DNA from: Ptychodera flava | Taxonomy: Eukaryota > Hemichordata > Enteropneusta > Ptychoderidae | Length of the DNA stretch: 64,000 nucleotides | Reading direction: 5' to 3' | NCBI RefSeq assembly: GCF_041260155.1 | Contig: NC_091931.1 | Coordinates: 9,777,861-9,841,860 of the forward strand | Shown here: positions 1 to 64,000 of the stretch, piece after piece | How positions within the stretch are numbered: position 1 is the first letter of the stretch | Layout: each line of letters opens with the position of its first letter | Notes under the pieces: model-generated | The model's database searches: none | The model's input: the letters and a program-made list of their open reading frames with translations, nothing else | Told to the model about the DNA's origin: nothing | Program-made: the position numbers and the translations under genes

Positions 1-998
1 ACTAGTAAAATAGGAATGGGTTAGGGATAACATACTTAAATCTTGTCGGAATTAAAAACAACAAAGTACAATAAACAATGCATTTTTAGAAAGCCCAGAT
101 GATGCCCTTACCATTGGTATATAACTTAATGGGGATCAATCAATATCCAATTATCGATTAGATTTTATATCGGCCGTGAAATGTAAATTGTAAAATTTGC
201 TTAATGTCAAACCCGATAATTATGTTCCTGTTCCTCCAAACAGTTTTTACAAGGTATTTATATATTATTTTAAAGAACATAATGCAATGAAGAAGAAAAA
301 ACATTAAAAGTGCGTATCTTGAGATTTATGGGCTGCGTCGATTGTTTTCCTAATATGTGGTGTGCTGTATACCCGTCTATAATATACATTTAGGCCTAAG
401 GGATAGGTGTGATGGTAATGTTTCCTCTCCTACCAAACGCAGCGAATGAGGAAGCCACATAATTATCATATATCTGTAACACTAAGGCAGTTTTTTTCCG
501 ACAAGATATGACTTGATTGGGAAAACTCAAAAATTATTCAGTGACGATGCCTGAACTCAAAAGTTTATGTTACTTTACTGATATTTACTTGTTAAAATGA
601 ACATGAAAATGTACTCTTCAGGGCATTAAATAGCAATAAGACGTTTTACTCATTTCTATAACTCAAACAAGGGAAAGAAAGTTAACAGCTATATAACATA
701 TTGGATTTCAAGAAAATCGCTTATTTGATATAACTTTTGGATGAGGAATCACAGGAAGAACTTATGCGTCTGTTTTCGGGCCATTTCGGCATACGCATCA
801 ATATGAAATTACTTTTTAATGATGCGAACAAGTTCAATACGCATAATTTTTAAAACGATATGTCAAAAATTATACCCGCAAACTCTAAATTGGATTGCAC
901 AGTCTTCATGCTAATTTAATGTGACAGCAGCAATTATTAATCCCTTTCTTTCATTGTATCGCGAGTGATATATAAGCAATAAAGCACTATTTGGAAGG
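1..998. other. Unannotated AT-rich flank
   Basis: I see no exon, RNA gene or recognisable repeat here. All frames are short and broken. Confidence 0.5.
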
Positions 999-1091
999 GA
1001 TACAACGTGGTTTTGACCGGTAAACAACATATACGCACGAGCTCCACTCGTGTGTATAAGGAGTGAAATGGTCAAAACCGAGGGGTGTATC
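999..1091. repeat. Imperfect palindrome (MITE-like hairpin)
   Basis: The arms GGTTTTGACC (1009-1018) and GGTCAAAACC (1070-1079) are perfect inverted repeats. A weaker inner pair (ATACGCACGAG / CTCGTGTGTAT) and an outer pair (GATACAAC / GTGTATC) continue the fold. It can form a cruciform of about 90 bp. No clear target-site duplication was seen, so its origin as a small foldback element is inferred. Confidence 0.5.
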
Positions 1092-3358
1092 TAACCGATA
1101 GAGGTTGTTTATCGCTACATTATATCAGTATATTGAAACTTGTGATGAAAATAAAACAATGTGAAAGAAACCCTCTTTGGGGATAGGAATGGCCAACTGT
1201 GCAGTATATCATAAATATATGCACAGTCGTGACCATCTGGGCGAATCAGAGCTCACTGTTAACAGTCTTACTTTTAATACCATACGGTAACACGAGAGAA
1301 TCTTTTATCGCTGAAAACTAATCACCATTAATTCACAATATAGCTTCTCCTAAGATAGATGGCTCGACAACACTTTACCTTATTTACCAGAAAACAAGAG
1401 ATCATAACCAATTTGTCGAAATTATTTTACAACGCAAAACACTATATACTCCTAATGAGGATTGCATTTTTGACTGGGTACTAAAATTCAATAGCAAAAT
1501 AATTCTAGAACTAAAACCCTAAAACCCGAAAAGCCAATCTTACCGATAACATATTCAAATTACGCAACTAAAAAGTCAACAGAAGGCGAACAAAACACTC
1601 TATACAACAGGCAAAAAGAAGGTGAGACAAACCTCAGAAAATGATAAAAAGGGTTATATTCCCTTTGACACCTCAATGTTTGAAAAGCCTAGTAAGTGAA
1701 TCTATCGATATATCATTAGTTTCTTATCATGGATGACATTTAGACAATGTTTGACCCTCACTCCCTTGAAGCATAGACCCTAAAAACGGACGTTTTAAGG
1801 TTCATGCTTGAAGACACAATTCCAGCAGCATGACCGAATCAGAGAGACCAAATTAATCTACCTTTCGAGTTAGATCAGCCTCCAGAAGCCGAGAAAAAAG
1901 AAGTCAACATAATCAGAGTCAAGCGAACTAGACAACGGCTTTACACATTATACTCCACAGAGAGGGCATTCTTACATAACTCACAAAAAGCATTCAAAAG
2001 CTTCGCTTTAGCATTTTTCGCGATCCAAGGGACTGGGCGTGGCTAGTTGCTAGGCAAATGCAAAATATAAGTCATGCTGAATCAAGGTGTAATCAAGTAA
2101 TAGATTATTTATAGATTGAGAAAATCCTAATCCTGACAGTAATGATGAAATACAAACTTTGTAAAAGGGTGAGAAAATGTGCCGTTTCTTAGATTTGTAT
2201 GTTGTACATTCCATGTTGTACAGTACTGCCTGTACTATACATGAACAGTTTACACATTTGGCAAGTATTCTGTGCTGTTTTTCAATAGTCAGGTCCCCGC
2301 AGTCCGAGGTAAGTTTCTGTATAGTGTCAACTATTTTCTTCGATTACTGTAATCTACTCAAATACATTTCCACTTAACTCATTTGTATGATTACACAGGG
2401 AAGCCTACCTCTCACAATCTAACATTTGAGATATTTGACAATAACATGTATGCAATTTTCATGTTTTTCATAGGCCTAAATAACACACCGGAGAAAGTCA
2501 TACTCAATGTTTTGCCCAATCGAAAATCAAATTTTCACCGAAACAAGTAGAGGTAGCCATCTGTAAGCCAAACAAGAATTCACATAAGCAGAGTTGGATA
2601 TTAATTGAGCCATTCCCATTTCCGTCCCAGTTACTCATACAATGGGGTATAAGCGAGATATGGTACCTTCATTACAGCAAAGAGTATCGAATGTGTTGAA
2701 ACCCAAGTGGCTCCTATTCAGTACCACGTAGCCTACAGATACATTTTAAAGGCATACTTACAAGGCCAAAATACCGAGTGTTGAATTCCTTCAAAAGTGG
2801 CAACACCTGGAAAGTCACCGTGGTAACCAATTTGTCACCCCGATCTCTAAATATTTACCAGTACACCCAATAAAGCACCGGGACACAAGACAGTTGTACG
2901 TCACAAAAATTAAGAGAGAGATCGAAGAAACTCACTACACGGAACGCAGGATGAAAGACTGCAAAGACAATTCTTCAAATAGGCAAAAAGGAGTCTAAAA
3001 CAACACAAACATTCACAGCAACGACCATAGGTCGGGTTTTTTCCTATACTACGGTACAAAACCAAACCAAAGGGCCTTTCAAAGGCAACCGCACTTCCCT
3101 AAAAGCCCGGCTCGAAATGGACCGGGATCAGGATTAATGCCAAGTTTGGTTTTGCGTTTTGGGGCATGGCTCTACATAATTATCCTGTTGCTAGCGGTGG
3201 CAATCGTTCGCATTATCTGCGTAATCTGTTTGCTCTCAAATCACGCTCAGGCTCGGACTAAAATTACGTACAGCCTTCGTTTCCCGGTTCGTTTCAGTTA
3301 TGCCATGGCAATACTCGAAAGAAAAAAGAAAGACAGAAAAACTATCAACTTCATCAAA
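1092..3358. other. No gene recognised; A-rich, repeat-like
   Basis: The stretch has a strongly A-rich + strand with no convincing exon. A 78-codon frame at 3137-3373 begins with a hydrophobic run (FGAWLYIIILLLAVAIV) and could be a signal anchor. It abuts a reversed LINE scrap and has no donor site or homologue I recognise, so I do not call it a gene. Confidence 0.4.
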
Positions 3359-3635
3359 CAGGAGTTTGCTTGAGTGAATTTACTCTGACCGCCATGCCAA
3401 AAGCCAAAAGCTTTACAAAAATAGGGAGGAGTGAGAGTGGCCGGTAATTACAGGCCTTATTACAAAGGCCAGATTTATAAACCGGAATATTACCTCTTTT
3501 GAACAAAGACGGAAAGACACCAGTCTGAAGTGATTTGTTAAAAATCAACGTAAAAGGTTGAGCAAGCGGTTGTGCACAAGAACGAATGACTTTGGCAGGT
3601 ATCACATCAGGACCAGGAGCCCTATTAGGGTTTTT
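3359..3635 (-). mobile_element. CR1/Jockey-like LINE fragment, reverse transcriptase N-terminal part
   Basis: The minus strand reads about 90 residues of the fingers region of a non-LTR reverse transcriptase. It contains APGPDVIPAKVIRSC, then PLAQPFTLIFNKSLQTGVFP, then NYRPLSLLPIFVKLL. These match the 'GPD-IPA...IFN-SL--G--P...NYRPISLLP-l-KLLE' blocks of CR1/Jockey/Rex-type LINEs. Only this block remains, with no YADD box and no endonuclease, so it is an internal relic. The clade assignment is approximate. Confidence 0.75.
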
Positions 3636-4380
3636 ACCTCATAGATGAGGCTCCTACCAGAATTGCTCATTCATCAGTAGAGTTAATTGGCTTAGACGTT
3701 TTTACGGCTGACTTTGTTGCAAGGTTGTTCGTCGCTATGGTAAGAAGATTTAAAATGATGCGGCTAAGATATGCATACCGCATAGCTAAATTTTTGATTT
3801 ATAGAGAATTTCCGACGTGACCATGACAACAATGGCTGTATTTTTTGTAAATTTAGCGATACAATTGCCTTCGATTACGTTTTTGTAGGAGCTATATGTC
3901 GTAATTAAATCGGTATTTTCAAAGGATACACCGATTACAAGTGCACATACTTCAAGCGAAAAATCACATACCTCTAATTAGCGCATACAGTTTCATTGAC
4001 ATGCTCAATATTCTACAAAATAAACGGCCGCAGAATGGTACTGCATGTAATGTGGGAAAAGTTGTAAGAGGAAATTTCGATAGAGTTTTGTTTGCTCAAG
4101 ACGTTCAAAATAATAAGCGACCGAATGACTAGGCCGGAGGAGACGGTTTGACATCACAACATCATGAATCAGTATCGTTTGCTTCATTCCAACAGTAAAT
4201 CGAACTCATAAAATTGCAATTTGATAAACATCGACGGGGTAGCCGTTTGGTTCCACAACATTTTCTGGAACTGATACACAGGGTAGAAACTGTAGGGTGT
4301 AGGGAAATACAGGAATCATTAACCTCTAACCATAGCCAAGATTTCAAGCCATTCGTTCTCTTTTTTCTTTTCTTTTAAAG
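3636..4380. other. No gene recognised upstream of the first RTK exon seen
   Basis: The exon at 4381 starts with two bases completing a codon, so an upstream exon carrying the start and signal peptide must exist. I could not identify it here or further 5'. A polypyrimidine tract (about 4351-4375) precedes the acceptor. Confidence 0.4.
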
Positions 4381-4445
4381 AAGCTACTGAAAATTCAGCT
4401 GGATGCAATTGGGAAGTGCTCAATGTTTTAGTTTACGCTCAAGAG
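4381..4445 (+). CDS. RTK gene, ectodomain exon (first recognised)
   Basis: The acceptor TTTTAAAG and donor GTATGT bound a 65-bp exon. Read with two leading bases, it is open: ATENSAGCNWEVLNVLVYAQE. The other frames contain stops. It ends in phase 0 and joins in phase to the next exon at 4877. No domain family is recognised; one Cys and one Trp are visible. Assignment to the downstream kinase gene rests on strand, phase and lack of another gene between. Confidence 0.5.
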
Positions 4446-4876
4446 GTATGTTGTCTAAATAAGTATTCTTTTCGATGACTGGTTTGATTTGATTTGATTA
4501 GTCGATCAATCGAATGATCAATTATTGCGTTTGATTTGTTTATTGGTTGATCGTTTGCCTAATGATTCACATTTTTACTTTAATGGTGTATTATGCTCTA
4601 ATGGAAAATATATGTAATTAATAAGGTTATCATGTAAGTCTCGAAATGTGAGTCACTTCACTCTGTATTTTGTTCCTGCCATTAATTCCATGACGCCATT
4701 TCCTATTCGTCTAAATGTTTTCACTCTATTATAACCTCGCTCCGATTGTTATTTCTTATTTTAAAGACGACGTACCCGTCATTATGCATACACAATATAT
4801 GCTTTGACGTACAATGTTTTTTCAATGGTCAAAATACTTCCCTTGCTTAACTGTTATTCTTTCTTTTTTTATCAAG

Positions 4877-4960
4877 AACGCGAATGTGGGCGATGTTGTG
4901 TTTCAAATTCCAGATGGAGGTGAACGTTATCAAATTTTCGTACTGGAGGAAGGGAATGAG
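4877..4960 (+). CDS. RTK gene, ectodomain exon
   Basis: The exon is 84 bp between a pyrimidine-rich acceptor (TTTTTTTATCAAG) and a donor GTAGAC. It encodes 28 residues, including NANVGDVVFQIPDGGERYQ, in phase 0 at both ends. The alternating hydrophobic/polar pattern suggests beta strands of an extracellular domain. The family is not recognised. Confidence 0.5.
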
Positions 4961-7050
4961 GTAGACTACGTTATTTCTTTCATGTAACATTCATCACAAT
5001 AGACTTTCAAACAGGAACATGCCTTACCCCAAAATCCTAAGGATTGTGCAATCATCTCGACTTATAATACTTTGGACAGGTACTAATTAAAATCACATCT
5101 AATACTGTCATATCATTCTATATCAATTTACGATAGTTTCAATTCAAATTAATCTTTTACGTTATTCTGCAATTTCTTTTACTTTCATAGAGATACGAAT
5201 AAATATAAATGGATAAAATGACACAAAATTATCATTGGTGCGAGCTTTCTTAGCCACTGTATTGAATAGTACTTCTTTCAGTATGCCTCTACACGTTCTA
5301 CGCTCTGGATACAAAACACACAAAAAGCCAATGTAGTCATCAAAGATATCGATATTGATCGTATTTGGTTTGCAACGACAATAAGTACAGCTTCTAGCTT
5401 ATGTGGACTCATTTAAAAGATCTTGGCGAAAGAACACGTCTGACCGTCTTCATTTTTCGAAAGTGGAGAAATTGTTTTTTTCCAAATAGAGTTAACACGG
5501 CGACGGCGGTTGCCCTGATTTTTGTTCTTCATTTGCTATACGAATATTTAAAAGTTTTCATTTTTCTTCGTCGTGTATATCATGCAACTCACCTGGAACC
5601 TTCCTAAAAGAAGCGAACATGCAACTCACCTGGAACCTTCCTAAAAGAAGCGAAATAGTCGACTTTTAAGTTTCATTTTTTTTCCTAGTACGCGTGCAAC
5701 ATAGCCCTTACTCAGTAGGGTTACCGTTAAGCCAAACTAAGTAAACTCAGTCGCATGGGAGAGGGAACCCCTAGAACTCGTTTAAGTTAGTAAGATCAGC
5801 TCATAACATGTTGCTTGATGTACAGTGTCACTGTGAATAGTTTTACGTTGACAAATCGAAAAGTTTGAATAAGTATCAGAACGCTTTCAAATGATATACA
5901 AAGAGGGGACGCATGGAAGGCGCGTTTGATAACCTTTATGGCAAAATTCTGCTGATCAGTTATTTATGTCGAACTTTCCCACATTATATTATTATGTTAT
6001 ATGACACGTTAAGGTAGTACATTTGTCACCGTTCGCCTATTGACAATATGCTAGAAACCATAAACAAATAAAATCACAAAATGATAATGACATTGGCACA
6101 AGAGTGTTAAGAGGGGCTGATCAGGCACGGTAGTGGCATGAATAAGGTACGACATGACAATTTGAATTTGTGCAAATAACCACTGTATATAGACTCTTAA
6201 TTTAAGAATACAGGGGGAAAAAAGAAGGGACACTACCTAACAGTATCCATGCATGAAAAGTAAAGTGTGCCATCCTTGAAGGATTTTAGCCAACACTCTG
6301 TTTCAAACTATTCCTTGATGGGAGCCAGGCAGTGAGCTATAAAGCTGAGACATTTCACTTGTCGTCTAAGGTGACGTTGACAACGTTAAAGGCCTTGCAA
6401 GCACTGCCGCGAGGCGGTCAAAGGAAAACCGATTAATCATTACCTGGTTCTTTTATGCAAACTCCTATCTTTACTGTTGTTTGTTGTGTTTTGCACCCTT
6501 GACATTTAACTGACAAAGCTCGTTACGTTTTCAATATTATCATGTGTGTTTGTAGGACATTTATCAGCTTTCATTTTTGCAAAGGTGACGGAACTTTAAA
6601 ATTTAATATTTACGGGCAAGCAGTACGATGGGCATTTATATTTTATTCTTGTATTAACGAGAAAGAAAATACTGTGGGACTTCGGTTACAGCTATATACC
6701 AAAGTACATCACTGTTAATCCCCAATTACACTTGTCATGGGCTTATAAACTTTGCTTTGTTTTAGTAAGGCTTTCCCTAAACTGAAATCAACACGTTTAT
6801 CGTTATATCCTATGTATGTTGATGGTTAATATTGTTAATATGATTCGAGTAGGGCTAATTTCTTAATACGGTCATTTCCGTAGTATTGTTATCATCTTAG
6901 GAAAAAGGAGGTAATTCATTTCTCTCATCGACTAATACTCAGTTGGCTTGCGCAGATTTATATATACATAGACTGTATATTTTAGAGACAACCTACAGAC
7001 GCCATATCTATCATCAAATCATATATACTTGCTTCCGCCTTGCCTCTTGC
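4961..7050. other. RTK intron sequence, no other gene seen
   Basis: The stretch is AT-rich with short broken frames. The only structure seen is the 37-bp tandem duplication listed separately. Confidence 0.4.
5581..5654. repeat. Perfect 37-bp tandem duplication
   Basis: The unit starting CATGCAACTCACCTGG and ending AGAAGCGAA occurs twice back to back (5581-5617, 5618-5654) with no mismatch. That indicates a recent local duplication or replication slippage. Confidence 0.9.
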
Positions 7051-7213
7051 AAGAGAGAGAGGGGGGAGAGACAGAGACAGAGAGACAGAGAAACAGAAAG
7101 AGACAGAGGGAGGGGAGGGAGAGAGACAGACAGGCAGGCATGCAGGCAGGCAGGCAGACACACAGAACAGAAAGAAAGACAGGCAGGCAGGCAGGCAGAC
7201 GGACAGACAGACA
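7051..7213. repeat. GA/CAGA/AGGC microsatellite tract
   Basis: This purine-rich compound microsatellite begins with GAGA and CAGAGA and passes into CAGGCAGG and CAGACAGA units. Open frames across it on both strands (Arg/Glu/Gln-rich or Leu/Ser/Cys-rich) are products of the simple repeat, not genes. Confidence 0.9.
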
Positions 7214-7756
7214 AAGCCAGAGACACATTTTCTGCACAATTTTTGAACAATACTTTCAAGGCCTGGCTTCTTTGATAGATATAAATTAAAAATGCAATAT
7301 TCGTCCAACAATAAAGATTACGCTGCTCTTCAAAATCGTCTAGCAAATATAAGTTCGTTATCATTTTAGGACATCAACTTTATTATTCATGCAGACAACT
7401 TAGAATACATATTGAATGTATTATCATACTTTCCGAAACTATTATTGATCGAGGGTATTACCAACATTGCAATTGATTGACATGTGGTACATGCGGTGGT
7501 CTTTATTGAATTAACTTTTGTATGTCTCAATATACAACGTTATGAAGGAATAAATCGTTGAACAAGTATTTAAGATAGACCAGAAAATATTGATAGGTCT
7601 GGTCACTGCAGCGTAAAGTTACATTTTGCATCAATAAGTTCCCTTACTGAATTCTAAAGTTTTGCTTATTATCGTGACAAAACAATAATTAATCATCAGA
7701 CCTCATTTTATTTAAGGGCACCTTTCGATTGGATAGCAACATTGGTGCAATTTTTT

Positions 7757-7792
7757 GCTCACGTGTGAACACGTGAGCATATGTCGCAGCGA

Positions 7793-7859
<67 letters not shown>

Positions 7860-8000
7860 TGGTCCATTTTCTCAAAAACGGCTGAACGTAATTCAGTCAA
7901 ATTTGGTAGACATCTTCAGAATTCAAATGGCTAGAACTGAAAAGGTTTTGGTGGGCGTGGCTTGGATATTAATGAAGTTATGAAAGTTTTAATTTTTCTG
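7757..8000 (+). mobile_element. Truncated 5' part of a 'GCTCACGTG' repeat, with (CTGT)n
   Basis: It starts GCTCACGTGTGAACACGTG and continues with GTCGCAGCGATGTCTGTC and a pure CTGT microsatellite (about 7795-7859). It then has text matching the copy at 45.7 kb ('CTCAAAAACG-CTGAACG...TTCAG-TCA-ATTTGGTA', 'ATATTAATGAAGT'). The tandem-repeat body of the full copies is missing. The 3' limit is approximate. Confidence 0.7.
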
Positions 8001-8091
8001 TTACGCCGCGTATGACAAGTGAAAACAATCGACTGTTTGAGGGCGCTGTGAAATGTGCTTGTCCAGGTTGGCTACAGCTGGATAGCTCTGG

Positions 8092-8120
8092 TTTCAACCA
8101 CGGTCCCTCCGTGTTTCAAC
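8092..8120. mobile_element. Excision-footprint-like micro-insertion, 15 bp, 7-bp TSD
   Basis: A 15-bp insert (8099-8113), CACGGTCCCTCC followed by GTG, lies between two perfect copies of TTTCAAC (8092-8098 and 8114-8120). The insert consists of the TIR tip of the 1.5-kb element at 29783-31288 plus the last three bases of the opposite end. An element this short cannot move by itself, so I read it as a scar left when a longer copy excised. Confidence 0.8.
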
Positions 8121-8519
8121 CTCGTATTGAACATTAAAAATATGATATTTTATTACTCATTCAACTCACTATTCAAGATAAAATATCGTTTAGCAAATTA
8201 GCTTTATCCTTGGTAATTGATTGTTTCCCTCGCTGCTCGATCGCCAGAAATGAGTACATACGTTCTCTACCTAGCCTCATGGCATGGAAGTGCTGATGAA
8301 TAATAACTTTGGGTCAAAGGTATTGAAGTGTCCAATCAGGTTCGTGCACAGAGTCCAAGGCCATGACCTACTTCATGTACTTCTGCACTGTTTTGATTTT
8401 GCTTCGCCAAGAAACGTGTTCGTCATTGTCCATAGAAGTATGTTTGCTCTCCTTTGAGGTTGTTTGTGAAACAAATTCCGGGATAGGCCTTGGAATGCAT
8501 ACGATCGGCATCGCGGCAG

Positions 8520-8645
8520 TGCATGTAGCTAGCCCTACGAGTATGACGAGAGTGTCCGGCTTTGGCTACGCCGCCTCCCACCTCCGGTAGGCGGCGTAGC
8601 CAAAGCCGGACACTGTCGCCATACTCGTAGGGCTATGCATGTAGC
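8520..8645. mobile_element. MULE-like foldback element with 10-bp TSD
   Basis: The element (8530-8635, 106 bp) runs from TAGCCCTACGAGTATG to CATACTCGTAGGGCTA. Its arms are near-perfect inverted repeats of about 45 bp (also CCGGCTTTGGCTACGCCGCC and its complement). It is flanked by perfect TGCATGTAGC (8520-8529 and 8636-8645). A 10-bp duplication with long TIRs is typical of Mutator-like (MULE) non-autonomous elements; the superfamily is inferred. Confidence 0.85.
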
Positions 8646-8729
8646 GTACCATGCTTGTGTAACTGCCGAGCTCAACGTGCATTCACGGTTGATACTCGTG
8701 TACAATCATGATGTGTTCAATTCTGATGA

Positions 8730-10430
8730 AGATTCATAAGTCTTACTTTTGCAGTCTTTTTTCCGTACGATAATCCCGACAATACGTGTTACTGTTGGCA
8801 ATGGGATATACTTCCAAAGATATGTCGGATTATTGAAATACACCTGCAGACTGATTATACAGCCAATGTTTACAATATCGCGCAACGCATGTTGATGTCG
8901 CCGAACACCAGCAATACAAATGCAAAAAATGAACAAATTATGTATGCATTCAAAAATCGAAAACCACACAATGGCAGCATACAAGGAGCAATTATCTCCA
9001 GATAATATGTGTAATTTTTTATTTACATAGTGGCAGCAATAAGCATAAATAGGCGAGCGATGTAAATGGGGTCGGTAAAGCATTGCAGCCGGTGAAAACG
9101 CCGTTGTTATCTATAGGGTATTCTGCATGTAAGGCGCTGAATTACTTGCGTCTGTAACAATGTAAACTTTAAAAAATTAAAGCAAAACTTCAAAAATCTT
9201 AAACCATACAATTGAAGTGCACAACATCAAGATTATTTGTGTATTTTTTAAAGTCAATAGCTGAAGGAATAATAATCTCCAAGCGAGCGATTGATTCGGG
9301 ACCGGTGAATAATCACAGCCGGTAAATATTTTGTATGGGCTTGGGAGTAATAAATTACGTCGCCGAATCACGACAGTAAAATGTAAATTTAAATAAAACC
9401 AACGCAACAGCAAAACATCGAAAATAATACCCTTGTAGGACAGTATCTTAAGATTATAGATTTAGATTTTACATTCATAGCTGAAGAAATAAGTATCTTG
9501 AGGCAAGCGATCGGCACGGTAGCGGCGAAGAATTTACAGCCGATAATACTGGGTGCGGGAGGGAGGGAGTAACGTATACGCGTACGTCGCCAAATCACGA
9601 GAGTAAAATGTAAATTTACACGAAACTAACGGAATATCCAAACATCGAAAATAACACCCTTGTAGTACAGTATCTCAAGATTATAGATTTAGATTTTTAC
9701 ATTCAAAGCGGGTGAAATAAATATTTTGAAACAAGCGATCGGCACGATAGCGGCGAAGCTGGTAGATCATCACGCCCATTGTTTTCTATGGGGCGCGAGT
9801 ATGTGTGTTGCCGAAAAATTGAAGGCGGTAAAAATGTAAAAATACAATAATTTGAGCCAATATTTAAAAATCGAAAACGATACGATTGTAGAACGACATC
9901 TAAAGATTACGGATTTAGATTTTTACATTCGTAGCTGATGAAATAAATATATTGAAGCAAGTGATCGGCACGATAGCGGCCATGAATTTGCAGATAGTAG
10001 ACGCCATTGTTTTCCTATGAGGCGCGGGCAATGTGTTTTTTGTCGAACTACAGACGGCGGTTCAAGTGTAAAATCACAAGAATTTAAGCATATATTTAAA
10101 AATCGAAACGATACGATTGTAGTACGGCATCTCAAGGTCTCAGGTGTGAATTTTTGTATTTATGAATGAAACACTAAAAAAATTGAAGCAAGCGATCCAC
10201 AAGGTACCGACGACGGCGCAAAAACCATTGTTTACTATGGGAATTTTTCGTATCATTCATCCACACTTGCAATACCTAAAACTCGCCGGTTCAATTTTTT
10301 CATTTTTTGCACGAAATGAAAGAAAAGACACAATCGTTCGGATGTTCATCGTAACAAAAATCGTATCGTTTTCGATTTTAAATTACGCCTTACTTTTCTT
10401 GTACGAATTGGTTTCAGGGCTTAATTAGCA
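8730..10430. repeat. Degenerate tandem array, about 227-bp unit, about 6 copies
   Basis: A marker like AAAAATCGAAAACGATACGA recurs near 8943, 9192, 9414, 9641, 9867 and 10099. A second marker, like CAAGCGATCGGCACGATAGC, recurs near 9050, 9280, 9505, 9731, 9957 and 10189. Spacing is 222-250 bp. The middle copies are closest to each other. Short open frames here are accidental. Confidence 0.8.
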
Positions 10431-11334
10431 GTGGTGCTGTACGCGATTCGGACATAACCGCTTGTCTGTGTCAGCATAATTTTGGCAGAATTTTCGTAAT
10501 TTATTTTATATGTAAGTAAAATACTTACATATACGTTTTCATGTATATGTATACTATATATTTAGAGAATCTTTAGGACAATGCTAGCGTGAAACGGCGG
10601 CAATAGCGTTATATATTTCTGACGGGCGTCAACGTCCATGAGACAGCGTGTCGCTGCCGTAGTGGGCTCATGAATAATTCATTAGGACGACTACGCGTGA
10701 AACAAATTGGCTGCCAAAAAACCCGTAGTGTGTAGGCAAAAGTGTGACGGGGTCGAAGTGACTTGGGTACCTGGGGCCATGGTAAAAAAAACTTTTTACA
10801 TCCATGCTGGGGCCGACCAAAACCAGTGTGAATTACTGGGGTCAAAGCGGACAGCGGCCGGGATGACGTGTTCCCCAAGCGAGCTACCTTCAGAAGTCTG
10901 TTTCATCGCAAAAAACGTCAACTTTTAAAACCAGTCATTTATTTACTGATGTTATTCTCAGCATCACAAACATATACGCCTCTGCTATGTATCACAGCAA
11001 ATAGTTATATTTGAGCGCCCCGTAAATGGGATCCTCGTTTTTTTGCGAACCCGGAAGTGTGTCTTGCTCAATGCATTTCCTACCCATAGCGAGGGAAACT
11101 GCCCGCGTTCCCATGCTCCCATGCACCCTTTTTCAATGCCAGTGCAACGCCATCTGTGCAAAATTTGTGGTGGTATGCTCCCGTGTGATGGAAAACCTCT
11201 CTTATTCTAACAATGACTTAGTTGACTTTGGACTTCGATTTCGTAAATGTGATGTCCATGCAGTGAGTTTGGGTTGGCGCGCTTATAATGCAATCTTCGC
11301 CCGCCTGCGGTCCGATATCCCGCATTTATTAGCG
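10431..11334. other. No gene recognised
   Basis: A 120-codon frame at 11026-11388 is the longest open stretch. It has no recognisable domain, runs into the repeat at 11335, and shows no splice or promoter context. I leave it uncalled. Confidence 0.35.
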
Positions 11335-11893
11335 ATATTTATCTGTTTTGACTTGACCAAAGTTGGCAAAACTTGCTATGTACATTAAAGATACTATGAT
11401 ACAAGATTATTGAAAGTCATTTGACATTTTTTTCAGCCAATTCCCAATATGCATATTTAATGAACCTTCCAAATTAGGGATATATACTGGCATTTACTTG
11501 ATAAAATTTGGCGAAACATGCTGTGTACATTGATCATTATACCAGGTTATAACAGTATTGAAAGTCATTTTGCATTTTCATGTCAGCTAATTCATAATTT
11601 GCATAAATAGCTAACAAGCTTTCACGGTTTGGCATATAGAGCTTGAAGGACTTGACCAAAGGTAATTACACATGCTATATTGTGATACAATGACAGTACT
11701 CAAAGAAATTAGTTATTTTTATTTCAGCTAATTACATATTTGAATACTTAATGACCTTTAGAATTGATCTGTGGTGAAATTCATTGTGTTGATCATAACA
11801 CTTTAAATGTAGCAAAGCATGTAGCAAAGGTTCAAACTTGCACATAAATGCAATATATAATGAAACACGTGAGCATTTTCAGTTCATATCTGG
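11335..11893 (+). mobile_element. Partial 'GCTCACGTG' family repeat, 3' part
   Basis: It contains diverged units of the family's internal tandem repeat ('AGCTAATTC...TTTGCATA-TTAATGA', near 11449, 11598 and 11735). It ends with AACACGTGAGCATTTTCAGT and TCATATCTGGTT, the same 3' terminus as the copy ending at 47444. The 5' terminus is absent. It lies directly upstream of a candidate splice acceptor. Confidence 0.65.
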
Positions 11894-11903
11894 TTCTTGC
11901 AAG

Positions 11904-11958
11904 ATATTTAGATTACGACGTCTGCCATATTTATGATTTGCTAATATCAACAAAGGAG
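11904..11958 (+). CDS. RTK gene, candidate ectodomain exon
   Basis: Read with one leading base, the stretch gives YLDYDVCHIYDLLISTKE and ends in phase 0 at a strong donor GTAAGT. It joins in frame to the exon at 12253. The acceptor (TTCTTGCAAG) is weak and lies about 10 bp after a repeat end, so the 5' boundary is unsure. Confidence 0.4.
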
Positions 11959-12252
11959 GTAAGTTTAAATAAGAGACACCTGCCGTTTATCGTTTATTGT
12001 GTGGATAGAGGGACTGTGGTCGAACGCATGAAATAAACTAAACCTCTTTAGACGAATTAAACAAATTTGCAGCGAGTTTCTCTTTTACATGTTTCAAAAC
12101 AACAACCTGACCATGTATTACAAACTCCCTTTCGATTCCACACAGTAGGTAACACTTAGTTGAAAAAAGCAGTAATATTTACATATACATCTAAATTAGT
12201 AAACGTAACATCACCTTAACAGTTAATTTTGCTTGATGATTATTTTAAACAG

Positions 12253-12378
12253 ATTCACCATGGCAATACAACGGTTTGCCTTGTCTACAATCTCACAGTA
12301 AATGTAAATGACATCACAGGGTGGCCACCTTACTTCAACGAATCGTGCGCCTGGCCTGTTCGGAAAGCTGGCAGATAC
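12253..12378 (+). CDS. RTK gene, ectodomain exon
   Basis: This 126-bp exon has acceptor TTTTAAACAG and strong donor GTAAGT. It is phase 0 at both ends and open in one frame only. It encodes 42 residues including NTTVCLVYNLTVNVND and WPPYFNESCAWPV. Two Cys and potential N-glycosylation sites (NTT, NLT, NES) fit an extracellular domain. The family is not recognised. It ends in phase 0 while the next exon seen needs phase 1, so one exon is probably missing between them. Confidence 0.65.
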
Positions 12379-12920
12379 GTAAGTTAATTCTACAGGATTG
12401 ACTGAACTTATAAATCACCGGCTCTAATAGTATTCAGACCCCTTCAAACGCAACTGAACGTTTAATTGCTGATTGGTACCAATTAATAAATATGACGAAA
12501 TAATGGATTACTTAGTTTAGATATAAAGGTCGTGCAAAAGATAGAGTATATTTGTTAGCCTCGAAGAGAGTAGACAGCTGAAGTTGAGCAACAAATTTAG
12601 ATTCGAAAATCGACACCAGTCGAAGCAAAAATGCTTATAGATTTTTGAGGAAAAGCCCCTATGTTGTAAAAATATAAAAAGATGTCAATTGCGACCGGGA
12701 TGCAAACAATCATAAAATGTTTTAATGAATCGTTTAGTGGTTCTAACACATACGTGTAATAAGGGATCAGTAGAAAGTGAATAATGAAAGCTACTTCAAT
12801 AGAGTTATACAAAAAAAAGAATACCGTTTCCACACGACATAAGAATGGCAGGATGGCCGATAGCTAGCTAATACTAGGGGTTATTACACGAAGTTTTGGC
12901 GATACCGCGTCTTATTCGAG

Positions 12921-12977
12921 TGATGTGTCCGTATTTTGACAAGTTGCGTAGCAACGAGTCAAAATACGGACACATCA
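12921..12977. repeat. Perfect hairpin, 20-bp arms
   Basis: TGATGTGTCCGTATTTTGAC and its exact reverse complement enclose a 17-bp loop that itself holds TTGC/GCAA. No target duplication is apparent. It is followed by two copies of GGTTATCAAT. It may be the tips of a deleted TIR element. Confidence 0.8.
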
Positions 12978-14836
12978 CGGTGGTTATCAATGGTTATCAA
13001 TGGTTATGACTGTTTTTCTACAGACAGTCCTAAATTAGCGGCGAAATCAACTTGAAATCGATCTTGTTTCCTCTAGGCTGTACTTATAAGAAGTTGGTTG
13101 CTAAGGAGTGATGACAACCATATCACTTCTTTATATTATTGCGCTATTGGGCCATTCCGCTTCAAACGAGGGTTTGTGGAGCACTTTTAAAGCAAATCAT
13201 TTAAATATTACGATGTCGACACAGGTTTTCACAATTTGAAGTAGATTTATTTTTAGTTTAAAATGACGGTGGGTGTAAAACATAGGCGGGAGTTTGTAAA
13301 ATGGATGTGTTTTCGTTTTTTTATACATAAGCTAATCCCTGCGTGAAAGTTATGAGGCCGCCAAAATCGGGTCAAAATACTCGCGCCACGCCAGCGCGCG
13401 TTCGATTTCAAACTCAATCGAGTATGAACAGCTGAGAGCATGGAGCAAGCAGCTCTGCAACATCTATGAATATGTCGTGGATATAATACCCTTACCAGTC
13501 AGTTTATCTCGAAGAATTATGTCATGTCCCCAGACGTCAAATATGCCGAATTTACCATCTTAGTTAGCGGATTGGGGAAAACATGGAGTGAGTACATGTA
13601 AGCTGTAGTGTCGTAACTCGTTCGTGATTTTGTTGCTGTGCGAATATAACTTTTCAAAGTATTTCCGTCGTCTGCTCGTATATTTTCGTTCCTGACTTGC
13701 CTAAGTAGAACTAAACTTCCTTTAAGAACATAAACGAAAGTTTGACTTTCCTTAGATATTTCATTGTATCTAAACCCCGCATCCAGTCGCACCGGTGCCA
13801 ACAGACACGATCATGACCTGCGAATCTCACTGACAGGTACAAATCGGAAATATGATGTGCACCTTCAACCTTGTCTGTCGCGAGTATTTTCAGTGCGGTT
13901 GGATTTTTTGTGGAATTTTTAAGTTTCCTTATATCATTCTCAATAATTTAAGATATTCTCAACAACCGCTTAATATCGAATTGTTTGTAGCTCCGCTAAA
14001 TAATCGTAGCTGAAGTACCTGCAAATATCTCAACGTTGGCTACTTTGGCCACCAAGCAATCCCACACCTTTATCTGCTTGTTTGTAGAAATAACCATTCG
14101 ATGGGAATTTATCGTGTTGAAAAATTGGTGCTAATATAACTTTAGACATATGAGTTGATGTTATTCGTAACTGGTGTTTTTTGACTGATTCTGAGTTAAA
14201 TGAATTCTGTTAGTTTTCTGCAATCTTACAATAGTATGTTATTTCGAGACAATTTGCTAGTTTGCTATGATCTAAATCATTATCTCTAGATCTCGAGATG
14301 GGTTTTTTATTTTCTCTAACAGAAAGATGTTATCACTTTTTAAATCCCGTATTTTAAAAATCTGTATTTTTTCTAATTAAATTGTAATTTTGTTACTAAG
14401 TTCCTATTCTGAATTTCATTGCAGCCGTTTCCTGTAACGTATTATAATGAGTTTTGGGACTACAGAGATTCATACTGACCAATTTAGTAGATAATTATAA
14501 TATGGTACTGGATTTAAGTAATGACATGTGTAAGTCGAGATCCAGCATATTTTAGATTATTTCCTTTATAATGACTCTCATGTTATTGCTGAGATGTAAT
14601 GATTTGCCTTTCTCTGTACGTAATCCTTTCTGATGTTACATTTCTGCACTTTCAAATGTCCTTAATACAACAGAATACCGTTTACAGAATATATTTTATA
14701 CACTACATTTCGATGGTATTTATTTCAATACAGTGGTATGTATTTTCTTTGTCGGACGTATAGCCTAAACGCTTGTGTCGTGAATAATATATATAGCGAG
14801 TTCTATCCATGCTGACGATATTCTGTTAATTTACAG
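12978..14836. other. RTK intron sequence, no other feature recognised
   Basis: The sequence is AT-rich with short frames only. At least one small phase-adjusting RTK exon may hide here; none could be supported. Confidence 0.35.
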
Positions 14837-14994
14837 GTTCACTGAACATTTACCTACCGGACACTACTCAATTTCTCGAACGATATGACTTGAAAGGTTT
14901 TGAATGCAGCAAGCTAAGTCAACTGACATGCAAGGATACCAAAAACAAGATCGATACAACAATGAAACCATTAACCGAATGCATGCTGCATAAG
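14837..14994 (+). CDS. RTK gene, ectodomain exon
   Basis: This 158-bp exon lies between TTAATTTACAG and GTAAAT. It begins with two bases completing a codon, then runs open for 52 codons (SLNIYLPDTTQFLERYDLKG, then Cys residues at FECSK, LTCKD and TECML) and ends in phase 0. Three Cys and no hydrophobic stretch fit an extracellular domain. The domain family is not recognised. Confidence 0.65.
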
Positions 14995-15287
14995 GTAAAT
15001 GACACATTAACGTACAGTTTGAAAGGAGGGTACTTCATTTGCATGCATAATTAGGGATTTATTTCAAATTCGAACAGCGCCCTCTAGCCAGTGAGTGACG
15101 GTTATGGCATTTTTCGCCACAATTTTATCCGCAGATATCTCAGCCTTAGTTTACCATCCGTCCTATTTCCAGTTAGCGGCTGAATTGTACACCTAGTGTT
15201 CGCCGATGAATTTTTGTTGGGTTTTATCGATTCGTTCTTGCGGTTTGCCTTATTTTCATGGTTTTCGAGCGATCGAAAATGCCGTTC

Positions 15288-15326
15288 ACTAAACCACGGT
15301 CCCTCCTGGAGGGACCGTGACTAAAC
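15288..15326. mobile_element. Excision-footprint-like palindrome, 25 bp, 7-bp TSD
   Basis: The insert 15295-15319 is CACGGTCCCTCC, a single T, and the exact reverse complement of the first 12 bases. It is flanked by perfect ACTAAAC (15288-15294 and 15320-15326). It equals the two TIR tips of the 29783-31288 element with everything between lost. Confidence 0.85.
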
Positions 15327-15604
15327 ACTGCCGCAAAAGCATATCCAAAGTCAAATTTCCATGAGAAGTAAGGAGGGGACGTATCTTGAGTAGGTTCATA
15401 CGATCTGAAAAAATCTCAGTGGCTTAAGCTTCCGTTTTTGAAACACATCTCGTTGAAGTTGACTATGCAGCGACATTTATGTGTTAAATCTAACATGGCG
15501 ACCAGCGTGTACAGCGTGGGAGTGTACACGTAGACTCTTTCAGCTCTTTCTCGGTCCTCACCGGCTAATTTTATTCTCCACAGTTTCATCACAGTGTTCA
15601 GCTG

Positions 15605-15718
15605 CGTCAAGTGGTAGCCCTGCGTACGATGGTGTGTGTTCCCGGCGTTATACGGCCTCTCATCCATGTAACGCCAGGAACACACAGCGTCGTACGCAGG
15701 GCCGGCTACGTCAAGTGG
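15605..15718. mobile_element. MULE-like foldback element with 10-bp TSD
   Basis: The element is 15615-15708 (94 bp), starting TAGCCCTGCGTACGATG and ending CGTCGTACGCAGGGCCGGCTA. Its arms pair over about 35 bp. The flanks CGTCAAGTGG (15605-15614 and 15709-15718) are perfect 10-bp duplications. It is related to the element at 8530 by TAGCCCT ends and TSD length. Confidence 0.85.
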
Positions 15719-18513
15719 CAGTATACGAATTAAAATCAACAGTCAGTGGTTAGTACCGCACTTATGGGTTCAAACTTAAACTGGGTTCGATGTTAAGTGA
15801 TAACAGGAGAAATAAAGATAATGCTAATTACAAGTCGTATTATGACATTGTAGTCGCCAAGGCCAAGTCAAGTGTGGTATGATTATAATTATTGCATAGT
15901 CTGTGGATTCGAGAGACAGTTCAAGTGATTCAACTATGCACAGCGTTGTTTGTGAATGACTTGGCCGATCAGTTTCTCTTTTCCTTTACAAATTACATGC
16001 AATATTCACTTTATCTGAGTACAGCCACAAGTTGAGGTTATGCAACATCTGTTGTCAATTAGATCATGAAAAACCATTATAAATATTTAGGATTTTGATC
16101 CCATTTTAAAATACATGTTGCATGTATCAGATATTGTAGAGTACAATAACAAATGTGTTCTAGAGAGACAAATAATTTGGAGGTTAGGGTTGCCAAGCAT
16201 TTATAGTAAGTTGTATGGGGTCACATGGGTATGTAACCTGACCCTGTGATTAGTAAATTTGGTTATGCATCTTGAAGGTCTGCAGTTTGGATATTTGGAG
16301 ATACCTTGAATTTAGTCAGCATTGTTATTCCAGTAATTCTGTATAATTGCTTTTCATGGCTAAGGATCTGAGTTAAAAAAACACTACTAGGTCATATTGC
16401 AGTATCTTAATATATTTCACAACACCATGAACATGTATAACAATATAAGTACTAACACTTTCAAAAAAATCCTCTTGCAGTAAATATTTCTCTATCTTGT
16501 TTTGTAGTACATTATAGAGCTACATGGACAGTCCTGTTGAGTAACTTTCAGTGATATGCTGCTGAACTGTCTTTGATATTAACCTAAGAACAAATGCTTT
16601 CATTGCACTGTGAACAAAATATAATAATGATGCTAAAGCAAGAACAAAACCAAAACAAAACCCTCATACAAACTAGGTTTTTGGAGGAAATAGTTTGCCA
16701 AAAACAAGAGTAAAATCAAAACAACGTGAAAAGCAGTCTATAAGCTTGACTACATAAACTTTATAATGCAAGCGTTCATGACCTATACCTGCCTGAACTC
16801 TGATCACGTTGATCAATCATTTTATTGAATTACACTCACTTTGGTTTATTTTGCCGTTCAAAGTTCCGATACAAGTGGTGTCGTCGTAATGGACCCACTT
16901 TCGCCGGTAGTAAGCCGGCAGCTATCCGTGACGGGGTTGACCTTTGACCCGCATAGCGACGCACGCTACCCCCGCCGACAGATAGCTGTGTTTCCACAGC
17001 TAGATCGTAGCTAGCTCTGACCTCTGACATTTAAGGACAATCAACTTCCTGCTGTACGCACGCGCAACAAAGGGTCACCGGGTCAAAACGATACTACGAG
17101 TGCGCATAATATATCTCTAGGAGAGAACACGAATTGCTATAGTATAGTAGTAGACACCCGTCGTACTGACTAGCAGTGCTGTTTCGTTTATTAATGATTT
17201 TTCCGTTTTCGCATTCTAGTAGCCAGCAAGCATACAAAAACTGGGGGAAATAACATCGACCGCACAAAATCTCCGTGGATACATACGGCTACCCTGTATC
17301 CCGCACACGAGTACGCGAATATACATGCGGCTGGAATGATAGCCGTTAAACAGCTAGCAGCTGTGCGCTGCGGCCGTCTCTGCTAGCATTACCGTGCGTG
17401 CTCGAACTTGACTGGCTCATTTTATAACTCATGTAACTAGTGAAAAGTTTGGGTTTTTTTAAATCTTGATGGTCATAATGCGACATTAATTAAATACTTT
17501 GTTTATATATAACATCAGTGACCCGATTAGAGGAGTAAACTTTGAAAAAATGGAAGATCAATCGTGTAACGCCCGTGTGTACGACCAGTACTAGTGGTTT
17601 GGAGTGTACGTAGCATACCGGGTGTTCTTATATTCATAGACCCTCGAGATATACGTATACAGCGGTATGGTAACTGGATGCCAACATTCAACACTGCCGC
17701 AAATACATGTCCATGGTCACACGGTCATAAATGAAAATTTCACCAAATGTTGATAATTGTTAAATGAATATTTTCTGATATTTTCGGCTTGGCTTAAGGC
17801 CTCTAAGGTCATTATCGAGCTGTTTTACGAAAACGGTGAAGTTTACTTCCGCATTTGGCGGGTCGACCTCGCCACACACTTTGTAGCGATTTAAATAAAA
17901 TCTACCAAACTTTTGTGAGTTTACTATAAGAAAATAGATCATTAATATATATGCTACAAGTGAAAGCAAAAATTATGGTTCTAGCTATTGTACGTTTTGC
18001 TGCACGTCGATATTTAAAGACCACCCTTTCGCCGTATTTTATCCTGCACTGCAGTGGCGGTCAGCGTAAACAAAAACGAGGCTCTACAACATGAACTTTT
18101 ATGCAAATTTCATCGGCTCCTTTCAGACTGGTATGCAAATGATATGTCAAATGCGCCGACTAAAACACGGAGACTAAAACTTAAGCACGTCACGCATAGT
18201 TTTGATGTGCTTATCACATCGTCAATCAATGAACGTTGATACCACACAACCCTACAATGTCAACCTTATCGCTTTAAGCAAGTTAAAGTAAATTATATTG
18301 ATATATTTTATACGTATCATATTCCACTAAACATCATGAACACCGCGACCTCAACAAAATGAGATATTGATTCGAAGCAGTTTATTTTCTCTTTGTCATA
18401 GAATCTGATTAAATATATTAATCAGCAACACGATAAGGTTTCTGAACTTCACACAATTACACACTCTACTCATATATGAAATTTGGTATAACAATTGCAC
18501 CATTTTTGCACAG
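15719..18513. other. RTK intron sequence, no other feature recognised
   Basis: I see no exon, repeat terminus or RNA gene. The stretch at about 16840-17400 is more GC-rich than its surroundings but holds only broken short frames. Confidence 0.35.
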
Positions 18514-18682
18514 AATAGCGATAAATTGCCAGAGACGATCTTCAAGGTTTTGAAGTATCACAGAATGTATGCGCAGGTGTGTATGTGCACCATAGCATAC
18601 GACTCATTCCTTATCTCTGAGCTTAGGCCACTTGAATGTCCGTTTGGAGAGGGAGCAGTTACTTTTCAAGCGAAATCTTTGG
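18514..18682 (+). CDS. RTK gene, ectodomain exon before EGF 1
   Basis: This 169-bp exon has acceptor TTTTTGCACAG and strong donor GTAAGT. It starts in phase 0, matching the exon ending at 14994. It encodes NSDKLPETIFKVLKYHRMYA, then CMCTIAYDSF and LECPFGEGAVTFQAKSL, and ends in phase 1, as the following EGF exon requires. The Cys-rich end leads into the EGF module. Confidence 0.75.
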
Positions 18683-19033
18683 GTAAGTGTGCAGTGTGAG
18701 TAGCTGTTTGTAATAAAAGCTAACGATATTCACAATCTATGTGCTAAGCAATCATATGCATTTTGTTTAGAAATGTCATCATGATTTCTATGACCTGTAT
18801 ACGTCAAAAATCTAATCAACACTGGACTTGGCGGATGAACTTCCTGGCATTAGCCTGGTTCTGTTGCCCATTGATGTGTTTATGAAAAATAAAAACAGGC
18901 CACGTTCTCTCTGCCGTTATAGTTCACCATAACAGATACTGTAACAATCTAAAGAAATCGCACTTTTGAATGGTTTAAATCCTTCATCAATACCAGGCCG
19001 GCTGATTATATGCTCGTGTATTTCTATGCCTAG

Positions 19034-19162
19034 GATGTTCAGATGGAAAATATGGTGGTCTCTGTCAATTTGATTGCGTTTGTAAAAATTGGGCTACATG
19101 CCACACATTCAACGGCGCTTGTAAGTGTCAAGCTGGTTAGAAAGGAGTCGCTTGTGACATTG
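19034..19162 (+). CDS. RTK gene, EGF-like exon 1 with in-frame TAG
   Basis: This 129-bp phase 1-1 exon is flanked by TATGCCTAG and GTAAGT. It reads an EGF-like module: GCSDGKYGGLCQFDCVCKNW, then ATCHTFNGACKCQAG, a stop, then KGVACDI. All cysteines of the fold are present. The stop TAG (19138-19140) occupies the Trp of the 'C-C--GW-G--C' signature that EGF 2 of this gene has intact (CMCSSGWKGRHC). A single TGG-to-TAG change explains it. Possible explanations are a nonsense allele, a pseudogene, a sequencing error, or UAG-to-UIG (Trp) editing of the transcript. Only the last three are consistent with the open kinase exons without invoking very recent loss. Confidence 0.85.
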
Positions 19163-19725
19163 GTAAGTGCTTAACACTGTAATGTTAGACCGATTACATT
19201 CATAACAAGGGCAACAAAGCGAAATCTTTAATTTGTAATCCCATTCAATCATGCCGGAAAATGCCGAGAGAGTTTGACCGGTTAAGAAGGGCTTGACTAC
19301 GCAGTTTCTGCGTAGTGAAGCTTCATTACGTATTCATGGTGACCCCTGGCCAGCTGTCAATAACTTTGGGGGCTTTTGTCTTTTGGCCTGCTTTGCATAT
19401 GCGTCGTTGGACACGACCTGCCAATCACCCAGGTAGTCAATTAAACTATTAGTTGACTGTTTACCGACCCAATTAACACTATCCAGCAGTATTCAGTCAT
19501 ATTTTAATCGCGTGGCCCGGGTGGGCACAACGTAGGAACGCGTGTATTTCTATGTGTACGTTTCACTTGTGGTGTTGTTTGTACCATGGAGGTAGGAATG
19601 TTTGTACCATCGTGCGTTTGAAGTAAGCTTACTTGTTTCACCTACAGCATTACCTTTAAGGTGACAGGCTAACTATTAATGTTCAGTATCATTGCACCGA
19701 GTTCTGCCCACGGCGAAAACCACCT

Positions 19726-19765
19726 GTTTTGCCACGGTCCCTCTGTGGAGGGACCGTGGTTTTGC
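19726..19765. mobile_element. Excision-footprint-like palindrome, 26 bp, 7-bp TSD
   Basis: The insert 19733-19758 (CACGGTCCCTCT, then GTGGAGGGACCGTG) is bracketed by perfect GTTTTGC at 19726-19732 and 19759-19765. Read on the other strand the target is GCAAAAC, matching the AAC-ending targets of the other copies. It is nested in the 2.9-kb TIR element. Confidence 0.85.
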
Positions 19766-19862
19766 CTACTAATTACTGCCCGTCGCTGCCCGTCCTGAAT
19801 GTAGCCTATCTATAGCTACAGTAATCAGTCAATATATAATACCCCGCGCCTTATAATTTTTA

Positions 19863-19905
19863 TATAAACCACAGTCTCTCTATCCACGAGGGACTGTGTA
19901 TAAAC
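19863..19905. mobile_element. Excision-footprint-like palindrome, 29 bp, 7-bp TSD
   Basis: The insert 19870-19898 begins CACAGTCTCTCTATCC and ends ACGAGGGACTGTG. The flanks are perfect TATAAAC (19863-19869 and 19899-19905). This is a diverged copy of the same tip-to-tip structure, only about 100 bp from the preceding one. Confidence 0.8.
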
Positions 19906-22179
19906 TTATAAAATCATAGTCCGTGCCGTAAAATTGTTGACTTTCGATGCGATATAGAGATTGATCGTTGAATCGCACCGGCGCATCCATATTTACTTGC
20001 CCCATAAGCTTACTACTCTGTAAAGGGTGGGTAGATGGAATTCCTGGGCCAAAAATGAACACCGGGGCGAAACTTTTTGTGAACCCATGTGAAAACATAA
20101 ATCATTTATCAGTTTTGATATATACTCCTAAATTGTAAGTTTGATCAAGGAGGTACCTCCATGGTTTGATCAAAATCGAGACCACATTCAAGGGCTATGC
20201 AGAGTGTCCATGTACGCACACACAGTGACAAGAAGGCGGCAAACACCTACTTACCAAGCACATCGAATCGGCGAAAAGAAGCATAAAAAAGCTATAGGCT
20301 CATCGCCAAAACAAACGCGCCAAGCGCTAACAAAAACCCATACCAAGCGGCCCTTTTCAGGGCCACCAAACACTCCAAAAAGAGAACTACCCCCCAAAAA
20401 ACCCATAAAATGACATAGAACACACAAACACTTAAAAGAAATAACAAAAATCGTACACATAAAAATAACGTGACAGAAAAAATGGCTGTGGAAATAAATC
20501 AGCTATTTCCAAAGAAAAGCCGACAACAACATGAAATTCAACAACAACCTATCATCGCTCAAACTATGAAACTCCGAAAAATAGTACTAGGCAAAGGCCT
20601 TAAAATTAATTCGGACGCCAACAAAACCAAACAGAATAAAACCACCTCAGGATTTCAACAAATAAAGTCGTAAAATGTGACTACGCTACATCGTGAGACA
20701 CAAACAATCGCAACAACACAAATTCAAAGAAAAGTCAAATTGGGCTCCACAAACAACAAACACCAAAAACTTGAAAGCTATCTGAAGCTGCTAAACTCGC
20801 ACTTCTAGAGATACCCTTTCAAACAAGGAAACAAAACATGTCGCGTGCTAAAAGAATCGCGATAAACCAGCTTGCAAACAATAGACAAGTTTCGGAAAAA
20901 AAAACCCTCGACAAGGGTCGGGTTTTCGTCATTGTCAACACAAACGATTACGTACTCGAATGCGAAAGGCAATTACGCAACACTCAGTATTATACACAAC
21001 AAGCCAGAACAAACAGTAAACAAAGTAAACGAACTATGAATCAAAATGTACGAGAACAAGCACATCAACCAGGATACTTGTGAGTATCTTGATCCAATAA
21101 ACATAAAATCCGTACCCCCAGTGGTACTTATTGCCTAAAAATTCACAAACCTCCGCAAAATCTAAAAGACACACCAGTCAAAACAAAATTTACCGAAGTA
21201 AAGAAACATAGAACAAACAAACCGAACCACCAAACGGACTCACAACGTGACCAAAAATTAATATACTTGCCTCGCTAATCGAAAAGCAAGACCACTAAAA
21301 TGCATTAAAATAAATTTTCACAAACACAAACTAAGGAAAGAATCTACACCGCGACTGATGAGAAACCACAACCGGGTTTCGAAACGCAAGCGTCAAAGGG
21401 CGACTCTATCAAATTTTGTAACAACATAGGTCCGGCTGCGTCTCGCCATAAGCTTTCCCCACACAAACAAAACATTACCGTACACACTAATCCAAACTTC
21501 TCTACAAATATCCAAAGCGAAACAAACATTTTTATTAACACACACAATCGGATAAGAATGTAGGAACACATTTTCGAAACGAATCAAACACAAACTCGAC
21601 ACAAAAACATTTAGGATAGTTAGATGGGGAGCCTCTTTCACATTTTTTACATCTCGCTATACTGTCTATGATTCTAAAAATAAAGTCATCTGCCACTTTT
21701 TCTGTATACGCGGTTTGGCAAAACTCATCTCTTCAATCGAAAGTCGGGCGATTTCATGGTTCTTTGGGGTACGTCGAGCTTAAGGAATGTGGTTATATTC
21801 GCGATGTTTTATTCGAAATTATTTATTTCTTCTAGGGCAAATGCACGTAATTCATGCTGTTGGAAATACTGGCCGCTCATAAACAAGACAATAAACTCGA
21901 TATCTGTGCATCTTTACTTTTATTGTCAAAGTACCATCGACACCCAAAAAAAACCAAATGGTTCAGTCCACGCGTGGGTTCAGTCCAGGTATTTGCAACG
22001 CCAGTCACCTAGGCGACGGTAATCCGCACCACTTATCACCATCGGGAAGGTACTCCTCCCCCTATACCACTGGCGATCCCACCCTCAAGGCACTGCGTCA
22101 TTCGACCAAGCATTGTTATTGTAATTTTCTGCATAAAATTAACAGCGAGGTCAACCGGTCAAACTCTCTCGGCATTTTC

Positions 22180-23499
22180 TCTCATGTGTTTTTGAGATGA
22201 GTGAACCCGTTGACTATATAACCCTAAACTTTCTTCTGCAAACTCATTGAAAGAGGCTCGGTATGTCATATGTTTGAAATAGTTTATTTTGAAATTAGTT
22301 TAAATGGCCCACAGAAAGCAATTTTTTGTATTGTTTCGTGTTCAAAATGACTATTACGCGTCAACAAAATACTGCAACAAACTAACAATAAATCTATTGA
22401 GCGAACGGTATACCGAAAGATATTGTGCAGCGATAGTGCAAATATAAAGTGGACTATTGAAAACATCGCGAATTGTACCTGTCAAACGTTTATTTTGTCG
22501 ATTGTTTGTCTATTTCATACTGTATCAGCATTGGAGAGAAACACATCCTGTTTTAATTAGTCAAAGGTGCTCTAATTTGCAGGATTGCTGTTTTGCCCCA
22601 GCGTGCGTCTGTGTCGACATCTATGCATCTCCATGACTGATAAAGTTGAATAAACTTACGGCCGAAGTTGTGAGAACTTTGTGTCCGCTTTGTTCATTTA
22701 AGGAGATAGATATGATAAGTCTTTTGGAGACTTATGAATCCGTTGAGATATGTAATATCTCAAGATTTATCACACCAAATTCCATGTGACTTTGGAATTA
22801 TCGTAAAAACGATAATACTATTTGATGGTCTGTTTCTCCGATCGGTAGATCATTTTCATATTTTGTTTGAAACTGTGCAACGTATGAAAAGTGTGTACAC
22901 TTTGTTCGATGGACGTTTTTACTTGATACTTACGTAAAAGTATCCCGAAGTTTGAAAATTTGTCAAAAGGTGTTTCCCGTATTTAGTTTTTATATCACGC
23001 CATATATATATGAATACGGAAAATACCAGATTCCATCAGAATTCTGAAGTAACATTGAATGACTTGCCAAATAACTTGAAAATATGTACCAGTATAATAT
23101 GCATTTTTCAAGGTTGGATAAATCGATCGTTTCATATATCAAGACTGCCTTCACTGAATTTTCTAAAACGTTAGAGTCGCAACTGTTACATAAATGTTTC
23201 GCAATGCCTTAACATTTATGATTTACATATCCATATATTTATATCAGTTACGTATAGTCACTGTACTTGTCATTAGTATTAGAACCTTTTATATATAATT
23301 GACAACCTGAGTCTCATTTTAATCGTTATGTCGCCATTCGATACTCTGTATGAATTGCATGGGTAGTTTCCGTCTCCATTATTTCATGTCAGTGTTTATG
23401 GTTAGGCTCCTCAGTTCTACCAACCAACCATTAACAATGTGTTTAAATTAACTCTGCTAATGCCACCTGCTTTAACTTTTATATCATTTGCCATTTCAG
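22180..23499. other. RTK intron sequence, no other feature recognised
   Basis: It is AT-rich with no recognisable repeat. It contains the branch/pyrimidine region preceding the Ig acceptor (CCATTTCAG, ending 23499). Confidence 0.4.
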
Positions 23500-23699
23500 T
23501 TGACCCGTGCGTTGAATTATCCGAAGGTGACAACCGCAGTCTACGGTTCTCTGTATGTATTGAATTGCTTTACTCATAATGTTAAACTGACTGAAGGGGG
23601 CGAGAATCAATGGAGATTCCAGTGGTTTATTAACGATGTCTTACTGGACACTCAAAGCGATGGGGTATTTGTCAGAGAAGACAACACAGTGAAAAATAG
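23500..23699 (+). CDS. RTK gene, Ig-like domain exon 1
   Basis: The exon lies between CCATTTCAG and GTAAGA. The main frame reads PKVTTAVYGSLYVLNCFTHN (strands with the first Ig Cys), then WRFQWFINDVLLDTQSDGVF (the Ig Trp) and ends in phase 2, joining the next exon exactly. At the 5' end there is a conflict. EGF exon 1 ends in phase 1, and phase 1 entry gives VDPCVELSEGDN, a plausible EGF-Ig linker, but hits TAA downstream. A one-base lesion near 23515-23535 or a missed small exon would explain this. Confidence 0.8.
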
Positions 23700-24132
23700 G
23701 TAAGATAAATTGTGCACTACGTGCAACATAAAGGAACTTAAGAAACTACATGTCATCACCAGAAACTATGTCCCAATACTGCTTGTGTGCACCATGTCCC
23801 AAGAATGTTCATGTGTGCGAATATATAGTATCTTTACTCTGTAGACGTAGCTGTAGTTTTACTGTTGACTTAAAAACTGCTCTGCAAATTATCACTATGA
23901 TTAAACTGCCTGTTTGTGAAAGATATGTTGCATTCTGGTTTGCTGACATTGCGAGACATATGACTGACCTCAGTGTAACTTGCCTATTTTATCTAATATA
24001 TTTTGACAATGATGGATGATATTTAGATAAGTCATACAATGCGATGTTACGACTATATTTGCAGCGTAAGGAATGTCATACTGTTATTACTGTACAGTTT
24101 ACATACATTTGTAATGAGCTTTCTTTTCTCAG

Positions 24133-24248
24133 TCATTGTACCCTTAAGATGCGACATTTATGGACAAACCTCACTGGGAAGTATGAATGTCGTGTTCGTG
24201 ATCAGTATGGTATCGAATATTCCGACGCTGGATACGTGCATATATCAG
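24133..24248 (+). CDS. RTK gene, Ig-like domain exon 2
   Basis: This 116-bp exon has acceptor TTTTCTCAG and donor GTTAGG. Completing the AG of the previous exon, it reads SHCTLKMRHLWTNLTGKYEC, then RVRDQYGIEYSDAGYVHIS. 'LTGKYECRV' is the canonical D-x-G/A-x-Y-x-C strand F with the second Ig Cys (Asp replaced by Asn/Leu context). It ends in phase 1, as EGF exon 2 needs. Confidence 0.85.
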
Positions 24249-24654
24249 GTTAGGATAGTTTGATTTAATGTTGTAAGATTGCATTTGAAGATGTTATTAT
24301 TGTTTTTATTCCTGGTATGAATTATTAATATATTCATAGGCATCGAACACAAACCTCATCGGTTTACAATATACAGGCACAAAAAATTGAAATTATGCAA
24401 ATTATGTTCATTTATCAAAATGGAAAGGTACAAACAAAACTTAAGTAGCTCTTAAAATATATTGAACCTGTCAGTGAAGAAGACTTAATCACTATGCTTG
24501 AGTATTAGGTACATATTTTTAGCCTATGAATCATCGACAAATACTAGCCTTTTCAAAACTCCTAGTATAAGTTATTCGTTATTTTCATTGTTCCATAAGA
24601 TGAACCGTTATATTATTCATATTTGACAAGACTCTCTTTAGCCCCCATCCACGT

Positions 24655-24800
24655 AGCGATCGAAATGACATAATTTGTCTGACTTTCCTCAGCGGAAACA
24701 CATGAAATACGGTGGTTTGACTCGTGTTCGAACTCACAACGTATGGACCCAGTCACCTAGCTGAGAAGCCACAGACAAAACCGCTCGGCCAAATCCCCAA
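24655..24800 (-). mobile_element. tRNA-derived SINE head
   Basis: On the minus strand an A-box-like TGGCCGAGCGGTT (24779-24791) is followed 40-55 bp later by a B-box-like GTGAGTTCGAACAC (24724-24737). That is the split polymerase III promoter of a class II (Leu/Ser-type) tRNA. The acceptor stem does not close and the anticodon arm is degenerate, so this is a SINE rather than a tRNA gene. The body 3' of the head was not delimited. Confidence 0.65.
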
Positions 24801-25439
24801 TCTCAAGAAAGATTGGTTCAATAACCGAGCTGAGTTGTTTCAATTTTTCTGACTTCAACTCCTCCACACGCTGTAAAGTTCATTAAGCACTCACGCTCGT
24901 ATGCGCACTATTCAACATTTAATTTTTTGAAATGGCATTAATCAAAAACGTAGCATCCCCTTAGCTACTTAAAGCGGGAAGGGATGGGGCATAGCATGAG
25001 GTTTTCCCCACGTTTGTCATTTTGGCTTCACTGTTCTTCTATCAAATATTTCTGAAAGGTTTAAAACGGAATGTAATAAGAACGACTGGGTACGATTTCT
25101 GAGATTCTATAAATATGGATATTGAGCCATCTTATAATACTATGTATCAGGATAATAGCCGGGGAGTGTTTGGTATGTTTAAAGATATAGCCACTTTGAT
25201 TAAAATCAGATGTAGAGTACGGAGACGTCTGTACGATGGCTCTGATCAAAATTACAATTCATTTGTAACTCAGATTACCCTCTAAAAATAAAGAGTAATA
25301 ATAATCATCATCACCATCATAATAATAATTAATATAAGTATTATATAGAAATAATAACGCGAATAGTAATAGGTTAAATTTCCATGAAAATTTTCCTATG
25401 GGTATATGGGTATTTTGGGTCGAAAAGACCAAATATGAT

Positions 25440-26400
25440 ATCGATATCACTGCCTCATGTTTCCATGGTAACCATTTTAGGGGTTGAAAATTTCAGTTTT
25501 TCTAATATCCCATGAAAAGTTACTTTGATTGTTATGAAAATTATCTAGTAGGGGAGTTCGGGTCAGAGAACACAAATACCAGACTTATTCTAATGTTTCA
25601 AGTTGCGATGGTAACTATTTTTGGATTGAAAATATATGCTACTTTTTCCCTAATTCCTATTAAAGAAATATTGTTTGATGTAAAAAAATTGATCATAAGG
25701 GTTTTTCGTGTTAGCACACCAAAAAATCACACGCATTTTCATGTGAGATGCTTCCATGGCAACCATTCAGGAAAAAAAATTACCAGTTTTTTTCAAGTAT
25801 TCCACCTAAAATCCAGTTATCAACAGAATGTGTTATATCAAAGGGATATTTTGGGTTAGAAAGACCAAATATCCAGTGTAAAAATCCAGAAATCAACAGA
25901 AATATTATACCAAGGGGTTATTTTGGGTTAGAAAGACAAAATATGATATCCATTTTTACTGCCCTGTGTTTCCATAGTAACCTATTTGCATTTTAAAATT
26001 TCAATTTTTTCAAAATTCCATTAAAAGTAATCCCAGTTACTATGCAAATGATCTCCTAAGTGTATTTATCGCAGCATGAACTCCATGTTCATTTTTTGTG
26101 TTGCCATGGTAACCATTTAGATAACCACCGTTTTTTTTATTTATAACCATGCATATTTTAGACAAGGGGTATCTCTTTTCGTTAACCAGACAAGAAAAGG
26201 CTATTTTACGAGATTAGCCAATGAAGTGACTTTACTAGCCTTTTGTTGTGTATACTTGCACACCTTTAATACCAAAGGAAACAGGTATTATGAACGTCGG
26301 TGGGACTCAAAAGTTTTGTGACCTATTAACAACCCGTTTCACTCTCAGAGTTGTATGCAAATTTTAAAAGTCGCCATGACAACCTGACAACAACATGGCC
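25440..26400. repeat. Degenerate repeat with recurrent RFX X-box-like palindromes
   Basis: Six X-box-like 14-mers recur: GTTTCCATGGTAAC (25459), GTTGCGATGGTAAC (25602), GCTTCCATGGCAAC (25750), GTTTCCATAGTAAC (25968), GTTGCCATGGTAAC (26100, perfect) and GTCGCCATGACAAC (26370). Surrounding text such as 'TTTTGGGTTAGAAAGACCAAATATGATATC' (seen at about 25410, 25845 and 25920) shows the motif rides on a diverged repeat of about 70-150 bp. RFX factors bind GTTRCC-NN-GGYAAC. Confidence 0.65.
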
Positions 26401-28912
26401 TTTACAGCACTAAGACATACTGTAGCAGGGTTAAAAATTGGCCATGGCCCTTCTGCCGGTAGGAGGCATAATATTTTTGTGTCATTGTGATTGATACATT
26501 TTATTATCAAAATGCAACGAGAATGCATTTTTATTGGCCATCGTTTCCTGTGCCTGTCATTCAAGTACGTCAGTTCAGATATTGAAACTTTGTTGCAAAG
26601 TTCCACTGCACGGCCGATCGTCTTCGTAATTTCCAGAACAAAGTCACATTATGTGCCAAGCTTGGTTTGACTGCATTTATCTACCTCGTCCCAAAGTGAC
26701 GGACGGCTCTTTCAACCTTTCAGCTTAGTGAAAAACGCATTTATTGATTCGCCAAAGGCCTATAGATTCGCTTATTTTTGCACAAGTGCTACATGGACAT
26801 AGGAAAAAGTTCGACTCACCCTAGCCCTCTTGATTGTTGAATACAACCACGGTCCATGATGAGAGTTCTCGAATAAAAAACTGTAGCCGTGCTCGAATAC
26901 AAAAGTCTTCTCATTAAATTACGTCATTCTTGATATACAAGAGTTAGCATTCCAAATCTGTCATCCTGTTTTTTCAAACTTTGGAGAAGGGCGGCATTTT
27001 CATCTGAATGATTGAACGACGTGAAACGCAAAGTTCCATCGCATATTACCCTGCAATATGTACACTGTACAGTAGAAATAGTGTATACGCTCCAGGTACG
27101 TATAACTATACGCTTATACTCCATAAAATGGCCACAGGCGGCGTGAACTTTCTGAAAGGATTTCCTAAACGTCCTAATTGTTACCTCAGAGACTCATATG
27201 TGATGTCCTGAAAAGTAATTCCAGTTTCTGTCAACATGCAAAGCTGAACGACATGATTATAGCAAGAGACATAATGTACAGACTACACATTTACGCGCAC
27301 GTTCACTCAATTGCGCATACTCATATTGGCAGACTACACTGGCAAAAGTGCGCATGCATGAAGTTATATTTGTAGCACAGATCTCGCGGAAACTCACGCC
27401 TTTGCTCTATTTCTATCCCGAAACTTTCTTGATTGCTTACATTTAATGCACATGAACAAAATAAAACCAACAACGTCAGCATAGGGGAGGGTTTATGGTT
27501 TTCGCCACAACTGCAAATGCCACGCTGAAGATACGTTTACAAGGCCAATTACACTGGCATAGACTCTCCACAGTCGCTGTGCCTTGTTTTGTGCACGCCC
27601 ACGACTGCCACAATGGGCCTGCATTTGAAGGCTACGCTGTGCAGCTCAGCAGCTGTGAGCCCGCGCTGTCAGACACAGCGACTGTCAGTTTTTGCAAGTA
27701 TATGAATATTGATAAGGGTATTGATGTCAAAAGGAACACCTAACTGGGCGGAGATAATATACGTACGACAATTAGAAGTCACCCCTATTGACTAAATTAA
27801 AATAATCAACACCTCTTTTTCAAAGTTCCAACAGCTTCAGTGAACTGTTATTAGATTTCTATATAATACTTATAGCCCCTAAACTTCTAATAATAGTAAT
27901 AAAAATAATAATAAAAATAATAATAATAATTATAATAATAATAACAATAATAACAATAATACCTAAGCGGTATTCTCTTGCTGTCGCCTCTTTAGTAATT
28001 CCCGATTATTAACCAAAGTATGGAAAATATACGAAAAAGTTTTACTTTTTGTCGGCATCTCCGTACAGAGATTGTAGTGCGGTGTGGTTAAGTATAACAT
28101 AGCTTGGGAGGCTCAGCAGTAGTCACACTGATCTCTGCCACAGGCAACATTTTGCACCCACTTTCTGGGTATTGCGCGTTTTCCAAAATATACATTTCTG
28201 TCTATTTATATATAATATTTCGAACCAAAAAAAATAGATAACTTATGAATACACCAGTTATATCGATCCTCGAGTCAATGAACACTTGCAAAACATAGAC
28301 TTGCTCTAGTTTACATGAATGTGAATCGATGATTCAAAATGTATGCCCAACGGCTGTCAACTTTGCCGACGAGATTGCCAAAGCTTAAGCAGATAATGTA
28401 TAATTTTACATGTGTATTAAGTAAGTAAGATCTCTAGATGGACAGCTCCTATCAGAATCGGAGATGTTTGACATGTTCATTGAGCCAGTTGGGCACAAGT
28501 TCAGTTTTGAATATTTAAAGTTGCCTACAGCAGAGATTGGAGGGGCGTGCGGTCAACGACTCTTCGACCCTCTAGCTTGGTTAGAATTATTCATACTGCT
28601 CTTCTGCCACATCGCGCTTCTACCACTGTGTGGAGATTGCATCAATGGTACTACTCCCGAATAAAAAGGACATGACTGCTCAGACACTGTGGGTGAAGCT
28701 CACAATATTCTTAATATAATTGCCAAGATTTGATGTATTCCCCTAGCGTGTCGCACCATTCCTGGCAGAATATTATTTATGTTACTAAAAATATGTAACC
28801 TCACGTGATTAACCATTCTTTCACCATATCATCGTATGGCATTTATAATTTGATATTAATGGAATCAAAGTATCCAAATCATTAAACATTTATTATTTAC
28901 ATCCTTTTATAG
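26401..28912. other. RTK intron sequence; AAT microsatellite
   Basis: No exon was recognised. At 26847-26900 CACGGTCC and GTAGCCGTG lie between GAATACAA repeats, possibly another decayed copy of the 7-bp-TSD family. At about 27890-27962 there is an imperfect (AAT)n microsatellite. Confidence 0.45.
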
Positions 28913-29038
28913 GATGTCTCGACAACAGATGGGGCGAAGAATGCGAAAATGTATGTAATTGTCTTCATGCAGATAGTTGTGATCAACACCTCGGTTGCAT
29001 GTGCAGTTCTGGATGGAAAGGACGTCACTGCAATGAAG
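28913..29038 (+). CDS. RTK gene, EGF-like exon 2
   Basis: This 126-bp phase 1-1 exon lies between CTTTTATAG and GTGGGA. It reads GCLDNRWGEECENVCNC, then LHADSCDQHLGCMCSSGWKG and RHCNE, with the complete cysteine pattern and intact 'GW-G--C'. It is the same module type as EGF 1, as in Tie-like receptors where EGF repeats border Ig domains. Confidence 0.9.
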
Positions 29039-29416
29039 GTGGGAATATGGAAGTGCAGGTGAAAATCACTACAAGTTGATAAACTGCAGCTTGTTCTCAA
29101 TGCTACATAAAAGAAACATGCAACATAACCGGATAAGTTAAAATATCATTTGCGATGCTATAACAGGGTAAAGGGTTAGGCTATTTAGAGAGAATTCTTT
29201 GTTTGCCGTCCTTATATTTTTGTAAAACCTACCAGCCAGCCCGGGGAAAACACAAACACAATTAAATAACACGATGATTGTATTAGCATAAGCTCATTTT
29301 TGATAGGTGTCGTTTCGAAAAATAATATTTCCAATTGTAATAAATTAAAATCATAGTATATGAATAATTTTCGTAACAAACACGTCTAATTTTTTTCCGA
29401 ATTCTATATGCTACAG

Positions 29417-29597
29417 TATCGCACCCGCCGGCAAATCTGACTGAATATGAAATATTGATTATTTTCCTCTCAACGTGTGTGGTGATAACTATTGTCACAT
29501 TGGCGATCTGCTTCCTGTACTACCGAAGAATGAAAAAGAACCTACAGAAGTACCGACGTCTTACAATGATCAGGAAGAAATATACGAGGTTATGAGG
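29417..29597 (+). CDS. RTK gene, transmembrane and juxtamembrane exon with frame change
   Basis: The acceptor is CTACAG and the donor GTAAGG. After a short stalk (SHPPANLTEYE) comes a membrane helix (ILIIFLSTCVVITIVTLAIC), then the stop-transfer YYRRMKK. In that frame a TGA follows before the donor. From the A5 run near 29533 the next frame instead reads EPTEVPTSYNDQEEIYEVMR, a typical RTK juxtamembrane tail with Tyr motifs, and ends in phase 0. This is exactly what the kinase exon at 31555 requires. A one-base loss in the A-run (or a homopolymer assembly error) is the simplest reading. Confidence 0.85.
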
Positions 29598-29782
29598 GTA
29601 AGGTTTAAGACCATTGAGTATTCAATATTATTATTATTTGTGAACCTTTTATAAAATCTTATATCAGGCGGATTGAACGATGTATGAAGTTATATATATG
29701 GCTGTTTTTACCGTATTAATTTTGTAAAAGAATATTTGACGATAACTATATCAATTAACAAAATTGCAATGATTACTCAAAC

Positions 29783-31288
29783 CACGGTCCCTCCACAAAA
29801 CGGTCGGGAAACGCAATGTATTTCTATTGTCCTGATGCGCGTTGCGCTTCCGTTACACCGTTTATTCGCGTAAAGAGATTATCGTGGCTTGAAGAGTGAC
29901 ACCATTTTTACCTGACATGCAATGAACTAAAGGACAATTCGCATGCGTTACATAGGCTGTGTTTCGTATTTACACGTGCTGGTTTGACTAGACTACACTT
30001 GCAGTCAACACCAATGTAATCATTACAGCCATGATTTCATTTCTCTTGATGACAAGACATCGATTTCAACACCATTTCAGAGGAACAGAGTGAAGAGGTC
30101 TACAGTGTTCCGATTGAAGTTCACATGCCCCGTCCGTGAAAACGAGTGTATAAGTGCATGGAGCCAGCGGTTTTCGAGGACATATGACATCGAAACAAAA
30201 ATGACCTTTCTTAAATGTAAATTTTCCTATTATATTCGTATCGGCATTGTTTTAAAGCTACCGGGAGACCTGTGTGACACATCAAGCACATGCCTCGATA
30301 GGGCTTTATGACACGCCAGAAAAATTGCAATGGGGTTTGAATCAAAACAATATTTTTCACGTAAAATTCCCGCCAATGGATACGTTTGATCACAAAAAAT
30401 TGCGTCGTCAGTTTATTTTAAATGGTGTTACAAGTACCAAATCAAGAAAATCTACATTAAAATACCATGTAGTACGCAAGGCACAGCGATCAGAAAAGAT
30501 TTCAAAGAATCGAACATCGACTCCGCGAGGGTCCCAAAAACAAAATGGCGTTCGGCCGAATTTGGGTCATCTGCTTTTCTATCCTTACTTTATACTTTGA
30601 TTTGCAGTTATTGAATCTCTATAATAAGTTGAAAATTGCTTCAATCAGATAAATAGGTCCCAATCGAACATATTTGACCAGTCATCAAAACGAAAAAACG
30701 ATGAATATTTTGACTTCACACAACACGAACACAGATCGTCAGTGGACGCCATTTTCTAAATTGCCGAGCAAAGCATTACACAATAAACTATCAGTTTGCG
30801 TCTCATTATAAACCTTTATTCAAAAAGTGGGTTCGTCAGTTTAATTTTACGTATACTTTAATTACAAAAACAGACATCGGAATGAAACAGACCGTCATAA
30901 TTTTGCAGTGTAGAGCGAACAAAAATTCATGTTCTCCTGACACGTTATCAAAGACGCAATTCAATGAAAATGACCTACACACGATAGCGTGATCAAACGA
31001 AATCGCTGAAAATCGATTAGGAATAAAATGATCACCCACTTTCCTCATCATGAAATACTGCTTATCGAGAAAATACTGAAGTTTCAAAGTAGCTGTACAC
31101 TTTACGGTCGATTCAGGCTAGTTTCTTCGTCGAAGACGACACAACCGTACCCACTCTTTGACGGGACGCTACAGCTGGTGTGACGTCATCAACAGCGAAC
31201 GCCAGCGCAACGCGCATCCTACCAGCTAATCCCCTCGTTCGCACGTTTTGACAATAGCGTTTCCCGACCGTTTGGTGGAGGGACTGTG
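29783..31288. mobile_element. P-like non-autonomous DNA transposon, 1.5 kb, 7-bp TSD
   Basis: Left end CACGGTCCCTCCAC then AAAACGGTCGGGAAACGC; right end is its inverted copy with about two mismatches (TIR about 31 bp). Perfect CTCAAAC duplications flank it (29776-29782 and 31289-31295). The tandem copy at 31331-31585 holds the same site unoccupied (GATTACTCAAACTCTAGG), confirming the insertion and TSD length directly. The interior has no transposase; its short frames are not recognisable. 31-bp TIRs and a 7-8-bp TSD recall the P superfamily, but no transposase is present to prove it. Confidence 0.85.
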
Positions 31289-31585
31289 CTCAAACTCTTG
31301 GAACATAAGGGCAACATGTTAAATTGTCAACAATGATCAGGAAGAAATACACGAGGTTATGAGGGTAAGGTTTGAGACCATTGAGTATTCAATATTATTA
31401 TTATTTGTGAACCTTTTATAAAATCTTATATCAGGCGGATTGAACGATGTATGAAATTATATATATGGCTGTTTTTACCGTATCAATTTTGTAAAAGAAA
31501 ATTTGACGATAACTATATCAATTAACAAATTTGCAATGATTACTCAAACTCTAGGAACATATAGGGCAACATGTTAAATGGTCAA
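31289..31585. repeat. Tandem duplication of juxtamembrane exon end plus intron
   Basis: About 255 bp (29563-29782 plus 31296-31330) is repeated at 31331-31585. It covers the exon 3' end (NDQEEIYEVMR; NDQEEIHEVMR in copy 2), donor GTAAGG, the whole short intron and the start of the kinase exon. Copy 1 has lost the acceptor AG (CTCTTG), while copy 2 keeps CTCTAG. Copy 2's exon end has no acceptor of its own. Splicing from copy 1's donor to copy 2's acceptor still yields a normal junction. Confidence 0.85.
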
Positions 31586-31717
31586 TTGCGCACACCAGGT
31601 TGAGAAAATCACAGACATTGCTTGGACAGGGCTCTTCAGGACAAGTCCATAAAGGACATTTCAAACCAAAAGGAAGCAAACATATCGAAGAAGTGGCAAT
31701 CAAATCACTACTACAAA
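31555..31717 (+). CDS. RTK gene, kinase exon 1 (glycine loop and catalytic Lys)
   Basis: This 163-bp exon has acceptor CTCTAG and donor GTGAGT. It reads EHIGQHVKWSIAHTRLRKSQ, then TLLGQGSSGQVHKGHFKP and HIEEVAIKSLLQ. The 'W-I----L' entry, the GxGxxGxV glycine loop (LGQGSSGQV) and the VAIK lysine are all intact. It starts in phase 0 and ends in phase 1. The following intron hosts the 9.4-kb transposon. Confidence 0.93.
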
Positions 31718-31813
31718 GTGAGTGAAGACTTACATATATTAACCGAAACAATGTTACAGTAAATAATAAAGTGAGTGTAACTACAAAGTGAGTGAAGACT
31801 TACATATATTAAA
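31711..31813. repeat. 70-bp tandem duplication carrying a decoy splice donor
   Basis: CTACAAAGTGAGTGAAGACT plus TACATATATTAA occurs at 31711 and again at 31781. The first copy is the true kinase-exon donor. The second is a decoy without open exon in front. The remainder of the second copy (AACAATGTTACAGTAAATAAT) resumes only after 41213, so the transposon inserted into copy 2 after the duplication. Confidence 0.8.
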
Positions 31814-32542
31814 GTGGCACTCCCATTTCGTAACATTTTTGAAGTACATTTTTTTAATGCCAACGGTCGATATTTGACGTGGCGACTGAGCACGGATCAC
31901 GAGATATCGATAAAAACATGTCCTCCAAAAAGAAAAAGTTTGAATTCCGGTGGCTCACCTAAATTCAGCTTCCGAACATCGAACGTTCGGCACTGGGGCC
32001 GTTGTCAACTAAGCTATGGAGTACGAGTCTACGCTGACGCTGCTGTACGCCACAGTATCACTCACGTCGGTGATCGGTCATGCCCCCTGGCCCACTCTGA
32101 GAAAAACACGGAAAACAAAGTTTGATTCTACCAGAATTCACATAGGTGACTAGCACAGTTACGTGCGGTTGATACATAGCGACCGCCGAGTGTTATGCAT
32201 AGACGCAGACCACGCGCGCGGCGTACTGTGTGGCAGACGACAAAATGTAGTCATATGAGGCGGCTAATATTTGACACGTAAAAACTGATGTTTATGTGGT
32301 ATCGGTTAAAAATATAGTACAACTGATTTAGAATAATGAAAACGACAAAAACTAAGACGTTTTACAAAACTTACCTGAGGTAATGGCATAATGCTGTATA
32401 TAAAGTCTTTGCAGTGGGAAGTAAATTAATAGACCATTTTCCGCGATATGCGAGATCTCGCGAGATCTAGTTGTCGCCTTGACAACCAGCATACGACACA
32501 CGACACAGGTCAAATTTCTGTAAACAATATTTGCGTAACAAT

Positions 32543-35500
32543 ATGGGGGTCAAACGATGCGCTTATCCTCTCTGTAGAAGTGATTCACGGTATCAGCACA
32601 GAGAGTACATGACAGGTGTGTCCTTTGTGCGATTTCCGAAACCAGTTACACAACCGGAAAAATGTGATCGTTGGATCCGAGCTTGTTGTCGTGCCGACGA
32701 CTTTGGTAGGCATCGGATCACCCAGGACACCTACGTTTGTTCACGGCATTTCGTTGGTGGCAATGGTCCGACTGAGGACTATCCAGATCCGATACCTGCT
32801 ACTGCAAGGGGACCAGAAGTGAGGATTTTCGAGCAAAGAAAAGTGAGGCCACCACCCAGAGATCGAACGTCGCCAGCCATCGAAAAGCGGAGAAAGATAG
32901 TGAAATCACGGGTGAGTGTCATACTTAGATCGCGTTGTTTACCCTTGCCTTGTTAGCTCGTATGCCGCAGTTGTGAGTTATGCTGGATCGTCGATACCAA
33001 ATCTGCAACTACGTCACACCTATTCATGGAGGTATAAGTCTCCTCCCTCCATGGTCTGTAATAACTCAGTGCAGTGTACATTTATCGCTTCAGGGGCTAG
33101 GGGTATACGTTATCATCATCACATGCATTTGTTTTCCCAGCGATGCTGTGGATTTAGAAGAATAATAAACCTGTTTCTGTACATTCTGCTAATAGTTGCT
33201 TTGAATGGTTTTCAGATTGGTCCCACATGACAGCACTAACAGCAGGCGTGCCAAACCTTTGTAGTTTATCACACCCCAACATGGTCCATCGTCACCTTGT
33301 CGATTTTTGTATTTGCTTGTTTGTTTTAGTTTCATTCATTTCATGTTATTTCCCTCAGGTCACGGTTAACAATGAAAACGAAGGCACAGTCCCTTCAACA
33401 AGCTGCCAAGTAAGCCTGTGGCTGCTGTTCCTATACTGTCTTTGAGGCCAGTCAACACTACACATCAAAGTTGTGGTATGTATACTACTCAGCTTGTCTT
33501 TTTATGTTAGATTAGCATAGAATATATTTAGTTCTTGTTTTCAATTTATAAATTTTCTTCTGATTATTAGCTGAGTATTTTTCTCATTTTATCATAAAAA
33601 ACTCTGAAGTGGATTATTTTTATCTTATTCTGAAGAGTTTTCATTTTGATATATCAAGCAGATATAAGTGAAAAAATAACAAATAGATACATAATTTATA
33701 AATGTATAAATATATACATAAATAAGTAAATAATTAATTAATTAATTAATATCAAAACAGTATAATATATTTCACAGTAAGTGAAAGGTGGGGAAAATTT
33801 GAATTTCAAATAAATTATGAGAAATGTTTTGCATTCTGATGAAATTGTATTGTTAATTTGTATAACCTGTAATTGTTGGTTATTTCATTGAGAGGGACTG
33901 TGGTATAATCAGTATTTTTCCATATCATATAATTTTTATCATATTAAAGGCACACCAAACCCTGTCAGTCACAAGACACCAAGTCCTGTCATCTGTCACA
34001 AAGCATCACAAGCCACATCATCAAAATGTGATGCAGTTACCCAGACAGATATCACCATTGAGCATCTGAAGCCCTATTCTGACCAAGCATTGACTGACAC
34101 AAAGATCATGAAGCGACATATGTTTATGCGGGATGTGAGGAGAAACAACAAGTCATGTAAATTTTACACAGGTACAAACTTCATTTCTCAGAGTCTTCAA
34201 ATACTCTTTTGAATCAAAAAATAAGAGGAACAGATGCTATAATTTTTATGTATTTTTTAAGTGCTTTCACTTTATGCATTTAATTTAGTTTCTTGCTCTA
34301 CTCCTAAAACATGTTGAAATGCAGTTTACAGTGTACATGTGAATAAAGAATTGTTGTTCACATTTGAATTTTGGTCTTGACTATTATTTGTCAACAATAA
34401 TCTTCAATAACAGTATTGATGGTGTGTTTATCAGACAGTTTCTGGGTATCTTAACATGATTTAGGGAGTAGAGCAAGCAACTGAAGTAAATACACAGACT
34501 AAAATCAAAACAAATATATTTTAATGTGTATTTTCTCTGTAGGTTTGGTTTCACTACAGATGCTGATGTATTTGTTCAGATGGATTCAGGCTAAGGCAGA
34601 AAGGATAACATTGTGGAAAGGAGAAAGTACATCTGTAAGTACATTTAGTATGAACAACACAGCCTGTATGTGGAATGTGATAGTTCAGTTTTGTAATATT
34701 CTCATTGGCTTAATATATTAGTTTATAGGCCTGAGCACATGGGGTCATATCAAGTGGTAGTAGCACTGGAGGTCAAAGGCCAAATACCAATTCCTTTTCA
34801 ATATTGGATTTACAATCTTTCATGCTATCTTTTACAGAATGTTCCCAGAATAAAAGTGGCTGTGGACGTGCATTGACTACTTTTGAAGCGTTCATAATGG
34901 TTATGGTGAGATTGCGGAGAGGTCTGGATATAGACCATCTTGCAGATGTTTTTGGGGTTTCTTCTGCAACTGCCAGTCGATACTGTAACACGTGGATTGA
35001 GTTTCTGTTTAAAGAATTGTCTTTCCTCATAAAATGGCCTACACGTGATCAGATACGAGCTTCTCTTCCTAAATCATTTAAGAAATTCAAAAAAACAATT
35101 GCTGTTATTGATTGCACAGAATTTTTTGTTCAAAAGCCATCTATACCCTCATCACAGAGAATTACTTGGTCATCATACAAACATAACAATACTTTCAAGA
35201 TTTTAGTTTCAATATCTCCTAATGGTGCCTTTACTTTTGTTTCTGATCTGTGGTCTGGCTCAGTATCTGATCGACGTTTAGTGCAAGACAGTGGTTTTTT
35301 AAATAATATTAATGCAGGTGATGATGTAATGGCAGATAGGGGGTTTCTTATCCGTGATTTACTAGCTCTTCGGGGAGCTACTTTGAACATCCCTCCATTT
35401 ACGCACGGAAAACAACTCAGTAGTGCAGCTGTGACAAAGACCAGGCGGATAGCCAGTGCACGTATCCATGTGGAAAGGGCAATTGGGAGACTGAAGAATT

Positions 35501-35607
35501 TCAAAATTCTTCAAGGTATTTTCCCACTGAAATCCAAAAACATAATGAATCAAACAGTCAAACTATGTGCTCTACTGTGTAATCTTGACAGAACCTTGGT
35601 TAGATAA
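32543..35607 (+). CDS. THAP-domain DDE_4 (Harbinger-like) transposase, multi-exon
   Basis: Exon 32543-32911 begins MGVKRCAYPLCRSDSRY. It carries a C2CH THAP zinc finger (CAYPLC, DRWIRACC, VCSRHF) closed by YPDPIPA. A poorly resolved exon lies within 33359-33474 (K-P-V-A-A-V-P frame best fits phase). Exon 33950-34171 ends KSCKFYTG. Exon 34543-34634 reads LVSLQMLMYLFRWIQAKAER. The last exon, about 34838-35607, has a helix-turn-helix (LADVFGVSSATASRYCNTW) and the DDE_4 core: AVIDCTEFF, LWSGSVSDRR, VMADRGFLIRD, ARIHVERAIGRLKNF, then TAA. The three acidic residues are present. The junction 34634/34838 is out of phase as drawn, so a donor/acceptor choice there is unsettled. AATAAA follows near 35908. 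The protein would bind the TIRs by THAP and cut and join the element in the nucleus. Confidence 0.88.
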
Positions 35608-36189
35608 ATTACAAGGTGTGCTCTGTTTGAGTCTCTTAAAAGTCTCTTGTAAATTTTTGAAAGATCTGTGGATTTATAATCACCAGGTGCTTTTTGTTAT
35701 TTTTACCCATCCTGTAATTGTTTCTATATGGACACGTTTAAAGTCTGAAAGAAAGAATTAATAATAATAACAATAATTACACTTATCAAAGAAAATTAAT
35801 ATATATTTCATAATTACTTATTATAAATTTCCTTATTTATAACTTATGAAAAAACAGAGTAGATTACCATTTTATAGATATATTTATTAATATTTTTATA
35901 TTTTATGAATAAAGTTCAGACAATGTGTTTTTACATGTCATTGGAGTTTATTTCTTTCAGTATTAAGTACCAATCACAGACAATACATGTGGACACTTTC
36001 ATAGTGAAGTAATATGCTACCTTGACACACATACATACTACTAATTCAGGTATAAATTGGCAAGTCCATACTTCTGCTAAAATTCTTTATAATTTGACAG
36101 TTGTTTGTTGGAATGTGAAATTATATGCACATTAAATCACTAAAAATGAGTTTTATAAGAAAATTATATTATACACAATGAAATGTTCT

Positions 36190-37120
36190 TTGCAGCAAAT
36201 CTTCCGGTAGATACAATCAGTGGAATTAATATGTACAATTCCCTGAACCAAGACTTTCAGTAGATACATTCAATGGAATTTATAAGTGCAGTTCTCTGCA
36301 CCAAAAAGTTTCAGTAGATTCAATCAGTGGAATTTACTTAGTGCAGTTATCTGCACCAAAACTTTTAGTAGATGCAACCAGTTGAATTCACAAGTGCAGT
36401 TCTCCGCAGTAAAACTTTCAGTAGATTTTATAAATGGAATTTACAAGCGCAGTTCCCTGCACCAAAACTTTCAGTAGATACAATCAATGCAAATTGCAAG
36501 TGCAGTTCTCTGCACCAAAACTTTCAGTAGATACAATCAGTGGAATTTACAAGTGCAGTTCTCTGCACCAAATCTTTCAGTAGATTTAATCAATGGAATT
36601 TACAAGTGCAGTTATCTGCACCAAAACTTTTAGTAGATGCAACCAGTTGAATTCACAAGTGCAGTTCTCCGCAGTAAAACTTTCAGTAGATTTTACAAAT
36701 GGAATTTACAAGCGCAGTTCCCTGCACCAAAACTTTCAGTAGATACAATCAATGCAAATTGCAAGTGCAGTTCTCTGCACCAAAACTTTCAGTAGATACA
36801 ATCAGTGGAATTTACAAGTGCAGTTCTCTGCACCAAAACTTTCAGTAGATTTAATCAATGCAAATTACAAGTGCAGTTCTCTGCACCAAAACTTTCAGTA
36901 GATACTATCAATGCAAATTACAAGTGCAGTTCTCTGCACCAAAACTTTCAGTAGATTTAATCAATTGAATTTACAAGTGCAGTTCTCTGCACCAAAACTT
37001 TCAGTAGATACTATCAATGCAAATTACAAGTGCAGTTCTCTGCACCAAAACTTTCAGTAGATACAATCAATGCAAATTTCAAGTGCAGTTATCTGCAGCA
37101 AAACTCAGTAGACACAATCA
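36190..37120. repeat. 53-bp minisatellite with hairpin units inside the transposon
   Basis: About 17 units of 53 bp are present (CAAAACTTTCAGTAGATACA, ATCAATGCAAATTACAA, GTGCAGTTCTCTGCAC). The last segment, GTGCAG-TTCT-CTGCAC, is a perfect 6-bp-stem hairpin and recurs in most units. Two superunits share rarer variants (GCAACCAGTTGAATTCAC, GTTCTCCGCAG), showing block duplication. The array lies between the converging transposase and nuclease genes. Short frames across it are not genes, and unit length and lack of spacers rule out CRISPR. Confidence 0.9.
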
Positions 37121-37181
37121 ATGGTACTTACATATGCATTTATATTTGCAATTATTTATCAATTATATCACATGTATATCC

Positions 37182-40100
37182 TTAAGCAATAGCTAAGAGT
37201 CTTGGCACTACATATTTTTGGAAGAAAACATTCAATTTCTCAACCATATGGAAAAAGTACTGTTCATTATAAGTCACAGTGATAATCTGAATGCCTTGTT
37301 TTGTATAAATCACAAGATCACACTCCTGCAGTTGGTAGATTCCCATCTGTCCCTGTATCTGGGCATAATACATGGATGTATCAGTTAGAGACCATTTCCC
37401 ATCAACTTCCTGGCATCCTTTATCCTTTGCAGCATCCTTTGGTGATTTGTCCCGCCATGCAAATGGACACTTTATTTCCAAGAGCTTTGGCTGATGCTTT
37501 GGTTTACAAAGACATGTGACAACACCATCAGTTGAACAGCCAATAAATGGTCTCCTGTCATCAACTCTGAGACCAGGCACTCTGACATTAAGATGCTTAT
37601 GTTTTCTTCTCTCTATAGCCCTGTACATCTCCCTGGCTTTACCTTCTTTCTTTCGCCCCCACTGTAGCGCTGGTAAATCTTCCGACGGAACGGTTCCCTC
37701 CCCCAGTATTTTGTCAACAGTTTTTGTGGGATCTGCAGATGGATCTTTCAGCAATGTGTTTGCCCGACTTGTAACTTGTCTAAACTGTGATGCTGTTATG
37801 ATACCTTTCCGAAGTTCATGCCAGATAGTGTTCTCATTCTGACCAACTGTTTGTCTTTCTATTAATTCCACCTCCTCTTTTGTGTACTGGACATTTTCAA
37901 CAAACATAGCAGCTAATGTTTGGGTGGATGCTTTAAGATGTTCATTGAGGTGGGTCCTTAAAAACATACGTAACTTGTTCACCATAGCCAGATGTAAACA
38001 AGCTTCTGCAGATTCACTCTCAGGATTATTTCCCAAGGTTGGAGGCATCAACAAAGTTAGAGCAGCTGCTCCTGGTGATATCTGTAAAACATAATGAGAG
38101 CAAATTTGAAGCATAGACATGATATTTCACCACTCTTACAAGTCATCATAATTATTTACACAAAGCAAGTAACTGTATCACCTGAACCACCAAGTTGATC
38201 ATCACCCAGGCAACAAGGATGAACAAGTTATTATATGTGTTGATTTGCCAGAGGATTGTACCAGAAAGAATATTGTTAAAAATACTGAGTCAGACATATT
38301 ACATGTATACTACACTTACCCAGTTTGGTCTGACAGCAACAAATAAACAGAGGCATGACAGTTACAAATGGAGTATCCAAATAGCAAACATGTGATATAA
38401 TTTTGAACAGTATCAAAATAAAATTAAAACCTTAAAAGTTCATCTGCTTTACCTTCAACTGAATGTTCAATCAGAGTTTAACCCTTGATTGCTGTGATTT
38501 TTCCTGCCAGAATTTTAGTGCAACATTTTACTACTTTTTGTGACTTCTGTAAATTTTTATAATTTTTGACTGAATAGAAATCACATTTCATAGCTACACT
38601 TTTTTTAATTAAAATTTTGGCAAAAATCTAAAAAAAATCATCCACTGTACCACTTAAAATGTGGATTCCAGCTCCCCACGCCACTTGAATTTGCTCAGCC
38701 CTGTATATAGCGTACAACACACTTTCCAGCTTACCTGTGCAAGGCCTTTGGCAAACAATTCTTGTTGTATCTGGGATAATGGTGTTCGGTCATCTGGGTG
38801 TCTTGGGTCAAAATCACTGTCCTGTGGTGTATTTAACTGTGGCACTCTATAACTGGAAATGGAGAACAGAACATTGAACAGATGAAATCTATAATATTAT
38901 AAAGGGCCAGTAGCTGTAACTTTATTGGTTTTTAGCTTTTTCCTCTGTATAATATATCAGTTTTTCGTCAACTCCCCAAAAATTAAACATGTGTAGTCTT
39001 CAGCTCATAGACAAAATGAAGACAAAGTGAATGCTATCACTGACATTTGAATTTTGATCAGAAAAGTGTTACTAATCATACCAAAGTAACCAACCAGCAA
39101 CAATTTTTATGTAAAAACTATAGCGTTCATATAAGAGTATCTTTATCAATCAAAAGTGTCTTTCGATTCAAACCGATGCAAACATTTGAAAAATTATACT
39201 GCTTATGGATCAGCGTGCCATCGAAGCCAGTCTTTTCAGTCATGTGATGCAAGAAAATTTTCAGTTGGATAGGAAATTATACATGGTGACTCCAGAAAAA
39301 TTAGCAACTATTCAAACTGACTCAAAAATTTTCTTTGAGTTTGTTAGTCAGAGGGCACACTGTGATCATTCAACAAAGTGGCACTACACTATGAACATTA
39401 TAGAAAAAAACTCACTGTGCTTGTTTGATTTTTAATCTTTTAATTGGAACAGGCTGATCATGTTCCATTGGACGTCTTTTCCAGAGACATGGACCATCTG
39501 TAACTGAGGATTTTTCAAAACTCTCTACTTCATAGAGGGCAGCAGCAACATGGCGACATGCACCATCAGCACTGTAATAAATAAGAACATCACCATTAGT
39601 AAATTTAGTCATTGTATTTTAAATATATTATTAAACAATACTAAATGAAAGATGATATAAGCTGCTAACACTAACAGAGAGACTCTACCGCCTATGGTGT
39701 TTCACAATTAGCAGGATGATATTGGGGAAAATGTGTAATGTGTTACTTTCATAGCCTAGCTTCAAATTTCCTGAGACAAGGGTACATTTAAACAACTTCT
39801 ATATATATTGCTTGGATATTATCACACATGCTATTAATGCAAATATGAAAATATATTTTGAAACATTTAACAATTTATCTCCCAACTTTCCCTGTTAAGC
39901 TGCCATATTTTGGGCTGAACCAATCTAGTATAACATAATCAATCACTCAAATACATATTCAATGTGGGATTTTAATGCAAGCCATTTATACCTTTACACT
40001 CTGCAGTAAATTAGTGGTTGAATTTGATAACCAACATCAACAACCCAGAGCAAATGAAACAAGTCAGTATACCGGTATTGTGGCAGTTTATCTTAGTGTA

Positions 40101-40753
40101 TCTTTTGATGAAAATATCCCAACAATCTTAAATGAACGAGACCCAGCTTTACCATAACGTAAACTTTACATAATTAACAAGATTAATATTGACACTTACC
40201 CTCCAGGACATTCACAGTAGGCAGCCATGATTTCTGAGTGTTCCTTATCCATTAGAAACCATAATGTGTATGTAGACTTACTGAGATAAGTTTTATCTTT
40301 TTGAGTCGGTTTTACCTGGGCTTTAAACGCGCCAAATGTACTGGCTTCTGATATTTGTGTGTACTGTAGGTCGAAGACATGACCATCATAACAAAGTCTG
40401 AAGTCCTCATACGACTTGTAAGCCCTTAGCTTCTTCCTGTCGTAGTCTGATCTGTGACATATCAGATAATTAAAGACGTCGCACAGTCCAAAGTCCGGTA
40501 TAGCACTAAAATCCGTCGAATACCCAGGGAGGTTGAGCGGATTGTCGAAACTGCAGCCAAGATCAGCTAGTCTCTTGGAAACATCTCTCTTGGGATCATG
40601 ACCAGTCATATCTGGGTCTTCCTCAAAACCAGCATCGCGGACAGCCTTGGCGAGAGTAACGAGGATATTTTTGCGGTAGTTCCAAGTTGAGATACCAAAT
40701 TTCCGCAAAAAATCTTTCAACTGTGGAACGGTGAGGTTGTCAAAATCCCCCAT
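37182..40753 (-). CDS. SAP-SWIM-YqaJ nuclease, transposon-encoded, 4 exons, 573 aa
   Basis: Exons on the minus strand are 40753-40200, 39571-39416, 38846-38735 and 38081-37182 (TAA/TAG end at 37182-37184). All junctions are GT-AG and in phase, summing to 574 codons. Residues about 6-40 form a SAP DNA-binding helix pair (LTVPQLKDFLRKFGISTWNY). Residues about 178-193 form a SWIM zinc finger split by intron 1 (YCECPGG then ADGACRHVAAAL, C-x-C...C-x-H). The last exon is a YqaJ/lambda-exonuclease-type PD-(D/E)XK fold: WHELRKGIITASQF, ALQWGRKKEGKAREMY, FIGCSTDGVV, LLEIKCPFAWRDKSP, YYAQIQGQMGIY. The acidic pair and EIK lysine are present, so it should be catalytic. Its role in transposition is inferred. 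It starts about 460 bp inside the right TIR end, which probably holds its promoter. Confidence 0.92.
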
Positions 40754-41216
40754 GTTACTGTTTTATCAAAATTAAGTCGTGATAAACAAAAAAACTCTCG
40801 GCAGACTATGAAAACGAAATCCGAGGACGACGCGACGTCGTCTGCACACAAAGACCGCCATTTTGACTCTGAGTGAAAGTTTGTCCTGTGTGAACTTTGT
40901 CCTGTGTCGATATCGAAAGTACCGAAATGCCGCATCTCGCGAGATTTCATACGAGACGGAAAATCATCTATTGCGTCGTTCGAACTTATTATAGACTCCC
41001 TAGAATATTGTCAATCAGCACAACAACATAGCTTCGGGGGATTTCGGGTGAAAATCAGAACCGATCGTAAAACTTCGGGATGTGAAAAATACACTCGGGA
41101 AATGACATGTTTTTATCGATATCTCGCGATCCGCGCGCAGTCGTCACGTCAAATATCGACCGTTGGCATTAAAAAAATGTGTTTTAAAAATGTTATCAAG
41201 TGGGAGTGCCTCTAAA

Positions 41217-43340
41217 ACCAAAACAATGTTACAGTAAATAATTATCGTAAAACAGAATTGCCTCAGAGGCCAGGGAGTCAAGAAATATAACATTTTAACA
41301 GCCTTGAGTGCACTGGACAAAATGCTTGATATGTGCTTAGTATATTTAAGCAATAATGCACCCTCCCCCGGCCCATAATGGACGAAAGCAAACTTTGCAC
41401 GACATAATGTAGTCGAAGCCGAGTACATTATGGAGTGCAAAGTTTGCCTGAGTCAATTATGGGCCGGGAGGGGTGCATTATTGCTATTATTGTATAGTTT
41501 TGGCAATGTCACTGAATTTGTAGTTGTAGAAAACGAATAAAAAAGGAAATTTAAACTGACTTTGAAGCCAGTGAGCGTGGTCCGGCTTGATCGGCCCCGA
41601 CTCTGTATACTGTATACATTTACATGCACTCCACACTGCACTGCACTGAATACGCACGTTCAACACAAAAAATGAGCCGCACTTTTTTGGTTCAATGTGG
41701 AATTTAAAAAGACGATGTATTTTCGAAGGAAATAAAAAGGAATTGCATCCCTACCGTCTATATCGAACTTGAAACATTACCTTTTAATATCATGCCATTC
41801 AAAAGGCCGACACGGTGAAATGCCAGACATGAAGAAAATGGAATGTTCATGCATCGACATCACCATGATCCGCGAGCTGCATGGTATCAGCTGATCAATA
41901 CAATCATTATTGTCGCTAGTAGTACAGCATTCATTGCAAACGATATCAACAGAGTTCAACAATGTTATTCAAATGTTTATATTTCATTAATAATTGTGCC
42001 TATAAATTTAATTTTCGATGGCTTCTTGAGAAGAGCTATTTTATTTCAGCAAACGAGAAAACTTGACGTAAACGGGTGCTTGAAAGGTACAGTTGACAAA
42101 CATACTGGAGGTTCTCCGTCGCGATATCGTAAACAAGGCAAAGTGAAACCACAGACAAGGAGAAAAAATCGATGAATGAAAGTTGTCTCCGATTACAGTC
42201 AGCGCATCAGGATTGGGTGGCCGAGATGTTAGATCAACGAAGAGTCCACGGTCGTCATGATTGTGGGCAGTAGCTGACCTTGGACCGAACCTTTGAATGG
42301 CTCCCAGTATTTTCCGTAGACAATTCCGGTCAAGGTTGATGACAGCAAGCTGCCGTTGTTGGCCCGTTTACGACAGGTTCGAGTAAGCCTTTCACGCTTG
42401 CATCGTTTACATGGCCACTGACATACATAATATGCCATGTGTCAAACCCAGTATCGTCTAGGAGTTTGCAAGCGTACTGAGTTCTGTTTCACCACCAAGC
42501 GAACCATGTTGTAAACAAACGTAGTAGTACAACCATCATATCGGACGGGGACTGCATGCTGAGCGCGAACCAGACAAAGCAGACGACAAGTGCATGCGGG
42601 AGGACTCAAAATGTGATATTAACGTACAGTAATTCATTATTATCAATATTTTGCACCGTTATCAAGATTTATAGTTTTGTGTATAACATGGTTTATCCGA
42701 TACTTTCTCTCATTTCAAATGCGCAGTCCTCTTTCCGTTTTAAACAAAAACTTGGATTGTTATGCTCGCTGTGGGGCTGCAATGCTGAATAATGGAATAC
42801 ATTGTTAGTAATAATGTGTGGATATGATATCACAAAATTCACTGGTATTGACAAAGCTATAATACAATTACGTATATTGACGTATATGGAACACGATATT
42901 AAGAGCATACGCAATGTATATCTTTGTATATGGAACACTCCAGTGCGTTGATAAGCGTAGCGTATTTCTATGCAGATCATGAGTATACATAATGCAGATC
43001 TTTGCACACTAAGTGTACACTGTACTTTTGCATTTTAGTAGTATACGTACGTGTATACTTAACGTATTTAACACATATACAGAATGAGTATATGTGTATA
43101 TATTGTCGTATATCAAGCATTTTGTCCAGTGGTGATTCTTACATTGTGGCCGTAAACATTTAAATATGTATGGGCTATCTCCTCTAATGGCAACGGACAT
43201 TATCTGCAAGTTTATCATTCTAGGTTTCTAGGGTTTTTTTGTGCGTTATGGAATCATTATTTGTCACTCTCAAATCCTCTATTACTTTTCTACGATACGG
43301 CAATCAGCAGAATGATGCCTCTTCCATTTATGTATTTAAG
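41217..43340. other. RTK intron sequence right of the transposon
   Basis: It begins with the displaced half of the 70-bp duplication. Beyond the hairpin at 41349-41485, no exon or repeat terminus was recognised. Short frames around 41.8-42.8 kb look accidental. Confidence 0.4.
41349..41485. mobile_element. Foldback MITE-like hairpin, about 60-bp arms
   Basis: AGCAATAATGCACCC and its inverted copy form the ends. Inner arm blocks CGGCCCATAAT, GCAAACTTTGCAC and TACATTATG pair in order, with a few mismatches. It can fold into a long stem of about 137 bp. No clear target duplication was found. Confidence 0.7.
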
Positions 43341-43451
43341 GTGGAAGGCATTACAAGTCTTACATGGACTTTGCAAGCGAAATTCGGTGTTTGATAAAAC
43401 TACACGGTCACTTGAACATTGTGGCGTTGAAAGGATTTATCATGCAAAGAG
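43341..43451 (+). CDS. RTK gene, kinase exon 2 (helix C)
   Basis: After acceptor TGTATTTAAG, this exon completes the codon left at 31717. It reads SGRHYKSYMDFASEIRCLIK, then LHGHLNIVALKGFIMQR. The helix-C Glu (FASEI) and the 'H-NIV-L-G' block of subdomain IV are intact. It ends in phase 1 at GTACGG. Confidence 0.93.
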
Positions 43452-43814
43452 GTACGGTCAAAGTTACTTTAATTTCAAGTGTTTCAATCATTATAACTCT
43501 GTTCGGCATAAATATTACGATAGCCGACATTCGAAACAATCATTTTATTGATCGACAATGTAATTCTGATTATTAGGTAAAATGAAAATGAAAACCAGAT
43601 CTTTGGGAAATATTAAAACAAAGAAAGGAATTCAAGGGAACTGTACATCTACATCAATACTTGAAAATATTGAAGAAGTAATCCCAAACACTGTTTACTA
43701 TTTCAACAAGGCGGAATAAGATACTTTGAGATGTAATAGTGAAAAAGAATAGTTTTATTTATCAATTTCTACTGAACCGTATTTCAGAGTAATACATTTC
43801 TGAGCATTTTGCAG

Positions 43815-43969
43815 ACTATAAATGTTTTGTTATGGAGAGTGCGCCACAGGGAGATCTCCTTAATCACCTACGTTGCCATAGATACAAAATGACAGAAGAG
43901 AAAAATAAGGAATTGCTTTGCTACACACAGCACATAACTCGAGGAATGCAGTACATGAAGAGTAAACAG
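43815..43969 (+). CDS. RTK gene, kinase exon 3 (hinge, helix E)
   Basis: The exon lies between GCAG and GTGATG. It reads DYKCFVMESAPQGDLLNHLR, then YKMTEEKNKELLCYTQHITR and GMQYMKSKQ. It contains the hinge ('VMESAPQGDLLNHL') and the 'A-QI--GM-YL' helix E equivalent. It is entered in phase 1 and ends in phase 0. Confidence 0.92.
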
Positions 43970-44201
43970 GTGATGCAATTACGAAATGTAAATTTTTTTC
44001 TCATTTTTTGCGATCTTAGACGCACACACATGTGTAACATGGACGCACCCAAATCGACTGACTCACTCGGCATGATCAGCGGGTATATTGTTTTCCAATG
44101 ATGTATGACAGCTTTTCCAAAATGAAATGTAAGGTCGCAAGTTTTTTAGAAACTTGCCTGTCGCAGAAATCTAATGTACTTTTCCGTTGCATACAACAAA
44201 G

Positions 44202-44327
44202 ATTCTACACAGAGACTTGTCCTCGAGGAATATTTTACTGTTTGATGACAAAGTTGCCAAAATAAGTGACTTCGGTCTCAGCAGAGATGTCAAAGAAAGT
44301 GGAGGAGTGTTCGTAGAAACGCCATGG
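44202..44327 (+). CDS. RTK gene, kinase exon 4 (catalytic and Mg loops)
   Basis: This 126-bp exon is phase 0-0, between AACAAAG and GTAAGT. It reads [17 protein letters not shown], then [23 protein letters not shown] (catalytic Asp and Asn) and DFG are intact. HRDLSSRN instead of HRDLAARN is a known RTK variation. The activation segment is short and lacks the usual paired Tyr. Confidence 0.95.
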
Positions 44328-44597
44328 GTAAGTCATTTAACTTGATATGTTGACATATTTCGTTTGGAACAAAGCAATGTTGAACTCTTCGATTCGCGCA
44401 TTACTTCGAATTCAGACCTTATTCTGACCTTCCAAAATTTGAATACTAGATGGAGCTGATATGGAATTTTGGGGTGTTGCGAATTCGAATATTTAGTGTA
44501 TACTGATTGTTAGGATGAAGATCAGTCTATGACAATTCTAAACTCGCGATTGAATTCTAAATTCTTCTGAATCAATGTAACTTTTAACTATCGACAG

Positions 44598-44680
44598 GCC
44601 GAAGGAAAAACTGCGATACCATTAAGATGGATGCCACCTGAATTTCTCACCCGGGGAGAGTTCCATTTCAAAAGTGATGT
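44598..44680 (+). CDS. RTK gene, kinase exon 5 (P+1 loop)
   Basis: This 83-bp exon has acceptor TATCGACAG and donor GTAAGG. It reads AEGKTAIPLRWMPPEFL, then FHFKSDV. 'LRWMPPEF' is the tyrosine-kinase P+1/APE region with Pro for Ala. It ends in phase 2 and is completed by the next exon to 'SDVWSFGV'. Confidence 0.94.
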
Positions 44681-45038
44681 GTAAGGACAAATAATTCTAC
44701 ATCAATGAGCTCAATACTTTATGATGCTCCAGAAAGTGACATTAACACGCAAACAATCTTACACTCCTACGAATTATGCACAAACATCTTCACAACGTTA
44801 CTATATTCCTTTGATCAATATTTCCTGGCAAATACGAAACCTTCATGCAGAACGCCAATAGTAATTTCGATGAAATGGGTTTTATCTTTGAGTGTGTAAG
44901 TGAAGCTTCGCACTAAGCTTCTTACTATGTAAGGCAATTATAATGTCTAATGGATAGCAGAATTTTCTAATTAAAGTTTACATCAACCATGAACTTTTTC
45001 AATATGGCTATTTTTCTGTACCCTTTTTTGTATTACAG

Positions 45039-45079
45039 GTGGTCTTTCGGCGTGGTATTTTGGGAAGTCGCCACTCGTG
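45039..45079 (+). CDS. RTK gene, kinase exon 6 (subdomain IX, 41 bp)
   Basis: This very short exon lies between TATTACAG and GTATGT. It completes the Val codon and reads WSFGVVFWEVATR, the invariant D-x-W-S-x-G helix F. It ends in phase 1. Confidence 0.93.
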
Positions 45080-45272
45080 GTATGTTTGTGACATGTACTG
45101 ATTTGTAATTGGTCATATCAAAATACATATGTTACGCCAGCAATAACAAATGTTTTATTATAATTTGCTGTAGCTGTACGTAATGTTTTGTGGTGTATTG
45201 CACTTCTCGCAGAGTGAAGTGATGTGACAGGCACTGATCACTCATCAATAGAAAATCGTTTTCCTGTTGTAG

Positions 45273-45405
45273 GTCTTGCAAGAATTATGGGATATGTTCT
45301 ACATACAGGTGGAGTCCCGTTCGAAGAGGATACGTCTTACCAGTTCGTTCGTAGGATTGCTCGTGGGGACAGGTTACCAAAACCGGAGATGTGCACAGAT
45401 GAAGC
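45273..45405 (+). CDS. RTK gene, kinase exon 7 (helices F-G)
   Basis: The exon lies between TGTTGTAG and GTGAGT. It reads GLARIMGYVLHTGGVPFEED, then TSYQFVRRIARGDRLPKPEM. It contains the 'GG-P+--------I--G-R---P' block. The stretch ARIMGYVLH is longer than usual between helix F and 'GG-PF'. It ends in phase 2. Confidence 0.92.
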
Positions 45406-45709
45406 GTGAGTTATTGCTCTTTGCCAGATGGTCCGTTTCTTATCCTGTGTAAAGTAGAACAGCTAAAATATAAAATTCCAGCAGGTCCTGTTCAACGTCA
45501 TCTATTGTCATAGTATCCTGTTTATTGAAGGCAACCCGTTGTGATAGTAACCATGCAATTGAAAAATTCTACCAATAATTTTATCCCAGTAGGTTTTGCT
45601 GGAAAAATTAAGTAACCTAAAACTTACACTCCTACTTGGTACAACTTTGCCGCCTTTTGTTTCATTACATTTCACATATGAGGCTCCACTTAAAAAGCTC
45701 TGTAATTTT

Positions 45710-47444
45710 TAGCTCACGTGTGTAAACACGTGGGCTAATGTCATAGCGATGTCTGGCTGTCTGTCCGTGTGTGTGTGTGTTAGTGTGTGTGTGCAGTGTG
45801 TGTGTCTGTCTGTCTGTTTACACGATAACTCAAAAACGCCTGAACGGATTCAGGTCAGATTTGGTACACAGATACCATATGCTACTTGCAAGAACTGATT
45901 AGATTTTGGTTAGTTTGATTTGCATATTAATGAAGTCATGCAATATTGTTTTTTTCCGTACAATGGTTTCCCTATGGAGAATGTAATGACAGTGTAGACA
46001 TATATCAAGAAATACTGCACAAAATTTCATGAAACTTTTTACAGATGACCATCTAAGAACATTATGATGATACTGCGAGTGTCATGTCAATTATATTCTC
46101 ATTTGCATATTTAATGAACTTTTGTTATTAGCGAGATAACTCTCACTTTCCTGCACCAAACTTGATGATATTTGCAACAGAAATTGATCTGATATATACC
46201 TAATTGTAGTTAGAAGCATTTGGCAGTGTCAAGTTAATAAATAGCTCATTTGCATATTTTATGAAGGTTTGTAATTAGTCATATAACTCCCATATAACTT
46301 CACCAAATGTAATGAAATCTGCTGCATATACTGATCTGACTATTATCTGACTGTAGTGTAAAGCATTTAGTAGTGTGAAATTAATTAAGGGTTGATTTGC
46401 ATATTTAATGAACTTTGTAATTAGGTATATAACTCTGAAATAACGGCACCCAAGTCAGTGACATTGGGTACAGATATTGTTTTGATAAATAGCTAATTGT
46501 ACTGAGAAGTATTTGGCAGTGTCAACTTAACAAATAGGTCATTTGCATATTTTATGAAGTTTTGTAATTAGTGATATAACTCCAAAATAACTGCACAAAA
46601 TGTGATGAAATCTGCTGCAGATACTGATCCGACAGATATCTAATTGTGGTGTAGAGCATTTAGTTGTGTGAAGTTAATTAAGGTTCATTTGCATATTTAA
46701 TGAACTTTATAAATACTGATATTACTCCAAAATTACAGCGTTAAATTTGATAAAACTTGCTACAGATGTTGATCTGATAAATATCCAATTGTACTGAGAA
46801 GCATTGAGCAGTGTCAAGTTAATAACTAGCTCATTTGCATACTTCATGAAGTCTTAAAATTAGTCATATAACTCCGAAATAACAACATCAAATGTGATGA
46901 AAACTGTTGCACATACTGATACGACAGATATCTAACTGTATTGTAAAGCATTTAGTTGTGTAAAGTTAATTAAGGGTTCATTTGCACATTTAATAAACTT
47001 TTTAATTAGGTATATACCTCTGAAATTGCGGCACCAAAATTTTGTGAAACGTGCTACAGATATTGATTTGATAAATATTTAATTGTGCTATGAATCATTG
47101 AACAGTGTCAAGTTAATTTAGGGTTTATTTGCATATTTAATGAACTTTGTAATTAGTGACATTACTCTAAAATTATAGCATTAAATTAAATAAAACTTGC
47201 TATAAATGTTGATCTGATAGATATCTAATTGTCCCAAAAAGCATTGAGCAGTGTCAAGTTAATGAACAGCTCATTTGCATATTAAATAAATTTTTGTAAT
47301 TAGTGATTAAACTCCGAGAGTACTGTGCGAAGTTGAAAAAACCTGCTATATATAGTGATAACATATATCTCATTGTCCTGTGAAGCGCACTACTATTAAT
47401 GAACCTGTTGTAAAACACGTGAGCATATTCAGTTCATATCTGGT
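45710..47444 (+). mobile_element. Full 'GCTCACGTG' family element with 146-147-bp internal repeats
   Basis: It starts GCTCACGTGTGTAAACACGTG (about 45713), then GATGTCTGGCTGTCTGTC and a GT microsatellite. The body is a tandem array in which ATTTGCATAT recurs near 46100, 46247, 46394, 46540, 46686, 46832, 46979, 47126 and 47271. Alternate units resemble each other more, giving a 293-bp dimer. It ends GTTGTAAAACACGTGAGCAT then TCATATCTGGTT. The ends form short inverted repeats (GCTCACGTGT...ACACGTGAGC). No coding sequence was seen. It ends about 18 bp before the next RTK exon. Confidence 0.8.
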
Positions 47445-47461
47445 TATATTTTTTATTTTAG

Positions 47462-47558
47462 ATATCATATTATGTGCAAATGCTGGGAGAGATCATTGGA
47501 AATGAGACGTTCAGCAGAGCAGTTGACAGTAGACCTAAAATTACTAATCGAAGGCCAG
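47462..47558 (+). CDS. RTK gene, kinase exon 8 (C-lobe end)
   Basis: Acceptor TTTTATTTTAG and donor GTAAGG. It reads YHIMCKCWERSLEMRRSAEQ, then LTVDLKLLIEGQ. It matches 'Y-IM--CW---P--RP-F--L---L', the terminal helices of tyrosine kinases; the Pro-Arg-Pro is replaced by EMRRS. The acceptor's pyrimidine tract starts right after the repeat end at 47444. It ends in phase 0. Confidence 0.92.
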
Positions 47559-48188
47559 GTAAGGCACTTGTTTTCCCCTGCAATCTCATTCCTATCCCTT
47601 AATAATCGTGCGTGATTTCAATGCCATGTATGATCATGAGATGATTGGCTCGGTACAAGCTACGCGCTGTTTACTGAAAAAGAATTTCTATCGCTGTTCT
47701 ATTGTTTATGTAAGGATAATTTATTGTTTCTCTTACGCGCTTTGTCATTAAAAAGACTATCACAGTTCATATCGTAAAAGTAGACAATAATTTATAGAAG
47801 AAGGCCAAAATCCCTGGATCGAATACATGAAGAAGCACATCGAAGGCTAATTTCATTCCAGAACCTTTAAAATATAATACATGAGGTATTTTATTATTTT
47901 ATTGCAAGGTTATGGAGTTCGCTCAAGGTCGTTTCAGCGTATTAAGATGATATTATAGGGTAATAACGATAGCATTAAACATACTATATGATGATTTGAT
48001 CAACCGTTGCATTAACTCTGAATTACATAAAAATGTAGCATATCACCAGGACTCGAAACAAAACGAATCAGTAACACAGCAAGGCATTGTAGAATCTATT
48101 GACATAGTTATACATCATAGACATGTAATTACGTTTTTGTCAAGGTTATCATTGCTTAAAAAACTGACAAGCTTATCTTTATTGCCAG

Positions 48189-48272
48189 GGTATGTTCATA
48201 GCGACGTTTGGTGATAGACGACGGACGGAAGAAGAAATTTTGAAAAAAAAGAACAATAAAGCGCTGCTTTGA
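48189..48272 (+). CDS. RTK gene, last coding exon and stop
   Basis: The acceptor is TTTATTGCCAG. The phase 0 frame reads GMFIATFGDRRRTEEEILKK and ends at TGA (48270-48272). The tail is short, basic then acidic, and has no Tyr, so no obvious C-terminal phosphosite. A candidate AATAAA lies near 48872. Confidence 0.75.
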   Translation, partial: GMFIATFGDRRRTEEEILKKKNNKALL

Positions 48273-49257
48273 TGAGAAAAGAGTTGTAAGAATCTTATTT
48301 TTAAGCCCTAATTCAAAAACGAATTGTATAGCTAAATTAGAAATAACCTGTTAAGAAAAGTGTTTGTATACTGTTGCTTTTACTAGTATTCTGAATATAT
48401 ACGTACAGGGAGCTTAAATAGTAAGTAGAAATGTAGCCCTGCGTATGATGCTGGTCTTTTTCCGGCGTTTTATGGCCTCCCAACACACACAGTCCTGCTG
48501 ACTGTCATCGGAAAACACGGCGACCGCGGTCCCGATTTGGACCGCGCTCGAAAAAGTAGTTTTTTGTAAATATTGTCGGCCGAAATCAACTCGATTCCAC
48601 TGTATGCCTACCTGAGTAAGTCAATCGCTTACAGACTGCAAAGAAATTTGCTCTCGTGACGTCCCAGACCGTTAGTTTACCAGCGTGCAGCAATCCACGG
48701 GCAAGGGTCCAGCGGCCTGCCATTAGATACGTTCATGCAAGAGGTTGCAATTGCTTTTGGATGCCTACATGTTTTGTCACAAGCACAAATCAGCGGAATA
48801 TTTATCTTAGTGTATGTAATGTTATATTTTCAACCCGTTCAATTACGATGAATCGTTTTCGATAATAAGCAAAATAAATAGATTTTTGTTTCGTGCTTTT
48901 CGAGTAAAGTCACATTTCAGATGGCCCTAGAACGCATTTTAAAGAAATGCATCTTTTCGTAAATTAAATGTCAGCCGGGGTTGTGAGATGCCCTTGCAAA
49001 TACTACAAACGCGTTTGACATCATGGATACATTTCATAAATATTCTTTTCCCTTTGGAGATAGTGTGTTACTTTTATAGCTAAGAGGAATCAAGCAACAA
49101 ATACAGTTTATTATTTTACACCTGCGTCTGTAATCTATTGAGTTTCATCGTGCAGTAAGTTCCGGTATAAGAGGACGCGGAGTCCAATATCTTTGACGCG
49201 GAGTAAAATATCTTAGCGTTTGTGTCATAAGTAAGGGCACAAGTACAGGTTATTTTT
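48273..49257. other. RTK 3' flank; half of a TAGCCCTGCG element
   Basis: At 48436 the sequence GTAGCCCTGCGTATGATGCT followed by a 'CCGGCGTTTTATGGCCTC' block matches the left arm of the MULE-like foldback at 15615. The right arm is not seen nearby, so it is a truncated copy. Nothing else was recognised. Confidence 0.5.
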
Positions 49258-51262
49258 AAATATTCAGGGGAGTCAGACAAGGAGATTGTATACCACCAAT
49301 GTTATTTGTGCTGGCTTTGGAAATTTTTTTGATTTCTCTCAGGTCTGAGAAAAATATAAAAGGTATTGATGTACATGGGGAAGAGATTAAAATGCTTCAT
49401 TTGCAGATGATCTTACTTGCTTTATACAAGATGTAGATTCTGCAAAAAATCTCTTTAAATTATTGGACAGATTTATAAGTGTTTCAGGTCTCAAAGTAAA
49501 TATAAATAACACTGAAGCTATGGGGCTTGGAAAACAAAAAAATTGTAACGATAAACCTTTGGAGGTAAAATGGACAGATGACCCAATTAAAGTAGTTGGA
49601 ATTTACATTTCATACGAAAGAGAAAGAGCTCTCCATATGAATTTTGCAGAACCTTTAGAAAAACTCAGATGTAGCTTAAATTTTTGGAAAAGTAGAGACC
49701 TGACTATTCTGGGGAAAAATTCAAATAATTAAAAGTATGGGCATTTCTAGAATTCAGTATGTAATGAATATGATTGAAACTCCATGAAATGATTTGAAAA
49801 GTGTTAATTCTTTGATTTATAAGTTTCTTTGGAAGGGTCCTGATAAGATTTCTCGACAAACAATGATTGGTACTGTAGAACAAGGGGGAATCTCTATGCC
49901 AGATATTATAACAATTTATAAAGCTCAGCGTATTAATTGGATTAGAAGACTTTGTGATTCTGGTATAAGAAACCCGTGGAAAAGAAATTATAAGAAAGAA
50001 TTGGAAAGAATTGGCGGTAAATAAATTGTAATTTTAATGTTAAGAAATTATCTGTGAATTTTTGTAATTTTCTCAGATGTATGTTACAGGTTTGGTCTGA
50101 AGTAAATAATTATGCAAAATATGATGAAGAAAGTGTACTTAACCAAATAATCTGGAATAATCAAAACATTTTATTTCAGGGGAAATCCATGTTCTATAAA
50201 GAAATTCTACGATCAAATATTTTGCATTAAGGACAATTATTTGATCAAAATGGTAAAATTATTTCATGGGAAAAGTAAGACAAATGGGAGTTCCAAATTC
50301 ATCTGTGTTGCGATGGTTTGGAATTATTAATACCATACCAAAAGACTGGAAACGAAAAGAAGATAAGCAGATGGTTGACAGTTTTAGAGTTCCTGGAAAA
50401 GAGGTTTTATTTGAGACTGGCATAGTGTGTAAAGAGATAAAATGTTGTAATACAAGAAATGTGTCCAAGTGGATAAATAATTGTAATTTTATTAATCCAA
50501 AATCTGAATTCTTTTTTACTAGAGTGTTTAATGAGTTTATTTAAGACTGGGATTCGTTGTATCAGTTACCTTATAAAGTGACAATTGATAATAAGCTGAA
50601 AGCATTCCAGTTTTAAGTACTGCATAATATACTTCCAACCAATGTAACGTTATCAAAAATGACGTCACCAAGAGTTAAATCTGAGAAGTGTACCTTTTGT
50701 GAGGAACAGAGTGAAACACTGGTTCATTTGTTTTATGAATGTGTATTTGTAGTGGAATTTTGGGTGGGAATTTATAGGGTATGGGGAAATAAAATTGAAT
50801 CATAGACAGTACTGTCTATGATTGAATTTCAGAGTCGCCCAACTATTAGACAAATTATTCTTGGAGATGGAAGATTTTCTTTATTTTTAAACTTCGTAAT
50901 CCTTGCTGCTAAAACTACATTTATAGATCAAAATGTCAAAACAAAAACCAAGTTCGGGTGCTCTCAAAAAGTATCTGCAAAATATTCAAAACTTGGAATT
51001 TCATATTGCTTACAAAAATATAAGTTGAACTCTCATCCTAGGAAATGGGACAGTTTTTAAGATTATAAGTTGTTTTCTTTTTCTCTTTCTCTCTTTCTCT
51101 TGTGTGTGTCAACTTGATATTACTTTTATTTACAAGTACACGACCTTTATTATAACCTTTATTCCTACATGAAAACCATAAGACATGTAAAAACAATCCC
51201 TGTAACAATTGGAAAATAACCTTTTGTAAACCTCAAGTAACCCAATAAAATGTTAAATACAG
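49258..51262 (+). mobile_element. 5'-truncated L1/Tx1-like LINE
   Basis: It begins inside the reverse transcriptase palm: RGVRQGDCIPPMLFVLALE, then the catalytic box SFADDLTCFIQDVDSA and SGLKVNINNTEAMGLG. It continues through WKSRDLTILGK, YKFLWKGPDKISR, GGISMPDIITIYKAQRINWI and a zinc-ribbon-like CTFCEEQSETLVHLFYEC (about 50690-50750) to a stop near 51060. The endonuclease and ORF1 are missing. Several frame changes and stops break it (for example the frame change between EEIKM and SFADD near 49390), so it is inactive. The 3' end with AATAAAATG abuts the next repeat at 51263. Confidence 0.85.
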
Positions 51263-53055
51263 ATATGAATTTCAGGTGCTCACGTGTTTTACAACGGGTT
51301 CATTAATAGTAGTTCGCTTCACAGAATATTGGATATCCAGTAAACAGACTCAACAGCATTCAACAGAACAACTTGACCTACTAATGTGACCCCTGAATGG
51401 AAAAAATGACTTTGAGTTTGACAAAATTAAAAAATTAGTTATCAAGCATTGGAATTGATTGCTGATGACTCGACATGTATTGACATTTATCAGACACTAC
51501 TGGACGCATGAAATAATACAGTATGACATGAATTACTGCATACTTTTTTACTGTCATGAAGTTGTGTAAAACAATTGTACCTTTGACCTGTCTCATATTA
51601 CCGTGACTGACAAACAACGAGCAAGGATATGTTACGCAACATTTGCACACCTCAGGATAATCACTAACCAAAACACAACAACAAAGACAGACATTCTGAC
51701 AGCAGTTTAATTGAGCACATGACGACTTCCGAAAAGACTAGACGTGTATACGATCTACTAGCAGAGTGAGCATCTCTGACGAGGATTTATTGTATTATGT
51801 TTTTCAATATTTCTGTCAAATTCATACCAATATAATCGACACTCGTGTGAGGCGCGCAGTAATAAGAACACTCAGATATCTGTTATAACATTATATGTAG
51901 CTGGTTTCATCAACTTTCGCACAGTACTCTCAGAGGTAAATCACTAATTACAAAACTTTATTGGATACGTAAATGAGCTAATTATTAACTTGACACGCCC
52001 AATGCTTCTCAGTAGAATCAAATATTTATCAGATCAAAGCAAGCTCCATCAAATATTATGCTTTAATTTTTGAGTAATGTCACTGATTACAAAGTTAATT
52101 AATATGCAAATGAGCCCTTTATTAACTCCACATATCTAAATACTTTATACCACTATGAGATATCTGTCGGATCAGTATCTGCAGCAGATTTCATCATATT
52201 TGTGCAGTTATTTCGGAGATATATGACTAATTACATAACTTCATTAAATATGCAAATGAGCTATTTAAATTTGACATTGCCAAATGCTTGTCAGTACAAT
52301 AAGATATTTATCAGATCAATACTTGTACCAGAATACACTGACTTGGGTGCCGTAATTTCAGAGTTATATACCTAATTACAAAAATCATTAAATATGCAAA
52401 TAAACCCTTAATTAGTATCTGCAGCAGAATTCATCAAATTGGGTGCACTTATATCGGAGTTATATTACTCATTATAAAACATCATAAAATTTGCAAATGA
52501 GCTATTTATTAACTTGACACTGCCCAATGCTTCTAAGTATAATTACATATATATCAGATCAATATTTGTTGCACGTATCATCAAGTTTGGTGCAGGAATT
52601 ACAGAGTTATGCCACTAATAACAAAAGTTTATTAAATTTGCAAATGAGCAGATAATTGACATGACACTCACAGTATCATTATAATGTTCTGAGATTGTCA
52701 TCTGTGAAAAGTGTCATGAAATTCGGTGCAGTATTTCTTGATATATGTTTACACTGTCATTACCGTCTCCATAGGAAAACCATTGTGCTGAAACATATGA
52801 TATTGCATAACTTCATTAATATGCAAGCCATACTAACCAAAATCTAATCAGTTCTTTCAAGTAGCATATGGTACCTGTGTACCAAATCTGACTTGAATCT
52901 GCTCAGGCGTTTTTAAGTTATCGTGTAAACAGACAGACACACACACACACACACTTACGCTAATATATACACACACACACACACACACACTCACGGACAG
53001 ACAGACAGACATCGCTATGACATTAGCCCACGTGTACACACTTGAGCTAAAAAAT
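51263..53055 (-). mobile_element. 'GCTCACGTG' family element, inverted copy
   Basis: This is the reverse-orientation counterpart of 45710-47444. It starts with CAGATATGAA...GCTCACGTGTTTTACAACG and ends at about 53050 with GCCCACGTGTACACACTTGA. It includes the CA microsatellite (about 52935-52992), GACAGACAGACA and the ATATGCAAAT repeat (52102, 52247, 52392, 52489, 52635; one interval shortened). Together the two copies form a 1.7-kb-armed inverted repeat around the RTK 3' end and the LINE. Confidence 0.8.
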
Positions 53056-55164
53056 AACTTTACGTTACTGTACGCTATTTGACCTTTGACCTTATGACAC
53101 CTATACGTGAACAAGGGGGAAAACAAGAGAAGATTTATTTGTATTTTTACTGAAAAACATACTGAGAAACATTCAGTATTTCACGCAGTGAATGAATGGT
53201 CATTCCAAAACTTGTGACGTTGACTGATATTATGCTGCTGACGTCAATTTTTACCTCGTGTACTCAGTGCTCTACGCGGGTTGAAAATTCGTTCTTCGGG
53301 TACGCGGCGCTGAATGCATTTCCAGCCTGCTCACGATCGTTACGTGCTATGCGCGACGGACATCCCAAAAACGACATAATTTCGACTTTTTTCAGGCAAA
53401 ATTGAAATGAAAAGGTGTTACTAATGTTATTCAATTAACACCGGGGTTTAACTCCGCGTACATCGAACGCTTCGACCGTAATCGAAACTGTCCTCGACGC
53501 TACGCGGCACGGACAATAGTCTGCTGCACGATGTATACTCGGGCGTAAATCGCTGTATTTTGTGAACAACCTTATTATTACTGTACACATGTCAGTGTTG
53601 AGGAGACTGGTAGACAATCAATTTGGTATAAGTGAGCTATGTACGTGTTGTGCTCATTGTTTCCGTCAGAAACGATCATACACTGGTGTCATAATTTTTT
53701 GTATCGTCATGGTATATTCTATTAACGCCGGCTGACTCAGCATTTTCGTATAACAGTAGATTCTAAACAAGACAGGCTATTAACAATTCATGTCTATATA
53801 CGAACATACGAAATGGACATGACTTGTGGACTGTCCATACATGAAAACGGACAGAGTATCAGATATTCTATATTTTACTCTGAAGTTACTTTCGAATGAA
53901 ACCTTTGGCAAACGTAACTCCGATGCGGCTGTATGGGATTACTATCTTCATAGGAATTATAATTGCAAAAAATTGTTGGAGTTATAGTGACATGACAGTA
54001 GCACTGTCACGTGAATAAATCTGTCCACATGGTGATGTTTTAAAACTCAGTATGCAAGTCCCTTGATTAAGTGACGTAATTGCGTAAAAAAAATCTTCTG
54101 TTTCTCATTCGGTTCTAGAAAGTGGTTAAAATTTTCCATTCGTAATAAAAATCCCTCGATCTGAAAGGAAGAATCGAAACTTTGATGCACCGGCCTGTAA
54201 ATTTGATATAGCTTCATTGATGTTAGGATTTATTCGAAAGCTCGTGGTTTTTTTAAACACGTCCACCCGAAGTGAAACTATACTTAAATTTGAACTATGG
54301 TGATATTAGTTTCATTAAGTCGGCTCCGATAGTCAAGATGAGATAGCATTTCCACTTCCCAGAGGATATTGCTCCTACATGTTTCATCTATAATGATTCC
54401 TATCAAATGCTGTAAGGAAGCGAAAAGTCAGTTTTATTGTCTGGTTCGCTTTTCTAAACATTTGTAATAGATTTTCAGGCATTTCTCAGCAATATTACCC
54501 GAGCGTAATTTGCCTCACAACGTCAGAGATTTTCGCATTATCATATACGGCAACGTCGCTCAGCTTATCAACTTGAAACAAAATTAGGTGAATTTCGTAT
54601 CACGGTGTTGATTTACAGAATGGTATTTGGTTTTGTAGTGATGTGAGTACTTTCGCCAATGAAAAATTAAGATTTAGAGACAAAGGGTCTATATAGCCGC
54701 GTGTTTTTGCAAAAGCCGCATTAGTGCCCTTTAGCCTATCGGTAACCACATAGGAGAAAAAACAGACTAGAAACGGGTATTGTTCAAGGTGTGGAGTGGT
54801 TGCGTAATCCCTCAATGTACGCCTAGCCACAGGTAGCCCTTGACTCTTCTTTCCGAAGATTTCCAAACAGGCACCCTTCGCCAGTTTCCGGATTTCCGCC
54901 GATTTTTAACGGAAAGTATTTTCGGGAAAGTCCTTGTTGTTGTTGTTGTTGTCGTTTAAGGTTGAACGGAAGTGGCGTGCCTGGCGAAAACGTCAGACAG
55001 TTTGAGCTTCGGGGAGGCTAGTTTGACGATTTCCAACATTCCTCTCACATTCTTATGGATATATAATAAGTGTGTTTGAACCAAATTTTAAAGTCTTCTA
55101 TCGATTGTGTCAGATTTTAACCGATTTTTCTACGATCAGTCGTATCGTCTCCTACAAGTTCGTC
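53056..55164. other. No gene recognised
   Basis: A moderately GC-rich patch (53240-53540) has CpGs but only short frames. A (TTG)n microsatellite lies at about 54935-54955. The region 54880-55160 might be the 5' flank of the candidate exon at 55165. Confidence 0.35.
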
Positions 55165-55256
55165 ATGGGAGAAATTGTTTATGAAACTATAAAACAACTG
55201 GCGTGTTATAATTTGATCGGCGTGAAGCAGTGTTTCGGCCCTGAGAGCAACGCAAG
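55165..55256 (+). CDS. Candidate first coding exon of an unknown gene
   Basis: An ATG starts MGEIVYETIKQLACYNLIGV, then KQCFGPESNA, and ends in phase 2 at a donor AAG|GTAAAC. The frame also stays open upstream to 55072. Composition is protein-like and the donor is good, but no further exon was found. The large foldback element begins 24 bp later and would lie in its intron. No family is recognised. Confidence 0.35.
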
Positions 55257-57004
55257 GTAAACATGATTGTGACAGGCAGTTATGGGATGAGAACACCGCA
55301 AAAATTATCTTGAAAACTTTATTTAAACTTATCTCATTATTATTATTCCATTGTTTGGTGATTTAATGATAATTATATCAGTATTTGGCCATTATTTTGC
55401 AATTATTTGATCATTATATGGATATTATTTTGACATGATTATGAACTTATTTGGTAATTCGGTTGTTTTGACATTATTCAGCATTGATGTCTTGATTTGG
55501 AACTTATTTCATCATTATTATGCCATTATTTGGTGATTTGGTCATTTTTATGTCATTATTTGGTCTTTCTTATGCGATTGTCTTGATATTATCTCGATAT
55601 TATCTTGACATTATTATGTTAATTCGGTTCTTTTGCCATTATTCGGCATTGATGTCTTGATTTAGAACTTATCTTATCATTATTATTCCATTATTTGGTG
55701 ATTTGGTCATTTTTATGTCATTATTTGGTCTTTCTTATGCAATTATTTGGTCATGATTACGACATTGTCTTGATATTATCTTGATATTGTCTTGACATTA
55801 TTATGTTTATTCGGTTCTTTTGCCATTATTCGGCATTGATGTCTTGATTTAGAACTTGTCTTATCATGATTATTCCATTATTTGGTGATCTGGTCATTTT
55901 TATGTCATTATTTGGTCTTTCTTATGCAATTATTTGGTCATGATTACGACATTGTCTTGACATTCTCTTGATATTGTCTTGACATTATTATGTTAATTCG
56001 GTTCTTTTGCCATTATTCGGCATTGATGTCTTGATTTAGAACTTGTCTTATCATTATTATTCCATTATTTGGTGATTTGGTCATTTTTATGTCATTATTT
56101 GATCTTTCTTATGCGATTATTTGTTCATGATTACGACATTGTCTTGGCATTCTCTTGGCTTTCAATTATCTGACCTCCTTTACTATCTGAACTCATTATT
56201 TGACCTGCATTTTAACCCTACCCAGAAATCATTGCACATTCACAATGGCGCAGTTGATACGGTCTGTTCCCTCGCATAGGGATAGAAAAGCGGGCTTTGC
56301 GTAAGTTTTAAAGCGCAGCTCAGCACATCAAATAGTTGGGCGTGCTCGAAAACTGAGATCGACCACAATTTTGGATAAAAAATCGATTATTTTCGGCGGC
56401 GGAACTTGGCTGTGTTGGGTAGCCGATGGTGGCCTGTAGTATTAGCTATTACACCTAGCCTAGCCCTGCGTACGATGCTGTGTGTTCCTCTACAGCTTAT
56501 CGCCCCGCTCACCACGTTATGACTTTTCTGCCTTTAAGAAGTATTTTGATTCATTGCGGTTTCATACCAACAAAGCAATAAAAAGTCGTTAAATAGGTTA
56601 GCGACCGTGCCCCTATGTGTTTACAATAAAAAAAAAACCATGCTCGAGAATAGTTCCCGACCAACCAAAAATATTATGTGGCATACCTACGATAAAACAT
56701 CTTCGTTGAACGAATATTTCCTTGATACTTATTAGTACCGGCTTTTCAGTCTGTAGCTTACAGGTGCAACTCTAACTGGCCGTAAAATAAGATAAAAGAT
56801 AAAAGTATTGCTTTCTCATTTTTTCATAATTCCCATCTGGACTCATCTGGATAAGAAAGCTTCAATAATGGCACGAGTATGTTGAGATGATTTTGATTCT
56901 AATAATACAATCAAATGCAGTGTGGTCTATATTTGGCAAATAAATACGACAATGTAATCGCTTTGTCAAGGTCAAACATATTTAAGGCTGCGTTCAAAAA
57001 AAAA

Positions 57005-57135
57005 TGGTGAAGGGGGGGGGCTGGAGGAATCACGATTGAAATCTTATTTTTTTTTCAGATCCCCCCCCCTCAATACCCTCAAAAATTTTCAAGTCCCCCC
57101 TCAATACCCGCAAAAATTTTCAAGTCCCCCCCCCA
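57005..57135. repeat. G/C-tract repeat with quadruplex potential
   Basis: A G8 run at about 57017 is followed by C7-C9 runs inside a 40-bp unit (TCAATACCCGCAAAAATTTT, CAAGTCCCCCC) repeated about three times. The minus strand is thus rich in G-runs. It lies in the loop of the foldback element. Confidence 0.75.
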
Positions 57136-57990
57136 AATTACCATATAGCCGCATATTTATTAGGAATGCACACAGAGTAAAAAAAGTCGTTCTGCACGCA
57201 AATCTTTAACACTACCTCTTATCAGCAGGTTGTGGAGCCATATACCTAGGGCAAGTTCTAAAATTGATTCATTTTTAAATGTATCAGTGAACTTTTTGGA
57301 TTTCTCAGTCTAAGCCGACTTGAGTTTATCCAACTCTGGCCAGTTCAATGGCACCAGCTGAAGAGCACACAAAATGACAATCATGAGAGAGTATGAAAAT
57401 TGTGTATCCCTAGCTACGTTTAACCAAATTGTGAAAAAATGAGCACAGTGACCTACCGAATTTTTTTTTTCAAAAGTACAAGACATGTACAACTTAGATG
57501 CCACTTATAAAATGTTTTACAAAATTGACAATACTGGAAGGTTAAAATATTCCATGAAATTAATGTTTAAATCTCAGAAATTTTGGGTCTAATAATGGCA
57601 AATTTAATAACAAATAAAAGTTTCCATTTAGTCACACATTTTTCCATTTAAATTAGAGTCTTTACTGTTCAGAGTTTAACTTTGTGTTATTGGTACAATG
57701 AGATGTGAAAATTTAATTTACTGCATGAACTTGAAATGAATGGTTTTATATATTGATTTTAAGTGATTTTAGAAAAACTGACTTTTCATCGTACACTTGC
57801 ATAAGATCAAGTATGGTGACCCAATCTTTTTTCTCTAATATTTGATTGTTCTCATATGCAAGAATTCAAAAATCCATGGTAACTGTTAGTCCCCTAGTCT
57901 TCTATGTGTTGCGATTTTTTTAAGACAGCGCGGCGATTGTCGTTTTCGTCCACGGTATCGATACCTTTACTGATCTCTGTGTGGCAGGCT

Positions 57991-58253
57991 GGGTGTAACC
58001 TAGCCGTGCGTATGTACAGGTCTTGTGTGTTTCCGGTGTTATACGGCCTCCACCATATAACATAGCAGGCCCACGGAACGTTTCGTAGATCGTCGTCGGA
58101 TGGGAAGTGACTGACACTGTGAGGCCGAAGACCGAACCTCGGTCTTAGTCACTTCCCATCCGACGACGATCTACGAAACGTGCCGTAGGCCTGTACCATA
58201 TAACGCCGAGAACACACGGTACACAGACCTGTACGCTCGGCTAGGTGTAATAG
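57991..58253. mobile_element. MULE-like foldback element nested in the large palindrome
   Basis: The element 58001-58243 runs TAGCCGTGCGTATGTACAGG ... CCTGTACGCTCGGCTA. A central perfect palindrome has CGTAGATCGTCGTCGGATGG and its complement as arms. The flanks GGTGTAACC / GGTGTAATA are an imperfect duplication (7 of 9). It has the same end type as the elements at 8530 and 15615. A truncated relative sits at the left arm's inner end (56465). Confidence 0.75.
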
Positions 58254-59752
58254 CTAATACTACAGGCCACCAAAGGCTACCCAACACAGCCCAGTTCCGC
58301 CGCCGAAAATAATCGATTTTTAATCCAAAATTGTGGTCGATATCAGTTTTCGAGCACGCCCAACTATTCTAGATACGCGATGTACTGAGCTGCGCTTTAA
58401 AACTTACGCAAAGCCCGTTTTTCTATCTCTATGCGAGGGAACAGACCGTATCATCTGCGCCATTGTGAATGTGAAATGATTTCTGGGTAGTGTTCAAATG
58501 CAGGTCAAATAATGAGTTCAGATAATAAAGGAGGTCAGATAATTGAAAGCCAAGAGAATGTCAAGACAATGTCGTAATCATGACCAAATAATCGCATAAG
58601 AAAGACCAAATAATGACATAAAAATGACCAAATCACCAAATAATGGAATAATAATGATAAGATAAGTTCTAAATCAAGACAACAATGCCGAATAATGGCA
58701 AAAGAACCGAATTAACATAATAATGTCAAGACAATATCAAGAGAATGTCAGACAATGTCGTAATCATGACCAAATAATTGCATAAGAAAGACCAAATAAT
58801 GACATAAAAATGACCAAATCACCAAATAATGGAATAATAATGATAAGATAAGTTCTAAATCAAGACATCAATGCCGAATAATGGCAAAAGAACCGAATTA
58901 ACATAATAATGTCAAGACAATATCAAGAGAATGTCAAGACAATGTCGTAATCATGACCAAATAATTGCATAAGAAAGACCAAATAATGACATAAAAATGA
59001 CCAAATCACCAAATAATGGAATAATAATGATAAGATAAGTTCTAAATCAAGACATCAATGCCGAATAATGGCAAAAGAACCGAATTAACATAATAATGTC
59101 AAGACAATATCAAGATAATATCAAGACAATGTCATAATCATGACCAAGTAATCGCATAAGAAAGACCAAATAATGACATAAAAATGACCAAATCACCAAA
59201 TAATGGCATAATAATGATGAAATAAGTTCTAATTCAAGACATCAATGCCGAATAATGGCAAAAGAACCGAATTAACATAATAATGTCAAGACAATATCAA
59301 GATAATATCAAGACAATGTCATAATCATGACCAAATAATCGCATAATAAAGACCAAATAATGACATAAAAATGACCAAATCACCAAATAATGGCATAATA
59401 ATGATGAAATAAGTTCCAAATCAAGACATCAATGCTGAATAATGTCAAAACAACCGAATTACCAAATAAGTTCATAATCATGTCAAAATAATATCCATAT
59501 AATGATCAAATAATTGCAAAATAATGGCCAAATACTGATATAATTATCATTAAATCACCAAACGATGGAATAATAATAATGAGATAAGTTTAAATAAAGT
59601 TTTCAAGATAATTTTGGCGGTGTTCTCACCCCATAGGCAGTACGATACCGATACCATAGACTTGTCATAATCACAAGGAAAGGTTCGGTGCGTTGCCTAT
59701 GATTTAACAGATCAGTTTTGTTTCTTTGCTACATCGGGTGTTTGTTTGCAAG

Positions 59753-59965
59753 TCAAAACTCTTTTATTGACGTCCGAAAATGAAAGTAATCGTACTTTTC
59801 TGTCGGCATGACATCACTTCTCAGTTGGTCTACAACTTGATGTTCTTCTGAAAATGACATATCAAAATCACTGTCAAAGTTACTGTCTGAAAGTTCGTCA
59901 ATTTCGAGTTCTTCTTCAAGCCTGTCACGGAAGAGGAGGCCTTGTTGACTGACTCTCTCGTCCAT
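59753..59965 (-). CDS. Hypothetical 70-aa acidic protein or exon
   Basis: The minus-strand frame reads MDERVSQQGLLFRDRLEEEL, then EIDELSDSNFDSDFDMSFSE, and stops after RTSIKEF. The strong D/E/S content and even codon use look protein-like. Similar acidic N-termini occur in piggyBac-type transposases and in many nuclear proteins, but no catalytic core follows. It may be a first exon, a relic, or chance. Confidence 0.3.
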   Translation of the reverse strand: MDERVSQQGLLFRDRLEEELEIDELSDSNFDSDFDMSFSEEHQVVDQLRSDVMPTEKYDYFHFRTSIKEF

Positions 59966-61384
59966 GTTTGTCGGTGTTTGTGCTCAAATATAGCACCTCA
60001 CACAGAGCTGTGGGAAATCTCGTCCTACTTTTCGCATAATCTCATGTAACTATCGATTACGCACGAAGTCTCCGAGAGGTCTGACACCTTTGAAGCTCAT
60101 TTTACCATGAAAAGGCCATAGTTAATCGAGACGACCGTGACATTAAACGGCGTGCCGCGTTCTAATCTGTTTTTTCCTCCTTGTCTGTGCGAAACCGAGA
60201 AACCATTATGCACTCTCAAACGGCGTTATTGAATGGCAACGAGAAGGGATTCAAACTCAGCATTTTACAGAATACAAAGTTCCGGTCTTGTCTAGCCCTT
60301 GCAATTCTTATAATTGCTGAAAACTATTCAGCTTTGAAGGCGGGAATTGAAACGGACTAAGAGCCGAGCGATGCAGGTATACTTTTAATTCAAAAGAATG
60401 CAGACAGCTAAATAGCTGACTTTCAATTTCACCTACAGTTTCGAGGAATTGTTTGTCCATAAGAATAAATATTACTAAGATAAATATGTCTTCTTTAGTA
60501 TTTTGTATAAGGTCTATTTAATTTTCTTACAGAAAAATTTGTCATGAGTGCATGATTTTATCAGCGATCCATTGGTGAAAGGATTTCGTACCGTCAATGA
60601 ATGAATGTTTTAGGTAGCGTTTTGCGTTCAATCTCAGGTATTTCACTCTTATCGCCTTAAGGATAAGTAATATGATAACACATATGTACACATCGAGATC
60701 GTTGAACATCGATGAAAAAGATTCAACGGTTAAAACATTAGGTTTGCACTACTAGTTGTGAAATTACATAAATATACGCATTTAAAACCATTTTACAGAA
60801 ACACGGCGAAATTGCTCAGAAAATTGACGTGGCCTCTAAGCTCCCACAATAAGATTGAAAACTGAAAGTGGGAAAAAAATGGAAAACCAAACACTAAGTA
60901 TTGTTACAATGATAATAATGCATTACTTTAAGCAGATGAAAATTTTGTATACAATGCAGGATACTGAAATATACTGAAATATACTGAAACTACATAGATT
61001 TCAATCCGTAATGTATTAATGCGCTCGTTAACGATTCTATTATGATATAGAAAAGCCAGACTTTTTCTGAAACATACATGTAATACATGGAAAGCCGGAA
61101 CTTTTTATGAATCAAAGTACTAGGTTTTAAATTGTCTAAAATACCAGTGAAACTAAATGTGCAGCATTTGTACTCATATAAATTGGGTAACGAATACGAC
61201 GTGTGAAATAAAGAGATACTAGTACTTTGGTTAAACCGTACATTTCAAATTAGTGCAAGTGTCAAATGCTTGTTACAAATCTGTGGTCAATATTTTTTTT
61301 TCTTTTGTGACTTTTTAGTTCATGAACTTACGCAATTTTTCGAATTTTGTATGGAAATGCAGTTAAATTTTGTGATTGGATTTT
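59966..61384. other. No gene recognised
   Basis: AT-rich with short broken frames. GAAATATACT is repeated three times at 60966-60989. Nothing else was seen. Confidence 0.4.
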
Positions 61385-61389
61385 TTAAA

Positions 61390-61990
61390 TATTATAACCC
61401 TTTAGAACATAAGGTAGCAGAGGGTAGTTGACGGGTACTAGCGGACATTTTTTCCCATCCAGAATTCGATCAAAATCGGTAGCGAATAGAACACAAGGTA
61501 GCAGAGGGTAGCGGACGGGTAGCGGACATTTTCCTATCCAGAATTTAACCCAAAATCGGTAACCCATAGGACACAAGGTAGCGGAGGGTGGCGGACGGGT
61601 AGCGGAAATTTTTTCCATCCAGAATTAAACCCAAAATCGGTAACCCATAAGACACAAGGTAGCAGAGGGTAGCGGATGGGTAGCGGACATTTTTCCCATC
61701 CAGAATTTGATCAAAATCGGTAGCGCATAGAACACAAGGTAGCGGAGGGTAGCGGACGGGTAGCGGGCATTTTCCCTTCCAGAATTTAATCCAAAATCGG
61801 TAACCCATAAGATACGAGGTAGCGGAGGGAAGCGTATAGGTAGCGGACAAATTACAGACATTATTTGCACTAAAGATTGTTTTGAAGAGTCAAAAGCAGT
61901 AGCCCCTAGAAAACAAGGTAGCGGAGGGTAGCGGACATTTTTCCCATCCAGAATTTGATTAAAATCTGCAGCCCATAGATTCATGGCCCG
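61390..61990. repeat. 80-bp minisatellite, about 7 copies
   Basis: The unit contains AATCGGTAACCCATAAGACA, CAAGGTAGCGGAGGGTAGCG, GACGGGTAGCGGACATTTTT and CCCATCCAGAATT. Starts recur near 61480, 61560, 61641, 61721 and 61801 (80-81 bp). Within each unit GGTAGCGGA repeats as a sub-motif. The minus-strand frames here (repeating MGYRFWVKFW) are repeat translations. Confidence 0.9.
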
Positions 61991-63399
61991 CTACCTCTGC
62001 TACCCTTCCTACCCAAAAAGCGTTTGCATAAATGAATCGTGCCCCATATTCTGCAATAATTCAAGTTGTATGCACGTCGTTTTTTTTAAGTGACAAGGAA
62101 TAGATATTTGGCAATAACGTGAATCATAATAGCTTACTTCCGGACGAAAGAGTAGGCACTGCATCTAAAATACGGATTTAAGGATACTCGCTTCATTTGG
62201 TCAAAGATGAAAGGGCGTTGGAGAACACCGTGACTGAACAAATTAGTGAACATGCACTGAATGTAAAATAGATTGTGAATGTTCAACAACAATGAAGTCA
62301 GAATTTAGAAAAATAAAATGCTAAATAAGAGGTGTCGATTTTTATGAGGAAAAAATGTGAGAGTCTTTTACAGGGATGTCACCGGTTAATTGAAAATCGA
62401 AACTTATTTATGCTAATTAATGCACAGAGTAATGCAAATTTTATGCCAAGGATACTGTGCGATATATCCACCATGGCCATGAGTAACGTGTAAGTTTCGC
62501 GTAATACCGGCAGTCAAATTAGTTAAGTATAAATTACTTCGAGATCTAAAAGTGCTGAAATATATTTACTGTACTTCTTTTATGAAATAATACGAGAAGC
62601 ACTAAATTTTGTATGACCACCACATCAAAATAGTATCTAAATAATATGATTAGCATAACATTTTCGTATTTCATGGATATTATGATAAACTGCATTTTGC
62701 TAGATAAGCGTTGAACAAGCTTCTCCCAGATGCATGGCTGCGAAAGTCAGGCACGTGAAACATAAACAATGAAGTTTTTAATTGACCATGACCTGTTGCA
62801 TGTCTCATCATCGTCATTTCAATGGTTCTGTTTTTCCAGTCAGAAAGTTGATGTAGCGGGATATTCTTATAAACGAACTAACAATTATTATAATGGTAGT
62901 AATCAACTATTTAGGTGATTGCAGACCATGATGGGTATGTTTCATCAGGGACATAAAAGACATTCAAAAAACACACAGCCTGTTTTAGGCCGTTGAGTAA
63001 TGGAAAAAGGTTGTATCAGCGACTAACACTAATAGGTCCAAGAGAAACAATTTTGTTACCCGAACTTTGTCTGTTTTTCTGTGTTTTCTAAAATCTGGCG
63101 AATTTCTCTGCTTAAATTCTCTTTTTGTTTTTACATAAGGAAGCCAATCCTATTGCATTTTCCATTATGTGTGTAAATAGTACAAGTACCTCTGAGGTAA
63201 CAATTATCCGAGCTTACATCTGGTAGGCTAACATTTTAGAAAATTTTCAAATTGTAACCGACTTTTTGCATGCACATACACCAAAATAACGTTAAACAAG
63301 AAACCAATTGCAAATAAACCTAGATTAGGGAATCATGACAAAGGTTGAGACTGACAGCAAAATTACATATTAATGATTGACAGAGAAATTTCATTTTGT
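61991..63399. other. No gene recognised
   Basis: AT-rich, no repeat structure seen, and only short frames. Confidence 0.4.
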
Positions 63400-63860
63400 G
63401 ATGTGCTTCCTTGCTTTTGTTACCATGTATAATGGTAAGCGTATTTACCATAGCATTTAATGAAGGGAGCGGTTTCTGTCTGTATTCATAAAATCCGTTT
63501 ATGCTTTCAGGAGACTGACATTTTGTCATGTGCTTTGCAATGGTCGCCATTTGAGTAACGATAGGCGTATTTCCTTATAGCATGGACACCATGAATCTAC
63601 ATGCCTCGACAGTTGCGTTGTTTCCGAGTCACTTCACCATAGTGGAGGAAGGAAGCGGTTTCTGTCTGAAGTCATAAAAGCCTTTTATGCTCTCAGGAAA
63701 AATGACACTTTGTCATGTGTTGCTTTGCAATTGTCACCAATTGTGTAACGGGATAGCGTATTTCCCAGTGGCATGGACACCATGAGTCGATATGCCTCGG
63801 TAGTTTCGTGTTTCCGAGTCACTTTACTATAGCAGAGGTAGGGAGCAGCTTCTACCCTGG
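63400..63860. repeat. 188-bp tandem repeat, about 2.3 copies
   Basis: AGCGGTTTCTGTCTG, CTCAGGA, TTTGTCATGTG, GCATGGACACCATGA, ATGCCTCG and TTTCCGAGTCACTT recur in order at 63465 and 63653. A third partial unit follows near 63845 (GAGCAGCTTCTACC). Copies differ by roughly 15%, so the duplication is not recent. Confidence 0.8.
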
Positions 63861-64000
63861 GTTGATAGCTCTGCTAGCGGACGGAACTGTCCCCGAGGCT
63901 GTCTTTCGCCCCATTTAAACGATGTATTCGTTGCTTCGATAAAGTTTGTGTGCGATGTGTGATAGCGTTTGTACGGACGTGAGTGTTTCATGAACTCTGA

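Follow-up and report, generated by a model that had tools for sequence, protein, structure and literature searches.

What left the short palindromic inserts, each lying between two perfect copies of a 7-bp sequence, in a 64-kb stretch of the genome of the acorn worm Ptychodera flava (64,000 nucleotides, hereafter the window)? Four of them (15, 25, 26 and 29 nt) had been described in a first-pass annotation as transposon tips joined end to end, and we found their coordinates and their perfect 7-bp target duplications (TSDs) just as proposed. Four further inserts with other tips (1772, 19585, 20146 and 50801, named like all inserts here by their first position) had been missed, so that the total is eight, with four tip sequences (Table 1): six from a strict scan, plus 8099 and 19585. 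We conclude that excision of P-superfamily elements, followed by end joining, most probably left these small palindromes, the P label being suggested by their anatomy.

Table 1. The eight inserts counted in the 64-kb window as candidate excision scars, and related features.
Feature	Coordinates	Strand	Description
Candidate scar 1	8092..8120	.	TTTCAAC, 15-nt insert 8099-8113, TTTCAAC; arms 12 and 3-5 nt, CC common to both
Candidate scar 2	15288..15326	.	ACTAAAC, 25-nt insert 15295-15319, ACTAAAC; arms 12 + 13, blunt
Candidate scar 3	19726..19765	.	GTTTTGC, 26-nt insert 19733-19758, GTTTTGC; arms 11 + 15, blunt
Candidate scar 4	19863..19905	.	TATAAAC, 29-nt insert 19870-19898, TATAAAC; arms 17-18 + 11 nt, sister subfamily of 12018
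Candidate scar 5	50794..50827	.	ATTGAAT, 20-nt insert 50801-50820, ATTGAAT; tip CATAGACAGT
Candidate scar 6	1765..1813	.	CTTGAAG, 35-nt insert 1772-1806 (CATAGACCC.../CATGAACC...), CTTGAAG
Candidate scar 7	20139..20170	.	GTTTGAT, 18-nt insert 20146-20163, GTTTGAT; tip CAWGGAGGTA
Candidate scar 8	19578..19607	.	TTTGTAC, 16-nt insert 19585-19600, TTTGTAC; tip CATGGAGGTA, second arm 3 nt
Solo end, sister subfamily	12001..12018	-	CACAGTCCCTCTATCCAC; flank GTCGAAC
Solo end	21653..21670	-	starts CATAGACAGTATAGCG; tip as in candidate scar 5
Tip pair, 29 nt	33025..33053	.	CATGGAGG...CCTCCATG; no 7-bp TSD (counter-example)
Non-autonomous element, 1506 bp	29776..31295 with TSDs	.	element 29783-31288; TSD CTCAAAC on each side
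TIRs of the 1506-bp element	29783-29814 and 31257-31288		32 nt, 30/32 matching
Subterminal inverted repeat, left arm	29834..29848	+	GATGCGCGTTGCGCT; 51 nt from end
Subterminal inverted repeat, right arm	31204..31218	-	70 nt from end
Tandem paralogue of the target region, empty site	31330..31585	+	single CTCAAAC at 31543-31549

A loose search for CAC..GTG inserts (8-60 nt, at most one TSD mismatch) returned 6 matches, against 0-3 in 10 shuffles, which taken alone is weak evidence; two of the matches (4995 and 20429), dropped for imperfect TSDs and a lack of palindromy, look like chance. By comparison, a scan that was blind to tip sequence (inserts of 12-40 nt ending in CA..TG, with palindromy of 75% or more between the arms and an exact TSD of a set length T) gave six matches in the window at T=7 (1772, 15295, 19733, 19870, 20146 and 50801) and none with CA..TG ends at TSDs of 4, 5, 6, 8 or 9 bp. 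At TSD 7, it gave none for any of the 15 other terminal dinucleotides and none in 60 shuffles, the shuffle means being 0.35, 0.15 and 0.03 at T=4, 5 and 6. Relaxing the arm rule brought back 8099 and added 19585, which is recovered in no other way; over all termini, this relaxed scan returned 16 matches at TSD 7 (9 of them CA), 23 at TSD 6 (one CA) and 11 at TSD 8 (no CA, nine TG).

These counts bear on whether the inserts are simply chance palindromes between chance repeats. Short hairpins alone show no excess (105 in the window versus 77-105 in 8 shuffles), the loose scans return non-CA matches too, and direct repeats alone prove nothing, since at each length from 6 to 10 bp they are commoner in the window than in shuffles. 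A scan for maximal repeats of 7 bp found 5 where 0.65 were expected, and two of these five (22286 and 46359) are not CA..TG. Yet the joint pattern is restricted to 7-bp TSDs with CA..TG ends, and its tips are found again at several loci as well as on an intact 1506-bp element, which refutes chance for the set as a whole and leaves it a negligible probability. A 7-bp TSD flanks 6 of the 105 hairpins, and five of those six are counted inserts. Taken singly, 1772, 20146 and 19585 are weak cases, each of which could still be chance; the palindrome at 1772 is imperfect (75%) and no independent copy of its TIR was found in the window, and the CATGGAGGTA tip of 19585 is seen again at 20146 and 33025. 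The direct repeat at 20146 can also be read as one of 10 bp.

The TSD pairs are perfect at all eight counted inserts, and a scan tolerating one TSD mismatch gave 7 CA..TG inserts, 7/7 with perfect TSDs (one being 10778, which was not counted). Since all eight pairs are perfect and the tolerant scan adds no imperfect ones, the scars are probably young.

The 1506-bp element itself proved to be a true insertion with a 7-bp TSD. It interrupts one unit of a tandem duplication (29563-29782 versus 31330-31549, 97.3% identity; right flank 31289-31330 versus 31543-31585, 93%), and the second unit has one CTCAAAC and no element, showing that the CTCAAAC repeat is a true duplication and that CAC..GTG are true ends. 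In a BLAST search of the window with the element as query, no second copy appeared at E 1e-3, and the 4 ORFs scanned in it contained no Pfam transposase. Its CA..TG ends, TIRs (32 nt, where 31 bp had been claimed) and 15-bp subterminal inverted repeat are as expected of the P superfamily and parallel P itself, which has a 31-bp TIR and 11-bp internal repeats (PMC7776569); its TSD is 7 bp, as at 8/8 counted inserts, in keeping with the 7-8 bp of that superfamily. The first-pass annotation had read all four of its inserts as tips of this element; the arms of 8099, 15295 and 19733 can be assigned to its TIR, whereas 19870 carries variant tips that match a sister subfamily ending at 12018.

The TSDs also point to the P superfamily through their sequence. 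Over the seven known first (six inserts and the intact element), the best of the 64 palindromic 7-mers was GTTNAAC, matching 29/42 positions, while random sets averaged 17.5 and none of 3000 equalled 29; the two inserts found later, 20146 and 19585, each score 4/6 against this motif, and 4.6% of all 7-mers in the window score at least 4. GTTNAAC is the palindromic target motif reported, with a TSD of 7 bp, for the P-superfamily element 1360, P itself having GTCCGGAC and a TSD of 8 bp (Linheiro and Bergman, PMC3276498). By itself, a GT..AC form does not identify an element as P, because the hAT element hobo, also with an 8-bp TSD, has GTNCGNAC (PMC3276498).

In the mechanism that we infer, a P-type transposase would place elements like the 1506-bp non-autonomous copy into sites resembling GTTNAAC, with duplication of 7 bp. 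On excision, it would cut the 3' strands where the element ends and the 5' strands some 17 nt further in; a 17-nt cut is stated for P in PMC7776569. Each side of the broken chromosome would then keep its TSD and a 3' tail of the element tip, and the tails would be trimmed and sealed by end joining to give TSD-tip|tip-TSD. The arms that can be assigned, for three inserts by comparison with the intact TIR, span 3-18 nt, in line with a limit of about 17 nt per end in the P superfamily. At 19870, the left 18 nt differ at one position from the solo end at 12001-12018 (17/18) and the right 11 nt match fully; filler DNA, apparent there at first, was dropped as an explanation given this match to the sister subfamily, and the 18-nt arm may be 17 nt plus one added base. 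The 35-nt insert at 1772, whose arms are not assignable, is one nucleotide above 2 x 17, which, like a possible 18-nt arm, counts against the excision reading. Against the earlier figure of 12-16 bases per side, 8099 retains 12 nt of one tip but no more than 3-5 nt of the other. The inserts at 50801 and 20146 can be read as joins at a 2-nt TA microhomology, provided that their TIRs are represented by the tips at 21670 and at 19585/33025, respectively. Blunt, short-microhomology and small-insertion joins have all been described among fly P{wa} scars, though from flies lacking Rad51 (PMC2895639).

The junction differs at every insert, and none of the eight looks copied from another, which speaks against the proposal that they are ultra-short MITEs, 15-35 nt long, which were already palindromes when a trans-acting transposase inserted them. 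Perfect TSDs and a conserved target motif are what insertions show, and to that extent such MITEs would fit too; nevertheless, movement of P reportedly requires no less than 138 bp at one end and 216 bp at the other, over 100 bp per end in the fly (PMC1562414), so inserts of 15-35 nt should be immobile. This alternative, already raised by the first-pass annotation, fits less well than excision and we consider it very unlikely. Another possibility is that the inserts are internal deletions from incomplete gap repair after excision, instead of cut tails joined directly. Most products in wild-type flies are indeed longer and come from incomplete repair synthesis, the scars compared here being from spn-A mutants that lack Rad51 (PMC2895639), and truncated copies may account for the solo ends at 12018, 21670, 33385 and 33902. 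Still, the window holds no TSD-flanked copy with these tips between 35 and 1506 nt and the assignable arms end at 18 nt, and this route therefore seems quite unlikely to us. Since the fly end-joining scars come from flies lacking Rad51, direct joining, which we prefer, would call for a host in which end joining is the favoured route.

A P-type transposase would combine a THAP domain with an RNase H-like catalytic domain that carries a GTP-binding insertion. None turned up among the 24 ORFs scanned of the 86 listed (80 aa or more) in the window, and since the superfamily was judged from anatomy, the scars might come from a non-P-type transposase that likewise cuts well inside its element and makes 7-bp TSDs; the coincidence of GTTNAAC, a TSD of 7 bp and the junction classes with known P-superfamily data makes this unlikely. 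THAP, DDE_Tnp_4, YqaJ and SAP ORFs do lie at 32.5-40.8 kb (the THAP and DDE_Tnp_4 ORFs at 32483-35607, downstream of the 1506-bp element), but they are enclosed by 107-bp inverted repeats that are 90.7% alike (31816-31922 and 41104-41210) and thus belong to another element. We do not take the scars to come from this element (31816-41210), since its inverted repeats are unlike the CACGGTCCC tips and have no visible 7-bp duplication at their sides. Altogether, the P-type excision reading is supported by TSD length, target motif, CA..TG ends, arms of up to 17-18 nt and junctions that differ from site to site.

Other candidates in the window were set aside. The tip pair at 33025 was dropped for lack of a TSD and runs against the excision reading. 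We also discarded 21968 (read as part of an 11-bp direct repeat), 30875 and 46949 (10-nt inserts with TSD scores of 1/6 and 3/6 for GTTNAAC), 818 (a hairpin inside an AT-rich repeat) and 10778, which scores 2/6 against the motif despite its 29 nt and perfect TSD CTGGGGC. The solo end at 12018 has no partner within 9 kb, and the solo tips at 33385 and 33902, 518 bp as a pair, lack a TSD. The exact tip-to-tip pattern occurred 0 times in viral contigs, and a text search for CACGGTCCCT gave, among the matches listed, none on transposons by title.

Among known systems, the P{wa} scars of Drosophila melanogaster share the TSD-tip|tip-TSD structure with up to 17 nt per side, but have an 8-bp TSD and were induced in the laboratory from one element in Rad51-lacking flies (PMC2895639), whereas the acorn-worm scars are natural, with several tips and a 7-bp TSD. 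The insect element 1360 (Hoppel) is alike in TSD length and target motif, and the text of PMC3276498 examined does not describe scars. Galileo, also of the P superfamily in Drosophila, makes 7-bp TSDs with a palindromic GTANTAC-type consensus (PMC4168063, PMC2775673) but has very long TIRs, and the word footprint is absent from the accessible text of PMC2775673. The P-MITEs of Anopheles derive from P and, as a kind of non-autonomous element, can be compared with the 1506-bp copy, though their TSDs are 8 bp long, and the accessible main text of PMC1562414 does not use that word either. Zebrafish Pdre2/THAP9 is a deuterostome P-type system with active excision and a TIR starting with CA, differing by its 8-bp TSD, its 13-bp TIR and larger flanking deletions upon excision in fly cells (PMC10983969), the last of which counts against the excision reading here. 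No catalogue of natural P-type scars appeared, by title or start of abstract, among the matches listed from the open-access literature, and the phrase P element is not used in the accessible text of the Ptychodera flava genome paper (PMC11175523). This kind of scar is already known from fly laboratories; the literature searched yielded no natural field of such scars, bearing several tips and 7-bp TSDs, in a hemichordate.

Whether young P-type excision scars of several families are densely spread over the acorn-worm genome as a whole, far outnumbering intact copies, is in our view an even call; if the density of the window (8 in 64 kb) is typical, there would be about one scar per 8 kb. Most DNA transposon scars consist of only a few bases and are unrecognisable later. 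With a length of 15-35 nt and a fixed TSD, scars like these can be tallied across a genome even when the element is not known. In any genome with P-like elements, such tallies would give excision numbers, the arm limit (and with it the stagger) and the range of repair junctions, thereby testing whether flies and deuterostomes share P chemistry. Should the genome hold so dense a set of scars, the long P stagger of roughly 17 nt would be a trait of the superfamily beyond insects, and the scars would document how equivalent breaks are end-joined in the germline under natural conditions. Such scars may serve as a fossil record of jumping genes far outside insects.

Four of the eight scars, the short tip-to-tip palindromic inserts read as traces of P-superfamily excision, were located inside 561 bp (window positions 19585-20163). 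Under uniform placement, such clustering would have a probability of ~0.0001 according to a test that was chosen post hoc, once the data had been seen, and this region may possibly be an insertion hotspot. Two other sites resembled the scars: at 33025-33053, a 29-nt tip pair of the CATGGAGG family was found without a 7-bp TSD, and at 10771-10813, a 29-nt insert (CATGG..CCATG) was found between perfect CTGGGGC repeats. The latter is a possible ninth scar, with a repeat that departs from GTTNAAC, the best-fit target motif of the scar TSDs.

A Histone 3' UTR stem-loop (Rfam RF00032) was also detected at 20344-20389, and the ORF overlapping it had no Pfam match. Tandem repeats in large inverted arrays, with arms of up to 619 nt (95%), were found at 55281-59635.

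The window also contains hairpin elements with TAGCCCTRCG ends, which are possibly MITEs of another superfamily, and related ends were found at 48434 and 56461.

Hairpin elements with TAGCCCTRCG ends (window positions)
Position	Length	Perfect 10-bp direct repeat
8520-8645	106 bp	TGCATGTAGC
15605-15718	94 bp	CGTCAAGTGG

A larger element of ~9.4 kb, judged to be separate from the source of the scars, is bounded by 107-bp inverted repeats that are 90.7% alike (31816-41210). Its ORFs gave THAP, HTH_Tnp_4/DDE_Tnp_4 and YqaJ matches, together with a weak SAP match, and close protein relatives occur among marine animals, including molluscs.
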